In this document: positions 1-64,000 of the stretch, piece by piece
Numbering within the stretch: position 1 is the stretch's first letter
Layout of the letters: each line of letters opens with the position of its first letter
From: Sinohyriopsis cumingii
Taxonomy: Eukaryota > Mollusca > Bivalvia > Unionida > Unionidae
Assembly (NCBI GenBank): GCA_028554795.2
Contig: CM068830.1
Span: forward strand, 46,204,227-46,268,226
Length of the DNA stretch: 64,000 nt
Reading direction: 5' to 3'
Made by a program: the position numbers and the translations under genes
Notes under the pieces: generated by a model
What the model was told of the DNA's origin: nothing
The model's database searches: none
The model's input: the letters and a program-made list of their open reading frames with translations, nothing else

Positions 1-919
1 TGTTGTATTGTAAGAGTAGCCACCAAAGTTTTAATTTTGTCTGTAAATGGATGCAATATTTTGATTTTATCAGTACAAAGTGCAAATTGCACATACTTTG
101 GCAGTTGCTACACATATCCTGTATACAGAAAGAGGTTTTCGGTAATGTAGCCCACATATCTGTCATGTTATTCACGCCTTTTGAGATATATATTTTGTAT
201 ATAAAAATGTTAAGCTTTGGCAATAACATGCTCGAGATATACATACAAGTTATGGAAAGAATTAAAGAAGTTTAAAAATTGCCATTGAATCAAGTAAACA
301 TTTTATTACATAAATCATCTACAGTAATCACCACTTCAGAGGTGGAAAAAAACTGAATGCCAAGCAGACTGGGCAATTTAAATTCTTACCCAAAAATGTT
401 TGATCAGATATGGGGAAAAATCTGTTTCTTGCGAGCCTCCATGTCAGTCTAAATTCTGGACAAATAAAACATTTTAGGATTATTAAGTCCTTTTGTTTAT
501 CATGATAGTGCATATATAGTATTATCTTAGCATATTTTGGGGCTTTAGAAATACACATTAAGGCATGCATTATATTTAAAACGGAAAAGTGAAAGTGTAG
601 TATTTATTTTACAAGACTTAAATGGATATATGAATTTTATACAGGTCCAAATTTTAAAAGAAATTTGCAATCTAGTCAGGTCTAATCGCTGAACTCAAAG
701 TATAATTGCATGGACTTTTTGTTACCATTTTGCATATTTAACATAAAAATAATACAATTATTACTTAAACTGGAAAAAGAGCAGGTCAACCTTAACAGTA
801 TTTAATATTTGTATGCCACTAGCATAGATCAGTTCTACCTATATATGAAATGATTTTAGCTAATCTACCTTTAGACCCTCATACAATGAAATTTATCTAA
901 TTTAAGTGCATCTCTGAAG
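1..919. other. No gene recognised
   Basis: AT-rich sequence with only short, compositionally biased open frames on both strands. I see no motif. The right part could be the 3' untranslated end of the LINE fragment that follows on the minus strand, but nothing in it proves this. Confidence 0.5.
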
Positions 920-2000
920 CCACTGTATATACTGAGTTTGGAAGAAGGAAATATAGTTGTCATTTCTAATGTCAACTGGAATACTATTTCAGAGCAAAGT
1001 TCCAGAGTACTGGAAACATTTTTTGAATAATTCCTTATTTGGTTTGGGAATTTTATACTGTTTGGTAGACATGGATCGCAGGTGGGGAGTATTACCAGGT
1101 AGTCTGTACTGGAATAGTGACAGTAAATATTCAGGAGAACTATTATTGGATATCCTCTACATTCATTTGGCTTTTCTCAACGGATTAAGTCTTTAATATG
1201 TAATAATTGTAACTTATCAGCTAAAATTTTTCTTGCTTTTTTGTGGATTGATATTAGCCTAAATGTTATGGTTTGAAGATGTGCTAGCTTTGCTATGTTG
1301 TTATCATTTTGAATTACTCAACACTGCGTTACAGTAGTCTAAAAAGGGTTGTATGTAACTGTTATAAAAGTTTTCTGCACCTTTCAGGGAGAAAAAGTCT
1401 TATCCTACTGAAAAGCCATAAACTTGAATTAACTTTTGTACTGACATGTTTGATATGTTCAATCCATGATAGGTTTTAATCTACCGAGACACCAAGTAGT
1501 CTATCATGACAAATCATTTGTAAATTGGTATCCTTCCATCATCCATGTCAGAATAGTTCATCACTACCAAGATTTGTTCTTTTCTGCCATAGTGAGATAA
1601 GTAATATTTTAGTTTTACCAGTATTTACCACCATGCCATTGCATGTACACCAGTTATCCTTTTTGTATAGGGCATCCTGTACAGAAATGTCTAGTTCGTG
1701 CATTGTGTTTTGGATGTCTGACAATGTTGAGTCGTCTGCATACATATCGGTAGATGAAACTGAGTCCTTTAGTAAAAAGTGGTAGGCCATTAATAAATAA
1801 TATCAATAGTCATGGACTTAAAATTGAACTTTGTGGTACTCCATATCTAATTGTTCAAGGTTCCAACAATTATATAAACATGTTGTGTTCCATCACTTAA
1901 GTATGAAGTGAACCATCTAATTGTGCTTTCATCACATTGGGAGATTTTCAGTTTCTTTAAAAGGATTTCATGATCCACCAATATTACAATAAATTTAAAT
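920..2000 (-). mobile_element. Decayed LINE reverse-transcriptase fragment
   Basis: This is a remnant of the reverse transcriptase of a non-LTR retrotransposon, read on the minus strand. The core is the catalytic palm motif MYADDS at about 1,735-1,750, followed by the conserved NGMVVNTGKTK stretch (about 1,615-1,650). Upstream on the same strand (about 1,880-1,995) the frame reads VDHEILLKKL and then RWFTSYLSDGTQ, as in jockey/CR1-type enzymes. Downstream (about 1,270-1,400) comes FYNSYIQPFLDYCN, and a further part near 960-1,190 resembles the end of the polyprotein. These pieces lie in different frames with stops between them, so the copy is dead. The N-terminal endonuclease and the 5' half are absent. 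The clade (jockey, CR1 or other) cannot be settled by eye. Confidence 0.8.
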
Positions 2001-2283
2001 CACAAAATTACGCCCAGTATGTCGTATTAAATCAAAATGTTTGAACTTTGCGTCACACGTATATTGCAATAATATAACTTTTTTTAAACACGCATTTATG
2101 ATTTGTACGTGATTTTTTTTCTATTCTCGAATTCCAATAATATCATCTATTCTTATTAGACTTTCTGATTGTCACATATTTCATCACGAGCTGTAACACT
2201 GTTCCATCATTATTTTCTACCCAGGTTTTTACGGTTTGATATCTACACTAGGAAAACAAAGGCATGGAAATAATGAATAAATG

Positions 2284-2668
2284 TGTGCTGTTATTCTAGG
2301 AATGCATTCTATATCATACAATTAACTTTGATAGCCATTGTGTGCAATTTCGTTGTTTCATAAGGTTTCTTGTTGAAAAGTGAATATTGATGTATGCATG
2401 TTCTTCTAGTATGCATGTTTTGATAGTTCGGTATTTATCTGCTGCTGTTATTTTAGGATTGCATCCTATATCGTACTATTAACTTTGACAGCCATTGTGT
2501 GCAATTTTGTTATGGTGTAAGGTTTCTTGCTGAAAAGTGAATATCTATGTATGCATGTTTTATAGCTCGGTATTATTTTGTGGCTGCTATTCTAGAATTG
2601 CATCCAATATTGCATTGATAACTTTATTTGACAGCCATGATGTGCAATCTTGTTGTAGTGTAAGGTAT
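2284..2668. repeat. Three-copy tandem repeat, about 130-160 bp unit
   Basis: Three diverged direct copies begin near 2,284, 2,446 and 2,578. Each contains a 'gctgytattytag' block, then 'attgcatcc', then 'gacagccattgtgtgcaat', then 'gtaaggt'. The first two also share 'gctgaaaagtgaat' and 'gtatgcatgtt'. Spacing differs between copies, so it is an old local duplication with indels. No coding potential is evident. Confidence 0.75.
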
Positions 2669-4281
2669 ATGTGTAGAATTTGATGTTAGAATTTAATATT
2701 CATGCATTATCATTAATCGTTGTTAGTGCTAATAGATTTATAAATCTGAAATTGCGTTAGCGTTATTGTGTCTTTTGTTGTTAATGCTTCTTAGACATAT
2801 CTTTTCTTCTTGTCTGTAAATTTTAACAAAAAATAACCCCTTAGTCTTTTTTAAATTGACTTGACTGTCATTGCAGCCACAACGCAATAACGGTGCCAAA
2901 GTACACATAAAATAGCAAAGGCCTGTTTAAAGAAAATATATATAAATGAAACAAACTACACATACACATGTATTAACGATATTGAATGTATATGAAACAG
3001 GACAAGAATCATTAGTCTTCGCAAATGAAAATATTTATCCATCATTAATGGAATCGTCGCTATTTAACTAAGGCATTATTACCATGACAAAGTTAGAATG
3101 CACAAACCACACGTAACGTACACTAACTCGTATTCGGTATTATAACAAAGAAAGTATTGATTCGCGTTACTTCGAGTAATTAGTATTTGCCTTAATCGAA
3201 CTATCTCACATTCAGTAACTTGCCTTATTTTCTTCTTTGTTCATTTTATAAAGAACAAGTAGTGGCGTGTCGCAATTAATTTCACTTAGGTGCGGTTGTG
3301 ACATACTACACAATGATTCTCTACAGCACATTATTTATAGATATTTCGCAGTAAAACAAGGATTTGATATTTACGTATTAGTTACTTTTAAAATACACGA
3401 TAATAGTAATAATTAATTGATACATAAATGGGCTTTTGTGGGTCGGGTCTTTTTGGACCAGACCTTTTAACCACTAGTCTGTTTTGGTCATGGGCCTTTT
3501 TGGTACCGGTTCGTTTTGACACTGATCCAGGCAAGAAATAGAGTGAGTACCGGTGGGTTTTTGCAATACTGTACAAAGAATGTCGATTTAAATTAGTCTC
3601 TTATCACAAAAACCTTAAAATATAACTATAAAATTAGTTCTACATGCATTTCACTGTTTCCTCTCAAAATTAAAATTACAAAGGAAAAGAATAAGGAGAA
3701 AAGAACGAGATCAGAAGAAGATCGTACCACAAATTTCTGAGTTTCCCAACTATTTAATTGCCTTTCGTACCGGCACCATCGCTTCTCGCTTCAGAAGAAG
3801 ATCGTACCATTTCTATTACCGATAAGGTGATTTCATGTTGCCTGAGATTTCGCCGTACTTTATTGATACAACGACAGACTCATGTGATCGTACTCACAGT
3901 TGTTCACATTTTGGTTGGTCTCGTAGCGTGATTGTGTTTTACGTCATAATCTTCAGTGTTTACAATATGGCAATTAATTATGCAAATTTCAGTCACCGGA
4001 ATTATGTGTGTTATTTGTTCGGGATCTGTCGATCACTGCCCAGGGGGAATTCAGCATGGAGACGATATATTCGTTACTTTCCATATGCAGATTTCAGAGA
4101 GCTCGTATTTCATACAGAGAACCTATACGTACTTGACATTATCCCAGATTTGCCTCTTAAATATTATTTAATCAGTTGATATACATAAATGTCCCAACAT
4201 TGTTGTTAGAACATTCACCCTCAGCTGCACTATTGTGTCTTTAAAATATGTGAACAATACAACGAAAGTGACATTGTTTCC
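2669..4281. other. No gene recognised
   Basis: AT-rich sequence. A 19-base block 'tcagaagaagatcgtacca' occurs twice (about 3,709 and 3,791). The longest open frame (plus, 3,835-4,179, 114 codons) shows no recognisable motif and I treat it as chance. Confidence 0.5.
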
Positions 4282-5139
<858 letters not shown>

Positions 5140-5590
5140 ATTTTTCTTATTTTTCTTTATATAAGGGAGACGGAAACGAACATTCATACCATATCATCTG
5201 AAGTCTTTTAGTTGTGTTCAGTTTTTAATTTGAGAGGATTTGATTTTTTCGTTATTCAATGGAATTACAAAGAACTCATTAATACTTTTCTGTCTCAATC
5301 ACTATTTTGGGATTATTGTGAATTAATTCAAGGGTATTTTGGAATATATCAGTCATCAATACTTATAACACATCAACTCTATACCAGGCTGTTGGGACCT
5401 CAGCACATTAAAAATTGGAATTCATTCGGAAAACTGGAATTCATTCGAAATATTCTATACTTCTGGATTTGTGATAGACCTTTTAGAACTATTTGGGATT
5501 TAATTAACAATACTGTATGTTCTTATTAAATTTTCAGTCTGTACTCTTGGAAAATAAATTAATTGTTGAATTGATAAAGATGATGTACTT
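5140..5590 (+). repeat. Dispersed repeat, related to a segment at 58 kb
   Basis: The part at 5,474-5,590 resembles 58,203-58,320. Both begin 'gatag', share 'actatttgg' and a 'ggaaaataaatta'-like block, and both lie downstream of an 'atctgaag' block (about 5,199; about 57,990). Upstream at 5,156 there is a TATA-like stretch 'ctttatataaggg', which together with the AATAAA-like block could mark an old LTR or a terminal region of an element. By eye the similarity is only moderate. The enclosed open frame of 105 codons (5,212-5,529) has no recognised motif. Confidence 0.4.
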
Positions 5591-5599
5591 TACACTAAT

Positions 5600-5989
5600 T
5601 TAAGTTGATTTTCTAGCACATGGAAGCAGTTATTTTGGTTAGATGTGTTCTTAGGTCATGAACATGTACAATATTCAAAGAAACGTAAGCTACAGTACAT
5701 GAAAATAACATGGGTATGCCAACATTTTCTCTTTATGCTTGTTGCAAACGCAAACAACTTCCCTTACACCTGTCACTCTCTCAGAAGTATATAATACATG
5801 TGTAGAGCCCCCTAATCACAAATCTAATTATCTCCTGTTATGATCGAACACTCTCCTAATAGCGATTTTGATTTGGTCTTGACAACCTATTTTCGTTTTT
5901 ATAAACAAGTATGCTAACTTTCAAATGCTCATTATAGGTAAATGCTTTAAGTTGTGGTAGCTTTGAGATCGGTGTTTTTTGTCCACATT
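5600..5989. other. No gene recognised
   Basis: AT-rich, with nothing identifiable before the SINE that follows. Confidence 0.5.
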
Positions 5990-6210
5990 TATAGACCGCT
6001 CTAGTGGCGTAAGTGGATAGATCATCCGTCTCGGATGCGGGAGGTGGCGGGTTAGAGCCCAGATCGAGTCATACCAAAGACATAAAAACGGTACTAGCAG
6101 CTGCTTCGCTTTGGAGCTCAGCATTAGGAGGTTAGCGTTAGGACTAATCGGCCTGATGTCAGAATAATGTCAGAGGGTGGGACATGATGCTACATGTGTG
6201 ATTTTGATTT
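5990..6210 (+). mobile_element. tRNA-derived SINE
   Basis: The head is tRNA-like. It has an A-box-like 'gtggcgtaagtggatag' at about 6,004 and a B-box-like 'ggcgggttagagccc' at about 6,046, with tRNA-like spacing. The body continues 'accaaagacataaaaacggtac', then 'ctcagcattaggaggttagcg', then 'cggcctgatgtcagaataatgt'. From memory this layout matches SINE bodies that are common in mollusc genomes. The 3' end is not sharp and could run on to about 6,340. It carries no protein and would depend on a partner LINE for movement. The family name was not assigned. Confidence 0.75.
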
Positions 6211-9200
6211 TTAACTTATCTATTAACAATATTTAGTCATATAGCTACGATATCTGCAGTATGGCAGCTTATAGTGATATCGAGGACTGGGGCATCATTC
6301 CGCAGACATGTTTGCACTTGTACTATACCTATTTTTACTGGATATTTTGAATCTGTCAATAATTATTAACTAGAAATTACCTTTGGATTTATATTAAAAA
6401 CGAAGTGATAAATGTTTAATATTATCATTCTTTTGGTATGTATAGTTAACATGGGGCATTTAACTTGAAAACTAAATATTTCCTTAACTTGTTGGGCACA
6501 TTCACGTTTTAGTTGGAACTAAACTGGAAGTAGTTTAATCTTTTGTTGCAATCTCCAAGGTATGTGAGTGATACTTGAGAAATGAAATAAAAGGACTCTT
6601 AGCTAAAGATTAAGTTTTGATAAAAGATACCAAACACAAAATGAATTCGGAAGTTGAACAATTGACAAATAAATACAACAAAACCTTCATCCCATTTCAT
6701 TGGTTAAGACGATCATATTACCATAATATATATTTTTGTTATTTCTCAATGAGCACATGTACGTCAGATGAATACTGCTTATGAATTACGTTGATATTTT
6801 ATGACTGATTACGTTTGAAAATGCGATAAAACGAAAGGTAGATCTAACAGATCATCTGCTATACAAAAGGTTGACTTCCCCTAAAACCAACACTACGTAT
6901 CGTGTTCTTAACAAATTTCAAACGCAGGCTGATTATAACTATCGTAATTATATATGTATGACAAAAAGCATGCTAACAGCACAACCCGAGCAAAATTAAC
7001 ATTTAATAGGAACCCGGTTCTTATGTTTAAATTAAAGATTGTCGTTAATGGATAGCCGCATACACATATAGATTAATGTCGGATGACACAATACTCCGTC
7101 TAGACACAATGGAGTGAACATAAGAGCATAGAAAAATTCGATTAAGGAATCACAAGTTTCCTGGAGAAACTGTTAGGGAAACCCTATAGACAAACGTAAT
7201 TACCTGATCAATACTGATGTTTTGTGGCAGTGAGTGCCCGAGAGAAATTACATAATATTACTACGTATTTGTTTGCTACAAAGTTACCTTGCTCCTCAAT
7301 TATTTGCAACAATCGTTGAACGGAAGTAACTAATGGTACTAATATATAGTGAATTAGAGGAGTACTAGAGGTAAACAAACCTCCAGAATTCAATGAAAGT
7401 ATAACAAAGACTCATGACTGGTTGATATAAAAATTCTGAAAACCGGTTTTCATGACTCACTATTTAAACAACAAGGACAAAGCATTTCTGGATACGCTTC
7501 TAGTCTCTTGATGATTACGACATACATGAATGAATAGACCCCGACGGTAAGTCGACACTTGAAAAATAAAGACAACCTTAAGAGTATAATTTCTGAAATA
7601 AAATACGAATCATTGTGACATATACGTACGTAAGTTGCTTCAAACATTTTGTAAAAAGTCTTTGACGTTGCATCTCCTGACGTTGTTTCTCTGTTCTTGA
7701 AGACCACAAGGCTGTACCTAAGATATACAATTATTAAATGTACTTATGTCTTGAATTTTCATTGTGCATCTATCAAATTGTCATGGTTTAAATTGTAGCA
7801 AGAAGTCCTCTTAATTGTTTATATTTGGAGCATTTAAAATAGACTTGAAAGCACACAAGTGTTTTTGTCAGTATTTTTCACATTGTCACAAGTTGTTTGT
7901 AGTTATCTCATTTTGGAAAATCTGTATAGACACTTTCTCTGAACAGTTGATTTGCATCTATGTATAATATTACATATTCAATCATGTCTATTATCAATAT
8001 GGCGTGTTCGTTTATTTCCTGTCCAAATTTGATATCCATAATGACAAACAAACATTGAACAAAACTGGCCATTTTTTACCAATATGCAGTGTGTTAAAAG
8101 GTCTTATTCTGTGCTAAATTTCTATGTATTCAGTTTATTATACTTCTTGTCTAGACCGTTTCATAATTCTGATCGTTAAGCCTATCTGTTTTCTTACAGA
8201 ATCCAGTTGTCGAATTTTTATCAGATGCATTATCTTTTGTTCTTTTTCATTTGTTAGAATCCTTGTCGCTGAAAAGAATAAATACAAATTGAGGATATGT
8301 TTGATCATTTAGCCTAGCTGTACTTTGACAGACTCAAGTGGTCGAATTTTTAAATTGATCAATTTCATTAAGTATGTTTTCATGCCATTAATAAAATTCA
8401 CACATATCTTGAATGTAACCACCGTAAGACTTTATTCATTTTTTCTTTTATTAATCTCTAACTTGTATCCTGATGATTCAAATTTTAATTTTGCTTATTC
8501 AAATGCCGGAATTTTTTTCATAGTCCTTAAAGGTATTAATGGAGCTTCCAACATTTATCTGACTTTCAAATCGGTAATCAATGCATCGAAACATTCATAT
8601 TTGATTTATTTAACTAGCAACATTTCAGCTTATATTTTACTGATATTTTAGTTGCTTAAAACATTTTAAATTAATTTTCATTATTAACATGCTTTTGAAT
8701 ACACCATGTAATTATTTATTGGGCATATTGTGGGTGATTCTAGAAAATTTTTAAACTTGTGTAGAACAGTACAAATAGTAAAACCAGTTAATAAAAAGTA
8801 AACATATAAGCTAGCGGTAAATATGATAAATAACTAAGTATAAACATTCACTTTTAATAATCATTTTCCCTACACTATATTGTGAAACAGAAATAGTTTG
8901 TGAAGTGCGAGTTGAAGGGAATATATGTTTTATTAGTGTCCCATTATTTACAAAAAAATATTGAACTAATCCAGCTTTCGAGAGTCAGTCATAGTTTGCA
9001 TTTTGCTGTATACCATAGGCAAGGTTGTCATTTATGATCTAATCATTAAACAATAGGATATCACACAATCTAGAACTCGTTATTTCTAACTATTGACTTA
9101 AAAAGACCTGGTAGAAATTACATATGTTAAAATACATTTTGCACTCTGAGAACTTACCTTGCCCCACTGAGTATGATAAAACTGCTTAGCATCCAGATTC

Positions 9201-12200
9201 AAACGTTTTCAATAATAACATCTCAATTGTGTTACGAAAACTGAATGAAAACTTTCAAATTCCATGAAATCTCATGGATGTTATAAAAAATCGCTGCTTG
9301 GGTATTGGATTATACCAGCTATATCAATGCAGTCCCACGATGAATAAGAAATACGGTGACTGGTGCGAAAGACTATCTGACACTAGATGACATTAAGTAA
9401 AATCAAGGAAGAAAAGCTTAATTAACGGACTATCGAAGACGATTGTAATATTTTACCTTATAACCTCACATGCTGAGCTCTAGTAAAACTATCGTTTACC
9501 ATTGCTTTGAAAAGATGACTACAACCGATTTCACCGAAAAAGAAAAATAGCAGCAACGCGGCACGTTCCAAAGGTTATTCAGTAACAACTTACACCACCT
9601 CTGAGGACATTCGTGCTTCGTGAGTGGTCAAGGCATGTCACGTGACGAGCTAAACATAGTGGGCCAGTAGAGGAAAATATAACCCATCATATGCGCAAGG
9701 ATAGGAGAAATCAAAACAAAAATGTGTCTGAAGGAACAAGATGTTGCCTATCGACTACCATTTGGTGGATTATTTTTGTCCTATTTCTGGACAGGAAAGA
9801 GGGTGTAAAATTCTGTTGGATCATCAGTTTAGACGTAACTTAAGGATACAGAGTCTTTACTGACAGGCTGACGTCATTAGAATAAGCAGAACAAATTTAA
9901 TTTGCAACATATAATATAGTGTAAATAGGAGTAATGTTAATAAGCTGACAAACTTGTCGTTTCCAAAATAAACCGAGGACAAAATGGCAGACGACATCAT
10001 ATACGCAATAATGTCATTCTTAGTGTGACCGACTGCTGTCATGTGGGATAGGAGTTTCGCACAGTCCTATCTGAGTGTATTTGCCAATGTACAACACCAG
10101 CGGAGGATACCTCCACCATACATCACTTAATGGTTCCTTTCATCACGTGATGTTCTACTGCGATCATAATGGGAACAAATTGTAATAAACTTTTCAATTT
10201 TCAACTTTACTTGAGCATTCTTTAACAATAAATACACTAATCAAGCTAAATATCGATTAAGACAGATTTACGTGCTAAAACGAACAACAGCTGAAATTAG
10301 TGTTCCGCCAACAGGACGTTTTGCACTGATCATCCTTGCTACTTGCTTAACCTGTGTAGTCCAATTTCAAGTCGATAAAGCCTTTGCTTTAGTTTTGTAT
10401 AAATCATATTCTCATTATTGATTCTGAAGGGTAAATACATTCTTGATCAAAAACGGTATCTAGGACTATATTTTGTGATTTTTTTGTATGTCTTTTTTTA
10501 TGTTTTGGTCTGGAATAGACTTTATTTTTGACCTGTTTACATTGATATCAATGCTCAAAGTTTCCGCAACAGTTCTGACGCTCAGTATTGCAATTACAAT
10601 ACGGGTCTCAACTGATGTTCTTTGAACGCTTATATGTGTTTCAATGTCATTTAAAGTTTTCAGTACAAGCACAACATATTTCTCTGTATCTTACAAATTG
10701 AGGGTATTTTCAGTGGATGTTTGAAAGTTACTTTGGTTTTCATAATCCGCCATTTCAACTTTGATCCTAATGTTCTTTCAGGAATGTGATGAATGAAATG
10801 CTTCATTATGCCTTAGTAATAGATATGAAACTTCCACCCTCAGAATCAAAATGTTTTTATCATCTACTCAGTAAAGCAACTTTTCCGACCCTACATCGAT
10901 GAACAGAAAGGGTCATATTAATTCCAGATCTCTTTTTCACATGGACACGTGAAACACTTACATCGGGTGTCTTTTTATGCATCAAGGTATCAAGGCTACT
11001 AATATACATTTTTACTGTGCGAAAAGTTGCAAAGCTCTTTAAAAAAGTACAAATGGTTGTTTTATTAACTGCTTACAACTATTTTAAGAACAATATTCAA
11101 ATACAGTGTTTACTCGTAAATTGCATGTACCAGTATGGCTATTGAATTAAATAAATTTTAAGATAAGTGTATTTGCGAGGTTCGCCGTTGTTACTGCTTG
11201 TTTCATCGGCAAAGCATCCAATCCTAATTGCTCACGTTGAACAAGATATACATTTTTACCAGTTCAGTTGTAAAGTTGAAATGCTTGGGGACATGAGTGT
11301 CATTTGCTCACTATATCTTTACGCCATGATTGCTGTGACAAGATATTTTGTAAGCCCCAAGGAGGTACGAAAAACATTAACTTTAAGTGACGTCATTATT
11401 TTTAGTTACTTTCGCTCTTGCATCTAGTTAAGCGAATGATAATTTTGTTTAAACAGCCTGATGCAAATATTAACATTTAAGGACAGTTTATAGAAAACGA
11501 TTTTAGGTTTGTGTCTGATCATCAAATATTAATTTGTAGATATTTTCAGTTAAAAAGTGTCGAGGGACGATTGGCTAAAAGAAATACTAAAATTAACCAA
11601 TCATGTTGCGTGCTCTCAGATTTAGTATAAAAAACTCAAGTAAATTCACAACTATATACGTTTGCAGCAGTATGATTTGTGTTTGAATCAACATATATTT
11701 TGCTTGGTCATAATTCAGATGATTATGTATAGTATACAACTATTGACCATTGCTGAAGTGCGTATGAAGTTTTACGAAATTGTAATATTCGTATTGACCA
11801 ACGCCAAAGAAATAATAACAATCGCAACGTCACGTTAAGTCAATAATGTAACGACGGTGAAATATGGAGAATTATCGCATTGTCGGTACACTTTACATAC
11901 AGTGTGTGCAGTTTCATCTATTTGGTATGACAACATATTAAATATCACTTTTTGCGATTCTGATTGGTCCAAATAAGCTGAAAAAACTGTGTGATAAAAA
12001 GAATCTCAAATGGGTAATTATTTAATATTATTAACAAAAGGCTCGCAAAAGCTGGATATTATTCAACTCATTTCTTAAATTAAATATTAAATCCGTACTC
12101 ATTATAGATCCTCTATTTATCGCAAATCAGTTGTCGTTTTATAGTACAAGAAAAGATAAAAAGCTCTCTCATCTAAATAAAAATGCAATCAAGTATGCAA

Positions 12201-14349
12201 TGCAATGATGATAATTACTTTCACTGGCTTATAGGTTATATCAGTTACCTGAATTTTGAAAATGAATCAGAGGAAGAAAAAAAAATTATTTACCGACAGT
12301 TACTTGCCATTTGTGATGTCAAGTAATTGCGGTTGATATTGGTTATGTTGCCTCCACGAGAAAAGAACAAAAACAAAGCACAAAACAAACATAAAAATTC
12401 AATTGTTCCGTTCAGCATGAATTCGCAATTGACCATTACTGCTGTAGACGTACTAAATCATAGCGGTGCGAAATCGTTGGTCGTAAATCGAAAGTACCAT
12501 GTCGGTATCTCCAGTTATTTTTCATGTGCAAAATTGGGTACTCTAGTTAAACAGTCAGTTTTCAGCCAAATTAGAAAGATCGCTTTAAAACAGAGTTATT
12601 ATAAACAGAGCGATACATCTCACTATTCTCTTGGAATATTGTTGCAAAATTTTGGAGTGTTGGCACGGATTACAGCAATATCTAACATGTTGCATTAGTT
12701 AGACCAAGTTTCCTTAGCCAGCTGGCTTTATTTCCGTTTTAGATACGGCCATTTTATTATACAGAAGTAATGCTTAGTTGGATATGCGAAAGTCAATATA
12801 GGTTATGCACTTGCCCTGAAGACGCATAACAGTGAACGTCAAGCGCTGTTCTGTATAGTCTTTAATTGCTTTCTCACTAACTGCAGCTAAGTGAAACGAA
12901 TCTATCTAGGCCATATAAAATAGACGAATAATATTTGTTTTGATTGCAGAAGTCAATCAAAATTAAGTGTGCACACGTATTTCAGGAAGTGGATGTGGAA
13001 ACTTCCTGTTAATTCATTTTTTATATTCTATAAGTGATTACGTTGCTAACTGCGGCTAAATAATGTAAATTCTTGTATACTGATAACGAGGAAGGTAAGA
13101 TTTGGTTGAGCTACTAGAGTCGGTTAGGTTGTATATGGGCAGGTATTGCAGGAAGGGAATGGGTGAACTTCATGATCTCTCTACTTTTAATATTCGAGCA
13201 GTTATTTCTTTACTTACCTAGGTTTAGTCTAAGAAATTCAGCCATACTGAAAACAGAGGACTAGTTAGGGCGGTGAAATTGCAAGACCAACGTAAAATTT
13301 AAATATAGACCGATCTTTGTGGCGTGGACTTTCAAGCAACTGTAAAATGAACAGAGAAATTCCTCAGAAATTCATATTATTATATGATCATTGTTGTCTC
13401 CGTTAACTTTACATTGTCAGAATTGATACAGATCACCTTCATAATTCAATCATGTACACGAGACGTGTGCCTAAAAATAGTATAGTTATTAGGAACCACT
13501 TTGTAAACAGCATGTACACTCGGGTAGTAGAAGCTTTAGGTTTTGATTGATTTAATTTGTTTGTGAATGAACTAAAGCAGCTCTTTCGTCCATATGAAAG
13601 TATAGATGATAAAGTTAACGATATGGACGAGTTCAGCGAGTCAGAAAAGACACTTTCAAAGAAGCAAACGAATGAGCGTGATATTTGCAATGTCAACAAC
13701 AAACGTGAGAAACGCAGTAATTAAAAACACCGTTTTGATCATTGAAGCGGTTATTTACGAGAATATTTATATCTTTTCAAAAATAGAACGGTTAACACTA
13801 TAACAAATGCTCTCTAGGGTCTAGGAAATACAGCATAGCAAAGCATATTGGGCCAAGAGGTATCTATTAGAGAAATACTATTTTACAAGTCTGTCAAATA
13901 CTAGATTCGAGAAAAAATGCAACTGAAGGTTTTGGTAGGAAACTCAGAACCTCAGAACCAATAATACAAAACGACGTACAGTATTATTTCAACTTGGTAA
14001 ATGGAGTAACACACAAGGACTTCTTTTTAATTTACCAGTGTGAATATTTTATACAATGTTATGCTAACGATAGAAGACACACTGTATGATACAGGTCATG
14101 TCCTGCAAAACCTGATATACACCGAAACTGTACTGGAATTTCCAGTAGCCTACATATTCCAGCTGAAATCCATTCTCTTTACTGCACTGAACTGATCTAA
14201 TAATCCAGCCCTTCATAATCAGAAAAGCGGAATTGAGAAGGATCAACATAGAAACAAACTCCTTGCGCATCCATTCGCAATATGACTCTAAATTTCACTT
14301 TTAAGTATGCTAAACGACAATTCTCTTTGAAACTTATGTAGAGCGCGCA
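6211..14349. other. Long stretch without a recognised gene
   Basis: About 8 kb of AT-rich sequence. It holds a short diverged direct repeat (about 8,177-8,225 and 8,311-8,355, sharing 'tagcct.gctgt' and 'gtggtcgaattttta'). Open frames at 12,327-12,698 (plus), 13,439-13,702 (minus) and 10,466-10,672 (minus) show no motif I recognise. Introns or exons of a host gene could be hidden here, but nothing supports one from sequence alone. Confidence 0.45.
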
Positions 14350-14660
14350 ACTAAGTTCAGTGGTTGCTGGACTGTGCTATGTGCGCATTAATATTGCTAT
14401 TGTGCATTGATGAATCTACGGTTGTATATTTATTTTGCAATACAGCATTAATTAAATTACTTTGATTTTTGTACTGGATTTTTTAAAATTTACTTTGGTA
14501 GAATAAAAAACGAGTATATAATAAAGAGGTTACTGCATTTGTATGGGAAAGATGAACTCGGTTTCTCGGATGGATACTTCACTCCCATAGGTCGTGTAGT
14601 ATTCATCCGAACAAAACTGGTTCATATTTTCCAATACAAATACAGCAACCTATAAGTACT
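14350..14660 (+). repeat. Dispersed repeat with a 50-bp-arm hairpin
   Basis: Two arms, 14,528-14,577 and 14,599-14,650, are imperfect inverted repeats separated by 21 bases. Arm 1 contains 'tttgtatgggaaagatgaac' and arm 2 contains the complement of a matching block. The upstream part ('gtgcgcattaatattg', 'gatgaatctacggttgt') and arm 1 recur in inverted orientation at 63,640-63,900. This is therefore a mobile or non-autonomous repeat family rather than unique DNA. No protein is encoded. Confidence 0.7.
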
Positions 14661-17111
14661 TCACTCTACCCCCAATCTATTAACATCCTACAAAGGTTTG
14701 CACCACTCATATTTTCACAATTATCAATATACTCGAGTTATTAGATGATATTATAATCTATCGATTGAGAACTGAGTGAAAAGAAAACTTAATTTAAATT
14801 ATTGGAACAAAATATATAATGGACAAAGCAATACAGTGACAGATTCAGAAGATTTCAATAAGGTGCTAGAAATATATCTTGAATCCAAGATGAAAGCAGC
14901 AATCACGGTATCAAGAGATAATTTATATTTATTTACAAGTGTAAATGGGATAAAATATGACCAAAGCTAGTTACTTTACGAAACTATATTAAAGAGAATA
15001 GTTGCACAAATGCTGATTTTTCTATTTCAAATATCAAAATATGTCATGCAATGTAATAGTCAAGGAGAGACATAGTTTACAGAAGAAAATAAAAAGAACA
15101 GAAAAATAAATCGATTTAAACCAGCACTTGCTGACTTAAAAATGGCAGTTTGAATTAAAGATTACAATGTGTTAAACATTGCTGAAAATAAAAGTCCCGT
15201 TGTAGAAGGGAGTCCTTTCGGCTTGCAGATAATATCTACCTGTTAAGTGTAATATACGCTATGGAGATCTTAAACTGTTTTAAATGGCTGACAACAAAGT
15301 GTTCAAAGTTTTTTTAGTCCAGTCTTAAAGTCCAGTTACTTACACAAATATCAGTCAATGGAGGCAAGTACAACAGGACGCGCATACATTGTTGACATGC
15401 AAGCTTATAAATATACAACGATGAATACGAATGGATTTATATCGTGCTAGATATCTTCTCAAAATAGGGATAGTAAGTAACAATAACCATGGACATGACG
15501 TACACGATACTTTCAGATAATTCTTCAAATAGAGAAGACTTGAAAAGATGCAGATTGAAATGTAGTTTTACAACATCAAAGGATTGCCTTGAATAAGAAC
15601 ATTTTTAACTTATTCAGAAATAAAGCACATGTAATTTTATAGGTAGATGTGATCTCCTAGTACAGACTACGGAATTATTTCACTCAAATGAAACCATATT
15701 ATGGGTTGATACTGTGCGAAACATAATTTATGGGAAATAGTTCTCTCAATACACGTAAATAGGCATCGTCCCGATTGAAGCACCACCGACGATAATATAT
15801 CAAAGGCACTAATCATTCCTTGTTGTTGTTTGACAACTGCCACATTTAGAACTCCTAAATTTATAATTTGCGAAACAATCATGATTTCAAAACGTAGCAC
15901 AATATTATCAAAGGGCTACCTTCTTAACTTACCAAGAAAATATTCAAAATATGGCAAGTATTTTTAGGTGATTGGTTGTTTACAAACTTGAAGACCTAAA
16001 GGGACAGAATGGTTTGCGAAAAATATTTATCTCTATACGACTAAGAAGATGACATGCATAAACTGAACTTATTTTAAAGTCCATAGGAATGGGCAGTACA
16101 TATTATCTTCTTTTAAAATGGAAAGAATATGATGAATTTTTTAATAGTTGGGAACCTGCATAAAATATTAATCCATTAAAATTAACGATTAAAACAAAAT
16201 ACAAAGATAATATTATTAGAAGCAAGACATCTGAAAATTAAATAGAAAAGATCAAGATTTTTAGAATGTAACAGCGCATGAGAAAATGAAGCCTTCAAAC
16301 ATGCGATTCAAAACAAGATCAATGATTATCAAAATTGGTATGTTGATGAAATCTTGTGGATTTTTAAACGTTTGAAATTTATATTAAAACAAAGTGTATC
16401 AGTAATGCTCACACTCAATAAACTACGCATTTCTCCATGATAAACGTTTTTGCTATTAAATTTGTTTAATGCATTCAAAAAATATTTGACAAAGAATTAC
16501 CGCAAAATTTACCAAAATCAGTTGGTATGGCAGTAATTTGTACACCATTTTGATAAAGGAAAACTAATACACCTTTCAAGTCGAAAATATCAAGAAAAAG
16601 GAAGACAAAATAACTAATATTAGGTAGACAGGAATGAATATGATGAAAATAATATCCCAACTGTCATGTCGACTAATTCTATCCGATTCTCGGATTCAAA
16701 ATTGCCTAGAAAGCTTCCTCCCTGCAAAATATAAAATTTCCATCACTAAAAAAGCATGCAATAAAATACGTATTTTGATAACGTATGTTTAAGGAAATTT
16801 CTACCGTTTATATTTTGTAATAGTTTAAAAACCTCTTACTCTTCTAGATGCTTTGTTTGCACGTTAAAAAAATGCCCGAAACAAACAATTAATTGCAAAG
16901 CAAGTAAAATAGTATGTTCAGCGAGGAAGTAAACAATATGCCAAGCACATTTAAGCATTACTCCACCAATGATTCCTTTTTAATGTTGAAGCTGCTTTTT
17001 GGCTCACGAAAAACAATACTTGAGTGACGGATGGTTCGTGGTGGCTGTAGTGGCGCAGCCTCACCTCCGTGACACCGATGTGTCGAACACCGTCATTGTG
17101 CGCTCCGGGTT

Positions 17112-17113
<2 letters not shown>
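14661..17113. other. No gene recognised
   Basis: AT-rich, with short chance open frames (for example plus 14,776-14,970, with no motif). No repeat identified. Confidence 0.5.

Positions 17114-17161
<48 letters not shown>
17114..17161. repeat. (CT)n microsatellite
   Basis: An uninterrupted CT dinucleotide run. The Ser-Leu and Arg-Glu peptides read through it are artefacts of the repeat. Confidence 0.98.
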
Positions 17162-17163
<2 letters not shown>

Positions 17164-17690
17164 GAAGGGATACAAAAACGCGCGGATGTGAACTGCTTTG
17201 CGCCTATCTGCAAAGGATTGGCCAGATTTCTTCAGCCGGTGCAGCGCCAAAATGGCTTGTCTGCCAGACCATGCTTGTGGGCAGATAGCCATTCGTCCGG
17301 GACAGTCATGGCCTCAGGAGATTGCGGGAGGCGCTGTGGGACTCTTTAGAATATTTCCGTCTGACCTCAAACGGCATCACTGACATTGGCCTTGCTGATT
17401 GTCAAGTTCACTCGTTAAAGCCCAGTAGTATGGCTATGGAGACAAGCGATACCTGAAGTGGTGCAATGTGTAGAAAGCTTTTGTCTAAATGAGAGATTTC
17501 GCTGGGTGTGATCGTGCACTACAGTGCGTTGTCAACCTGCACTTTGGCCATTGAGGTGTACGATGGCTCCAAATTTTCACTTATTGCTGACTTTAGGGTT
17601 TTAATATCGTGGTACACTGTACCACCATCTTGACCTCCGCTATAACATTACTGTATCGCTTCCTCCCCTTTGTTATATATTTCGCGTCTT
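17162..17690. other. Undetermined, possibly the downstream end of the Gypsy element
   Basis: The block is less AT-rich than its surroundings. It lies immediately downstream (in minus orientation) of the Gypsy integrase remnant. If the element has a reverse transcriptase after the integrase it should begin here, but I find no reverse-transcriptase motif and the reading is broken by stops. Confidence 0.35.
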
Positions 17691-19499
17691 GTCTACATGA
17701 AAGCCATCTCAGCCTTTCTAGTATACTGGTTAGGAGCCTTTGTTTGGCGATATAATGCTAAATTTTGCTTGTTGTAATATGCCAAAATGGAGCAATCTGT
17801 CTAGTGGTCTGAGACCAACCATTAACATCTGTTATTTGTCATAAGTGTGTAGTTCTTCTCTTGCGCTTTAAAATTTAGATGCAAGAAATTTAAGTCCTAT
17901 TGAAATATTTACCCCAAAGGAACATCTTGATCCCAATCTATCCTGCATCAAAAGCAATATGACGGAATCATATTTTTCAAAGTCTAATGAAGTCTACCCG
18001 AAGCCCATTGACTTTCAGGTTGATAGGTAGAAGATTTAAACTATTGGATGCTTACTTTATGCATAACTTGTTGGAAATTACTGACATAAAATCTGACCCT
18101 TGATCACACTGGACAGATTTGCCAAGGCCAAAAGGTATAAAAAATATCAAAATGTTTCTTATGGGTTCTCATTTTAATTGTCTCCATATGAATTACTTCT
18201 GGAAATCTTGTGGACACACACATTATAGTCAACAACTATTGGTTGCCTGACTTGGTCTAAGGTAAGGGACAGACATAAACACTCTATCTTTATTCTGCTA
18301 AATGGTTCGTCAAATGAAAGAATAGGTTGCAGATGAGCCTTAGGTATCTTCTGATATGATTATCCTACCATTTGACAAGTGTGATATGATCTAAAGTATT
18401 TAGAAACATCATTTTTAATTTTCGACCAATAAAAATGATTTAAGATTCCGTGATACGTCTTCCTGACTCCTAAATGAGAAGCCGACGAAGTTTAATAGGC
18501 TAGACTAAGAATGTCCTAGCTGTACAACATAAGAACAACAAATTTGATAACTCACTGACAACTCTTCACCAGCGGATACCTTATGTGGTCTGAATTTTCT
18601 CATAAGGGTCCCATTGTTCACAAAATATTCAACAAGCACTTGAATGGCTTCACTTTCGCCAACAGACCTCTAACACAAATATGAGATTTCATGATCTTGT
18701 TGTATTCGATGACGATGTACTGTCTTTTGTCACCCTGATTATAATAAAGAGAATAGGTAGCAAAAAGAGGATCCGTGTGATCAATACCCCTTGGTTGGTC
18801 AATGCCATGAGCAAAAGCGACTTTATTAAAGACTGACTAATACCTGTGTCATCTAAGGGAATAATTTCTTGATCAACATCATTCTCAAGAACTCGTTTGC
18901 TCATAGCTCTTGATCCAAAAAAGGCTTGTCAGTTACAAGTGGATCGACCACATCCTTATCTCCAGCTAGGTCATTGCTTGGTAATAAATAAATACACTAA
19001 ACAAACAGAGAAGCCATTATTCTGCCACTCATTGGTCACAAAACTAAGTCTGTCGACATATTTACACAATGGAGAGTAACATTAATAAAACCACACTCGT
19101 CACCTTGAATAAGAATCTTTCTATTAAAGTCTTCTCATCTAAAGGACAATTAGCCGTGTCCCTTATTATTTTAATAGAGATATACCTGGCAGAATCACCA
19201 ATAAGTGATATAGAACCTTTCGACATGAACAGTTCATAATTCTCCATAATAAAATGAGACTGGGGTTTGTTTGACCCAAGTAATGTATTATTTTCAATAC
19301 GTGACAGTGAGAGTCACCTTACGGACACTGGATCATCTGGAACAGCTCTGATTTTATTATGTTGCTTATTTTGCAAACTATAGCAATCAGTACTAAAGTG
19401 TCCTTTCTTCTTTCAATAAGCGTACGTAATAAGAGAAAAATATTTCTGATTAGTCTTATGGAAAATTTAATTTCTTTAGGTTTTGCCAGATTGAGACTT
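17691..19499 (-). pseudogene. Ty3/Gypsy zinc knuckle, protease and integrase (degenerate)
   Basis: Minus-strand retroelement pol remnant in several frames with stops. In order of transcription: a zinc-knuckle-like GHFSTDC (about 19,380-19,400); a retropepsin region with KIIRDTA (about 19,150-19,190); the distal protease block DLAGDKDVVDPLVTDKPF (about 18,910-18,970); the pre-integrase block VNNGTLMRKFRPHKV (about 18,580-18,625); the zinc-binding region HLGVRKTYHGILNHFYW (about 18,425-18,480); and the integrase core with STRFPEV (about 18,200), the second catalytic Asp in QCDQGSDFM (about 18,090-18,120) and the PESQ...TLKNM stretch holding the third catalytic acid (about 17,960-18,020). No reverse transcriptase lies between protease and integrase. 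That is the order of Gmr1-like Gypsy elements, but a deletion could give the same picture. Confidence 0.85.
19324..19499. repeat. 176-bp direct repeat, left copy (apparent target-site duplication)
   Basis: This block and 20,648-20,823 have the same length and differ at only three positions by my alignment (a/c near 19,357, a/c near 19,445, c/t near 19,474), with no indel. The block is itself a piece of the Gypsy zinc-knuckle region, so the pair arose when the LINE between them inserted. Confidence 0.93.
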
Positions 19500-20647
19500 C
19501 ATCATCATCATCATCATCATCTTTATTTCCTTCCATGGAAGATTACATGATGTAAGAATAAATCATCTGAATACAATCAATAAATATTTAAAAAAATGTT
19601 CTATATTAGAATACAAATTCTTACACAATATCAATCAACAAAGTGTTCGTCAACTCATAAGTTGCAAGTTTCAGTACCTTATTTACAGAAGATAGCTGCA
19701 CACTGCATGACAAAGTATGCTGCATACAGGACGAATAGCTTGGAGTTTTCTTTGTCGATTACTCCTGATGGTAACCTTTTACCTAAAAGATATTGTAGGT
19801 GCAGCTCATCTTCTGCATTAAATAACGTAATGTGCAGGCTCAGGGGAAATTTATCAGTAAGGAAATCCCAGAAAGAATTTCGAAAGTTCGACATATAAGG
19901 ACAACTAACACAACAATGAAGTATCAAGTCTGTATAAACATTCCCACATCTAATACACATATCAAGCTGTGTTTGTGGAACAGCAGCCCATAGTTTAGCT
20001 ACATATGTAAATACCTTAGTGTGTTGTCTGGTTTTAGCCGACTGCCACACTGAGGCAGATCGTAAGTATTCGTGTATCGAAAAGAATCTATCAAAATCTG
20101 CTTGATTAGACATACGAACTCTCCAGAGGCTATTTTCAAGACCAAAAATTTTTGACCTTACAATTTCTTTCCAATTATGTTTATCTGGAATTTCAGAATG
20201 ATGTAAATAATCAGTTAGATACCCGAGCAAGTCAAACTTCTTTGAGGTATAATATAAATTTGAAATTAACCCGCAGCTTGACATGCATCCGCTCAGAATG
20301 AAGTGAAATAACGCAACGTTAAACACACGTTTAGTATGTACATTGTTAGGCATCAAACACAATCTGTGTAAAAACATCAATTTTCTTCTATCAATTTCGG
20401 ACTGCGCTGATGTCCATCCTAGCATTCCCAGGGCAATGTCTGATCTTGTATGTATTGGAAAACCTTGTAAATGTTTGGCAAAATACCTCAGAGTTTTATC
20501 CAATAAAGCGAGGTCACTCTTTGAAATGTTACACCATAATTCACTTCCATAAAACATTGAAGGGAAAATTACCTTTTTAATTACATTTGCAACAACCAAA
20601 GGATTTAAACCATTCGGTTTAATGCTAATACCAAACAGACCGTGATT
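19500..20647 (-). mobile_element. 5'-truncated LINE nested in the Gypsy element
   Basis: An insertion of 1,148 bp lies between the two 176-bp repeats. On the minus strand a single intact frame of 306 codons (20,599-19,679) encodes the C-terminal part of a LINE polyprotein, downstream of the reverse transcriptase. It starts near the thumb-like block FPSMFYGSELW and ends with a Cys/His cluster, CIRCGN ... HCCVSCPYM, of the kind found at the C-terminus of many non-LTR retrotransposons. The element's 3' end abuts an ATC-repeat tail (19,499-19,520; GAT on the element strand). The polymerase and endonuclease are missing through 5' truncation. The open frame and the near-identical flanks suggest a fairly recent insertion. 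Clade not determined. Confidence 0.88.
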
Positions 20648-20823
20648 GACACTGGATCATCTGGAACAGCTCTGATTTTATTCTGTTGCTTATTTTGCAA
20701 ACTATAGCAATCAGTACTAAAGTGTCCTTTCTTCTTTCAATAAGCGTACGTAATAAGAGAAAACTATTTCTGATTAGTCTTATGGAAAATTTAATTTTTT
20801 TAGGTTTTGCCAGATTGAGACTT
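20648..20823. repeat. 176-bp direct repeat, right copy
   Basis: Right-hand copy of the duplication that flanks the nested LINE. It continues without a break into Gypsy gag sequence at 20,824 and beyond, as the left copy does into protease. Confidence 0.93.
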
Positions 20824-21415
20824 GGAAGTACTTGTATGAGAAAGTGGTTATTTTTTTTACCAAAACACTGCTGAGAGGAAGACTTGGTGACAAACGAAAC
20901 TTTGTGAGTCGGCGATTAATCTGTAGTTCCTGCAGCATTTTCTAAATTTTCAACCATTGGCTCATCAATATTTTTACATCACTTTGGAAGCAATTATTTA
21001 ACTCCTCAACCAATATAAGCTGTCCGACACTATTGAAATCTTTATTAACCTCTTGAGCTGAGCACCAAATAATAAACAGTTTATCTTTTTCCTCTGTAAA
21101 CTTGACTAAAATTTTAAAATTTCTTTGTACAATTCCTAACAGTTTGCCTCAGATATCAACCCGTTACCCTTCAAGATACACGCCTTAACCACATCATAAT
21201 CAACATGTTGTTGTACTGACAGCGGAGAGTACACATTGTAATAATAAGATATAATGCTCTCTCGGCCACTGCAGACTTTTAGCATTTTTCTCAAAATGAC
21301 GAAAATATTGATCTGACCTTATTTTAGTAGTAACATCAAAACCTGATCTAAGAGAGAAGAGTGCTTTTTATTTGCCAGTTCTAATTCTTTTCGTCTAAAT
21401 TGCATTTCCCTTTCT

Positions 21416-21447
<32 letters not shown>

Positions 21448-21900
21448 TCCTCTCTCTGATGTTTATTTATCTCTCTTCTTACCTCATTTGCATTTGCATT
21501 TTGATGTGCATTTGTCTTTCTCTTTTCTCTTTCTGATTTTGAATTTCCATAATTTCTTATTGAAGTTTTCTAGTTAAGTTTGGTATTTTGATTGCAATTC
21601 ATTTAATTTCATTTCAGAACTAGACTGAGACTTACTGATACAAGCCAAAAGCGCAGTTAGCAAAAATTTCCTTCCCACCAAATACTGTATTAAAAAATAT
21701 AATTCTTGTTTTTCGAAAACTCTTTTACCTCCGAAATAGAATAATGTCTGGAAAGCTCAAACAACTCGTCTTTTTGAATGATTTGGATTTGAAGCGATGT
21801 TCTCTACTTTATGTTCGTCATTAAAGTTGATTGGAGTAATGGCATACCTGCGTTGTAGAATAATAGATTCAAGTGGGCATTTATGTCGAATTTCTTCTGT
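20824..21900 (-). pseudogene. Ty3/Gypsy gag (degenerate)
   Basis: The minus-strand capsid part of the same Gypsy element. Readable blocks in order are KDELFELSRHYSIS (about 21,745-21,785), a charged coiled region with Arg/Glu and Lys repeats (about 21,380-21,650) and the capsid core DQYFRHFEKNAKSLQWPRE (about 21,260-21,325). These are followed by LILVEE (about 21,010) and PTHKVSFV (about 20,890-20,915). The pieces are out of frame with one another. The CT-rich microsatellite at 21,416-21,457 lies inside the coiled region and expanded there. Gag would form the intracellular virus-like particle. No LTR or primer-binding site was located upstream. Confidence 0.8.
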
Positions 21901-24900
21901 ACCTCTAAGTTAATTTAGTCAATCCTGAAAATCTGTCTATTATCTGTGTTGTATATATATAAAACCCGACTGTTGTGGAATCGAATTTTGCAATGATTAA
22001 CGTGTGAACGCCTGAAATGTAATTACATCTTCGGATGAAGATTGAATATATTATGATGTACTCAGGGATTGTACGGTAGCGCTTTAGTCATCACCATTCA
22101 GTGAAACTCCTACCATCCACCACTTTGATCCAATTGAAGATAGTCGTGTTGTGGACGATAAAAGTGATGCTTAAACATCAAGACAATCCCGCAAGAAATT
22201 TTTCGCAAAATCGAAACAAAATACAGATGTAATCTATGTTACACAACGATATACACACGTGCACAGCATCTGCGCTGCACCCGCACTGTAACCTCACTCA
22301 TACTCGTGCGTTGTACTTATACTTCCTGTGACATGAGTAGTATTATAATAGCAGTTTTGTTGGTTACTGATCTAGGAAGAAATTTCCAAAACCTCATGAC
22401 AATTTATTTGCATGGGCGCTTGTTATTCACTTTGGCACATGAGCATGCGCATGTGGTGTGAGGACAAAGACATGGGGTGTGTAATAAGGCTTTGAACTAG
22501 ATCAGTGACAAAGATAAAACGTGCTCTTAACATACTAAAAAATATCATGCTGAAATATAACATCGTATTCGTATATTTTTGCCTTTGGATTTATATCACG
22601 ATTTCTATAACCTACAATGTCATATAATTAAATTCGCAAGAACCCTAACAAAATTTCTCACAACACAAGCAACGCGTGTTTATTTCCACAGTTCTCTGAG
22701 AGAAACACACTGCTGGTATCATCGTGAGAAACGTGTAATCAAGCTACGAGTCGAAAACCGTTATGTACAACGCAAAAATTAAGATGTAATAAACACAACT
22801 ATTGCTCTGTCCTGTTTTAAAGATAGTTGTCCGAATGGATACAGCACTCGAGCTGAAATTAAATCCTGGTAATACTAAAGGAGAATATTCTGCTCAGGAA
22901 AAGGCAACGATAACACTCCAATAATATTGCAGGAGTATTCTTTTGGTGAAGACGATACAAACACTTACTACGTACAAATTTTTTTATATTCTAATGCAAT
23001 AATAGAACCACAAACACTTGAAATATTCATTCTTTCGAGAATGCATGCCAGTTTAAACAAGATTAAGGAGGTCGTTTGAGGGAAGTACTCTGAGAAAGTT
23101 AAAGTATGTTTCTTTTCGTCCTCATATCCTCAAATATATAATCTGTATCTCCAATATACAATACATTCGAAACTTGGGTAGCGAACGTGTTAAAAATGTA
23201 TTTATCAGTACCACTATGTTAAAGGGATGGTCATGAGGTCACAGCATCTCGTGAATGTTGTTCTGTCGCAGTTTTACACGCTGGACTATTCACAAGCGTG
23301 TTGAGTTCCCATGTTTATTAAAGATATTATTTTGCTTTGAGGAGAAAACGCAGTTGTAATAAAACAATAATAAGGGAACAATTGTGTCACAAGGCCATAG
23401 GACTGGGAAAATGACAAAGTTCTGTTTTTAGGATAGAGCAGCGTCATGATTTGTCTGCCCATTTGAGGCTCATTTCTTAGCATATGTCCTTACTTGAACC
23501 TGATTACATTTTAATTACCAGAAACACAACTTATAAAATCGGAGAATAGTGCAACCTTTGGTGCCTGAAAATTACAGATCAACGCCCGATGGAATGACAA
23601 TAATTTTCTTACTGCTGGAAAATGTGAACGAAAACTGCTCAGATGCTACTCTCAGCCTATAATCTTGCAACGTTCAAAACAGAACTATAATCTATGATAA
23701 AAGGGAGGTTTGATAGAATTGATTGCTATCTTAATTTTACGAAATAGATTATGCTGAAAGGCAAACCCAATTCCATTGGCTGTATGCTACTTAAGGGGCA
23801 AATTAAGGACTTTTTCTTCTGGTAACATGTATAAGCTGATAGCATTATTATTCAGCAATAACGGTTGATTTCTGCCAATATAGTAATCATTTTAACATTT
23901 TGGCTAGTTCAGTGTCAATTAACTGTGTCCACTGACATGGTAAGGAAAGATCTTAAAGAAGTCCTTAAGGCCATTTGATTTGGAAGAGAATGATAGATAA
24001 ACATCCATTTCTTCACTAAGCATTATCGATTTTTAATGTCCCTGTAATGTTAATTATCCGTATTTTGAAAAGACTACAGCGATATCTTATTGCCAGTCTT
24101 GAATGATGCTAATGTCACTATTGAATAATTCATTAACATGTTTATACTTTAAATAAATTTTAAAAAAAAATTTCGCCTATAACACAGAAAACTGGGGTGG
24201 GGTGGGTAAGAAAACAGTTGTGATAATTTACATAAATGAATAAAACGTCGAAATCAGATTGCGTTTCAACTTTTGATGTTTATTCAGCGAGACTTAGGCA
24301 CAAACATAAAAGGGTATATTTATATGTCATCTACAATCGACCAAACTACTCACTATTGGCAAGAAATGTCCATTATATTTACTTTCATCCTTATACAGTA
24401 TCATTGTGCAAATAAACAAACTGTCACTTTCTTATCACGTCAAACTTCAAGAAGGATGTAGGTTATGCCATCTCTAGACAGTTGTCATGTTTAATCAGCT
24501 GTACCAATCATTTGATGCCGAGAGAGCAATATGATTCTGATCCACTCAATTGCTCTGCTGGGATAGTTCTACAAGAAACAAGGAATGCTCTAGACCAGTC
24601 GTGTCACTTTTCTATGGCGTGATTTATGATAAAGTAATTAAATCAAATATGCCCATATATTCTTCCTTTAAAAAGATTGTAGAACCATATTTTTTAATAA
24701 TCTATCACTGCCTATTCATACTAGTTTGCATTTGTCACAGAAACGATAGATTATATAATTTATTTTGCAATTGACAAAGACATACCTTGTTCGAATAATA
24801 TCGATTTTGTTTCCTGTGAGCAAATTAAGAACTCTTTTTACGTCCTAATTGATCTGTCAGAAACGAAAGCTAGATCTGCATAAAATGTCAACTGCTTGAG

Positions 24901-25394
24901 GATGTCAGAAATTTTCTTGAAAGGCGAAATCCAATTTACATCTTGCAGCTTATCGATTGTTTTATTGTTTGATGCATAATCATTGTAACATTTCATTTGC
25001 TTCTCAATATAGACTGTTAATAATGATTGATTAAAGTAGTTTAACCTACGACAATTCGTTTTATCCTCCCGTACAGATAATAAAGTTGAAAAAGTGATAA
25101 ATTGTTTTAGTTTTTATTCCACGATGGAAAGTACTGGAATATGCGCTTTTTTGTATTGCACCAATCTCCAAATATATGGTACGTCAGAATAAGATATTGG
25201 AACCCGTCTGCTAAGCTAATCAAAGTCGCTGCATCGGATAAACATTACAGAAAGAAAATGAAAACTTATAAATAAGATTACCAATGAAAATACAAGCGAT
25301 CAACAATTAATGACACGATGTTTTATAATTCGTAACATCATTTAGGTACACTTTTTATAATTATTTGGTTTTCATTTACTGTTGATTAAAATAA
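21901..25394. other. No gene recognised
   Basis: AT-rich. The 5' LTR and leader of the minus-strand Gypsy element should lie at the left of this stretch, but I could not delimit them. Short open frames only (for example plus 24,550-24,774), with no motif. Confidence 0.45.
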
Positions 25395-26797
25395 TCCAGA
25401 CACGATTGACTTCAATGATGATGATTACAATAATACTTACACTATTTGTACTCTGATGACGCTGATTACAATAATCCTGATAGGATTGACTCTAATGATG
25501 CTAATTATAATAATCCTGATAGGATTGACTCTAATGATGCTAATTACACTACTCCTGACACGATTTACTCTGATGATGCTGCTTACAATAATCCTGGCAC
25601 GATTTACTCTAATAATGCTGATTACATTAATCCTGATAGGATTGACTCTAATGATGCTGATTACAATAATCCTGACACGATTTACTCTGATATTGGTGAT
25701 TACAATAATCCTGACACGATTTACTCTGATAATACTGATTACAACAATATTGATAGGATTGACTCTAATGATGCTGATTACAATAATCATGACTCGATTT
25801 ACTCTGGTGATGCTGATTACAATATTATGATAGGATTGACTCTAATGATGCTGATTAAAATAATCCTGATAGGATTGACTATAATGATGCTGGTTACAAT
25901 AATTCTGACACGATTGAATATGATAAAGCTGATTATAATATTCCTGATAGGATTGACTATAATGATGCTGATTACAATAATGCTGACACAATTTACTCTA
26001 ATGATGCTGATTACAATAATCCTGACACAATTGACTCTGACGAAGCTGATTACAATAATCCTGAAACAATTGATGCTGATGAAGCTGATTACAATAATCC
26101 TGACACTATTTTCTCTGATAATGATGATTACAATAATCCTGACACGACTGACTCTGATATTGCTGATTACAATAATCCTGATAGGATTGATTTTGATGAC
26201 GCTGATTACAATAATCCTGATACAATTGACTCAGGTGAAGAAGATTACAATAATCCTGACACGACTGACTCTGATATTGCTGATTACAATAATCCCGATA
26301 CAATTGACGCTGATGAAGCTGATTACAATAATCCTGAACAATTTACTCTGATAATGCTGATTAAACAAATGTTGACACGACTGACTATAATGATGCTGAT
26401 TACAATAATCCTGATAGGATTGACTCTAATAATGCTGATTACAATAATCCTGACACGATTTACTCTGATGATGCTGATTACAATAATCCTGACACGTTAC
26501 TCTAATAATGCTGATTACAATAATCATGACAGGATTGACTCTGATGATGCTGATTTCAATAATTCTGATAGGATTTACTCTGACAATGCTGATTACAAGT
26601 ATCATGACACGATTTACTCTGATAATGCTGATTAGAATAATCCTGATAGGATTGACTCTGATGACGCTGATTACAATAATCCTGATAGGATAGACTCTAA
26701 TAATGCTGATTACAATAATCCTGATTGGATTGACTCTAATGATGTTGATTACAATAATCCTGATACGATTTACTCGGATGATACTGATTACAATAAT
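25395..26797. repeat. 39-bp minisatellite, about 36 copies
   Basis: The unit is 39 bp and its core is 'gattacaataatcctgacac'. It can be read on the plus strand as a 13-residue peptide of the type DYNNPDTIYSDDA. One plus frame stays open through 25,446-26,351, and two other frames are also open over long parts. Copies differ at non-synonymous sites (Thr/Arg, Tyr/Asp, Asp/Asn). Single-base indels (for example near 25,825) move the acidic reading into another frame. That is expected of a non-coding minisatellite whose unit is a multiple of three. A decayed repeat-rich secreted acidic protein is a weaker alternative. No signal peptide or unique flanking coding sequence is visible. Confidence 0.93.
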
Positions 26798-27100
26798 CGT
26801 TGTCTCAGTCAGGTCGTGGTGTCCACGCGCTAGGAACTAATTTAAAAGACGAAACCCTTGTTGTCTTCTGTTGTACCTGACAGAGATGTTATAAATTAAA
26901 ACAGCAACTTAGTAAATTTGTATGTTAGCGTCATTTAATGTAGTTAAAGCGTCTAGTCTTAAATGCGAGAATAAATAGTTACTTTTAGCTACATTTAATA
27001 CCAATAACTAAAAATATACTGAGCTACATATATGATATGCTGTGTGAAATGAACTATAACAGAAAACACTGTTTCAGGCACACAGACAATACACATCGAT
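26798..27100 (+). repeat. Dispersed repeat, copy A
   Basis: The block 'ctcagtcaggtcgt...gtccac...aggaacta' (26,803-26,850) matches the complement of 59,868-59,925. The block with 'agcgtcattta', 'ttacttttagctacattta' and 'atgctgtgtg.aatgaacta' (26,925-27,060) matches 59,500-59,660 directly. The arrangement fits an element with inverted terminal segments, probably a non-autonomous DNA transposon. No protein. Confidence 0.6.
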
Positions 27101-27501
27101 GGTTAAAAATAATCCAGACTATCTCAAGAGCATCGGTAAAGCCGCAACAATAAGAAATGTGTTATATCAGAACAGCGTTCTTCCAACTTTGTCAAGCACT
27201 TCCAACCAGACCCAGCAGAATCAAACATTCTAAACAAATAAAAATTCCTGTATTTACCAAAGTAGTTCTTTCATCAGTCCACACGCTATTCTACAATATG
27301 TCCATTTAGTGTATTATTGTAACAGTGATTGTAACATATGCCATATTTCCAGGACAGAAATTATAAATGTCCAAGAATATCACGAATCAGAAATCTCCTC
27401 ATAGTCATACATAATTCATTAAAGCTGTCTACTTTTTTGAACTGAGTACCTTTTCCTAATATTGAAGTTTATCCAAATTAGAACTGACGAAAGTTAAAAG
27501 T

Positions 27502-27502
<1 letters not shown>
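27101..27502. other. No gene recognised
   Basis: AT-rich flank of the LINE insertion. Nothing identifiable. Confidence 0.5.

Positions 27503-27537
<35 letters not shown>
27503..27537. repeat. (TAA)n, 3' tail of LINE copy A
   Basis: A trinucleotide run directly at the 3' end of the minus-strand LINE. LINE copy B has the same type of tail at 46,360-46,513, which shows that it belongs to the element. Confidence 0.9.
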
Positions 27538-27540
<3 letters not shown>

Positions 27541-29845
27541 GACTTTCTGTAGCGCCTAATCTTTAGAAGCTCTAAGCGCTTTACAACATTAGACAACACC
27601 TATAACATAAAAAACATATATAATGATATTATTACAGTAAAAAAAACCATGAAATTAGAAAACATAAAAACATGCTGTAAATAGCTAAGGTAGGGAACAT
27701 TATTAGGTCTTTAAATTTGTTATTGTAGTCGAAATAAGTGAGTTTTAAGAGCACTCTTGAATGGGATTACTGTGTCTTTGTGTCTTAGTTCAGTGGCCAA
27801 TTCATTCCACGTTGCTGGGCCCTGGTATGCAAAAGAACGTTGTCCATATGACTTTGTTTTCGTAGTGGGAATAATGAGTATACGATTGTCAGAAGAGGAG
27901 CGTAAGTATCTTGCTGGTGTGTACACATGGGTGAGGTCGGATAGGTATGTTGGACTGGAGTCCGTCAGTGAAACGTAGCACAGAGAACAAATTTTGTGTT
28001 TGATTCTGGATCCAATGATAGCCAGTGTAGGGTACAGAGCAGCGGGGAGGTGTACTCTGATCGTGGTACTCTAAGTATGATCCGAGCAGCTGTGTTTTGA
28101 ACTTTTTGAAGTTTCTGGAGCAGATATTGAGATGAACCAGACAGATTGAGTTACAATAGTCCAGTCTTGAAAGTACTAATGAAACACAAGTGTTTTAGTG
28201 GCATCAGCTGAAAGATATTTGCGAATTGAGCTGATGCGTCTCAGCTCAAGATATGCAGCCTTGCATATGTTCATGACATGTTGGTGCAATATGAGAGTAC
28301 TGTCCAGAATAACGCCTAGGTTTCGTACTGATTGTGTCAATTTAATGTTGGTGTTGCTCATATTTATTGTTTGAGGTAAAGGATGTGAATGAGAAAGTCT
28401 TTGTGTTGTGATCAGAATGGCCTCAGATTTATCATCATTCATCTGTAGCTTGTTACATGTCATCCATGATTTCACATCAGAAATGCACCTCTCTACACAT
28501 TGGATGGTAGCACCAACTTCAGTTGAGTGGTTAGATTTGTATATTTGGGTGTCGTCAGCGTACAATTGGTGAGACTCTGGATGATGATGTATGATACTTG
28601 CGAGCGGTTGAGTGTATATAATGAAGAGAACATGTGCAAGAACAGACCCCTGTGGAACACCACAACATAGATTAACTAGGCTCGAGTGTATTCCATTTGC
28701 AGACACACTTTTTGTCCTGTTGACCAAGTATGACTTGAACCACAGTAAGGCTGTATCATGAATGCCAAATGCATGCAGGAGACGGTGAAGTAATATATCA
28801 TGGTCTATTGTGTCAAATGCTGCGGACAAATCAAGGATGGTGAGGACTGTAATCTTTCCGCTATCCAAAGCAGAGAGAATGTCATTAACTACTTTTAGAA
28901 GAGTAGTTTCTGTACCGTGTCAAGGGCGATATGCAGATTGTACATTGCTGAAAAGACTGTTTGAATTCAGATAAGATACAATTTAGTATAGAACAACCTT
29001 TTCTATGATATTTTTATATGAATGGGAGACTAGAAACTGGGCGGTAGTTCTTTAAATCGTTATGGTCGAGTGTTGGTTTCTTCAGCATAGGCTTTACAAT
29101 GGCGGTTTTGAAAAATGATGGGAATTCCCCGGATGGGAGAGAGGTATCAGTAACATCAGTTAGTGAAAGCAATACTGGATCTAAGCACTCAAGCAGCAGT
29201 GATGTTGAATTGGATCAAGTTCACATGACTTTGGTGCACTCTTTATCAGGATTGTACGTACTAAATCCATAGAGACAGGTTCAAATGCTGCTTTATGTTT
29301 ATGAAATTCTGTATCCCAACTGTATGGTGACGACGAGTCAATTGAAATTGTGTTGTCAAGCTTATCTCTAATGGTTTGTACGTTTTCACGGAAGAAATTT
29401 GCTAACAAGTCCGGAAGGTCGACTAGAGAGAAGGTAGTTGGAAGTGGTGTACATTTGTTCCTTGACATTAGCTTGTTAGCAATCTCGAAGAGCTCTTTGC
29501 AGCTGGAACTTTCCATGATCTTAGTACTGTAGTGGGCTGATTTCGCTCCAAGGGCTATATCTATGACGTTCTTCTTAGCGGCTTCATAGATTTGCTTATG
29601 AATAGTGAGTCTGGTGGAAAGCCAAAGCCTCTTGCTTTATGGCGGTCTCTTTAAGCAGTGCGAAGCTTGTACCTAACAATACTATACCATGGAGAACACT
29701 TTTGAATTGATACTCTGCACTTGGTGGCTGGGGCATGTTTGTCGAGCAATGAACGCAAGCAGTTATCGAGTTGTTCTGATATATGAGGTAGGCAAGTTTT
29801 TAGGTTTGCTTGGATGTCATGCATTAGTTTGGTTCTATTTATCCA
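27538..29845 (-). mobile_element. CR1/L2-like LINE, copy A (5'-truncated)
   Basis: A non-LTR retrotransposon on the minus strand that would move by target-primed reverse transcription. The linker between endonuclease and polymerase (29,516-29,181) carries a KSCELDPI-like block. The reverse transcriptase (28,868-28,176, 230 codons open) shows DLSAAFDTIDHDILL, GVPQGSVL and the catalytic YADDTQ. The C-terminal part (27,926-27,720) shows RYLRSSSDNRILIIPTTK and then WNELATELRH, typical of the end of CR1/L2/jockey polyproteins. Frames change between blocks, so it is inactive. Homology to copy B ends at about 29,845 (corresponding to about 49,108), which marks the 5' truncation. The endonuclease is absent. 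Confidence 0.92.
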
Positions 29846-30932
29846 AATAAAAGATGTTAATTACTTATTGTTATTTTCATATGACATGAATTGAGTTTCT
29901 ATTTCCTTAAGCACTGAACTTGTGTACTTAGAGCGGAATGGGCATGAATTTACCCTCATTAACATATTCGTATTATTGCGCGTTTACAAAAAATCAAAAT
30001 ACGTGGCTCATGATGCAATACTTGCAACACCTAACAATTATAACTTGTCGCTTTTTCTATAATTGTTTCTAAGAGCAGCTTATATAGCTAGATTATCTGA
30101 GATAATTATTCAAATTTTCATGAAAGAGTACGAAATCTGATGATCTTTATATCGAATGAGAGGCAATCATAGCACCTGTTTAATACTGTAATTCGAATCT
30201 GTTAACTATATCGCAAAGTGGAGGGTTATTTTAATTTAAATAGAAAAAATTGGGTGAGGACAATAGTCGCGGGATTACTTTTTTTGTAACCTCCTCAGGA
30301 GAGACTCGTGGGGAGATAAACAACATAACTCCTTGACTGGGAATTCAATGTCTTGGCGCAAACCCCAACATAGAGTTTCTTAGTCTTACACAGTTGTATT
30401 AGCACAAACAGCACTTATTATCTGCCTTCGTTACCTCGTTACTTCGTTACCTCGTTACTTCGTTACCGGTCTTGTCCATCATTTCAAATCTGATGGTATC
30501 ATAGTTGAGAGAAATTTTGCTTTTTAACTCGATTTGCTCTGATGAATCTTTTATTGTATCTGATGCTTTGCAAGAGTTGTGTTAAAATTTTGCAAGGGGA
30601 GATAAATAGACGAGCATATGTGTGTACCAAGTAGTACAAATGGTATAAGAAATCGTTTTCCATATAATATTAACGGTAAAGCTTCTGTATAAATATTTTG
30701 TGTATTAACCGTTCCACTTCGTAACATTCGTTCATTAATTCATAATACCATGTTTCTGAATTTGGTGATTCTTGTCCTGTTTTGTGGTCGTAAATCTTGA
30801 TAAGCTAAGAAAATGTAGTCAATCAGCTTTTAAAGCTTTTAAAGACATCATATATAGCGTACCAATCCGAGAACGACTAACTACAAGTGTTTTTCACGTT
30901 TATACGTATTCACAGTACATATGATGCGACAA
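29846..30932. other. No gene recognised
   Basis: AT-rich. A short 8-bp tandem run alternating 'cgttacct' and 'cgttactt' lies at about 30,428-30,470. Nothing else identified. Confidence 0.5.
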
Positions 30933-31205
30933 TTATTTTAGATTTACACCTTTCACCTCTTGCTTTTTCCCCTTGTTTTTAGAAGTACTGCATTTACCGC
31001 AAGTATGGAAAATATTTAAACTTTCTTCCCCAAATACATTCTTACTTCCAGATGTATACCTGCTTACTTCTCTGAAAGCAGTGAGTGGAAAGGTATCGTC
31101 CAAAAGGCTAATGTTTTGAATTAGCAGACTATTTATCTTAATCTTTCCTCGAGGTAATGCAAGCCCATTAACTACTCTAATTATGTCGGAGGTCTTTTTC
31201 TGCAT
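30933..31205 (-). CDS. Unrecognised 90-codon open frame
   Basis: A minus-strand frame with coding-like composition: hydrophobic stretches, then a block FGEESLNIFHTCGKCS followed by a Lys-rich tail. The Cys-x-x-Cys near the end could be what is left of a Cys-rich C-terminal motif like those of some transposon integrases, but only two cysteines remain. No neighbour supports a function. It may be a transposon fragment or chance. Confidence 0.25.
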   Translation of the reverse strand: MQKKTSDIIRVVNGLALPRGKIKINSLLIQNISLLDDTFPLTAFREVSRYTSGSKNVFGEESLNIFHTCGKCSTSKNKGKKQEVKGVNLK

Positions 31206-33340
31206 GACACTATTGTTTTCTTTTCTGTTTGAATTTTACACTACTGATGTCAAATAACTCGGAATAATGTATTAGCTCCATTTAATGCAAGACCATTAGC
31301 TATTGCAGAACCAATCATAATTATAGCTGCCAATTAATGGTACCAAATTTTGATGTTTCTGGTTTATAATGTAGACTCTCCATATATGAAATATTTTCTT
31401 TATTGTTTCAATCGTTCAAAAGGACGTTGTCCTCTTCAAGCTAATATGTGCGTGTTTCAATGACTCTGTAAAGACTTTCTACTTGCTTTACATACCTTGC
31501 GTAAGTAGGATTCTGTTTATTTACATACAGTACAGTGTATAATGAGTGATAATTTATATGGGATATAATAGTAAATTTGTAGACAAGTAAAAAATTTAAG
31601 TCACGCCAAGATTTTTGTGCACTTACCTGATTTTGTCGCATTAATAGCATCCATTTCAACATTATTAATCGCGGACAATTTATGTCCTGTGCATACTTAA
31701 ATGCATAGCTATTGATTCATGAAAGTTGTGAAACCGCAAGATTTCCATTTTCCAACAACCTATGTCAGGTTCAAAGTTTTTGCTCCTTCTCCATTAGCGG
31801 CGAACTAAATCCCGTATTGTCACCAATAATATAACACTATCTTTGGTCTGTTCACTTTCTGAAGTTATGTAATCAAGAAGCAATTAATAATCAGGGATCA
31901 TTTGCTCGTTAAAATCCTTCTTTCAGCTATCGATTTCTTGTTTTAACGAATACATTTTCCTGATAGATATAATACTCTCTGCACCCTTTTCTGTGTTTAA
32001 TTCAGTTCTGAATTACCCTTTGTTTTCTTCTATATTTGATTTAACTGTATCAATTCTTTCACTTAGGTGGGAAGTATTTTGACTACATTCAAGGTATTAT
32101 TACTGGAACATGTTTTGCGTTAATGGTATCTTTCTCTGCTGTGATTGTCTCCTCCATATCATTAAATCTTCTCTCAATCATTCTACCTTTTAATCTAACT
32201 GGTCTGTGTTACCTTGTATCAGGTCAAAATTAACAGCTTTTTTTCCTTTGTCAAAGTATTTATGGATATCTTTTTTTAGATTGCGCTATGTTCGGACTTT
32301 CGTCAGTTTTGAAAGTATGTCCGATCAGACTTTGTTTTTTTAGATCAAGGATAGATAAGTGATATGCCATACATCACATTAACTTTATTCATTATGTCTA
32401 GTACATTTCGATTGAATTCTTCAAAGTCATTATTCTTCTGTAGTTGCGACATCGTATTTTGTCAGCCAATCCCATCTTTTTTCCACGCCAGCTTAAACAG
32501 TCATCAATTACCTTTTATTTTCTTAATCATTCTTTTCTCTCTCATCATTAGATTCTGTTTGTAATTCGTAAGGATGCCATTGCAAAGTATTGTATTGATC
32601 CAGGTACTTCTGCATTTTTTCAATTACACATTCTAAGGCAGATATTTTACTATTTATCCTTTGCACAATACTTTGTATGTAAACATTTTTGAAATTTCTC
32701 TTGGTATAATCTCTTGACAGATAAATCTTGAGCATTTAAAAGTCTTTTTCTTGTTTCTGTAGTTCTGAGACTCGAGATTCTTTGTATGTGATATAAACAT
32801 CATGCGAAAGGAATGCACACTATTTAAGAGGGATTAATTATATTAAATACTATAATATACGTTATAATATTTCTTTATTTAGCTGAGTTGATCAAACAAA
32901 ATGAACCTAATCTTAGGCTTTAATTTTTCTTTGCCACTCAAAATAGCAGATATGGTGATTTATAGCATAAACAAATACATTTGACGGAAACTAGGAAAAA
33001 AACAGAGATATGTGGATATCTACTGCGGAACACGGGCAGCTTAAAGCAGTCGTGGATGTAAAATCTAGCCGTGCTGGAAATGCGGTGTTGGTTTTCTTGC
33101 AGTTCATCAGACTTTGCCAGCGCTGTATTGGTAATATCATACCGCATAAACTAAAACAAATATAGAAAAATGCAAGGAAGCAGTTTATTGCAATTTTCCC
33201 CGTAACTAAGGACCACAACGATCTCAGTTTAGAAATGAGTGAAAGTGAGTGGCTAGAAACTTTTGAAAGTAGTAACAACGTTGTGTCGTCTATCACAATT
33301 TAGAAGGTGTTGCTACGCATAGGGCTAATAGCCTATAATA
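31206..33340. other. No gene recognised, weak coding-like traces
   Basis: On the minus strand, 32,735-32,523 reads as a short helical, Gln/Lys/Glu-rich frame that could form a coiled coil. Similar-looking pieces occur around 32,200. All are interrupted by stops. Frames at 32,991-33,296 and 32,938-33,147 (minus) have no motif. Confidence 0.4.
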
Positions 33341-33774
33341 ATGATGGGCTTGATGCACCACTGGTTAAAAATGCTCCTAAGCACGTTCCAGCTTCTACAC
33401 AGTCTATACGACGTGTTGAAAAGATTCATAGACAGCCTACACGGCTGGTTGGTCCCCATGTTTTACCATAGATTACTATTTCGACACCAAGGAGGAGGCC
33501 TTTTCCAGTTTAATGCTGAAGATTTAATACATGAGCTGCTTAATGAGCAGCAAGAGAATGCAAATCCAGCTGATCAATGCCATATAGAAATCAGATTACC
33601 AGCCTCGGTAAGGCTAGTAATAGTTCAGCTATTGTAAAAGACTATCACATACCAGTGCAGTGAGTGTCTTTCCACTTTCTCCCATTGCTTTGTGCGTAAG
33701 CAGGATGGAATTTCAGAGATAGTTTGTTATACAGCTGAGATTTTAATAGATGGCGACCACCACAAGTCTTTTAA
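33341..33774 (+). CDS. Unrecognised open frame upstream of the polymerase fragment
   Basis: A plus-strand frame of 98 codons (33,341-33,637), just upstream of the Polinton-type polymerase remnant and on the same strand. The distal part, FQFNAEDLIHELLNEQQE, looks coding. After the stop at 33,635-33,637 there is a Cys-containing stretch (about 33,645-33,700). It could be the N-terminal part of the polymerase gene or a neighbouring gene of the same element. I cannot assign it. Confidence 0.3.
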
Positions 33775-34265
33775 GGAAGCCACAGACTACCGCATTTGAG
33801 ACAATTCATTATAAAAACATGAGGTAGAAGATCAATGCAACGTTACCGACAAGTACCGCGAAGCCGCATACAAAGGATGTAACCTCAAACTGCGGATCCA
33901 CGCAAGAAAATAAGGTGCCAGTTGTGTTTCATAATCTACGTAACAAAGACGGCACCTTATAATTTAGGCTATCAGAACAACCTCTTCTGGAAAAATCAGC
34001 GTCATCTCAATCAACATGGACAAGAATATGACCTTCTCACTAGGGCAGCTAACGTGTATTGATAGCCTGTTTTATGGACATCAGCCTGGAAAGGCTTGTA
34101 GCTAATCCACTAAAATAGAACGTCCTCCATAAAACAAAGTACATCAAGGTTTGCTTCCTTGTGATGCATGTTCATTTAAGCTACTCACAAGCAAATGCCT
34201 TTACATACAATAATACATGAACAGCTGGGAGCACTTTAATGAACATAGCTTCTGGAAAGACTATG
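33775..34265 (+). pseudogene. Polinton/Maverick-type DNA polymerase B fragment
   Basis: Remnant of a protein-primed family B DNA polymerase of the self-synthesising Polinton type, read on the plus strand in several frames. Recognisable blocks are a zinc-finger-like region ending in DQCNVTDKYREAAYKGCNL and then LKLRI (about 33,833-33,910), a block with DKNMTFSLGQL and CIDSL (about 34,020-34,075) and LLTRKCLYPYEYMNSWE (about 34,180-34,230), which matches the region before the exonuclease/palm of these enzymes. There are internal stops and at least two frameshifts, and the catalytic palm motifs are not found. Its orientation is opposite to the virus-like element at 42-57 kb, and the sequence type is different, so it is a separate insertion. 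Confidence 0.72.
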
Positions 34266-36230
34266 ATCATGTGCAGTGCTTTGTGCCATAATACATAGAA
34301 CTAGTGTTCTCTCAATAGGTCTGCTCAAAAAGATTATGAGGCGCTGCTCTGGCAATCCTTATGTTCGTACCTCGCTCATGGTAACGCGGACCCACGAAAA
34401 GAACTCTGAAGACCCTGGGATTCTGAAGTCATGTTCATGCCATTCTTTTTCTGGTAATCACTTGCAAGGCAAATGCATGGGTGCAATCAATACAACGCGT
34501 ATTCTCGCCCTCAAAGAATCGTCGAAAAGGACTGACCCTGCACCTGCGGTGAAGATTCTTTCCAACTTTAACCTACTTTCTCCGACAGTGCGTTTCGGTT
34601 ATGATGTTGGTATCGCTAACATTGACTCTTCACAGAACCGCGCCACACACTGTACAGCGTTCAGGGCAACACCCCTCCACCTTCTCTACTTTGACGCGTA
34701 CGGCCTTGCGCAAGATACTGAACATATTTTGTACCTTTTAAGAGCCAGGTGGCACCATCCTCAACCGTTTATGTTGACCTGTTAATAAAATACCATTTTG
34801 TGGTACCTATTATTCACGGTGTTAAAAAGCAATAGAACGCAGCCTAACCTCAGACAAATTGTTGTATGCGGCAACGACTCTATCGACTCTTCCTTTTAGT
34901 GTAATGTAAACACGAATAATGCATGCGGACATATTTGGACTCTCTAGTATTTCAGATTCCGGCATTTGCCTTTCTTGATATTTCCCGGGTTTCTGCTTTT
35001 AACCTCGCCTCAGCCACGAAATGCATTCTGGAACAGATATGTCGATAGAAACTACGTACAAAGGGTTCTAAGTACCCGGGTTGTCAAAAACAGTGTTTTA
35101 TATTAAGCATATTTTGTACCTTGTAACACACATGCCTGTCGTTCCAACAGACAAGTATAACAAAACAAAGACAATGTTTATGGTCTTTTCCATCCGAACG
35201 AAATGCTTCTTGCTTTTTCTTTGAATTTAAATGAACGGTAGCCGAATCACGTGTCGTCGCATCCATCCGATATAACATGCAGACATTTTTAATTAGATAA
35301 ACCACGGCTTTTTGCCGGCCTGGAGATGAAAAGGGAAACTGAGCCAAAGCGTGTTCATTATTGTTAGTAGTACCGACAGGGCTAGCAATGCGTCCCGAAC
35401 GGGATAATTCCTTGGATCACCGCCGCATAGCTCACTTATGCTCACCGGGGTTAACGCAAACATCGCTCCCCCCAGTCTCCTGAAGTTGACAATCGAACAT
35501 GTTTACTCGCCTCCCCATAGGCTCACAGGTATGTAAAGAAAGTACCTCTTCTACATTTACTGTAATCTCCAAATGTGATAGAAGGAATCATTATTTTACT
35601 TAAACTTGTAGGTACCGCTAACCTTGTACTTCACGATCAGTGAACTAAATAATAATGATGATTTAAAAAATTGGGAAGAATAAACGGAGAACACACAAAA
35701 GAATACCAGAGAAACAAATAAAAACAGCAATGTAGGTTGCATAAGAACTCCAAATCGCAAGACGTAGAATGGTTAGTGCATTACAGGAAAATCCCACGAC
35801 ACAGGTTTTTCTGTTCCATGTACGGATCTATTTAGAAAACGGTTAAACTTTACAAGCTCGCAAGGTGTTAGAGAAGGCAGACAAATTAGACATTGCAAGT
35901 TGCATATATTGCGCACCCCATTTCTTGTCCTCCCTTTAACAACAAAGATGTAATCTGACAACAAAATCAGATGTTGGAATAACCAGAGGGAATTTTAGCA
36001 AGAAATCAGGAAGCTGAAGATTTCAAACGGCCAACATTATTATTGGGGAGGTTAATGCATTACCAGCTACCTCTGTGAAAGTGTCATTGATCATGCTAAT
36101 TGTACCACCTCTTTTTACTGACCAGTCTCAGGAATGAAGTGGGTATATCTTTAGCTATTTTAATGCCTCTTTCTGTTTTGTGTCCATTTGAATATAAAAA
36201 AAAATTAAAAACCTAAAGGTGCTGATGTCG
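34266..36230. other. No gene confidently recognised
   Basis: The plus frame 34,276-34,785 (169 codons) follows the polymerase fragment but carries no motif I can name. A locally GC-richer block lies at about 35,370-35,500 ('cccgaacgggat', 'gctcaccgggg'), of unknown nature. The remainder is AT-rich. Confidence 0.4.
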
Positions 36231-36240
36231 AGGTTTCTGA

Positions 36241-36496
36241 TTTGTTGTTGTTGTTCTATGGTTTACCGCCATTTTTCAGCACAAGATAGGCTATACATGG
36301 CGGCCAGTATACCTGGTGGAGGAAGAACCCTGGAAAACCCAGGGAAGAACCACCGACCCACGAGAAGCTACTGGCAGGCTTTCCCACGTACCCACGCTAG
36401 CCGAGCCTTGGACTCGAACCCACGCAGACAGAAGTGAGGTGGCAGTGATCCGGAACGGTGAGCGCTTTAGACCACTTGGCCACTCGGGGCCTCTCC
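36241..36496 (-). mobile_element. tRNA-derived SINE with a perfect 10-bp TSD
   Basis: Read on the minus strand, the element starts 'gaggccccgagtggccaagt', an A box like that of tRNA-Ser/Leu, and has a B box 'gtgggttcgagtcc' about 65 bases on. A conserved body follows ('cctgggttttccagggttct', then 'ggcggtaaac') and an (AAC)n tail. It is flanked by the 10-bp duplication 'aggtttctga' at 36,231-36,240 and 36,497-36,506. A second copy sits at 47,335-47,586. The 'gggttttcc' body resembles the conserved central domains of widespread animal SINEs. The family was not assigned. Confidence 0.9.
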
Positions 36497-36506
36497 AGGT
36501 TTCTGA

Positions 36507-37384
36507 AATCAGCAGAATCATTTCAATCGAAATAGAGGACTAAAGGGTTTACGCGAAAATATACATTTAAAATGCCTGCCAGATGAGTTAAATATGTGCG
36601 CGCTAGCAGTACATTTAAAAAGAATGGATAAATATACATTTTGTCGAGAAAAAAAGAGCTGGAGAGAACATATCAGTGAGGATGACAAGAGATGGTGGAA
36701 GTAATATTTTAAAGGAAAGCACAATATAATGTAAAGTGGTGGCAAATTATTTCGAAATTATCTTTTTAAGACATTTTGAAAATAAAAGCAAAACTATGAG
36801 TATATTTTATAATATAGCAAAGGAACGTAACGCTAAAGAAGCACATAATAAATACCCATTCGTGTCAACATCAACGATAACAGAATACTTGCAAGACATA
36901 TTAGAGATACTCAGAAATGGCATATCACTGGAACTAACTGTCATACAAGGATAACATATAACCGTACCGGAGAAATAGAGATGCCGACAATAGATACCAA
37001 TAAACCATTAGACCAGCAGATGATAGAAGCAGAAATAGATTAGATGAATTTTATGAAAAATTGGAAGCTGACGAGGAAAAACAAAAAATCAAAATGCTTG
37101 CCAAATATATTGGGAAACTGAGAGATGTAACGAAATCACGGTAGACAGACAGAGATATTTATGAGCAACAGACAGAGTACATAAATACGATGGTACATTA
37201 AAGAAGTTATAAAGTCTGTTGTTGAGTGTTGACAATCTGAGAGCACAAAGACTTCGACAAAACGGTACGATAGCTACAAATCTTTTACTAGCAATTACAA
37301 ACATGAATAGTATAGTCGTTATACCAAGAGGTATTACTGCTTCTTCCTCTCGTTCACATTCGCCGAATAAATTCACATACAAAA
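36507..37384 (+). other. Weak plus-strand coding-like sequence
   Basis: Frames at 36,736-36,954 and around 37,040-37,140 (the latter reading EFYEKLEADEEKQKIKMLAK) look like charged helical protein. Another piece at about 37,205-37,388 reads LLLAITNMNSIVVIPRGI. They lie in different frames with stops. I recognise no family. They could belong to the same element as the minus-strand remnants that follow. Confidence 0.3.
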
Positions 37385-37928
37385 TTAATTAAGGTTTAAA
37401 AGTACTGAAGAGTATTTGTAGAAATTAGAAAATAAACCAATAATAGTCATATCTGGTAAGTTTGGTAGCGCAATAAGGAGCATAATTTCATCTACATCAA
37501 AGCTGATCGTGTCATTTGGGCATTTTTGAGTTAAAATTTGCCTTTGCTTTTTGTGTAGACTATTACTAAACGAATCAAACACACTTCCCGTACTTTCGGA
37601 AGCATTGTTTGATATATCTCGACATATATAGAAGTCTCCGCATTTAAAAAAAACAAAAAACAATCCAGCTACTGTAGCAGTAATAATCAATATGAGAGCT
37701 GGTAAATCTCGTGATATTCATTCTGGCTGAAATCTAATACATCATGAGTTGTTACCATTGTAAGAACATCACTATTCTTTACCTTCTTGTTCATATAATT
37801 CTTAAGTTCTGTTCGTTTTAACATTTTGAACAATTGTTAAACTTTGTTCGTCAGCGGCTCTAAACATTGTCTCGATACATGAATATTTATGATCCTCATT
37901 CCTAAAGTGGCATTAGTTCATGACTTTT
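37385..37928 (-). pseudogene. Remnant of a gene for a possible single-pass membrane protein
   Basis: On the minus strand, a coding-like stretch (about 37,920-37,790) reads CHFRNEDHKYSCIETMFRAA and continues with a Thr/Asn/Lys-rich part. After a break comes a frame (37,690-37,385) that begins with the strongly hydrophobic ITATVAGLFFVFFK, a likely membrane segment, followed by a cysteine-containing soluble part. The layout suggests a membrane-anchored protein, and the same strand upstream has further coding-like pieces. I recognise no family. Stops and frame changes show that it is not functional. Confidence 0.35.
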
Positions 37929-38994
37929 TCTGATTGTTGTTATAACCAATCGTCGTACCTAGATCTCTAGGCATAAGGAAGGTAAAATCGGCACCAACGA
38001 TTATGGTTCCATCTCAGTCAAAAGCTTGATGGCCAAATATTACAATCTCTGTAAACGTTTTAGAGCTTTCTTGTATAGGACCTCCGGACTGAGTTATGTT
38101 TGTCATTTTAGATACATGATAATCCATCGTGGCAATCCCATATGATCTTATACTTAGATTATTCATCATATCCCTTCTTCAGTTATTCCGTTGTTATCAT
38201 GTAGAAAGAAATCAGTCCAACCTATCTATTTTTTAAAGTTATTTTTTCGGGTGTTGTTTGAGAGTTATGTTGCTAAGGACTGTATCGTATCAACCATAAT
38301 CTATTCTACCATTTATCTCTTTCATATCTTTCCTGTCTAGGCCGATCATCATCAAACATTTCTTTCTCTATTTTGCACTGGAGAATTTTACCAATAATGA
38401 CAGCTAGCTTCTTAACTTATTGTATCTCCAACCATGATCTGGTGAAATGTTGAAGTTACATATCACTTTACATATTTTTAGGTTTCTCTCATTGATATCC
38501 GAGTTTATTTATTGAGTTATAAGATACAAGTTTTCTGATTTGAAACTAAACACGAAATACGTAAAAAGACCATGCCAATTCTGGTGTGCTTGAGTCTGAT
38601 AGGTTCGAGTAATGTATTCCTTATCCAGATATTGCACGCCGTACAGCTTAATTAAGCTGATGTACTCCAAAACAAACTTATATAGCCCAATGAGCCCTGT
38701 ACCTAATGAGAGGATACTCACTGTTAAAGTTAAAGGCATTATTTATGACAGTGTTTGAAGTCTTGTACTTGAAGCAGGAGTTCTCCTGCGTATTTCAGAT
38801 GTTTAAATTTCTGAGAACGTCTCTATTATAATAGCATTAATAGGAAGATTAAACTGTGTTGCTGGACAAGGGTAAGGTGCTATATTTGATATTTGTTTAA
38901 CTCGTGCATCCGTTGTTAAGACTCTGATTCTTACATTGTAATAGAAAGAAGTGAAACCAACAATTTTTAGTAGAAGTGAAATATTAAGGGACAC
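37929..38994 (-). pseudogene. Unrecognised degenerate minus-strand genes
   Basis: Successive coding-like blocks on the minus strand: 38,994-38,803 (contains PYPCPATQFNLPI), 38,739-38,509 (open, 76 codons; contains GLIGLYKFVLEYISLI and HQNWHGLFTYFVFSFKSEN), about 38,490-38,400 (CKVICNFNISPDHGWRY) and about 38,165-37,930 (ITQSGGPIQESSKTFTEIV, then GADFTFLMPRDLGTT). The blocks are separated by stops and shifts. Their consistent strand and amino-acid make-up argue for one or two real ancestral genes, possibly of the virus-like element farther right or of another one. Function unknown. Confidence 0.4.
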
Positions 38995-39984
38995 TTTAAG
39001 TACTGTGAATAAAATCCAAATAATCCTATATGTGCTAGCATATGTCCAAAAGTATAGAATGTTCCAAATGAATCCTAATAGTCTTTAAATGTTCTGATGT
39101 AACACAATGATGAAATCCAGAATGTCTTTCACAATCCAAAATAGTTTATCAGTAACAAAATTGAATGAGCAATTTAGCAATTCTAAAGAATATTTTTAAT
39201 AAATAATTCCTGTGGAATTATGTCTCAACAAAACTGTAATGTCTAATAATAAATGTATTACAGAGGTTGATCTAAGATAATAATGAATTACCTGTTTATT
39301 AAATCTCTATTTAAAAACATTTTCACTTGACCTAGTTGTGAATCATTCCAATCCAAGATTCCAATCTAATTGTAAAGAAGACTGAGGCTTTTGAAGTTCC
39401 AAACTTAAATGCTACGAAATTAATTGTATATATAACTTATATGCATGTACAAAAATTAGCTCTGCAAAGTTTCTAAATACTTTGGACATCGGTTTAGGCA
39501 GTATTTTTTCAGCAACGAGTTCAGCTACGTATAAGCCACTTTCTCATCCAAACGTTTAACCACCTTTACATGTAATATTTCACTTTCTCTCAGAATTCTA
39601 TGTTCCATTTGTCTGTCAATTTATATTTATAGCACAATATTTTCAATACTTTCTGACTGCATGTTCGTACGTCGGGAAGTATGAAGAACTTCTAAGTAGT
39701 GTAGAAAATAAGGATTCTAATTGATCTATCTCCAGTCATATTAATTGTTTATGACCCTTTTCTGCGCAGCAGCAGAAGAGTGATTCTAACGAAATTGTAT
39801 GTATAGTAGGATTGGTGAATCGGCAAATTTATTTCCTATTCTGCTATCAAGATTAGTGTGTCATTGTTATCTGGTTTTAAAATAAAATTGTTTTGAGAAA
39901 AATACATTTATTTGATCATAAAAAGAACTTTTCAAGTTATTGAAATGTAATTTTATCAAATCTGTTAATGCTTTTATGATTGTC
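38995..39984. other. No gene recognised
   Basis: AT-rich with no open frame of note and no repeat recognised. Confidence 0.5.
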
Positions 39985-40340
39985 CCTGTTTGTAGTGCCT
40001 TGCAAACAATGTATTTTTTGTCAAAAACACTGTCCATATGTCTAGTGCTTTGAAAACAATGTATAATTTGTCAAAACAACATTGTCCATATATCTAGTAC
40101 TTTGTAAACAATGCATTATCCCTACCTGTAGTGCGTTGCAAGCAATGTATCATTTATCAGAAACATTGTCAATAGGACTAGTGCTTTGCAAACAATGCCC
40201 ACCAGGCATTCTATAAAGTGATATGTCCTGCTCCGCCAATCATTCTATTCAGTTCTATGTCCCGCCCCGCCAAGCATTGTTTTATTCGTATAGTTTTACC
40301 GCTGAACTATCTAAACTTACCCGCCCCACCAATCGTTATG
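39985..40340. repeat. Two adjoining degenerate tandem repeats, about 50 bp units
   Basis: At 39,985-40,200 four diverged copies of a unit of about 50 bp share 'agtgctttgcaaacaatg', 'tttgtcaaaa' and 'attgtccata'. At 40,200-40,340 a second, shorter set shares 'cccgccccgccaa' and 'cattctattcagt'. The second set is clearly more GC-rich. No coding potential. Confidence 0.7.
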
Positions 40341-40889
40341 GCCTTTCACGGTGATATAGCGACAACAGAAATGGAATAGGTTAGGTGACGTCACGGTACT
40401 AGACATTGACAACAATGTGGCAAGGAGCTGACCTCAATCGGTCCAAACAGCAAACAGTGACAGGGGGTGGCGGGTAAGTTTAGCTAGTTCATAAACTATA
40501 CCAATTTTGAATATATTCTAGACCAAACCTGACGGAGAATCTTCTGTCTCTCCTTGCCCATATTGAATGGATAAATAAACCATATACCTTGACTCATATT
40601 CAGGAGAAGACAATCCCAATGAAACGTAATCACATTCAAACCCATTGTAACGCAAACAGGAAGGTTGGCGAAGAAGATTCCTCTGTCACTATAAATTTAC
40701 CCACCACCCGTCACCCTCCCTGTCTTGCGATGAAAGTCCCTACGAGAACGAAATTATTTTAGGCAACGTGAATAAATATTTTTGGAGGCATATGAGTGGC
40801 ACTGAAAAGGGCCTTTGATTTTTTTCTTCTTGTTCTTTTAATTTCTTCTTTTTATATACAAACTTCTTATTTTTTGCCCCACTTTTTAA
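40341..40889. other. No gene recognised
   Basis: Mixed composition, less AT-rich than the average here. The word 'gacagggggtggcgggtaagttta' at about 40,458 and its near complement 'taaatttacccaccacccgt' at about 40,693 could form the ends of an inverted pair some 230 bp apart. Otherwise nothing. Confidence 0.35.
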
Positions 40890-41228
40890 CAAACCCCAAA
40901 TATGCTATTCACACAAAGGTACACGCACTCATACAAACACACACTCTACTATCCACACAAATGTACTCGTATGCATACAAACACACAAATACACACACAC
41001 CCAGACGGAAGAATAAAACCCAAATATACTACCCACACAAACGTACGCGCAGCATACAAACACACAAACACACCCTCTACTTCCCACAAAAACGTACTTG
41101 CACGCTTACAAATCCCAAATCTGCTATCCACACACATGTAGAGTAGCAAAAAACAAACCCTAATATATAGTATCCACACACGGGATAGAGCAAAACAAAA
41201 ATGCTATCCACACACGGGAAGGATAACA

Positions 41229-41263
<35 letters not shown>

Positions 41264-41690
41264 CAATATCTACCATTCACACAAACGTACTCGAATGTAT
41301 ACAAACCCAAAATATTCTATCCAAAACCCTAATATATACTATCCACATATGGGAAGGAGAAAACAAACCACAATATCTACAATCCACACAAACGTACACG
41401 AACTTATACTAACCCAAAATATACTATCAAAAACCCTAAATATACTATCCACACACGGGAAGAAAGAAAAGATCCTGTACTCACACGGGAAGAAAATAAA
41501 ATCCCAATATAATATCCACACACGGGAAGAAGAAAATACAAACCCAAATATTCTATCTACACACTGTTAGAGGCAAAAAACACCCCCAAATCTACTATTC
41601 ATACATGGGAAGGAAAAAACAAACTCAATATCTACTATTAAAAAAATGTACACCAACTCATACAACCCCCACATTTTGGTGGCAAAAATG
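40890..41690. repeat. CA-rich degenerate minisatellite
   Basis: Repeated 'ctatccacacacgggaag', 'aaacccaaatatactatcc' and 'cacaaacgtacacg' blocks recur at irregular intervals of roughly 40-60 bp. A poly-A run of about 28 bases (41,236-41,263) interrupts the array. Apparent open frames on both strands follow the repeat and are not genes. Confidence 0.85.
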
Positions 41691-42067
41691 AATCTTGAAT
41701 TTGGTAAATTTGGTGCTGATTGATGGTCACGTTGTTGCACTGTGCATTGTTAACTCCTGAAACATACATATTGTTGAACTACAGACTCGAGGTTGTTCGG
41801 ATACTAAGTATACCAATTATTGTTCACCGATTGCGAAAGAAAGAATGATAAAAACTGGGTGTCTATACTATTGATTTCAAGATTTAGAGAAGTCTGGTAT
41901 TATAATAATTCATTATATTATATATATATATAATTGTCTTGGGTTATTAAGAATATTGCTCCACAATATTACTCTGTTACAGCTCGCACAATGATTATTC
42001 TGTTATTGTTCAGGGTCATTATAAATTCAACATCGAGATCAAAGTCGCGTTTATTTTTGTCACATTG
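41691..42067. other. No gene recognised, left flank of the virus-like element
   Basis: AT-rich, with a short TA run near 41,917-41,932. I looked for an inverted copy of the right flank (56.7-57.0 kb) and saw none. Confidence 0.4.
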
Positions 42068-43113
42068 TTAATAACCAACTAATTTTGTTCTTACTATATC
42101 ATCGCAAACAACTTCGTTATTGGTGTCAGCAGTTTCTGTAAAATTTACAATAACTCTGCGCAACTGAAATATTCTTCTGACTCGATAAACCAGGTTTGAC
42201 CATTCGATAAGATCATCATCGATCCAAACAACTGTATCAAAGATGGTTAATCCCAGTGATGAATGGATCGTCATTGCGTATCCTAACGTCCACGGAGATT
42301 TTAGCGCATCCTCAACAACACTGACGGGAACTAAAACAATATCTTTTGACACAAGATTTTGTTTTTCTGATGATCCTGGTATATCTGTCGTCGTGTATCT
42401 GCTGGTCGATAACACAAAGGTATGGGTAGATTTGAAAACTTTTCTTTAAAAAAAAACTGAAATAAAGGCTGTTGAAGTGTATCACGTACTATCTTTCTAC
42501 TTGCCACTATCAAATCGTTTAGTTTCCACACTTGCAGAAAATCATTCATAGAAGTTTCTGAAATTATTTCACGCATGATTTCAAATTGAATTTTATTTGG
42601 TTGTAATGTGATTAATTTCTCAAATTCTCTTAATTTTGGATCAAGTGATCTATGGTCTGTATTTACTTCCTCGTAATAATCTAAAAAATTCTTTAACCAT
42701 TTATGCGGATACAATCCAACTACAGGTGGTGGTTGACCATGATCGCAGCACATTATTACAACGGTGCTTTTTGTTAACAGCCAATCAAGAAATAATTTTA
42801 GTGTTTCTAGCCACACTGTACATATATCATCCCAAGCAATAATCCTTGGAATATATTTCTCTTACCTTCATTCAGGAGTCAATTTATCTCCTTTGTATCT
42901 ACAAAAGCTATGATAAGTACATGATTTTACTCCTCGTTCTCTCATTTCTCTTGCGAGTCTGTGTGTACGTGTTAAAATAACCATATCAACTGTACTCTGC
43001 CGAAATAATTCAATAACACGAGTCGTTTTACCAGAACTATCCGATCCGTTTAGATAAACAGTCTTATGTCTAGTCACGGGGTCATATACATATGGTGCTG
43101 ACGATAATTTTTA
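42068..43113 (-). pseudogene. SF1-type helicase domain of a virus-like element
   Basis: A minus-strand superfamily 1 helicase remnant. The Walker A (P-loop) block YLNGSDSSGKTTRVIELF lies at about 43,000-43,055, motif Ia-like VILTRTHRLAREM at about 42,945-42,985, and YHSFCRY follows. A Walker-B-like IIAWDDICTVW (about 42,815-42,850) and CCDHGQPPPVVG (about 42,710-42,750, motif III-like) come next. The C-terminal motif YAMTIHSSLGLTIFDTVVW (about 42,230-42,285) resembles motif V/VI of SF1B enzymes. Stops at 42,868-42,870 and 42,862-42,864 and a frameshift near 42,400-42,450 disable it. It is in the same frame as the end of the polymerase upstream, with only the stop at 43,111-43,113 between, so the ancestral product was probably a polymerase-helicase fusion. 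It would unwind DNA during genome replication. Confidence 0.75.
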
Positions 43114-45361
43114 TATCTGATTATTTTTGCGATAACTATCTTTAATCGGAACATCAGCGGATTCGGTATAACAGTGTAATTCTTCTTGTTTTATTCTACA
43201 TTCGCCCCAACCAGTACTTGTAAATTGAGTCAGTAATTTTGAGTATTTTCTTTCGAAATAAAATGAATATGTGGCGACTCTAAAAGCAAAATTTACCAAA
43301 TATGTTTATCATAGATAATAAATTTATCTAAACATACGCAAGCGTTGAAGATCTTAAATGAGCAAATTGCGGCGATTCACCATCAGTATAACTTACAGTT
43401 GTGATTAATTTAGTTCCATTTGCCAAAAAACTGTTTCTTTGAACTATAAACGGACTTTTGATGTGGCATCAGCAATTATGAAATCTAACTCAGCATCATC
43501 TATAATTAATCTTGTACGATGTCGTTTATGATCGCATGATCCACCTTGAGTAAATTTACCAATTATTTTGCTACCGAGATCTTTCATGACTTTTTCCTCA
43601 CTTTCATCCTTGATTATCTTGTTGCAAATTTCTGTAATTTCATCCACGTTGAGATAAGGAAAATTTTCTCTGATATTTTCCCTTACTTTGTCAGGGTTAA
43701 ACTTTCTGGTTGTGGTAACCAAACTTCTTTCTGAGGACGGTATGATATAATTGCTACACTGACCGACAATGATATCAGTATTTTTGCATCGAGGATATAT
43801 CGTAACAATACTATTGGTGCCCACATTTTCTCTGAAAAATGTCTACCCAACCAGGCATAGCAAATCAAATGGAGATCTTCAGCAAACTCAAATGACTCGA
43901 TACAAGCCAATCTGGTTAAATCAAAATCGGGTCATCTTGTGTGTGTGATGTCCAATTCGTTTAAAATACTTGGAACACTCTCCGATACCAGGAAATCTTC
44001 CTGGATAACATGTTGCCATATCATCTGAAATAACATCTCTATAATCGTATTTAGTATTCCACAATCCAACGTGTCCGTATTCGACACAGCTGCGTTTCAT
44101 ATCTTCAAGAAATTCCAATGGTGTTGATTTCCATAATCAGCAACTGACGTAACGCCAAAACAATTACTGAGTAATTGTTCAGCCCTGACATCATCGGGGG
44201 AGGGGGTATATCGCTGCGCAAGATTTTTCATTTCTTCGTGGAGAGATTCTAAACTATTAATAACTTGGCAAGGCCGAACAAATTGATCATAGTTTTCATC
44301 ATCGGAGGAACTTCGAAATAATCATACTGATACAGGATCATTCCTACTTATTACGTTAATAAAATCAAACATATCTCCGCGGTAAAATCAAACGGTTCGA
44401 TTTCGGGGAAATATTGTTATTGCGCTAGTCCACTCATGCGCATTATGATCAATAATTTCAATCGGAGCTCCTCCTTATTTTATAATGTTTCGAATCGTGT
44501 AAAATCTCTCCTGTTATTGATTTTACTAGTATTGGGAATTTTAGTGTTTTTCTAACTTAGCAACATCATTGATTGTAGCTCCCTTAAACTTGACCGATTC
44601 AGCCCACTCGCCCATTTTTTTACGTCGTAGATCCGTTAAACCATTTTCACGTATCGCATTTGTGAAATGCTCCGTTACTCGTTCGGCTACACAATTTAGC
44701 CTTGACAAAGTCAAGGACAAACATTTCATCGGCGCTAAATCATCAACGATGGGTTTATCATTCAGCGGATAAATTCCATAAATAACCGCGGTTACAGGAT
44801 ATGCTCGTGTATAATACGGTTTGTCAATACCAGTCAACATTCCTGGCTTTGAAGTTTTACTCAATATAACTATTTTTTTTAGCAAGAACAGGTTCGCGTT
44901 TACTAACCGTGATCCAATTATAGTCGTCACGTCTGATCAATTTTATCTCAACAAGATAGTTTTTGTCATTAAGATAATCGACGAATTGTTTTTCCTCGAA
45001 TATCATTCATTGTTGCATCAATGATCTTACTGTCGGTTATCCTGGATGTAGACCAAACATGGGTCATACCGCAGTTTTTAAACTCACGTTTTGCTTCGTT
45101 GATCGCGTTTATTAAATTATGGTAGTTAGGTAGATTTCTTCGTAATGGATCGGGATCTAATCGATCAAGGTCAAATCTGTTCGAAACATTTCTTTCTGGT
45201 ACAAATATAAATTCACGATCATGGTCAAATCTGTACGTTATATCTCTTCCAGGGTCAAATCTGAATCTAGAAGTTTTGATTATAGACAATCTCTCAAACA
45301 CTTCCATATTATAATCAAGACAATTATTTAAATTAAAAATATTATATATACAATGATCCAA
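43114..45361 (-). pseudogene. Family B DNA polymerase of a virus-like element
   Basis: Minus-strand polymerase remnant in several frames. A charged N-terminal part (45,361-44,969 and 44,930-44,541) precedes a coding-like piece around 44,350-44,130 (CQVINSLESLHEEMKNLAQR). Next comes the palm motif A-like SDDMATCYPGRFPG (about 43,990-44,035), then FAEDLHLICYAWLG (about 43,840-43,880). A Lys/Glu-rich frame (43,824-43,444) and QFAHLRSSTLAYV (about 43,330-43,370) follow. The palm motif C reads RVATYSFYF (about 43,255-43,282), where family B enzymes have an acidic DTDS-like core, so the key Asp appears replaced by Tyr. The frame continues into the helicase. An intact enzyme would copy a linear double-stranded DNA genome, possibly by protein priming. 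Several frameshifts and stops make it inactive. Confidence 0.68.
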
Positions 45362-45669
45362 ACAATGAACAAATGCATCTGGCTAAAGATAGATTCTACA
45401 ACTCCTTGTGAAAAGCTTGTGTTAATGAATTCTGCGGGCATCATTCACAAAGCGTACGGAGAGGGAGCTTAGGACAAAAACCTTGTTTGCAACGTGGTGT
45501 TGGAGTTAGAGGAGAAACACAGTTGTGAGCGTTGTGGAGGTAAAAATCCAGAGAGTTGAAGCGATGTTATGATATAAAAAATGACGACAATAATAACAAA
45601 TAAGGAACGCTGAAGACTATATAGCAAGATTTTCAAAATAATGATTTAGACAAATACTATTATGTATAA

Positions 45670-46149
45670 TGGAGCAAACTGAATTTGTTAAACATCCTAA
45701 CATCAAGAATTCTGAAGCATTTGGTGATGGTGTAATCTAAAATTGTGGAATAAAAAGAAAACAGTCGTTGCTGTCATAATCATGGTTATCTCACATTCAA
45801 TACCGAGAGAAATAAAATGTTTCTTTGCCATCAATTTATATATCAGTGTTTCTTTGGGGTAACCGAAGACGGCCTTGTGATCGATCATTTTGGTTCAGAT
45901 AAGAAAAATAACTCTTTCGTAACCTGCGAGCTATTACTCAAAGCGAGAATTGTGAATCTGGAAATACTGGAAAGCATAAAAAACTTCCTAGGGTCGTTAA
46001 ATCTGTAAATACAGAGACTGGTAAAGAAAAGATATTTCAATCAATGAATGCAGCTGGCAAGTATTTTTATATTTGCGTGCCATCGGTACAACGTATCGCA
46101 AATAAAATATACAAATCGGCGTATTCCAGAAAGTATAAACAAAAATAAT
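45670..46149 (+). pseudogene. HNH/NUMOD homing-endonuclease-like remnant
   Basis: A plus-strand degenerate gene, divergent from the polymerase. It starts with ATG at 45,670 (MEQTEFVKHPNIKN) and is soon interrupted by stops. A central block reads CHQFIYQCFFG (about 45,823-45,855), then GLVIDHFGSDKKNNS (about 45,872-45,916). After a frame change comes NLRAITQSENC (45,921-45,953). The His...DH...NN...NLR pattern is that of HNH nucleases of phage and algal-virus homing endonucleases. The C-terminal part TETGKEKIFQSMNAAGKY, then SVQRIANKIY (about 45,998-46,115) resembles the NUMOD1 DNA-binding repeat that follows HNH in that family. Such enzymes cut specific DNA and spread selfishly between viral genomes. 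It is disabled by a frameshift at about 45,915 and several stops. Confidence 0.65.
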
Positions 46150-46357
46150 AATTTCAGTATCTCCCGATTGTGTTAGATAAAGAGAGATTATTCTGTCGAG
46201 GATACGTAACGCGGTTAAGAGTCATCACGTGTATTTTTCGTTTATAAATTAACATCTTTGCATTGTTATGTTCTTTCTTTCGGTACACAACAAGCGAATC
46301 GGCGATACAAACAACGTATTTTTTTATATATAAAAAACAAAGGTATCTTACTTCAGA

Positions 46358-46359
<2 letters not shown>

Positions 46360-46411
<52 letters not shown>

Positions 46412-46448
46412 CAACAACAAGAACAACAACAACAACAACAGCAACAAC

Positions 46449-46513
<65 letters not shown>
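46360..46513. repeat. (AAT)n with central (AAC)n, 3' tail of LINE copy B
   Basis: A long trinucleotide run with an AAC-rich middle part (46,408-46,448) between two AAT blocks. It abuts the 3' end of the minus-strand LINE, as the shorter tail of copy A does. The poly-Asn, poly-Ile and poly-Leu open frames over it are artefacts. Confidence 0.95.
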
Positions 46514-46514
<1 letters not shown>

Positions 46515-49500
46515 GAGGACTTTGTATAGAACCTAATCTTTAGAAGCTCTAAGCGCTTTACAACATTAGACAACTCATATAACATAAAAAAACATATATA
46601 ATGATATTATTACAAAAAACAAACACCATGACATTAGAAAACATAAAAAACATGCTGAAAATATTTAAGGTAGGAAATAATATTAGGTCTTCAAGCTTGG
46701 TCTTGCAGTCGTAATAAGTAAGTTTTAAGAGCACTCTTGAATGGGATCACTGTGTCTTTGTGTCTAAGTTCAGTGGGCAATTCATTCCACTTTTTTCTGG
46801 GCCCTAGTACGCAAAAGAAAGTTGTCCATATGACTTCGTTTTTGTAGTGGGAATAATGAGTATACGATTGTCAGAAGAGGAGCGTAAGTATCTTGCTGGT
46901 GTGTACACGTGGGTGAGGTCGGATAGGTATGTTGGACTAGAGTCCGTCAGTGAAACGTAGCACAGAGAACAAATTTTGTGTTTGATTCTGGATCCAATGG
47001 ATAGCCAATGTAGGGTACAGACCATCGGGAGGTGTGCTCTAATCGTGGTACTCTAAGTATGGTCCGAGCAGCTGTGTTTTTGAACTTTTTGAAGTTTCTT
47101 GAGTAGATATTGAGATGAACCAGACAGAATTGAGTTACAATAGTCCAGTCATGAAAGTACTAATGAACACACAAGTATTTTAGTGGCATCAGCTGAAAGA
47201 TATTTGCGAATGGAGATGATGTGTATCAGCTCAAGATATGCAGCCTTGCATATGTTCATGACATGTTGGTGCAATGTGAGAGTATTGTCCAGAGTAACAC
47301 CTAGGTTTCGCATTGACAGTGTGAATTTAATGTTAGAAGTTGTTGTTTGTGTGGTTTAACGCCATTTTTCAGCACACGATAGACTATACATGGCGGCCAG
47401 TATTAATGGTGGACGAAGAACCCGGGAAAAATCCGGAAAGAACCACTGACCCACGAGGAGCTACTGGCAAGCTTTCTCACATACCCACATTGGTTGAATC
47501 CAAAACTGGAACTGGCGCAAACAGATTTGAGATGGCAGTGATCCGTAACGGACAGCACTTTAGACCACTCGGCCACTCGAGGCCCCATTTAATATTGGTG
47601 TTGCTGATATTTATTGTTTGAGGTAAAGGATGTGAATGAGAAAGTATTTGTGTTGTGATCAGAATGGCCTCAGTTATATCATATTTATATGCAGCTTGTT
47701 ACATGTCATCCATAATTTCACATTAGAAATGTACCTTGCTACACCTTGGATGGTAGCATCAACTTCAGTTGGGTGGCTAGATTTGTATATTTGGGTGTCA
47801 TCAGCGTACAATTGGTGAGACACTGGATGATGACCTGAGAGCGGTTGAGTGTATAGAATGATGAGAACAGGTCAAAGAACAGACCCCTGTTGACCACCAC
47901 ATCATAGATTAACTGGGCTGGAGTGTATTCCATTTGCAGACACAATTTGTGTCCTGTTGACCAAGTAGGATTGAACCACAGAAAGCTGTATCATGAATGT
48001 CAAATACATGCTGGAGACAGTGAATTAATATATCATGGTCTATTGTGTCAAATGCTGTAATATATCATGGTCTATTGTGTCAAATGCTGCAGACAAATCA
48101 AGGAGGGTGAGGACTGTAATCTTTCCGCTATCCAAAGCAGAGAGAATGTCATTAACTACTTTTAGAAGAGTAGTTTCAGTACTGTGGCAAGGGCGATATG
48201 CAGATTGTATATTGCTAAAGTGACTGTTTGAATTCAGATGAGATACAAGCTGGGATAGAACAACCTTTTCTAAGATTTTTTATATGAATGGGAGATTAGA
48301 AACTGGGCGGTAGTTCTTTCAATCGTTATGGTCTAGTGTTGATTTCTTCAGCAGAGGCTTTACAATGGCAGTTTTGAAAAATGATGGGAATTCCCCGGAT
48401 GAGAGAAAGGTATTAATATCATCAGTTAGTGAGGGTAATGCTGGATCTAAGCAGTAGTAATGTTGGAATTGGATCAAGTTCACATGACTTTGGTTCAATC
48501 TTCATCAGGAATGTACGTACGATATCCATAGAGACAGGTTCAAATGATGCTAATGGTTGCCGCTCAAATTATGTATCCCAACTGTATGGTGACGACGAGT
48601 CAATTGCAAATTGTGTTGTCAAGCTTATCTCTAAAGGTTTGTACTTTGTCACGGAAGAAATCTGCAAACATATCCGGAAGGTTGACTGGAGAGAAATTTG
48701 TTGGAAGTGGTGTACATTTGTTCCTTAACATTAGCTTGTTAGTAATTTCGAAGAGCTCTTTGCAGCTGGAACTTTCCATGATCTTAGTAGTGTAGTGGGC
48801 TGATTTCGCTGTATGGACAATATTTGTGACATTCTTCATAGCAGCTTCATAGATTTGCTTATGAATAGTGAGTCTGGTGGAAAGGCGAAGCCTCTCAGAT
48901 TTACGGCGGTCTCTTTTAGCAGTGCGAAGCTGGTCCCTAACACTTATGTACCATGGACAGCACTTTTGAATTGGTGTTCTGCACTTGGTAGCTCGGGCAT
49001 GTTTGTCTAGCAATGAACGCAGGCAGTTATCGAGTTGTTCTGCTGTAGGAGGTAAGCAAGTTTTTAGGTGTGCTTGGATGGCATGCATTAGTTTGGTTCT
49101 ATTTATCATAATGTGGTTTCTCTTAGTAGCAGATAAAAGTGGAGGGTTAGAGACTAATACGTCAAGATGGCATATAATGCAGAGGTGATCTGATGCAAGT
49201 TCGTGAATACCAGGGAGGACGGTAGAATGTTATCATCAGGTCTATGAAGAATCCAGTCTAACATGTGACCATGTTTATGGGTGGGTTGGTTAACTGACTG
49301 TTTGAGGTTGAAAACATCAATGGAATCTAGGAGTTTTGATGTGCTTGATTTTCCAGGACAGTCAAAGTGAAAGTTGAAATCTCCAAGAATAATCAGGTTG
49401 CCACCTATCGAATTTCCATAGTCCAGAAGATACGGAAACTGCTCCAAAAAGAGATTCAGTCAGCTTGTTTTTTTCTACTAGGAGCAGTGTGGTATAGGCA

Positions 49501-50061
49501 GAAAAAATGGACTGACCTTTGCTCCAATGTAAGTTATGGTGTGGTTAAGACGTTTCATCATGGAATTCTTTGTGATGACAGCAATTCCACCTCTTCGAGA
49601 GTGGCAGGGGACCGAATTGATGGAGTAACCAGTGGGTGTTAGATACACGCACTTGGACTCATCACCTGATGTTTTAGCCCTGTTTCGGTCAGGAAAAAGA
49701 CGTCGACATTCTGGTCGATGATAAAATGATCTACTTCTGTGCGCTTTTCATCTGGTCCTACTGACTGGGCATTGAATAATGCAATACGCAGAGGTATCTC
49801 TTAGATAGCTGACACGAAGGTTGACGATTTAATAGGGATTTGAAACAGGTTATCTAAATTAATGGTCGAATTTTTAAAGTTTGGAGCCGGAAAGGGCAAG
49901 AGCGAGATAACTGGAATTCTTCTTCCTGTTCTACGCCGGCCAGCTTTGAAACAACGTTTCTTTTTTAGCTTCTGTTTACATTTAAGTAATAATGAATATA
50001 GTCCCAGTTCGTTTAGTCTAGAGCACATTCTAGCATAAACGGGTTGACTGGCAAGTATCAC
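46514..50061 (-). mobile_element. CR1/L2-like LINE, copy B, nearly full length
   Basis: A minus-strand LINE of the same family as copy A. It is inserted between the polymerase/HNH half and the structural half of the virus-like element. The upstream region (50,061-49,801) has a Lys/Arg-rich stretch KCKQKLKKKRCF. The endonuclease begins around 49,790 (LRIALFNAQSVGPDEK) and shows the catalytic-type block LIILGDFNFHFD (about 49,365-49,400). The linker frame (49,109-48,600) is open for 169 codons. The reverse-transcriptase region (48.2-47.6 kb) is heavily damaged, and the C-terminal part (47,025-46,804) retains YLRSSSDNRILIIPTTK. A SINE (47,335-47,586) interrupts the polymerase. An imperfect local duplication of 'atatcatggtctattgtgtcaaatgctg' lies at 48,029-48,086. 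Non-functional. Confidence 0.92.
47335..47586 (-). mobile_element. tRNA-derived SINE nested in LINE copy B
   Basis: Same family and orientation as the SINE at 36,241-36,496: a head 'ggggcctcgagtggccgagtg', then a body with 'ttccgg.tttttcccgggttct' and 'gccgccatgtatagt', and an (AAC)-rich tail. It is flanked by 'atttaatgtt' (47,325-47,334) and 'atttaatatt' (47,587-47,596), a 10-bp duplication with one change. Copy A of the LINE has the uninterrupted site at about 28,341, which confirms the insertion. The B-box region is more diverged than in the other copy. Confidence 0.92.
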
Positions 50062-50719
50062 ATGATGGCGGTTTGATCACCAACAAAGCAAGTTGTAGCA
50101 GTGGAGCAAGACAGCTGAGAAAAAGTCTAATTGTTCTCGTTTGAAAAAATAGGAGATGAAGAAACCCATACGAAATGAACAGCCAATGCATGATGAACAC
50201 TATAACGTTGACGAAGACAGACAACAAGAACATATATCATGAAAACGGCCGAAGAAACGGAACAGCTGCTTTAAGCCGGTTAAGCAATAGAGGCAATCTT
50301 GAATACTTATATATAAAAAAATAACTATATTGTAAGACAGCATCCTTGGCAAAGTTCTGATATAATCCTTGACAGAGTCATTAACAGCGTCAAGAGGAAA
50401 TAACTCTCTTGGATAAAGTTTACACACAATTTATTTTTGGTTGTTTTTTTTTTTATAAAAAACATTTTTCTTATTTTTCTGAATCTGTCAGGTTTCTTGC
50501 TTGATCTAGATTTCGTCAGCGATAATAATTAATAAAAAAGAAGAGTGAAAACATCAAATAAACTACTTCTATTGCGTGAGCTACTTTTGGATTTGTATTA
50601 GTTGGCTTATATGGAATAGGACCCGTTTTATCATTGAGGTCCAACCCTAAATTTGCTCGAACTTCAACACACAATCACACATGTGATGGGTGCTCTTTTG
50701 CACTCTCCCGGGATTGATT

Positions 50720-50721
<2 letters not shown>
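50062..50721. other. LINE 5' region or flank, nothing certain
   Basis: Two minus-strand frames (50,233-50,030 and 50,427-50,200) lie immediately upstream of LINE copy B and may be its 5' leader. They carry no known motif. Confidence 0.4.

Positions 50722-50756
<35 letters not shown>
50722..50756. repeat. (GT)n microsatellite
   Basis: An uninterrupted GT dinucleotide run. Confidence 0.97.
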
Positions 50757-50759
<3 letters not shown>

Positions 50760-50791
50760 TAAATCTGTTGAACTAGACAAGGCCCCGTATA

Positions 50792-51000
50792 TGTACTGTA
50801 TCGTACTTAGAATTAAGTTAGATGAGATCGTATGTTGTACCGTCCTTAGAATTAAAATTGTATGTTGTGCCGTCCTTAAAAATAAGGTAGATAAGATTGT
50901 ATGTTGTGCCGTCCTTGTAATTAAGTTAGATAAAATTGTATGTTGTGCAGTCCTTAAAATTGAGTTAGATAAGATTGTATGTTATATCGTCCTAATACTT
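50792..51000. repeat. 39-bp tandem repeat, about five copies
   Basis: The unit contains 'gtatgttgtgccgtccttaa' and then 'aattaagttagataagatt'. One copy is shortened (near 50,850). The plus frame through it reads as a repeated 13-residue Val/Cys/Lys peptide but ends soon after, so I regard it as non-coding. The unit length is the same as that of the 25-kb array but the sequence is unrelated. Confidence 0.9.
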
Positions 51001-51010
51001 CTTTATTTTA

Positions 51011-51360
51011 AATACATACTTATTATAGAACGAACTATGAAAATATCAATGTTATTATTTCTGCAATTAAAAAAATTAAAAAATTAAAACATGACGGCAT
51101 AAAAATATGTGATGAACTAAATCCTGAAAAAATTATTTGTGATTTTGATTCATTACAAGAGCGTAAATTCGAAATTGGATATTCACTACCATCAGAATAC
51201 AAATTCATTAAGAAAATTCAACAGTCTGTGTTCAAATCCTTAACTGTGGTCGAAGAAACAGAAGTGGAGAAATTCGTATCACTTTCGGGCGTGATCGAAA
51301 CAATTAGATCGGAATTGTCTCACGAATACGAAACCAAAAACATATTAACATCCGTGTGAG
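51011..51360 (+). CDS. Unrecognised plus-strand open frame in the virus-like region
   Basis: A plus-strand frame open for about 115 codons, without a good ATG near its start. Readable parts are INVIISAIKKIKKLKHDGIK, CDFDSLQERKFEIGYSLPSE and SLTVVEETEVEKFVSLSGV. The amino-acid use is that of a real protein: charged, helical, no low complexity. It ends at TGA 51,358-51,360. Its strand is opposite to the capsid and polymerase genes, like the HNH remnant. It may be an element gene whose start was lost. No function can be given. Confidence 0.4.
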
Positions 51361-51779
51361 ACAATTAAGAAAGATTATCTCTATAGTAATGAAAATGAAA
51401 GTGAAAGTGAAAACACTAGCGTTAATGATTATAAAAATGAAAATGAAAGTGAATAAAAACACTTGCAATATTTATTCTGAAATATTTATTCAGATTTTTT
51501 TATTATTCTGATAATATTTTTTATACTGATTTTCTTTGACTAACCGACTAAAATTCAGATTTTTTTCAAATATAAATACTTCTGTGACTTTTCTACGATC
51601 GCTGATCTCTGTTAAGATTTCACAGAGATTCAAATTCAAATTTTCATTCAAGCAAGTGTCCGGATTGGTCAGTAAATTTGAAATGTATACTTAATAATAG
51701 CGCATTATGAATCGTAGATAGACCGGATTGATCGGTTTTTGCACCGTCCAGTATCCGGGAGGGGCTTTTGGCGTTAAAG
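51361..51779. other. No gene recognised
   Basis: AT-rich, with short 'gaaaatgaaagtgaa' direct repeats at about 51,390-51,455. Nothing else. Confidence 0.45.
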
Positions 51780-51877
51780 TAAAAGAGACCGCCGTAAATC
51801 TGAGAGGCTTCGCCTTTCCACCAGACTCACTATTCATAAGCAAATCTATGAAGCTGCTATGAAGAATGTCACAAATA
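51780..51877 (+). mobile_element. LINE linker fragment, inverted copy
   Basis: About 97 bases are identical, in inverted orientation, to 48,822-48,918 inside LINE copy B, covering the endonuclease-polymerase linker. No other LINE sequence flanks the fragment. It was either a very short insertion or was copied from copy B by a rearrangement. Confidence 0.9.
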
Positions 51878-51904
51878 CTATACAAAAATGATATATTTTG
51901 GTGA

Positions 51905-52490
51905 GAGTTTAAATATGGCGTAACTGATGAAGGTACCTACAAAATAGATATTACCATCAATGGACCTTTTGGTACTATTAATCGCGAACACAAACAACAA
52001 CGAGAAAAATTGCGTCTACCTTTGACAGAGTATCTTTTTGTCTTGACGTCCGCCAAAGATGAGATTATTAAAACAAATAGAAGTATTAAATCAGATTGCA
52101 TTTGATACTGAATCTACTTACTGGAATTTCATACAAATGGTAAACAAGTCAGAAAACAGACTCAAGCAAATCTTTCTTAATAAATATTCAATAACAGAAG
52201 CAGATTTGGAGACTTTTAATTTTTTTGAGTATTGCCGAACTAAAAAAAATCTACTGACAATCTCATTAGTGAATATTTTCCTAAAATACTTGAAGAGTGG
52301 AGAAAAATAGTCCCACCGGCAAGTATTCTCCGATATAACAATAATGAGCACGGCGAAGGTAGACATATTTCACCCGGAATTGTAAATATAACTTCAACGA
52401 TCTCAGTCAATCTTGTATGTGATGCAATCGATGTTAGTTATCAAACAGATCAAGCTCAGCTTGGGATTGCATCACAAGGAAATATTAAGG
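51905..52490 (+). pseudogene. Unrecognised degenerate plus-strand gene
   Basis: Coding-like plus-strand blocks: YKIDITINGPFGTINREH and LRLPLTEYLFVLTSAKDEII (about 51,930-52,060), then after a frame change FDTESTYWNFIQMVNKSENR (within the 83-codon frame 52,059-52,310), then ISEYFPKILEEWRKIVPPAS and ITSTISVNLVCDAIDVSYQ (about 52,268-52,450). The last part converges on the 3' end of the minus-strand fibre-like gene. Composition is protein-like throughout, so an ancestral gene of about 190 codons is likely. I recognise no family. Confidence 0.42.
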
Positions 52491-52499
52491 ACTGTTTGT

Positions 52500-53057
52500 T
52501 GCGTCGACGTCGTTGCTAATCTTTGCGGTCTCTTTAAGCCGTTGAAAATTACGACCAGTATTTTTAAACGAACCAACATGTAGATCATACTCGGCCAGCA
52601 ACGTGGATAACTTAGCGTCTACGGTACTTTTGTTGTTGTCTACATATTTTTATTTTGCAGCATCTTCATCAGATGTTGGATCTCTTAAAACAACTATTTT
52701 ATTTCCGTTCATGCTGAGTTCACCTTTCACTGTATCACCGGTAGATCGTAACCGACCGGCAATTTCATCTCTAATAGCTGCAATTGATATATTTGAATCT
52801 CTGATTTTTCCGACGTCAGTAAATACTGTAATATTATCCGTGGTAGCACCGAGAACTCTACTAACTATGTCATTCCATTTGATATTACTTGTTTTTAAAA
52901 CACCGTAATTTTCCTGAAAAACAACAACTTCATCTCGGTCAACTCCAGAGAGGTTCATAATATTAGCGATTTCATCTTTAGTCGCGTAATTTGATAAATC
53001 CACGCCATCGGGTTCTTTCTTCTTCCGCGAAGAGGATCTTACATAAATATCCACCAT
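52500..53057 (-). pseudogene. Fibre-like protein of the virus-like element
   Basis: A minus-strand frame of 135 codons from ATG at 53,055-53,057, with a basic N-terminus (SSSRKKKEPDGVDLSNYATK). The block GDTVKGELSMNGNKIVVLRD followed by PTSDEDAAK is the signature found in tail-fibre-like and capsid-spike-like proteins, where it is followed by a KYVD-type residue string. Here a TAA at 52,650-52,652 falls exactly at that point, and the same frame resumes with KYVDNNKSTVDAKL and runs on to about 52,500. The intact protein would therefore have been about 185 residues. A structural attachment role is inferred from the motif and from its place just downstream of capsid and protease. Confidence 0.6.
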
Positions 53058-53242
53058 TATTCGTTATAACGTCCACTTGTATAATTGTGCACGACTTTGT
53101 GAGGCGGTAATGTTGATTTTGATATAGCGGTGAGTATAACAATTACTTCACGTACGCATATTGTCTATGTTGGTAATGTTGAATACCAGATAGGCGTTGT
53201 TTTTATTGTGCTGGACCGCTTGCGGTCTACGTAATTCATAAA

Positions 53243-53472
53243 TTACTTTGGTGGAGCCAACCCATACGAATCGAAATAAATAATTCCACGTGGATCAATC
53301 GCGTATGAAACCCAATGATTACCAACACCGGTGTTATTATTAAGATCAATAATGACTGTTTCAATATTGTTTGGTTGAGCGGCAACTGATCGCTTATAAA
53401 AACATCTCTAAAAGTCTTGATCTTCAATTTCTTAGCAGCATCAAGTAAATCCAAATTTGACATCGGTGCCAC
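53243..53472 (-). pseudogene. Adenain-like cysteine protease (truncated)
   Basis: On the minus strand the N-terminal part (from 53,472) reads SNLDLLDAAKKLKIKTFRDV. After a frame change (about 53,380-53,410) the catalytic region reads GNHWVSYAIDPRG and then IYFDSYGLAPPK, ending in a TAA at 53,243-53,245. The HWV...YFDS...PP pattern is that of adenovirus-type (C5/Ulp1-like) proteases of Polintons, adintoviruses and virophages, with the catalytic His present. The C-terminal part with the catalytic Cys is not in frame, and beyond the stop I see only short remnants (about 53,120-53,240). An intact enzyme would cleave capsid precursor proteins during maturation. Confidence 0.72.
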
Positions 53473-53565
53473 CGTCAGCGGTGAAAACTATTGTTTTTTT
53501 TACTAACGCAGAGTTCCTGGAAGTCTCAGACCTTTTCCGCATCGATAGGGGGTTCCTGGAAGTCT

Positions 53566-53778
53566 CAGACCTTTCCCTCTTTTTTTATTCCTTGTCCTTT
53601 TGCTTTCTTTAATGCCATCCCAGCAGCGGTTCCAACTGCACCTAACGCGGCCACGTTTGCAACGGCTGGAGCTTTAGCGGCTATCAATGCTGGTATCGCC
53701 GCGAGAAGTGGAAATATGCCACCTGATTTAGTTTTGTCTGAAATAGCACCTGCAGAAAAAGTAATTCATATTTCAGTC
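53566..53778 (-). CDS. Ala/Gly-rich hydrophobic virion-type protein
   Basis: A minus-strand frame between capsid and protease. Its core is SGGIFPLLAAIPALIAAKAP, then VANVAALGAVGTAAGMALKK, followed by a basic tail KAKGQGIKKE. An amphipathic, Ala/Gly-rich stretch before a Lys-rich end is usual for minor capsid or membrane-active proteins encoded next to the protease in this kind of element. No ATG precedes it, so it may be the C-terminal part of a longer gene. A 25-bp direct repeat ('ggttcctggaagtctcagac' plus 5 bases; about 53,510 and 53,552) lies just downstream and separates it from the protease. Confidence 0.5.
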
Positions 53779-55104
53779 TTGGCTTTCTTAGCATGATTTT
53801 TGTCACTGAGTATAACAGCAATTGCTCTGTAATTAACACCGTCACCTGGATTTACGCTGGCTCGAAAATGAAAATCAACATCAGTTTGTCTGGATAAATC
53901 AAGATGCTATAGCGAAAAGTAATAGATCGGATAAAGTTTTTTATAATCAAGTTGTGATATTTGCAATCCTGTGTCTACGTTTTGGTCGCGCCCCATAAAT
54001 GTCATTAACCGATGATACACAAGCGCTATGATTTTGATCAAACTTCAGTAATATATTTTCAGTTGGTTCTTGTTGTCCGTTTATTCGAAGCGAAACTTCA
54101 TTAACACCAAGTTTGTCAAATATCACATGACTACGCGTTTGCGAGTTTAGTCGATCAGAAATTTGAAACGCAACAAATATATGTCGTGATGAAGAAACAC
54201 CTTGCTGTGATGCTATATGCCATGTAAATAACCCGTCAATGTTACTCTGAATACTATCCGTGGTTACTGTTGACCAACTCAGCAATGATTTACCGCCTAG
54301 GTCCATAAATGACAACAATCACTGTTCTTTTGCAATCGTTGGAGTCATTACCGGCATCCACAACGAAAATTTTGTCAGTACTACTTTACCAGCATCACCC
54401 ATAGATCGCCAAATAGCGTCGTCATCAGTGGCTTTTCTTACAAGAGAAACTGTGTGTTTAGCTCCACAGATAACTTTTCTAGCACTTCTACAAAATCCAA
54501 AGATGTGAAATAGTGGAATCGCGCATGAAAAACCTCTACGCGCTTGTCCCAGCATTGCTCGACGTGTTACAAATCCTATGTTGTATTCTGGATTAGCACC
54601 GTGAACCACCGGCCACACATCAGCGTCAGCGTTATCGGCATTGTTTCTTGGTCGTCTTATATTATACTGTACGTCGCTAGGATGGTCGGAAGTGTCCATC
54701 GCAAACATAATTGTGAGGCCGGCTGATCTTGTATAATTATCAGAGTATCTTGCTAAGCTTATTATTGTTGTAGCAACGTCGACGTCTTTCTGAATTGTTT
54801 CGATGTTTTTTCTATCAATTATGTACGTAACGCTAACAAACAATGCCATGATACCGTTATTGACAAAACCAACTCTAACTTCATTTACATATGCAGTATC
54901 ATCTGTTTTTATAATTTCACCTTCTACTTCAATAAAAGCCTCAGCGGTAAGAAATATACTTGTATCGTGGACTTGTAATTCAATTCTTCCTCGTTGATTT
55001 GGTAGTTGTGCGTCATAAGAATAAAATTGATAATCACGTACCAATTTATCCTTGAGAACTGACGCATCCATGTCGAACACTCGATCGGATATACGCTTAA
55101 ACAT
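53775..55104 (-). pseudogene. Major-capsid-like protein (double jelly-roll type)
   Basis: The best-preserved gene of the element. I take ATG 55,102-55,104 as the start. One frame runs to 53,947, interrupted by a single TGA at 54,319-54,321. After a frameshift a further block (about 53,790-53,930: RQTDVDFHFRASVNPGDGVN, then YRAIAVILSDK) completes it, about 440 codons in all. Features that recall a capsid family scattered through invertebrate genomes are the early beta-rich part (RIELQVHDTSIFLTAEAFIE; VGFVNNGIMALFVSVTYII), the central CAIPLFHIFGFC followed by LVRKATDDDAIWR, and GKVVLTKFSLWMP. It would form the icosahedral shell. The assignment is by remembered resemblance and by its place beside the protease, and needs a structure prediction. 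Confidence 0.68.
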
Positions 55105-55174
55105 CACGTACCGATTCATCCTCGAGAACTGGCGCATCCATGTCGAACGCTGGATCGAATATACGCTTAAACAT
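55035..55174. repeat. 70-bp tandem duplication at the capsid start
   Basis: Two direct copies, 55,035-55,104 and 55,105-55,174, each 70 bp with 7 differences and no indel. Each contains a complete copy of the presumed start codon and first codons of the capsid-like gene. As 70 is not a multiple of three, the upstream ATG is out of frame with the gene. Confidence 0.95.
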
Positions 55175-55188
55175 CTTTATTATAATCA

Positions 55189-55473
55189 TTATCGTCTAAC
55201 ACGAAGACCACTTCGGTAAATACCACTCCCAGCTATCAAACTTTTTTCTGCTTTTCCTGCCAGCTCTGATAGTATTTTGTTTGCGGCTTGATTTATTATT
55301 TTACTGACATTTGCAGGCATAATTTCGGTGCTTGGTAATTTTACTGGTGCCTTGACGGATGTCAAAGGTGGTTTTTGTAGAATTAATTGTGCTAGTCTTA
55401 TTTTGATTGCCGAGAATGCTTTATCACTAACAGCACCAATACCTTTATCAGGAACAACATCAATAACTTTCAT
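55189..55473 (-). CDS. Small basic protein upstream of the capsid gene
   Basis: An open minus-strand frame of 94 codons, ATG at 55,471-55,473, ending 15 bases before the 70-bp duplication. It is Lys/Ala-rich (SAIKIRLAQLILQKP; MPANVSKIINQAANKILSEL) and ends in a strongly basic SGLRVRR. The start overlaps the end of the preceding small frame by 14 bases, as in compact viral genomes. It is probably a minor virion or DNA-binding protein of the element. Family not recognised. It is the only frame in the element that I see as intact from start to stop with coding composition, apart from the frames at 55,460 and 56,325. Confidence 0.5.
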   Translation of the reverse strand: MKVIDVVPDKGIGAVSDKAFSAIKIRLAQLILQKPPLTSVKAPVKLPSTEIMPANVSKIINQAANKILSELAGKAEKSLIAGSGIYRSGLRVRR

Positions 55474-55615
55474 TCATAGTTTTTTTTGCAATCCTTCTGA
55501 ATAGACCCTGAACAACATCGCAGAGCCCATCACTGTAAATTGCTGTCCAAGTTGGTAATCGCGAATTCATCACCCTAACCATTACCGGTCCACGTTGAGC
55601 ATTATGTATGATCAT
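55460..55615 (-). CDS. 51-codon open frame in the virus-like gene cluster
   Basis: A minus-strand frame from ATG 55,613-55,615 to TGA 55,460-55,462. It begins MIIHNAQRGPVMVRVMNSRL and contains PTWTAIYSDGLCDVVQGLF. It overlaps the next gene by 14 bases. Its composition and tight packing argue that it is real. It may be a minor structural protein. Function unknown. Confidence 0.45.
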   Translation of the reverse strand: MIIHNAQRGPVMVRVMNSRLPTWTAIYSDGLCDVVQGLFRRIAKKTMNESY

Positions 55616-55639
55616 CTTATTTATTATTTAGTTATCTAA

Positions 55640-56176
55640 TAATTGTGGTAATCATCTACGATCTCATTGATAAGTTCCCGATAAACATCGATGTCCGTGA
55701 TACCTCCTGTAAATAATATTCGACAAATATCAGCTGCTTCATAAATAATTTCTGGAGAATTATTTCCAGCACGTTACCCTCCAATCAGAATTTCTAATCG
55801 TTCTACGTCAGAAAAAACGTTGTTAGGACGGGCAATAAAACTATTTCCCGCTGGCGTAGTCAAAGGAAAACCACTTCCAGTAGCGTTAGTATCAGGTGCA
55901 TCGTAAAATTCTTCTTTAGCTTTTCTAGAAGATTGTGATTTTGTTCTGTTGTCGTTCTATCTGTTGCTGCGATGAAGGAAGTTGATATGAAGGCTCTTGC
56001 TCAGGAGGTTCTGGTTGAGAACATTTTAACTTCCTCGGTGATTGTTTCCCTTGTTTTTCTAGCATTTCGAAATATTGATCTATTCTAGTGCGATAAATCT
56101 GATACACCGGATCACTCGTATCTACTTGATTAGTTCCTTGGTTTATACAAAAAAAGTCATTTGTACCACATTTCAC
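55640..56176 (-). pseudogene. Gln/Pro-rich protein of the virus-like element, frameshifted
   Basis: The minus-strand frame from 56,176 (MKCGTNDFFCINQGTNQVDT) continues through a Pro/Glu/Gln-rich stretch (QPEPPEQEPSYQLPSSQQQ) to a stop at 55,925. In another frame it resumes with KAKEEFYDAPDTNATGSGFP and AGNSFIARPNNVFSDVERLE. An in-frame stop at about 55,775 follows, and then AADICRILFTGGITDIDVYR to about 55,640. Read together, one gene of about 175 codons with one frameshift and one stop is likely. Family not recognised. The position upstream of the capsid suggests a virion or accessory role. Confidence 0.45.
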
Positions 56177-56324
56177 GACCTACACCCTCATCATGTTCTT
56201 CTTTTAAAAAATTACGCATCCGAGGAAAACTTGCAGCAGCAAATCCCCTTAATTAATTTATATCGTATTTATTATTGTTTGTATACCATCTTCCGTAAAC
56301 TTTTCCATAAAACTAACTCCCTTC

Positions 56325-56717
56325 CTACCCTTCTTTGACGTTTTTTTCTTCTTCTTCTTCCTTGTCAATGACTGGCTGAACGGCGACCGCTTGCGGTTGT
56401 GGTTGAGCAACAGCTATCTCAGTTGGAAGATCTCGTAAAATCTTTTTTGTTTGTTTAGTTCTTTTTGCTATTTTTTCAGTTTGCTGAGCAGTTTGTCTTA
56501 ATGATAGATTAAGACCTTCAGGAGCCGTCGCAACTCTTTCATTAACTTTTGTAACAGGTCTAACTAATTGTTCTGTACCCTCTGCAAATTCCACATGAGA
56601 TTCTTGACGTTCTTGTAGTTTTTGTCTAAATGAAGCACGAACGGGAAGAAACTTTTTAATTAGTTGTAGTCGTTCTCGAGCTAATCTAGCTGTAAAAGAC
56701 TCCAACGCTGGTGCCAT
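56325..56717 (-). CDS. Charged helical protein at the right end of the element
   Basis: An intact minus-strand frame of 130 codons from ATG 56,715-56,717. The N-terminus is basic and helical (FTARLARERLQLIKKFLPVR; RQKLQERQESHVEF), the middle is Thr/Lys-rich (LRQTAQQTEKIAKRTKQTKK), and a Gln/Val stretch leads to an acidic tail (DKEEEEEKNVKEG). It is likely coiled-coil and could be a scaffold or minor structural protein. It is the first gene of the leftward cluster. No family recognised. Confidence 0.5.
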   Translation of the reverse strand: MAPALESFTARLARERLQLIKKFLPVRASFRQKLQERQESHVEFAEGTEQLVRPVTKVNERVATAPEGLNLSLRQTAQQTEKIAKRTKQTKKILRDLPTEIAVAQPQPQAVAVQPVIDKEEEEEKNVKEG

Positions 56718-58202
56718 TATTGATATAACAATGATTTAATTATAGCAGCAGAGAGGTGCGAACTCTCCTCCTGGAGGTGGGTTTGCCCTGGTAGAAAGCT
56801 TTTATTTTCCAAAATGGAGCCTTCCTTCTTGAAAGCTTTATTTTTCAAAATGGGGCTCCCTCCCTGAGGTGGGTTCGCCTTCCTTACTATTGCCCTCTAT
56901 ACCTTCAACTTAGAAATTCTTATATTGGTCCTAATTATTGTCAGAAATCAAGCACGTAAAAAATACTCGGAGAACTTGAATATGAAGACTCAACAAATAC
57001 TAATATCTCTGTAACTATGTGTATAATGCATTCCAAATTGGACTATGTTCTCTCGCTGTCTTATTCCATCTTCACTCTGCAAGTCAATTACGTTATGAAG
57101 CCACGTAATTCGTATCGCTCCCGACTTTAATTGTATAGCTGTTGTTCATGGTTGTCCGTCCATCCCCAGAACACGTGAAACAAACGTAATCTTTTCAGTA
57201 AGCAATTCTCATAGAAAAGGTCTTGTTACACCATTATGATGCTAACAGAAAATCGTTGTACAATTTATATCCTTCGATTCAAATAACAACAATAAATCAC
57301 CTGAAAACTACTTTTTGTCATCTTTTGCATTGTTTGTAAACAATTTAAACAATTATTACATTGTTAATTATTAAGTATATGTGGTGTTTGTATATATTGG
57401 AGAACACGGTACATAAGATCATTATCCTAGTTTTCTAGTTTTTTTTATACATTCAGTTGCCATTCTAAGGTTGGCATTTCGCCGGATTTGCTTCACTTTC
57501 CAACAAGGAAATCGTTTGTATTTGAATGGCATAATTATCAAGTGGAGTTTTATGATATCGATAGTTACAAATCCTTTGTCTGCCGTAATGGCATCACCAC
57601 GTTCTTGCTTGTCACTGATGCTTCCAGCCCAAAAGACACAAAATTTATTATTCCAGATGAATTATTCCAAGGGAATGTTAAGTATGTATTGTGAGACTTG
57701 TATCGCGGGTGCATTAGTGATTTATAGACCATTGACTGAGGATTTTAGGTAAAAAGTTTGTTATGTATATTTAATTTGTATTCTTTGTTGGCCTTTGTAT
57801 TGATTGTGTGTAATATATATATATCTTTATTTTCTACTTGATCTTGTGCAAAATCAAGTTAATTGTCTACCTGACCAATGATATTTATGTTGTAAAAGAC
57901 TTAATACATAGAGAATATTTTGTATGAGTGTGGATTAAATATTCAGATCATTATCAATGGAGGTAAACGTGTTTATTCTTGCCTTGACATCTGAAGCAGA
58001 TCAGTCTTATTGTTGTTGTTAGTTTTTCGTTTGCGTGGAATTATTTATTCAAATTATTATTCAATAGTCAAAAGACTGTTAGCACATCACCTGTTTGCAT
58101 GCCATTGGCACATTGACAAACTACAGGCAGATAAAAAATCATTAAATATAGGGATTTTATTTGGAACACCACTGGATTTCAATCGGAAATTAATACATTT
58201 TA
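56718..58202. other. No gene recognised, right flank of the element
   Basis: At 56,770-56,890 two short direct copies share 'gaggtgggtttgcc', 'gaaagctttta' and 'ccaaaatggagc'. They may be the outer edge of the element. The remainder is AT-rich. A short open frame at 57,471-57,752 has no motif. Confidence 0.4.
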
Positions 58203-58320
58203 ACTTCTGATAGAGCTTTGAGGACTATTTGGTACTTAATTCACGATACCCTAAGTACGTTTTCAATTTTCACCATGTATTCTAGGGAAATAAATTATTT
58301 GCTGAATTTTAAAAGACTTA
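58203..58320 (+). repeat. Dispersed repeat, related to 5,474-5,590
   Basis: Shares 'gatag', 'actatttgg', 'acttaatt' and the AATAAA-like block with the segment at 5.5 kb. Moderate identity by eye. Possible terminal part of an old retroelement. Confidence 0.4.
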
Positions 58321-59489
58321 TTTGTTTTTGCTGTTTATGTTACTTAGTTTATGACCGACCATAGATTGGTAACATGTTCTGTGCAATCAGTGATTACGCA
58401 TTGCTCTTTCAACTACTGATTTGATTAGCCAGGTTAATGTAAATGACAATTTAGCATGTAGGTAATCAATATATTTATGTATGATAACTGAGCAAGTTGA
58501 CTTAGCAATGTGAAATCTCCAGCAAGAAGTCCTTGGCGTAGCCTCATCAAGACTAAAATAAATTTCATCAATGATACGAAGTTGTCGCAGTGGGGTTCTT
58601 TTTGTCTTGAACCTTCTATTGATATTTGAGATTCTGCACTGGGCAGTCATGTACAAAACATTACATCTGATTCGTTGTCTGCAATGTCCTCAAAAGTAAT
58701 ATCAGGTGGTTTCAAATGAATTCCAGCATCAAGCTTCTTGACCATACGAGTTCTGACCACTATCGTCAGTCTAAGTTAATGCTGGAACAGTTTTCACTCT
58801 TATTTGTACTGTAGTGTCTTTCTTGTTACATATATGATGACCGTATGTCCTTCAATAACTGCCTGCACTGTATAACCAAGATTTGTCTAACATTTTTAAT
58901 TATATTCTTCACAACAGTCATGAAACTTCATGATTCATATCTAAATGTAATGTCCTTGATTCAGTCGCATCACTCTAATTAATCTCCATTTAGATTTCTT
59001 TGGCTGCACAACGTCATCCTAAAAAATAATAACTTCAGTTTTTGTAGGGAAGTATAATTTAGTATGGTCTGGTTTGTCTTTTGACTCTGACATTTGCGAA
59101 AAGAATATTTGCCAGCAATGTTTTCGAAGAAATATATTATGCAAAAATAATTGCAATGTTACTGTTTGACAATCTAAAATAAATATCAAATCCATCTGTC
59201 TAATTCATGAAATATTTCATCCCATCCACCCCTGATCCCAGTCGCAGATTTACATTATTTTTCTCCCCACGATGCTCTGCTGACAGAGGAGACAAATAAT
59301 GTAACACCGGATTGGGGATATTTGACAGAGTTTGAAGAAACCAGATTGACATAACGCATTGCTGGTTGTTGCCGTCTTTGCCTTTTTAGTAGCCAGCGAT
59401 GTGTATAGTCTCTTTGTCTGGAACAGTGTTTTCTATTATAGTTCGTTGCACACATTATCGCGACTTTTATCCTCTCTGTAGCTCAGTAC
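58321..59489. other. No gene recognised
   Basis: AT-rich. Minus frames 58,656-58,387 and 59,455-59,255 contain no motif. Confidence 0.5.
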
Positions 59490-59607
59490 ATTTTCACGTC
59501 AGCGTCATTAAATGCATTTTTTCTAAAAGTACCTAATTTGTTTTGCATGAAATATTTAAAACGAATTAGGTACTTTTAGCTATATTTAAGGATGCTGACC
59601 TGAAAAT
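59490..59607. repeat. Inverted repeat, 50-55-bp arms, 13-bp loop
   Basis: Arms 59,490-59,544 and 59,558-59,607 are complementary with a few mismatches. The most conserved part is 'aaaagtacctaatt' against its complement. The block belongs to the same dispersed repeat family as 26,925-27,060. Confidence 0.85.
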
Positions 59608-59930
59608 TTGAATTATTGACAGGATAAAAATTCACTATGCTGTGTCGAACGAACTACAGTTTCTAGCATAATACCAAATAGCTCGACTTCGTGGTGTCTT
59701 TCTCTCTGAAAATATTCTTGCGGTATGCTATCAAAGTTGAAGAGACCTTGAGTGCTTTATGGGTGAATTTCATTTTGTTATAGATCTATTGTTGCTGTGT
59801 ATTTTGTTTGATTCATTTTTTAAAAGCTCCGTCAGATACAGCAGTTGAGAAAAGGATTTCTTCTTTTTAAAAGTAGTTCCTAATTTGTGGACGCAATGAC
59901 TGAGACGACCTGACTGAGCCAATCAGACTG
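59490..59930. repeat. Dispersed repeat, copy B
   Basis: 59,500-59,660 matches 26,925-27,060 directly, and 59,868-59,925 matches 26,803-26,850 in inverted orientation ('gacctgactgag'). The relation between the two copies suggests an element with inverted ends. No transposase seen. Confidence 0.55.
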
Positions 59931-62314
<2,384 letters not shown>

Positions 62315-62553
62315 TGCATAGAGGCCCTGCACACAACGAGTGTAATTGCAATTGCAAATATCATAAATATATACCAGTAATTATTGATAATTCTAGTCTG
62401 ATGATCACAACCTTAGCAAATACAATAAGAATCCATCACAAAACACAGTAACACCAAATAATTAGAAAATATGTTAATTGAAGTTTTGGAGAACTAAGAA
62501 ATGTATGCATGAATATTTACAAACTGAATCCAGCACATTATTTATGTGTGCCG

Positions 62554-62738
62554 GCGTTAGCTCATGATGCTGCATTAGCATAGGTTAGCTCATGATATCG
62601 AATTATCATGGATTAGTTCATTACGCCGAACTAGCATGGATTAGCTCATGATGCCGAATTAGCACGGATTAGCTCATGATGCTAAATTAGCGTGGATTAA
62701 CTCATTTAGATTTAGCATGGATTAGCTCCTGATGCCAG
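62554..62738. repeat. 28-bp minisatellite, about 6.5 copies
   Basis: The unit contains 'gattagctcatgatgccgaa' and then 'ttagcatg'. Copies differ at a few sites and the fifth to sixth copy carries an indel. It is not a multiple of three and not coding. Confidence 0.93.
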
Positions 62739-63639
62739 TCTGAAAATAAGTAAGGTAGAATTAAAACTGCTCAAATAATTATGATAGGTGTCTGTTGATT
62801 CATACGTAAAGTTGATGCTGTAAGGTCAGTCATGGGGAATAATACCAAAGCTAACCCCAGGAAAATGAACCGTGATATAAGAATCGAAACGTTAAAGTCA
62901 CAGTCCTTAATTAAATTCTTTGTTGACAGCTATTAACATAAACGGGATATGTGCAAATTAATGCCTGCCAAAAATGTTAAATGGAAAGAAGAAAAAAACA
63001 ACAAATGAAACTAAATGAAGAAAAGATATATTTGAGTTATGAACTTCATTTGGCGGAATTTTAGAATCTGACTTAGAAGTATCAATATATTTTCATGCTA
63101 TTTTAAAGGGTATTTTTAAAAACTGTAAACCATTAAGAACCAGAAAAGCCAATTCCTAACAAGACTAGCTGATCTCACTTACTGAACAAATCCAGAAAAG
63201 ATACAAAATTCCACGAAACCTTCAGTACATAAATTATTGTGCAAGTTAAAAAAATAAAAACAAAGCGAGATACTTCATCCACATCCTCACTAGCCATGGT
63301 TCCGATTTAATAACCCCATCTACACCTTGGCGTATCGAGCAGATATTTCTGTGCTTCGGGTATGTAAGCCACCGCGTCCAATCAAAATTAATATATTAAA
63401 ATTTGAATGCTGTTCCTACATGACTGAGACAAGAGAGCACACAACTTGAATGGACTGATAAAGAAGCAATTTTCCTGTCTGTCAGTGTTTGATAAAATAC
63501 CTTTCACTTGAATATACTTGTAACGGCTTCCCTCTGGTGCTTAGTCATACCTTCGATGTTAATCTTCCAAAGTATCCCTTTTAGGTCAATTGCCCCCACC
63601 ATTTTCGGTCGATGTACAATGAACCACGCTATTGCTTAG
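62739..63639. other. No gene recognised
   Basis: AT-rich. No repeat or motif. Confidence 0.5.
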
Positions 63640-63900
63640 TTGTATTACGTACTAAGGGAGTACTTAGGGCATGCAGTATCCATCCGAAAAACGAGTTCAT
63701 ATTTTCCCATACAAAAGGCAGTAAACTTTTAATTATATATTCATTTTCTGATTAAATCTAAGGCCTTATTATACAAAATACACTAAAGAAACAAATTAAT
63801 TGACTTTATAATGTGTTCCAAAAAATACACAACCGTAGATTCATCAGGACACAAAAAAACGATACTAATGCGCACATAAGGACTGCCCAACGACCTTTGA
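63640..63900 (-). repeat. Dispersed repeat, inverted copy of 14,350-14,577
   Basis: The complement of this segment matches 14,350-14,577: 'gtgcgcatta.tat', 'gatgaatctacggttgt', then 'tgtatgggaaa.atgaactcg' and 'tcggatggatac'. Only one arm of the hairpin seen at 14.5 kb is present. The element may continue to the window edge. Confidence 0.7.
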
Positions 63901-64000
63901 ACGTAGTCGTGCTCTCGATATCAGTTTCAAAACGAATTGTCAGTAGTGACAGGGGCCACTATAGCGACAATGGAAATGTCCATACAACTCCACCCTCCCG

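Follow-up and report, generated by a model that had tools for sequence, protein, structure and literature searches.

A 64,000-nucleotide stretch of the Sinohyriopsis cumingii genome (contig CM068830.1; hereafter the window) holds remnants of capsid-, protease-, helicase- and polymerase-like genes, which raises the question of whether they belong to one virus-like element and, if so, of which lineage. The original prediction, made from the letters alone, was a fossil double-stranded DNA virus or Polinton/adintovirus-like element with structural and replication modules. The element, its double-jelly-roll (DJR) capsid, its adenain-like protease and its replication gene are borne out here, but separate polymerase and helicase genes are not. 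Very probably, the region preserves one old copy, now truncated and broken, of an endogenous DNA virus-like element that belongs to the polinton-like supergroup and occurs in many copies.

The decayed copy in the window

The detectable copy occupies positions 41932-56752, with the capsid on the minus strand (Table 1); the locus had been predicted correctly, but blastn comparison with relatives shifted its limits from 42068-56717. On the low-coordinate side, homology begins just beyond the integrase stop of the relatives; on the other, it runs up to the inner boundary of their right-hand terminal repeat. It amounts to ~9.9 kb, that is, 14.8 kb minus a 4.9-kb LINE-holding stretch, in place of which near relatives have only ~1.1-1.3 kb between the flanking genes; the earlier estimate of about 11 kb without the LINE is therefore fair. 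The LINE is recognised by RVT_1 (2.3e-8) and Exo_endo_phos (7.2e-5, under its cut-off), and another copy of it, 87-92% identical, lies at 27495-29843 of the window.

Table 1. Features of the element copy (window positions; E values where given)
Feature	Position	Strand	Evidence
Whole element copy	41932..56752	-	blastn vs near natural relatives, 65-78% identity
Broken ~1000-aa replication protein gene	42113..45181	-	tblastn with unbroken 998- and 1031-aa relatives; several frames
ORF151 remnant, small Cys-rich gene	45412..45582	+	tblastn 45%, E 2.5e-7
HNH nuclease gene, at least 2 frames	45669..46184	+	HNH_3 2.9e-4; tblastn
Stretch without detected element homology	46185..51092		minus-strand LINE copy, AAT/TTA tract, minisatellite
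ORF128/134 remnant, small gene	51093..51353	+	tblastn 55%, E 1.7e-27
~519-aa structural-type gene, C-terminal remnant	51623..51783	-	tblastn 46-52%, E 2.8e-7 and 1.2e-6
LINE-identical piece, inverted vs LINE copy	51780..51884	+	inverted repeat I1, 105 nt, 97%; 98 nt at 100%
~519-aa structural-type gene, middle part	52056..52486	+	tblastn 27-56%, E 3e-25
Fibre-like gene, ~first half	52527..53057	-	tblastn 70%, E 2.3e-74; phrog_2710 tail fiber 0.0021
Adenain-like protease, two frames	53063..53466	-	tblastn 49-69%, E 1.9e-33
Hydrophobic virion-type protein, two frames	53518..53810	-	tblastn 70%, E 5e-20
DJR major capsid protein	53799..55104	-	PF21738 profile, tblastn, structure model
Small virion-type gene (158-167 aa in relatives), two frames	55192..55621	-	tblastn 53-61%, E 1.9e-31
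Gln/Glu-rich gene (350-493 aa in relatives)	55651..56702	-	tblastn 58-62%, E 3e-27 and 4e-25
13-nt motif AGCAGCAGAGAGG	56744..56756	+	identical to family terminus motif; only exact site in window

Tblastn with the unbroken genes of relatives found the expected gene order except for one inversion: the middle part of the ~519-aa gene, which is on the minus strand in relatives, is reversed with respect to its neighbours and lies beside the LINE-identical piece. Judged only by its position, this gene is a candidate for the minor (single jelly-roll) capsid or penton protein. Together with Pfam, the same comparison recovered the predicted fibre-like and hydrophobic virion-type proteins, protease, HNH nuclease, upstream genes and LINE. 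Several domain scores lie below their cut-offs: HNH_3 gives 20.8 bits in the window ORF (cut-off 24.8; a relative reaches 7.3e-16), and Peptidase_C5 gives 8.8e-4 and 19.4 bits even in a relative (cut-off 21.3). The unbroken protease frame has H, D, Q and C, which may represent the catalytic His/Asp/Gln/Cys pattern of the adenovirus-type maturation protease. ORF151 of a relative matches DZR_2 weakly (0.063), and both ends of the Gln/Glu-rich gene are recognisable in the window copy.

The capsid gene carries one in-frame stop and one frame change; its last ~20 residues were not found, and a 70-nt tandem duplication (55033-55172, 63/70 identical) crosses its start. ORFs 54322-55176(-) and 53950-54318(-) share a frame with one stop between them and are co-linear in the PF21738 profile (E 8.3e-5, 22.4 bits, and E 6.3e-5, 22.8 bits, respectively, both below the curated cut-off of 27), for which an unbroken relative scores 82.8 bits. 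Of 399 candidate proteins, 37 matched the longer ORF, with identities reaching 73%, and PF21738 is present in 28 of these 37; the capsid ORF found no sequence match in the PDB. Structure prediction had been proposed as one check of the virus-like reading, absence of a double jelly-roll counting against it; the predicted structure of the longer frame matches DJR capsids in a fold search, and the reading is not refuted. By profile and fold, the product belongs to the DJR major capsid proteins (PF21738/Varidnaviria).

That no integrase, packaging ATPase or terminal repeat had been found at first holds for the window copy and not for the lineage, as relatives have all three. In the window, the rve integrase was not matched in tblastn and blastn comparisons with relatives, terminal repeats were not recognised, and the low-coordinate end is truncated. 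The suggestion of a lineage lacking an integrase is abandoned, since relatives encode one; the lack of integrase, phospholipase A2 (PLA2), ATPase and terminal repeats is best explained by truncation of the window copy and is not a lineage trait. When terminal cassettes were aligned locally with window positions 56744-57350, one of six comparisons (C9R plus strand, 46 vs 38) scored above the best of 50 shuffles, and we therefore do not claim a terminal repeat here. The motif AGCAGCAGAGAGG at the high-coordinate limit may not mark an end, because a similar motif occurs internally at the corresponding place in relatives. The copy lacks the recognisable terminal repeats that would demonstrate its own insertion. 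Rfam gave no match in the window at gathering thresholds. The window copy is inactive; on its own it is a fossil of the ordinary kind.

Relatives in the same genome

Hundreds of copies of the element exist in the same genome, many with unbroken genes. At least 262 distinct capsid places were found (at least 126 and at least 136 in the two genome searches), many with unbroken frames and distributed over many large contigs; the PF21738 control gave 0 of 14 named control genomes. Four natural copies with both ends measure 14.7-17.3 kb, and all four have terminal inverted repeats and short target duplications. The repeats are identical at 665/669, 497/497, 517/520 and 237/237 aligned bases (the last covering the first 240 bases), and the duplications are of 5 bp in three copies (GTTTT, GAAGC, CCTAC) and 7 bp in one (AAAGCGA). 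The relatives code for a retroviral-type integrase (Pfam rve, 3.9e-8), a PLA2-like domain (PF08398, 6.4e-13) and a packaging ATPase (Pox_A32, 6.3e-12, in a 221-aa protein); an adenain-like protease, an HNH nuclease, a DJR capsid and a ~1000-aa replication protein complete the family gene set. In these unbroken relatives, the virus-like element is linear, with terminal inverted repeats. A 14.5-kb tandem head-to-tail array with 99.9-99.98% identity was observed on C3.

In the life cycle that we propose, the integrase would insert linear DNA and thereby generate the 5-bp (3/4) or 7-bp (1/4) target duplications, the large protein would act as a protein-primed polymerase-helicase fusion, the ATPase would package the DNA into icosahedral particles and the protease would mature them. 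The window copy would have been inserted, would then have lost its low-coordinate end with integrase, PLA2, ATPase and terminal repeat, and would have acquired stops, frame changes, a partial inversion and the LINE.

The replication protein

Family B polymerase and SF1 helicase had been listed separately in the prediction. The helicase is upheld, but in relatives both parts form one protein, encoded by a single gene of 998-1031 aa with AAA_19 and AAA_30 matches, and the polymerase is suggested by motifs only. The broken window gene is 44-67% identical to the 1031-aa relative (tblastn, E down to 0.0), with the N-terminal and polymerase-like part at ~43110-45181 and the Pif1-type helicase part at ~42113-43110; AAA_19 on 42871-43110 (E 6.2e-5, 23.6 bits) does not reach its cut-off of 25.1. 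The helicase makes up the C-terminal third of the protein and is of the Pif1-type SF1 class, with SF1 motifs in a 17-row alignment; the solved structures that it matches are Pif1-like.

In its remaining part, the alignment shows an NCVA-type Cys motif in all 15 rows with letters there (two fragments lack the region), HN.HAW in 15/17, CYP of motif A in 16/17 and VATDS, a motif C without its first Asp, in 14/16; motifs resembling A, B and C of a polymerase palm are thus conserved, and the Cys and HN.HAW motifs are candidates for the vOTU domain that adjoins the palm in Tlr1-like PLVs. This pattern is the one described for Tlr1-like helicases (PMC11071308). The large protein is probably a protein-primed polymerase-helicase fusion (Tlr1-like pPolB-S1H), an assignment to PolB made from motifs only.

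We consider it rather unlikely that the protein is instead a helicase with a non-polymerase N-terminal part, DNA synthesis being provided by the host or by co-resident conventional polintons, whose pPolB loci are indeed present. The missing Asp of motif C would suit such a protein, although its loss has been argued not to abolish activity in other polymerases (PMC11071308). Profile and fold searches gave no PolB match: Pfam found neither a PolB family nor PF03175 in 17 homologues at E up to 10, and hhalign against a 3-sequence pPolB alignment gave P 0.21 for the whole protein and 0.23 for the palm region. Against this, the motif order fits a polymerase, and the A-to-C spacing of ~220 residues falls between those of phi29 and PRD1 (207, 208) and that of a pPolB of the same genome (262).

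The structural model of a relative, P0039, is of poor quality (mean pLDDT 53); in the PDB it matches helicases best, with long N-terminal stretches outside the comparison. In a viral-library fold search, the best row was H6WBE3 (999 aa; E 2.6e-16 over 1162 columns, TM 0.19, rmsd 41). Another match was to a protein of Tetraselmis viridis virus S1 (E 6.3e-9 over 411 columns). These matches would suit a Tlr1-like protein but, coming from a low-confidence model, are unreliable. No named Tlr1-like protein matched the replication protein in sequence, including in a profile search with the replication alignment, which extended the known set by a single relative of 498 aa and by a helicase that matched weakly. 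A phage collection yielded 30 records, the best 20 of which are confined to the helicase part (24-25% identity). Several database relatives have a weak HNH-like tail.

It is quite improbable that the family represents a conventional polinton/Maverick (adintovirus-type), with an rve integrase and an exonuclease-bearing pPolB that has decayed beyond recognition. The relatives do share rve integrase, ATPase, protease, DJR capsid and terminal repeats with such elements, and the genome also contains conventional pPolB loci (at least 75 scored). However, the unbroken relatives carry the 998-1031-aa SF1-helicase protein without a PF03175 match, and none of the at least 75 scored pPolB places lies within 25 kb of the at least 262 capsid places listed. 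With Polintons/Mavericks and adintoviruses, the family has in common its size, its presence in an animal genome, its terminal inverted repeats and its genes for rve integrase, ATPase, adenain-like protease and DJR capsid. Target duplications are also found in the relatives, 5 bp long in three of four copies, whereas that of polintons is 6 bp. The conventional pPolB with exonuclease was not found in the relatives, which have the SF1-helicase fusion instead.

Occurrence and relation to known elements

Homologues are annotated in two freshwater mussels. IMG/VR contained no relative when queried with the capsid ORF, the capsid alignment, a 428-aa relative or the replication alignment, and a scan of prokaryote genomes found nothing but one contig of 3.2 kb, from an archaeal MAG, that holds a replication-protein relative. 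Although that contig and the near-identical tandem array, which could be an assembly fault, might suggest an artefact or viral or parasite contamination rather than a chromosomal copy, this is scarcely credible given capsid places on many large contigs, the decay of the window copy, its splitting by a LINE with a second copy in the window and the mussel homologues.

We rate the family as a variant of the known Tlr1/polinton-like kind. With Tlr1 of Tetrahymena and Tlr1-like polinton-like viruses (PLVs; PMC11071308, PMC4642659), it shares the packaging ATPase, found in a relative, the DJR capsid, the rve integrase (Tlr1) and a large multidomain protein. In this protein, motifs like those of a polymerase (the first Asp of motif C being absent) and Cys/His motifs of vOTU type are followed, in the C-terminal part, by an SF1 helicase, a likeness that comes without a direct sequence match to any named Tlr1-like protein. 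It differs from them in residing in an animal genome and in having an adenain-like protease and a PLA2-like domain; PLVs are reported to be without this protease (PMC4642659). OmPLV of Oxyrrhis marina (PMC12721341), also an endogenous element, likewise joins an SF1 helicase to polymerase motifs in one protein, but there the helicase is N-terminal and the exonuclease is kept, whereas the family described here has its helicase at the C-terminal side and showed no exonuclease. Tlr1-like fusions have been described from PLVs and transpovirons; the latter have lost the structural module, unlike the family described here, in which capsid genes are present (PMC11071308).

In the literature covered by our search, there is no report of Tlr1-like elements in molluscs, which is not to claim their absence from print. 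According to a protist-centred survey, metazoan capsid genes of the supergroup, cnidarian ones excepted, fall in one Maverick-Polinton cluster (PMC10120064). We tentatively suggest that freshwater mussels, and perhaps corals, could host a separate Tlr1-type DJR virus lineage with a polymerase-helicase fusion, beside conventional polintons and still making particles. If this were true, head-to-tail arrays such as that on C3 would be left over from replication forms that were joined or circular. Hundreds of Tlr1-like, integrase-bearing capsid loci beside polintons would add a new host group to the known range of this gene architecture, and the presence of both kinds of element in one host would allow a natural comparison of two replication strategies.

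The window copy and its family

The window occupies positions 46204227-46268226 of contig C7 in a 2.9-Gb genome (1138 contigs). A profile search of this genome with the double jelly-roll (DJR) capsid family PF21738 gave at least 126 capsid places, and a search with the longer capsid frame of the window copy (the window ORF) gave at least 136, its own place counted. The two lists do not overlap, giving at least 262 distinct places; the related copies that the original prediction proposed to look for are thus present in the same genome, and the window copy is a member of a large family. Identity to the window ORF is 70–76% at the 135 other places listed by its search, and PF21738 had no match in 14 control genomes. 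A capsid tree was built from 33 hand-picked rows: ten loci from this genome, 22 sequences out of 37 database hits, and the window ORF, which clusters with five copies from this genome (support 90/84, not starred by the tree tool). Organism names accompany three of the 37 hits, from the freshwater mussels (Unionidae) Potamilus streckersoni and Sinanodonta woodiana, so that the host is probably a bivalve.

Judged from its homology boundaries (Table), the window copy is truncated. The integrase and PLA2-like genes of its less decayed relatives have no tblastn match anywhere in the 64-kb window. A single stop and a single frame change interrupt the capsid gene; the genes for the replication protein, the HNH nuclease, the protease, the hydrophobic protein and the small virion-type protein have frame changes too. 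A terminus-like 13-mer may or may not be an element end, because relatives carry a similar internal motif at the matching position. ATPase-like and protease fragments of the same family lie outside the main copy, and the window may therefore hold traces of further copies. The window copy itself is incapable of integration, replication, packaging and maturation, and is an ordinary fossil of the family.

Table. Features of the window, of related copies and of their genes (G000, the same genome; C-numbers, its contigs, also naming element copies; L-numbers, fetched loci)
Feature	Location	Observation
DNA homology to relatives	window 41932-56752 (-)	starts just beyond their integrase stop; ends at the inner border of the right terminal repeat in these relatives
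Replication gene	window 45181-42113	covered by 998- and 1031-aa proteins, in several frames
Stretch holding a LINE (RVT_1)	window ~46185-51092	4.9 kb; 1.1-1.3 kb in near relatives
Inverted stretch	window 52056-52486	
Terminus-like 13-mer	window 56744	sole exact site in window
ATPase-like fragment	window 22100-22261 (+)	E 2.2e-4
Adenain-like protease fragment	window 34603-34767 (+)	E 1.4e-8
Direct-repeat block	window 40885-41700	close to truncated end of element
Long ORFs	window 25390-26830	repetitive-looking
325-aa unbroken frame	window 19682-20656 (-)	no Pfam match at E 0.01
Whole copy	C15	14,667 bp; terminal repeats 237/237 aligned bases identical (first 240 bases only compared); target duplication AAAGCGA, 7 bp
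Whole copy	C9	15,984 bp; terminal repeats 517/520 aligned bases identical
Whole copy	C2	16,753 bp; terminal repeats 497/497 aligned bases identical
Whole copy	C14	17,287 bp; terminal repeats 665/669 aligned bases identical
rve integrase	relatives	unbroken frame; 3.9e-8
PLA2-like domain	relatives	unbroken frame; 6.4e-13
HNH	relatives	unbroken frame; 7.3e-16
DJR capsid	relatives	unbroken frame; 3.5e-23
A32-type ATPase	relatives	unbroken frame; 6.3e-12
Adenain-like protease	relatives	unbroken frame; 8.8e-4, under cut-off
Replication protein	relatives	unbroken frame; 998-1031 aa
Terminal cassettes	L034:140-393, L035:7173-7426, L038:453-598, L039:7060-7205, L040:1424-1571, L041:7260-7407	three copies
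Head-to-tail array	L009-L011 (G000:C3:104692000-104721999)	about two units; period 14,521 bp; identity 99.9-99.98%
Tandem duplication	L014-L017 (G000:C15:75742000-75781999)	19.15 kb, whole element plus flanks
Capsid pair	C4:133094489/133114345	spacing 19.9 kb
Capsid pair	C11:113152768/113160248	7.5 kb apart, opposite orientations
Rearranged further copy	C14 at 3.89 Mb (L018-L019)	
Conventional pPolB locus (example)	L043 (C7:122371500-122376400)	

Whole copies and their proposed working

Terminal inverted repeats, sought without success in the window copy, are present in all four natural copies fetched with both ends. Three of these, all but C15, have 5-bp target duplications (GTTTT, GAAGC and CCTAC), and the termini of copies viewed at base level start AGCAGCAG(A/G)G. 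The unbroken rve integrase of the relatives speaks against a lineage lacking this enzyme; several further genes have no convincing family match.

What the relatives show directly is which genes they carry, what their ends look like and the target duplications beside them. From these genes and ends, the family probably works as follows: the rve integrase would integrate the element, the large protein would replicate it in a protein-primed or helicase-assisted manner, the ATPase would package it and the protease would perform maturation.

Each outer terminal repeat of three copies (L034/L035, L038/L039 and L040/L041) is closed by a cassette of 146–254 bp that itself has inverted ends, of AGCAGCAGAG type, one C14 arm differing by one base. 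The array on C3, at whose unit junction two element ends are joined with 7 nt fewer than in a plain join (manual count), may be a real concatemer or an assembly fault.

The replication protein

The original prediction of a family B polymerase beside an SF1 helicase holds for the helicase, a Pif1-type SF1 domain forming the C-terminal third of the replication protein, but not for two separate genes: both parts belong to a single gene. Nor was the polymerase recovered by profile, as a Pfam search of 17 members, read down to E 10, gave no PolB family; hhalign against three pPolBs (P 0.21–0.23) left it unconfirmed. The structural model was poor, with helicases as top PDB matches, and the best viral-library fold row, an unnamed 999-aa protein, had E 2.6e-16 but a TM of 0.19 with this query.

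Outside the helicase third, the alignment of 17 rows, fragments among them, contains an NCVA-type Cys motif in all 15 rows that have residues at this position, HN.HAW in 15 of 17, D...CYP (CYP in 16 of 17), VATDS in 14 of 16 and an HLR-type motif. In our reading of this alignment, these motifs would fit the pattern described for Tlr1-like helicases, which PMC11071308 reinterprets as pPolB-S1H fusions with vOTU present, exonuclease absent and motif C without its first Asp. Relatives of the protein were found in an archaeal MAG contig (L042, JAADDH010000070.1), the coral Desmophyllum pertusum (P0051) and the fungus Cetraspora pellucida (P0052).

Coexisting polintons and known relatives

Replication-protein homology adjoins the capsid in eight copies: tblastn gave it in C2, C9, C12 and C14 (42.9 Mb), C3 and C4 have unbroken frames for the protein, and in C1 and C15 the DNA of these stretches is homologous. 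The same genome has at least 75 scored places matching PF03175 (DNA_pol_B_2), a profile with no match in 14 control genomes, many with frames of about 1360 aa. None of the 75 scored places listed lies within 25 kb of any of the 262 listed capsids. Two polinton-type systems coexist in this genome.

Earlier papers describe Tlr1 with a PIF1-like helicase in addition to rve, ATPase and both capsid proteins, as well as PLVs without a protease (PMC4642659), and a dinoflagellate element with the fusion in opposite order (PMC12721341); they place metazoan capsids, cnidarian excepted, in one Maverick-Polinton cluster (PMC10120064) and give background on TVpol and SF1 helicases (PMC3671162). The literature searched, of incomplete coverage and with key papers outside it, contained no Tlr1-like element from a mollusc. 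We regard the family as a variant of the already known Tlr1/polinton-like kind, the variant itself being new.
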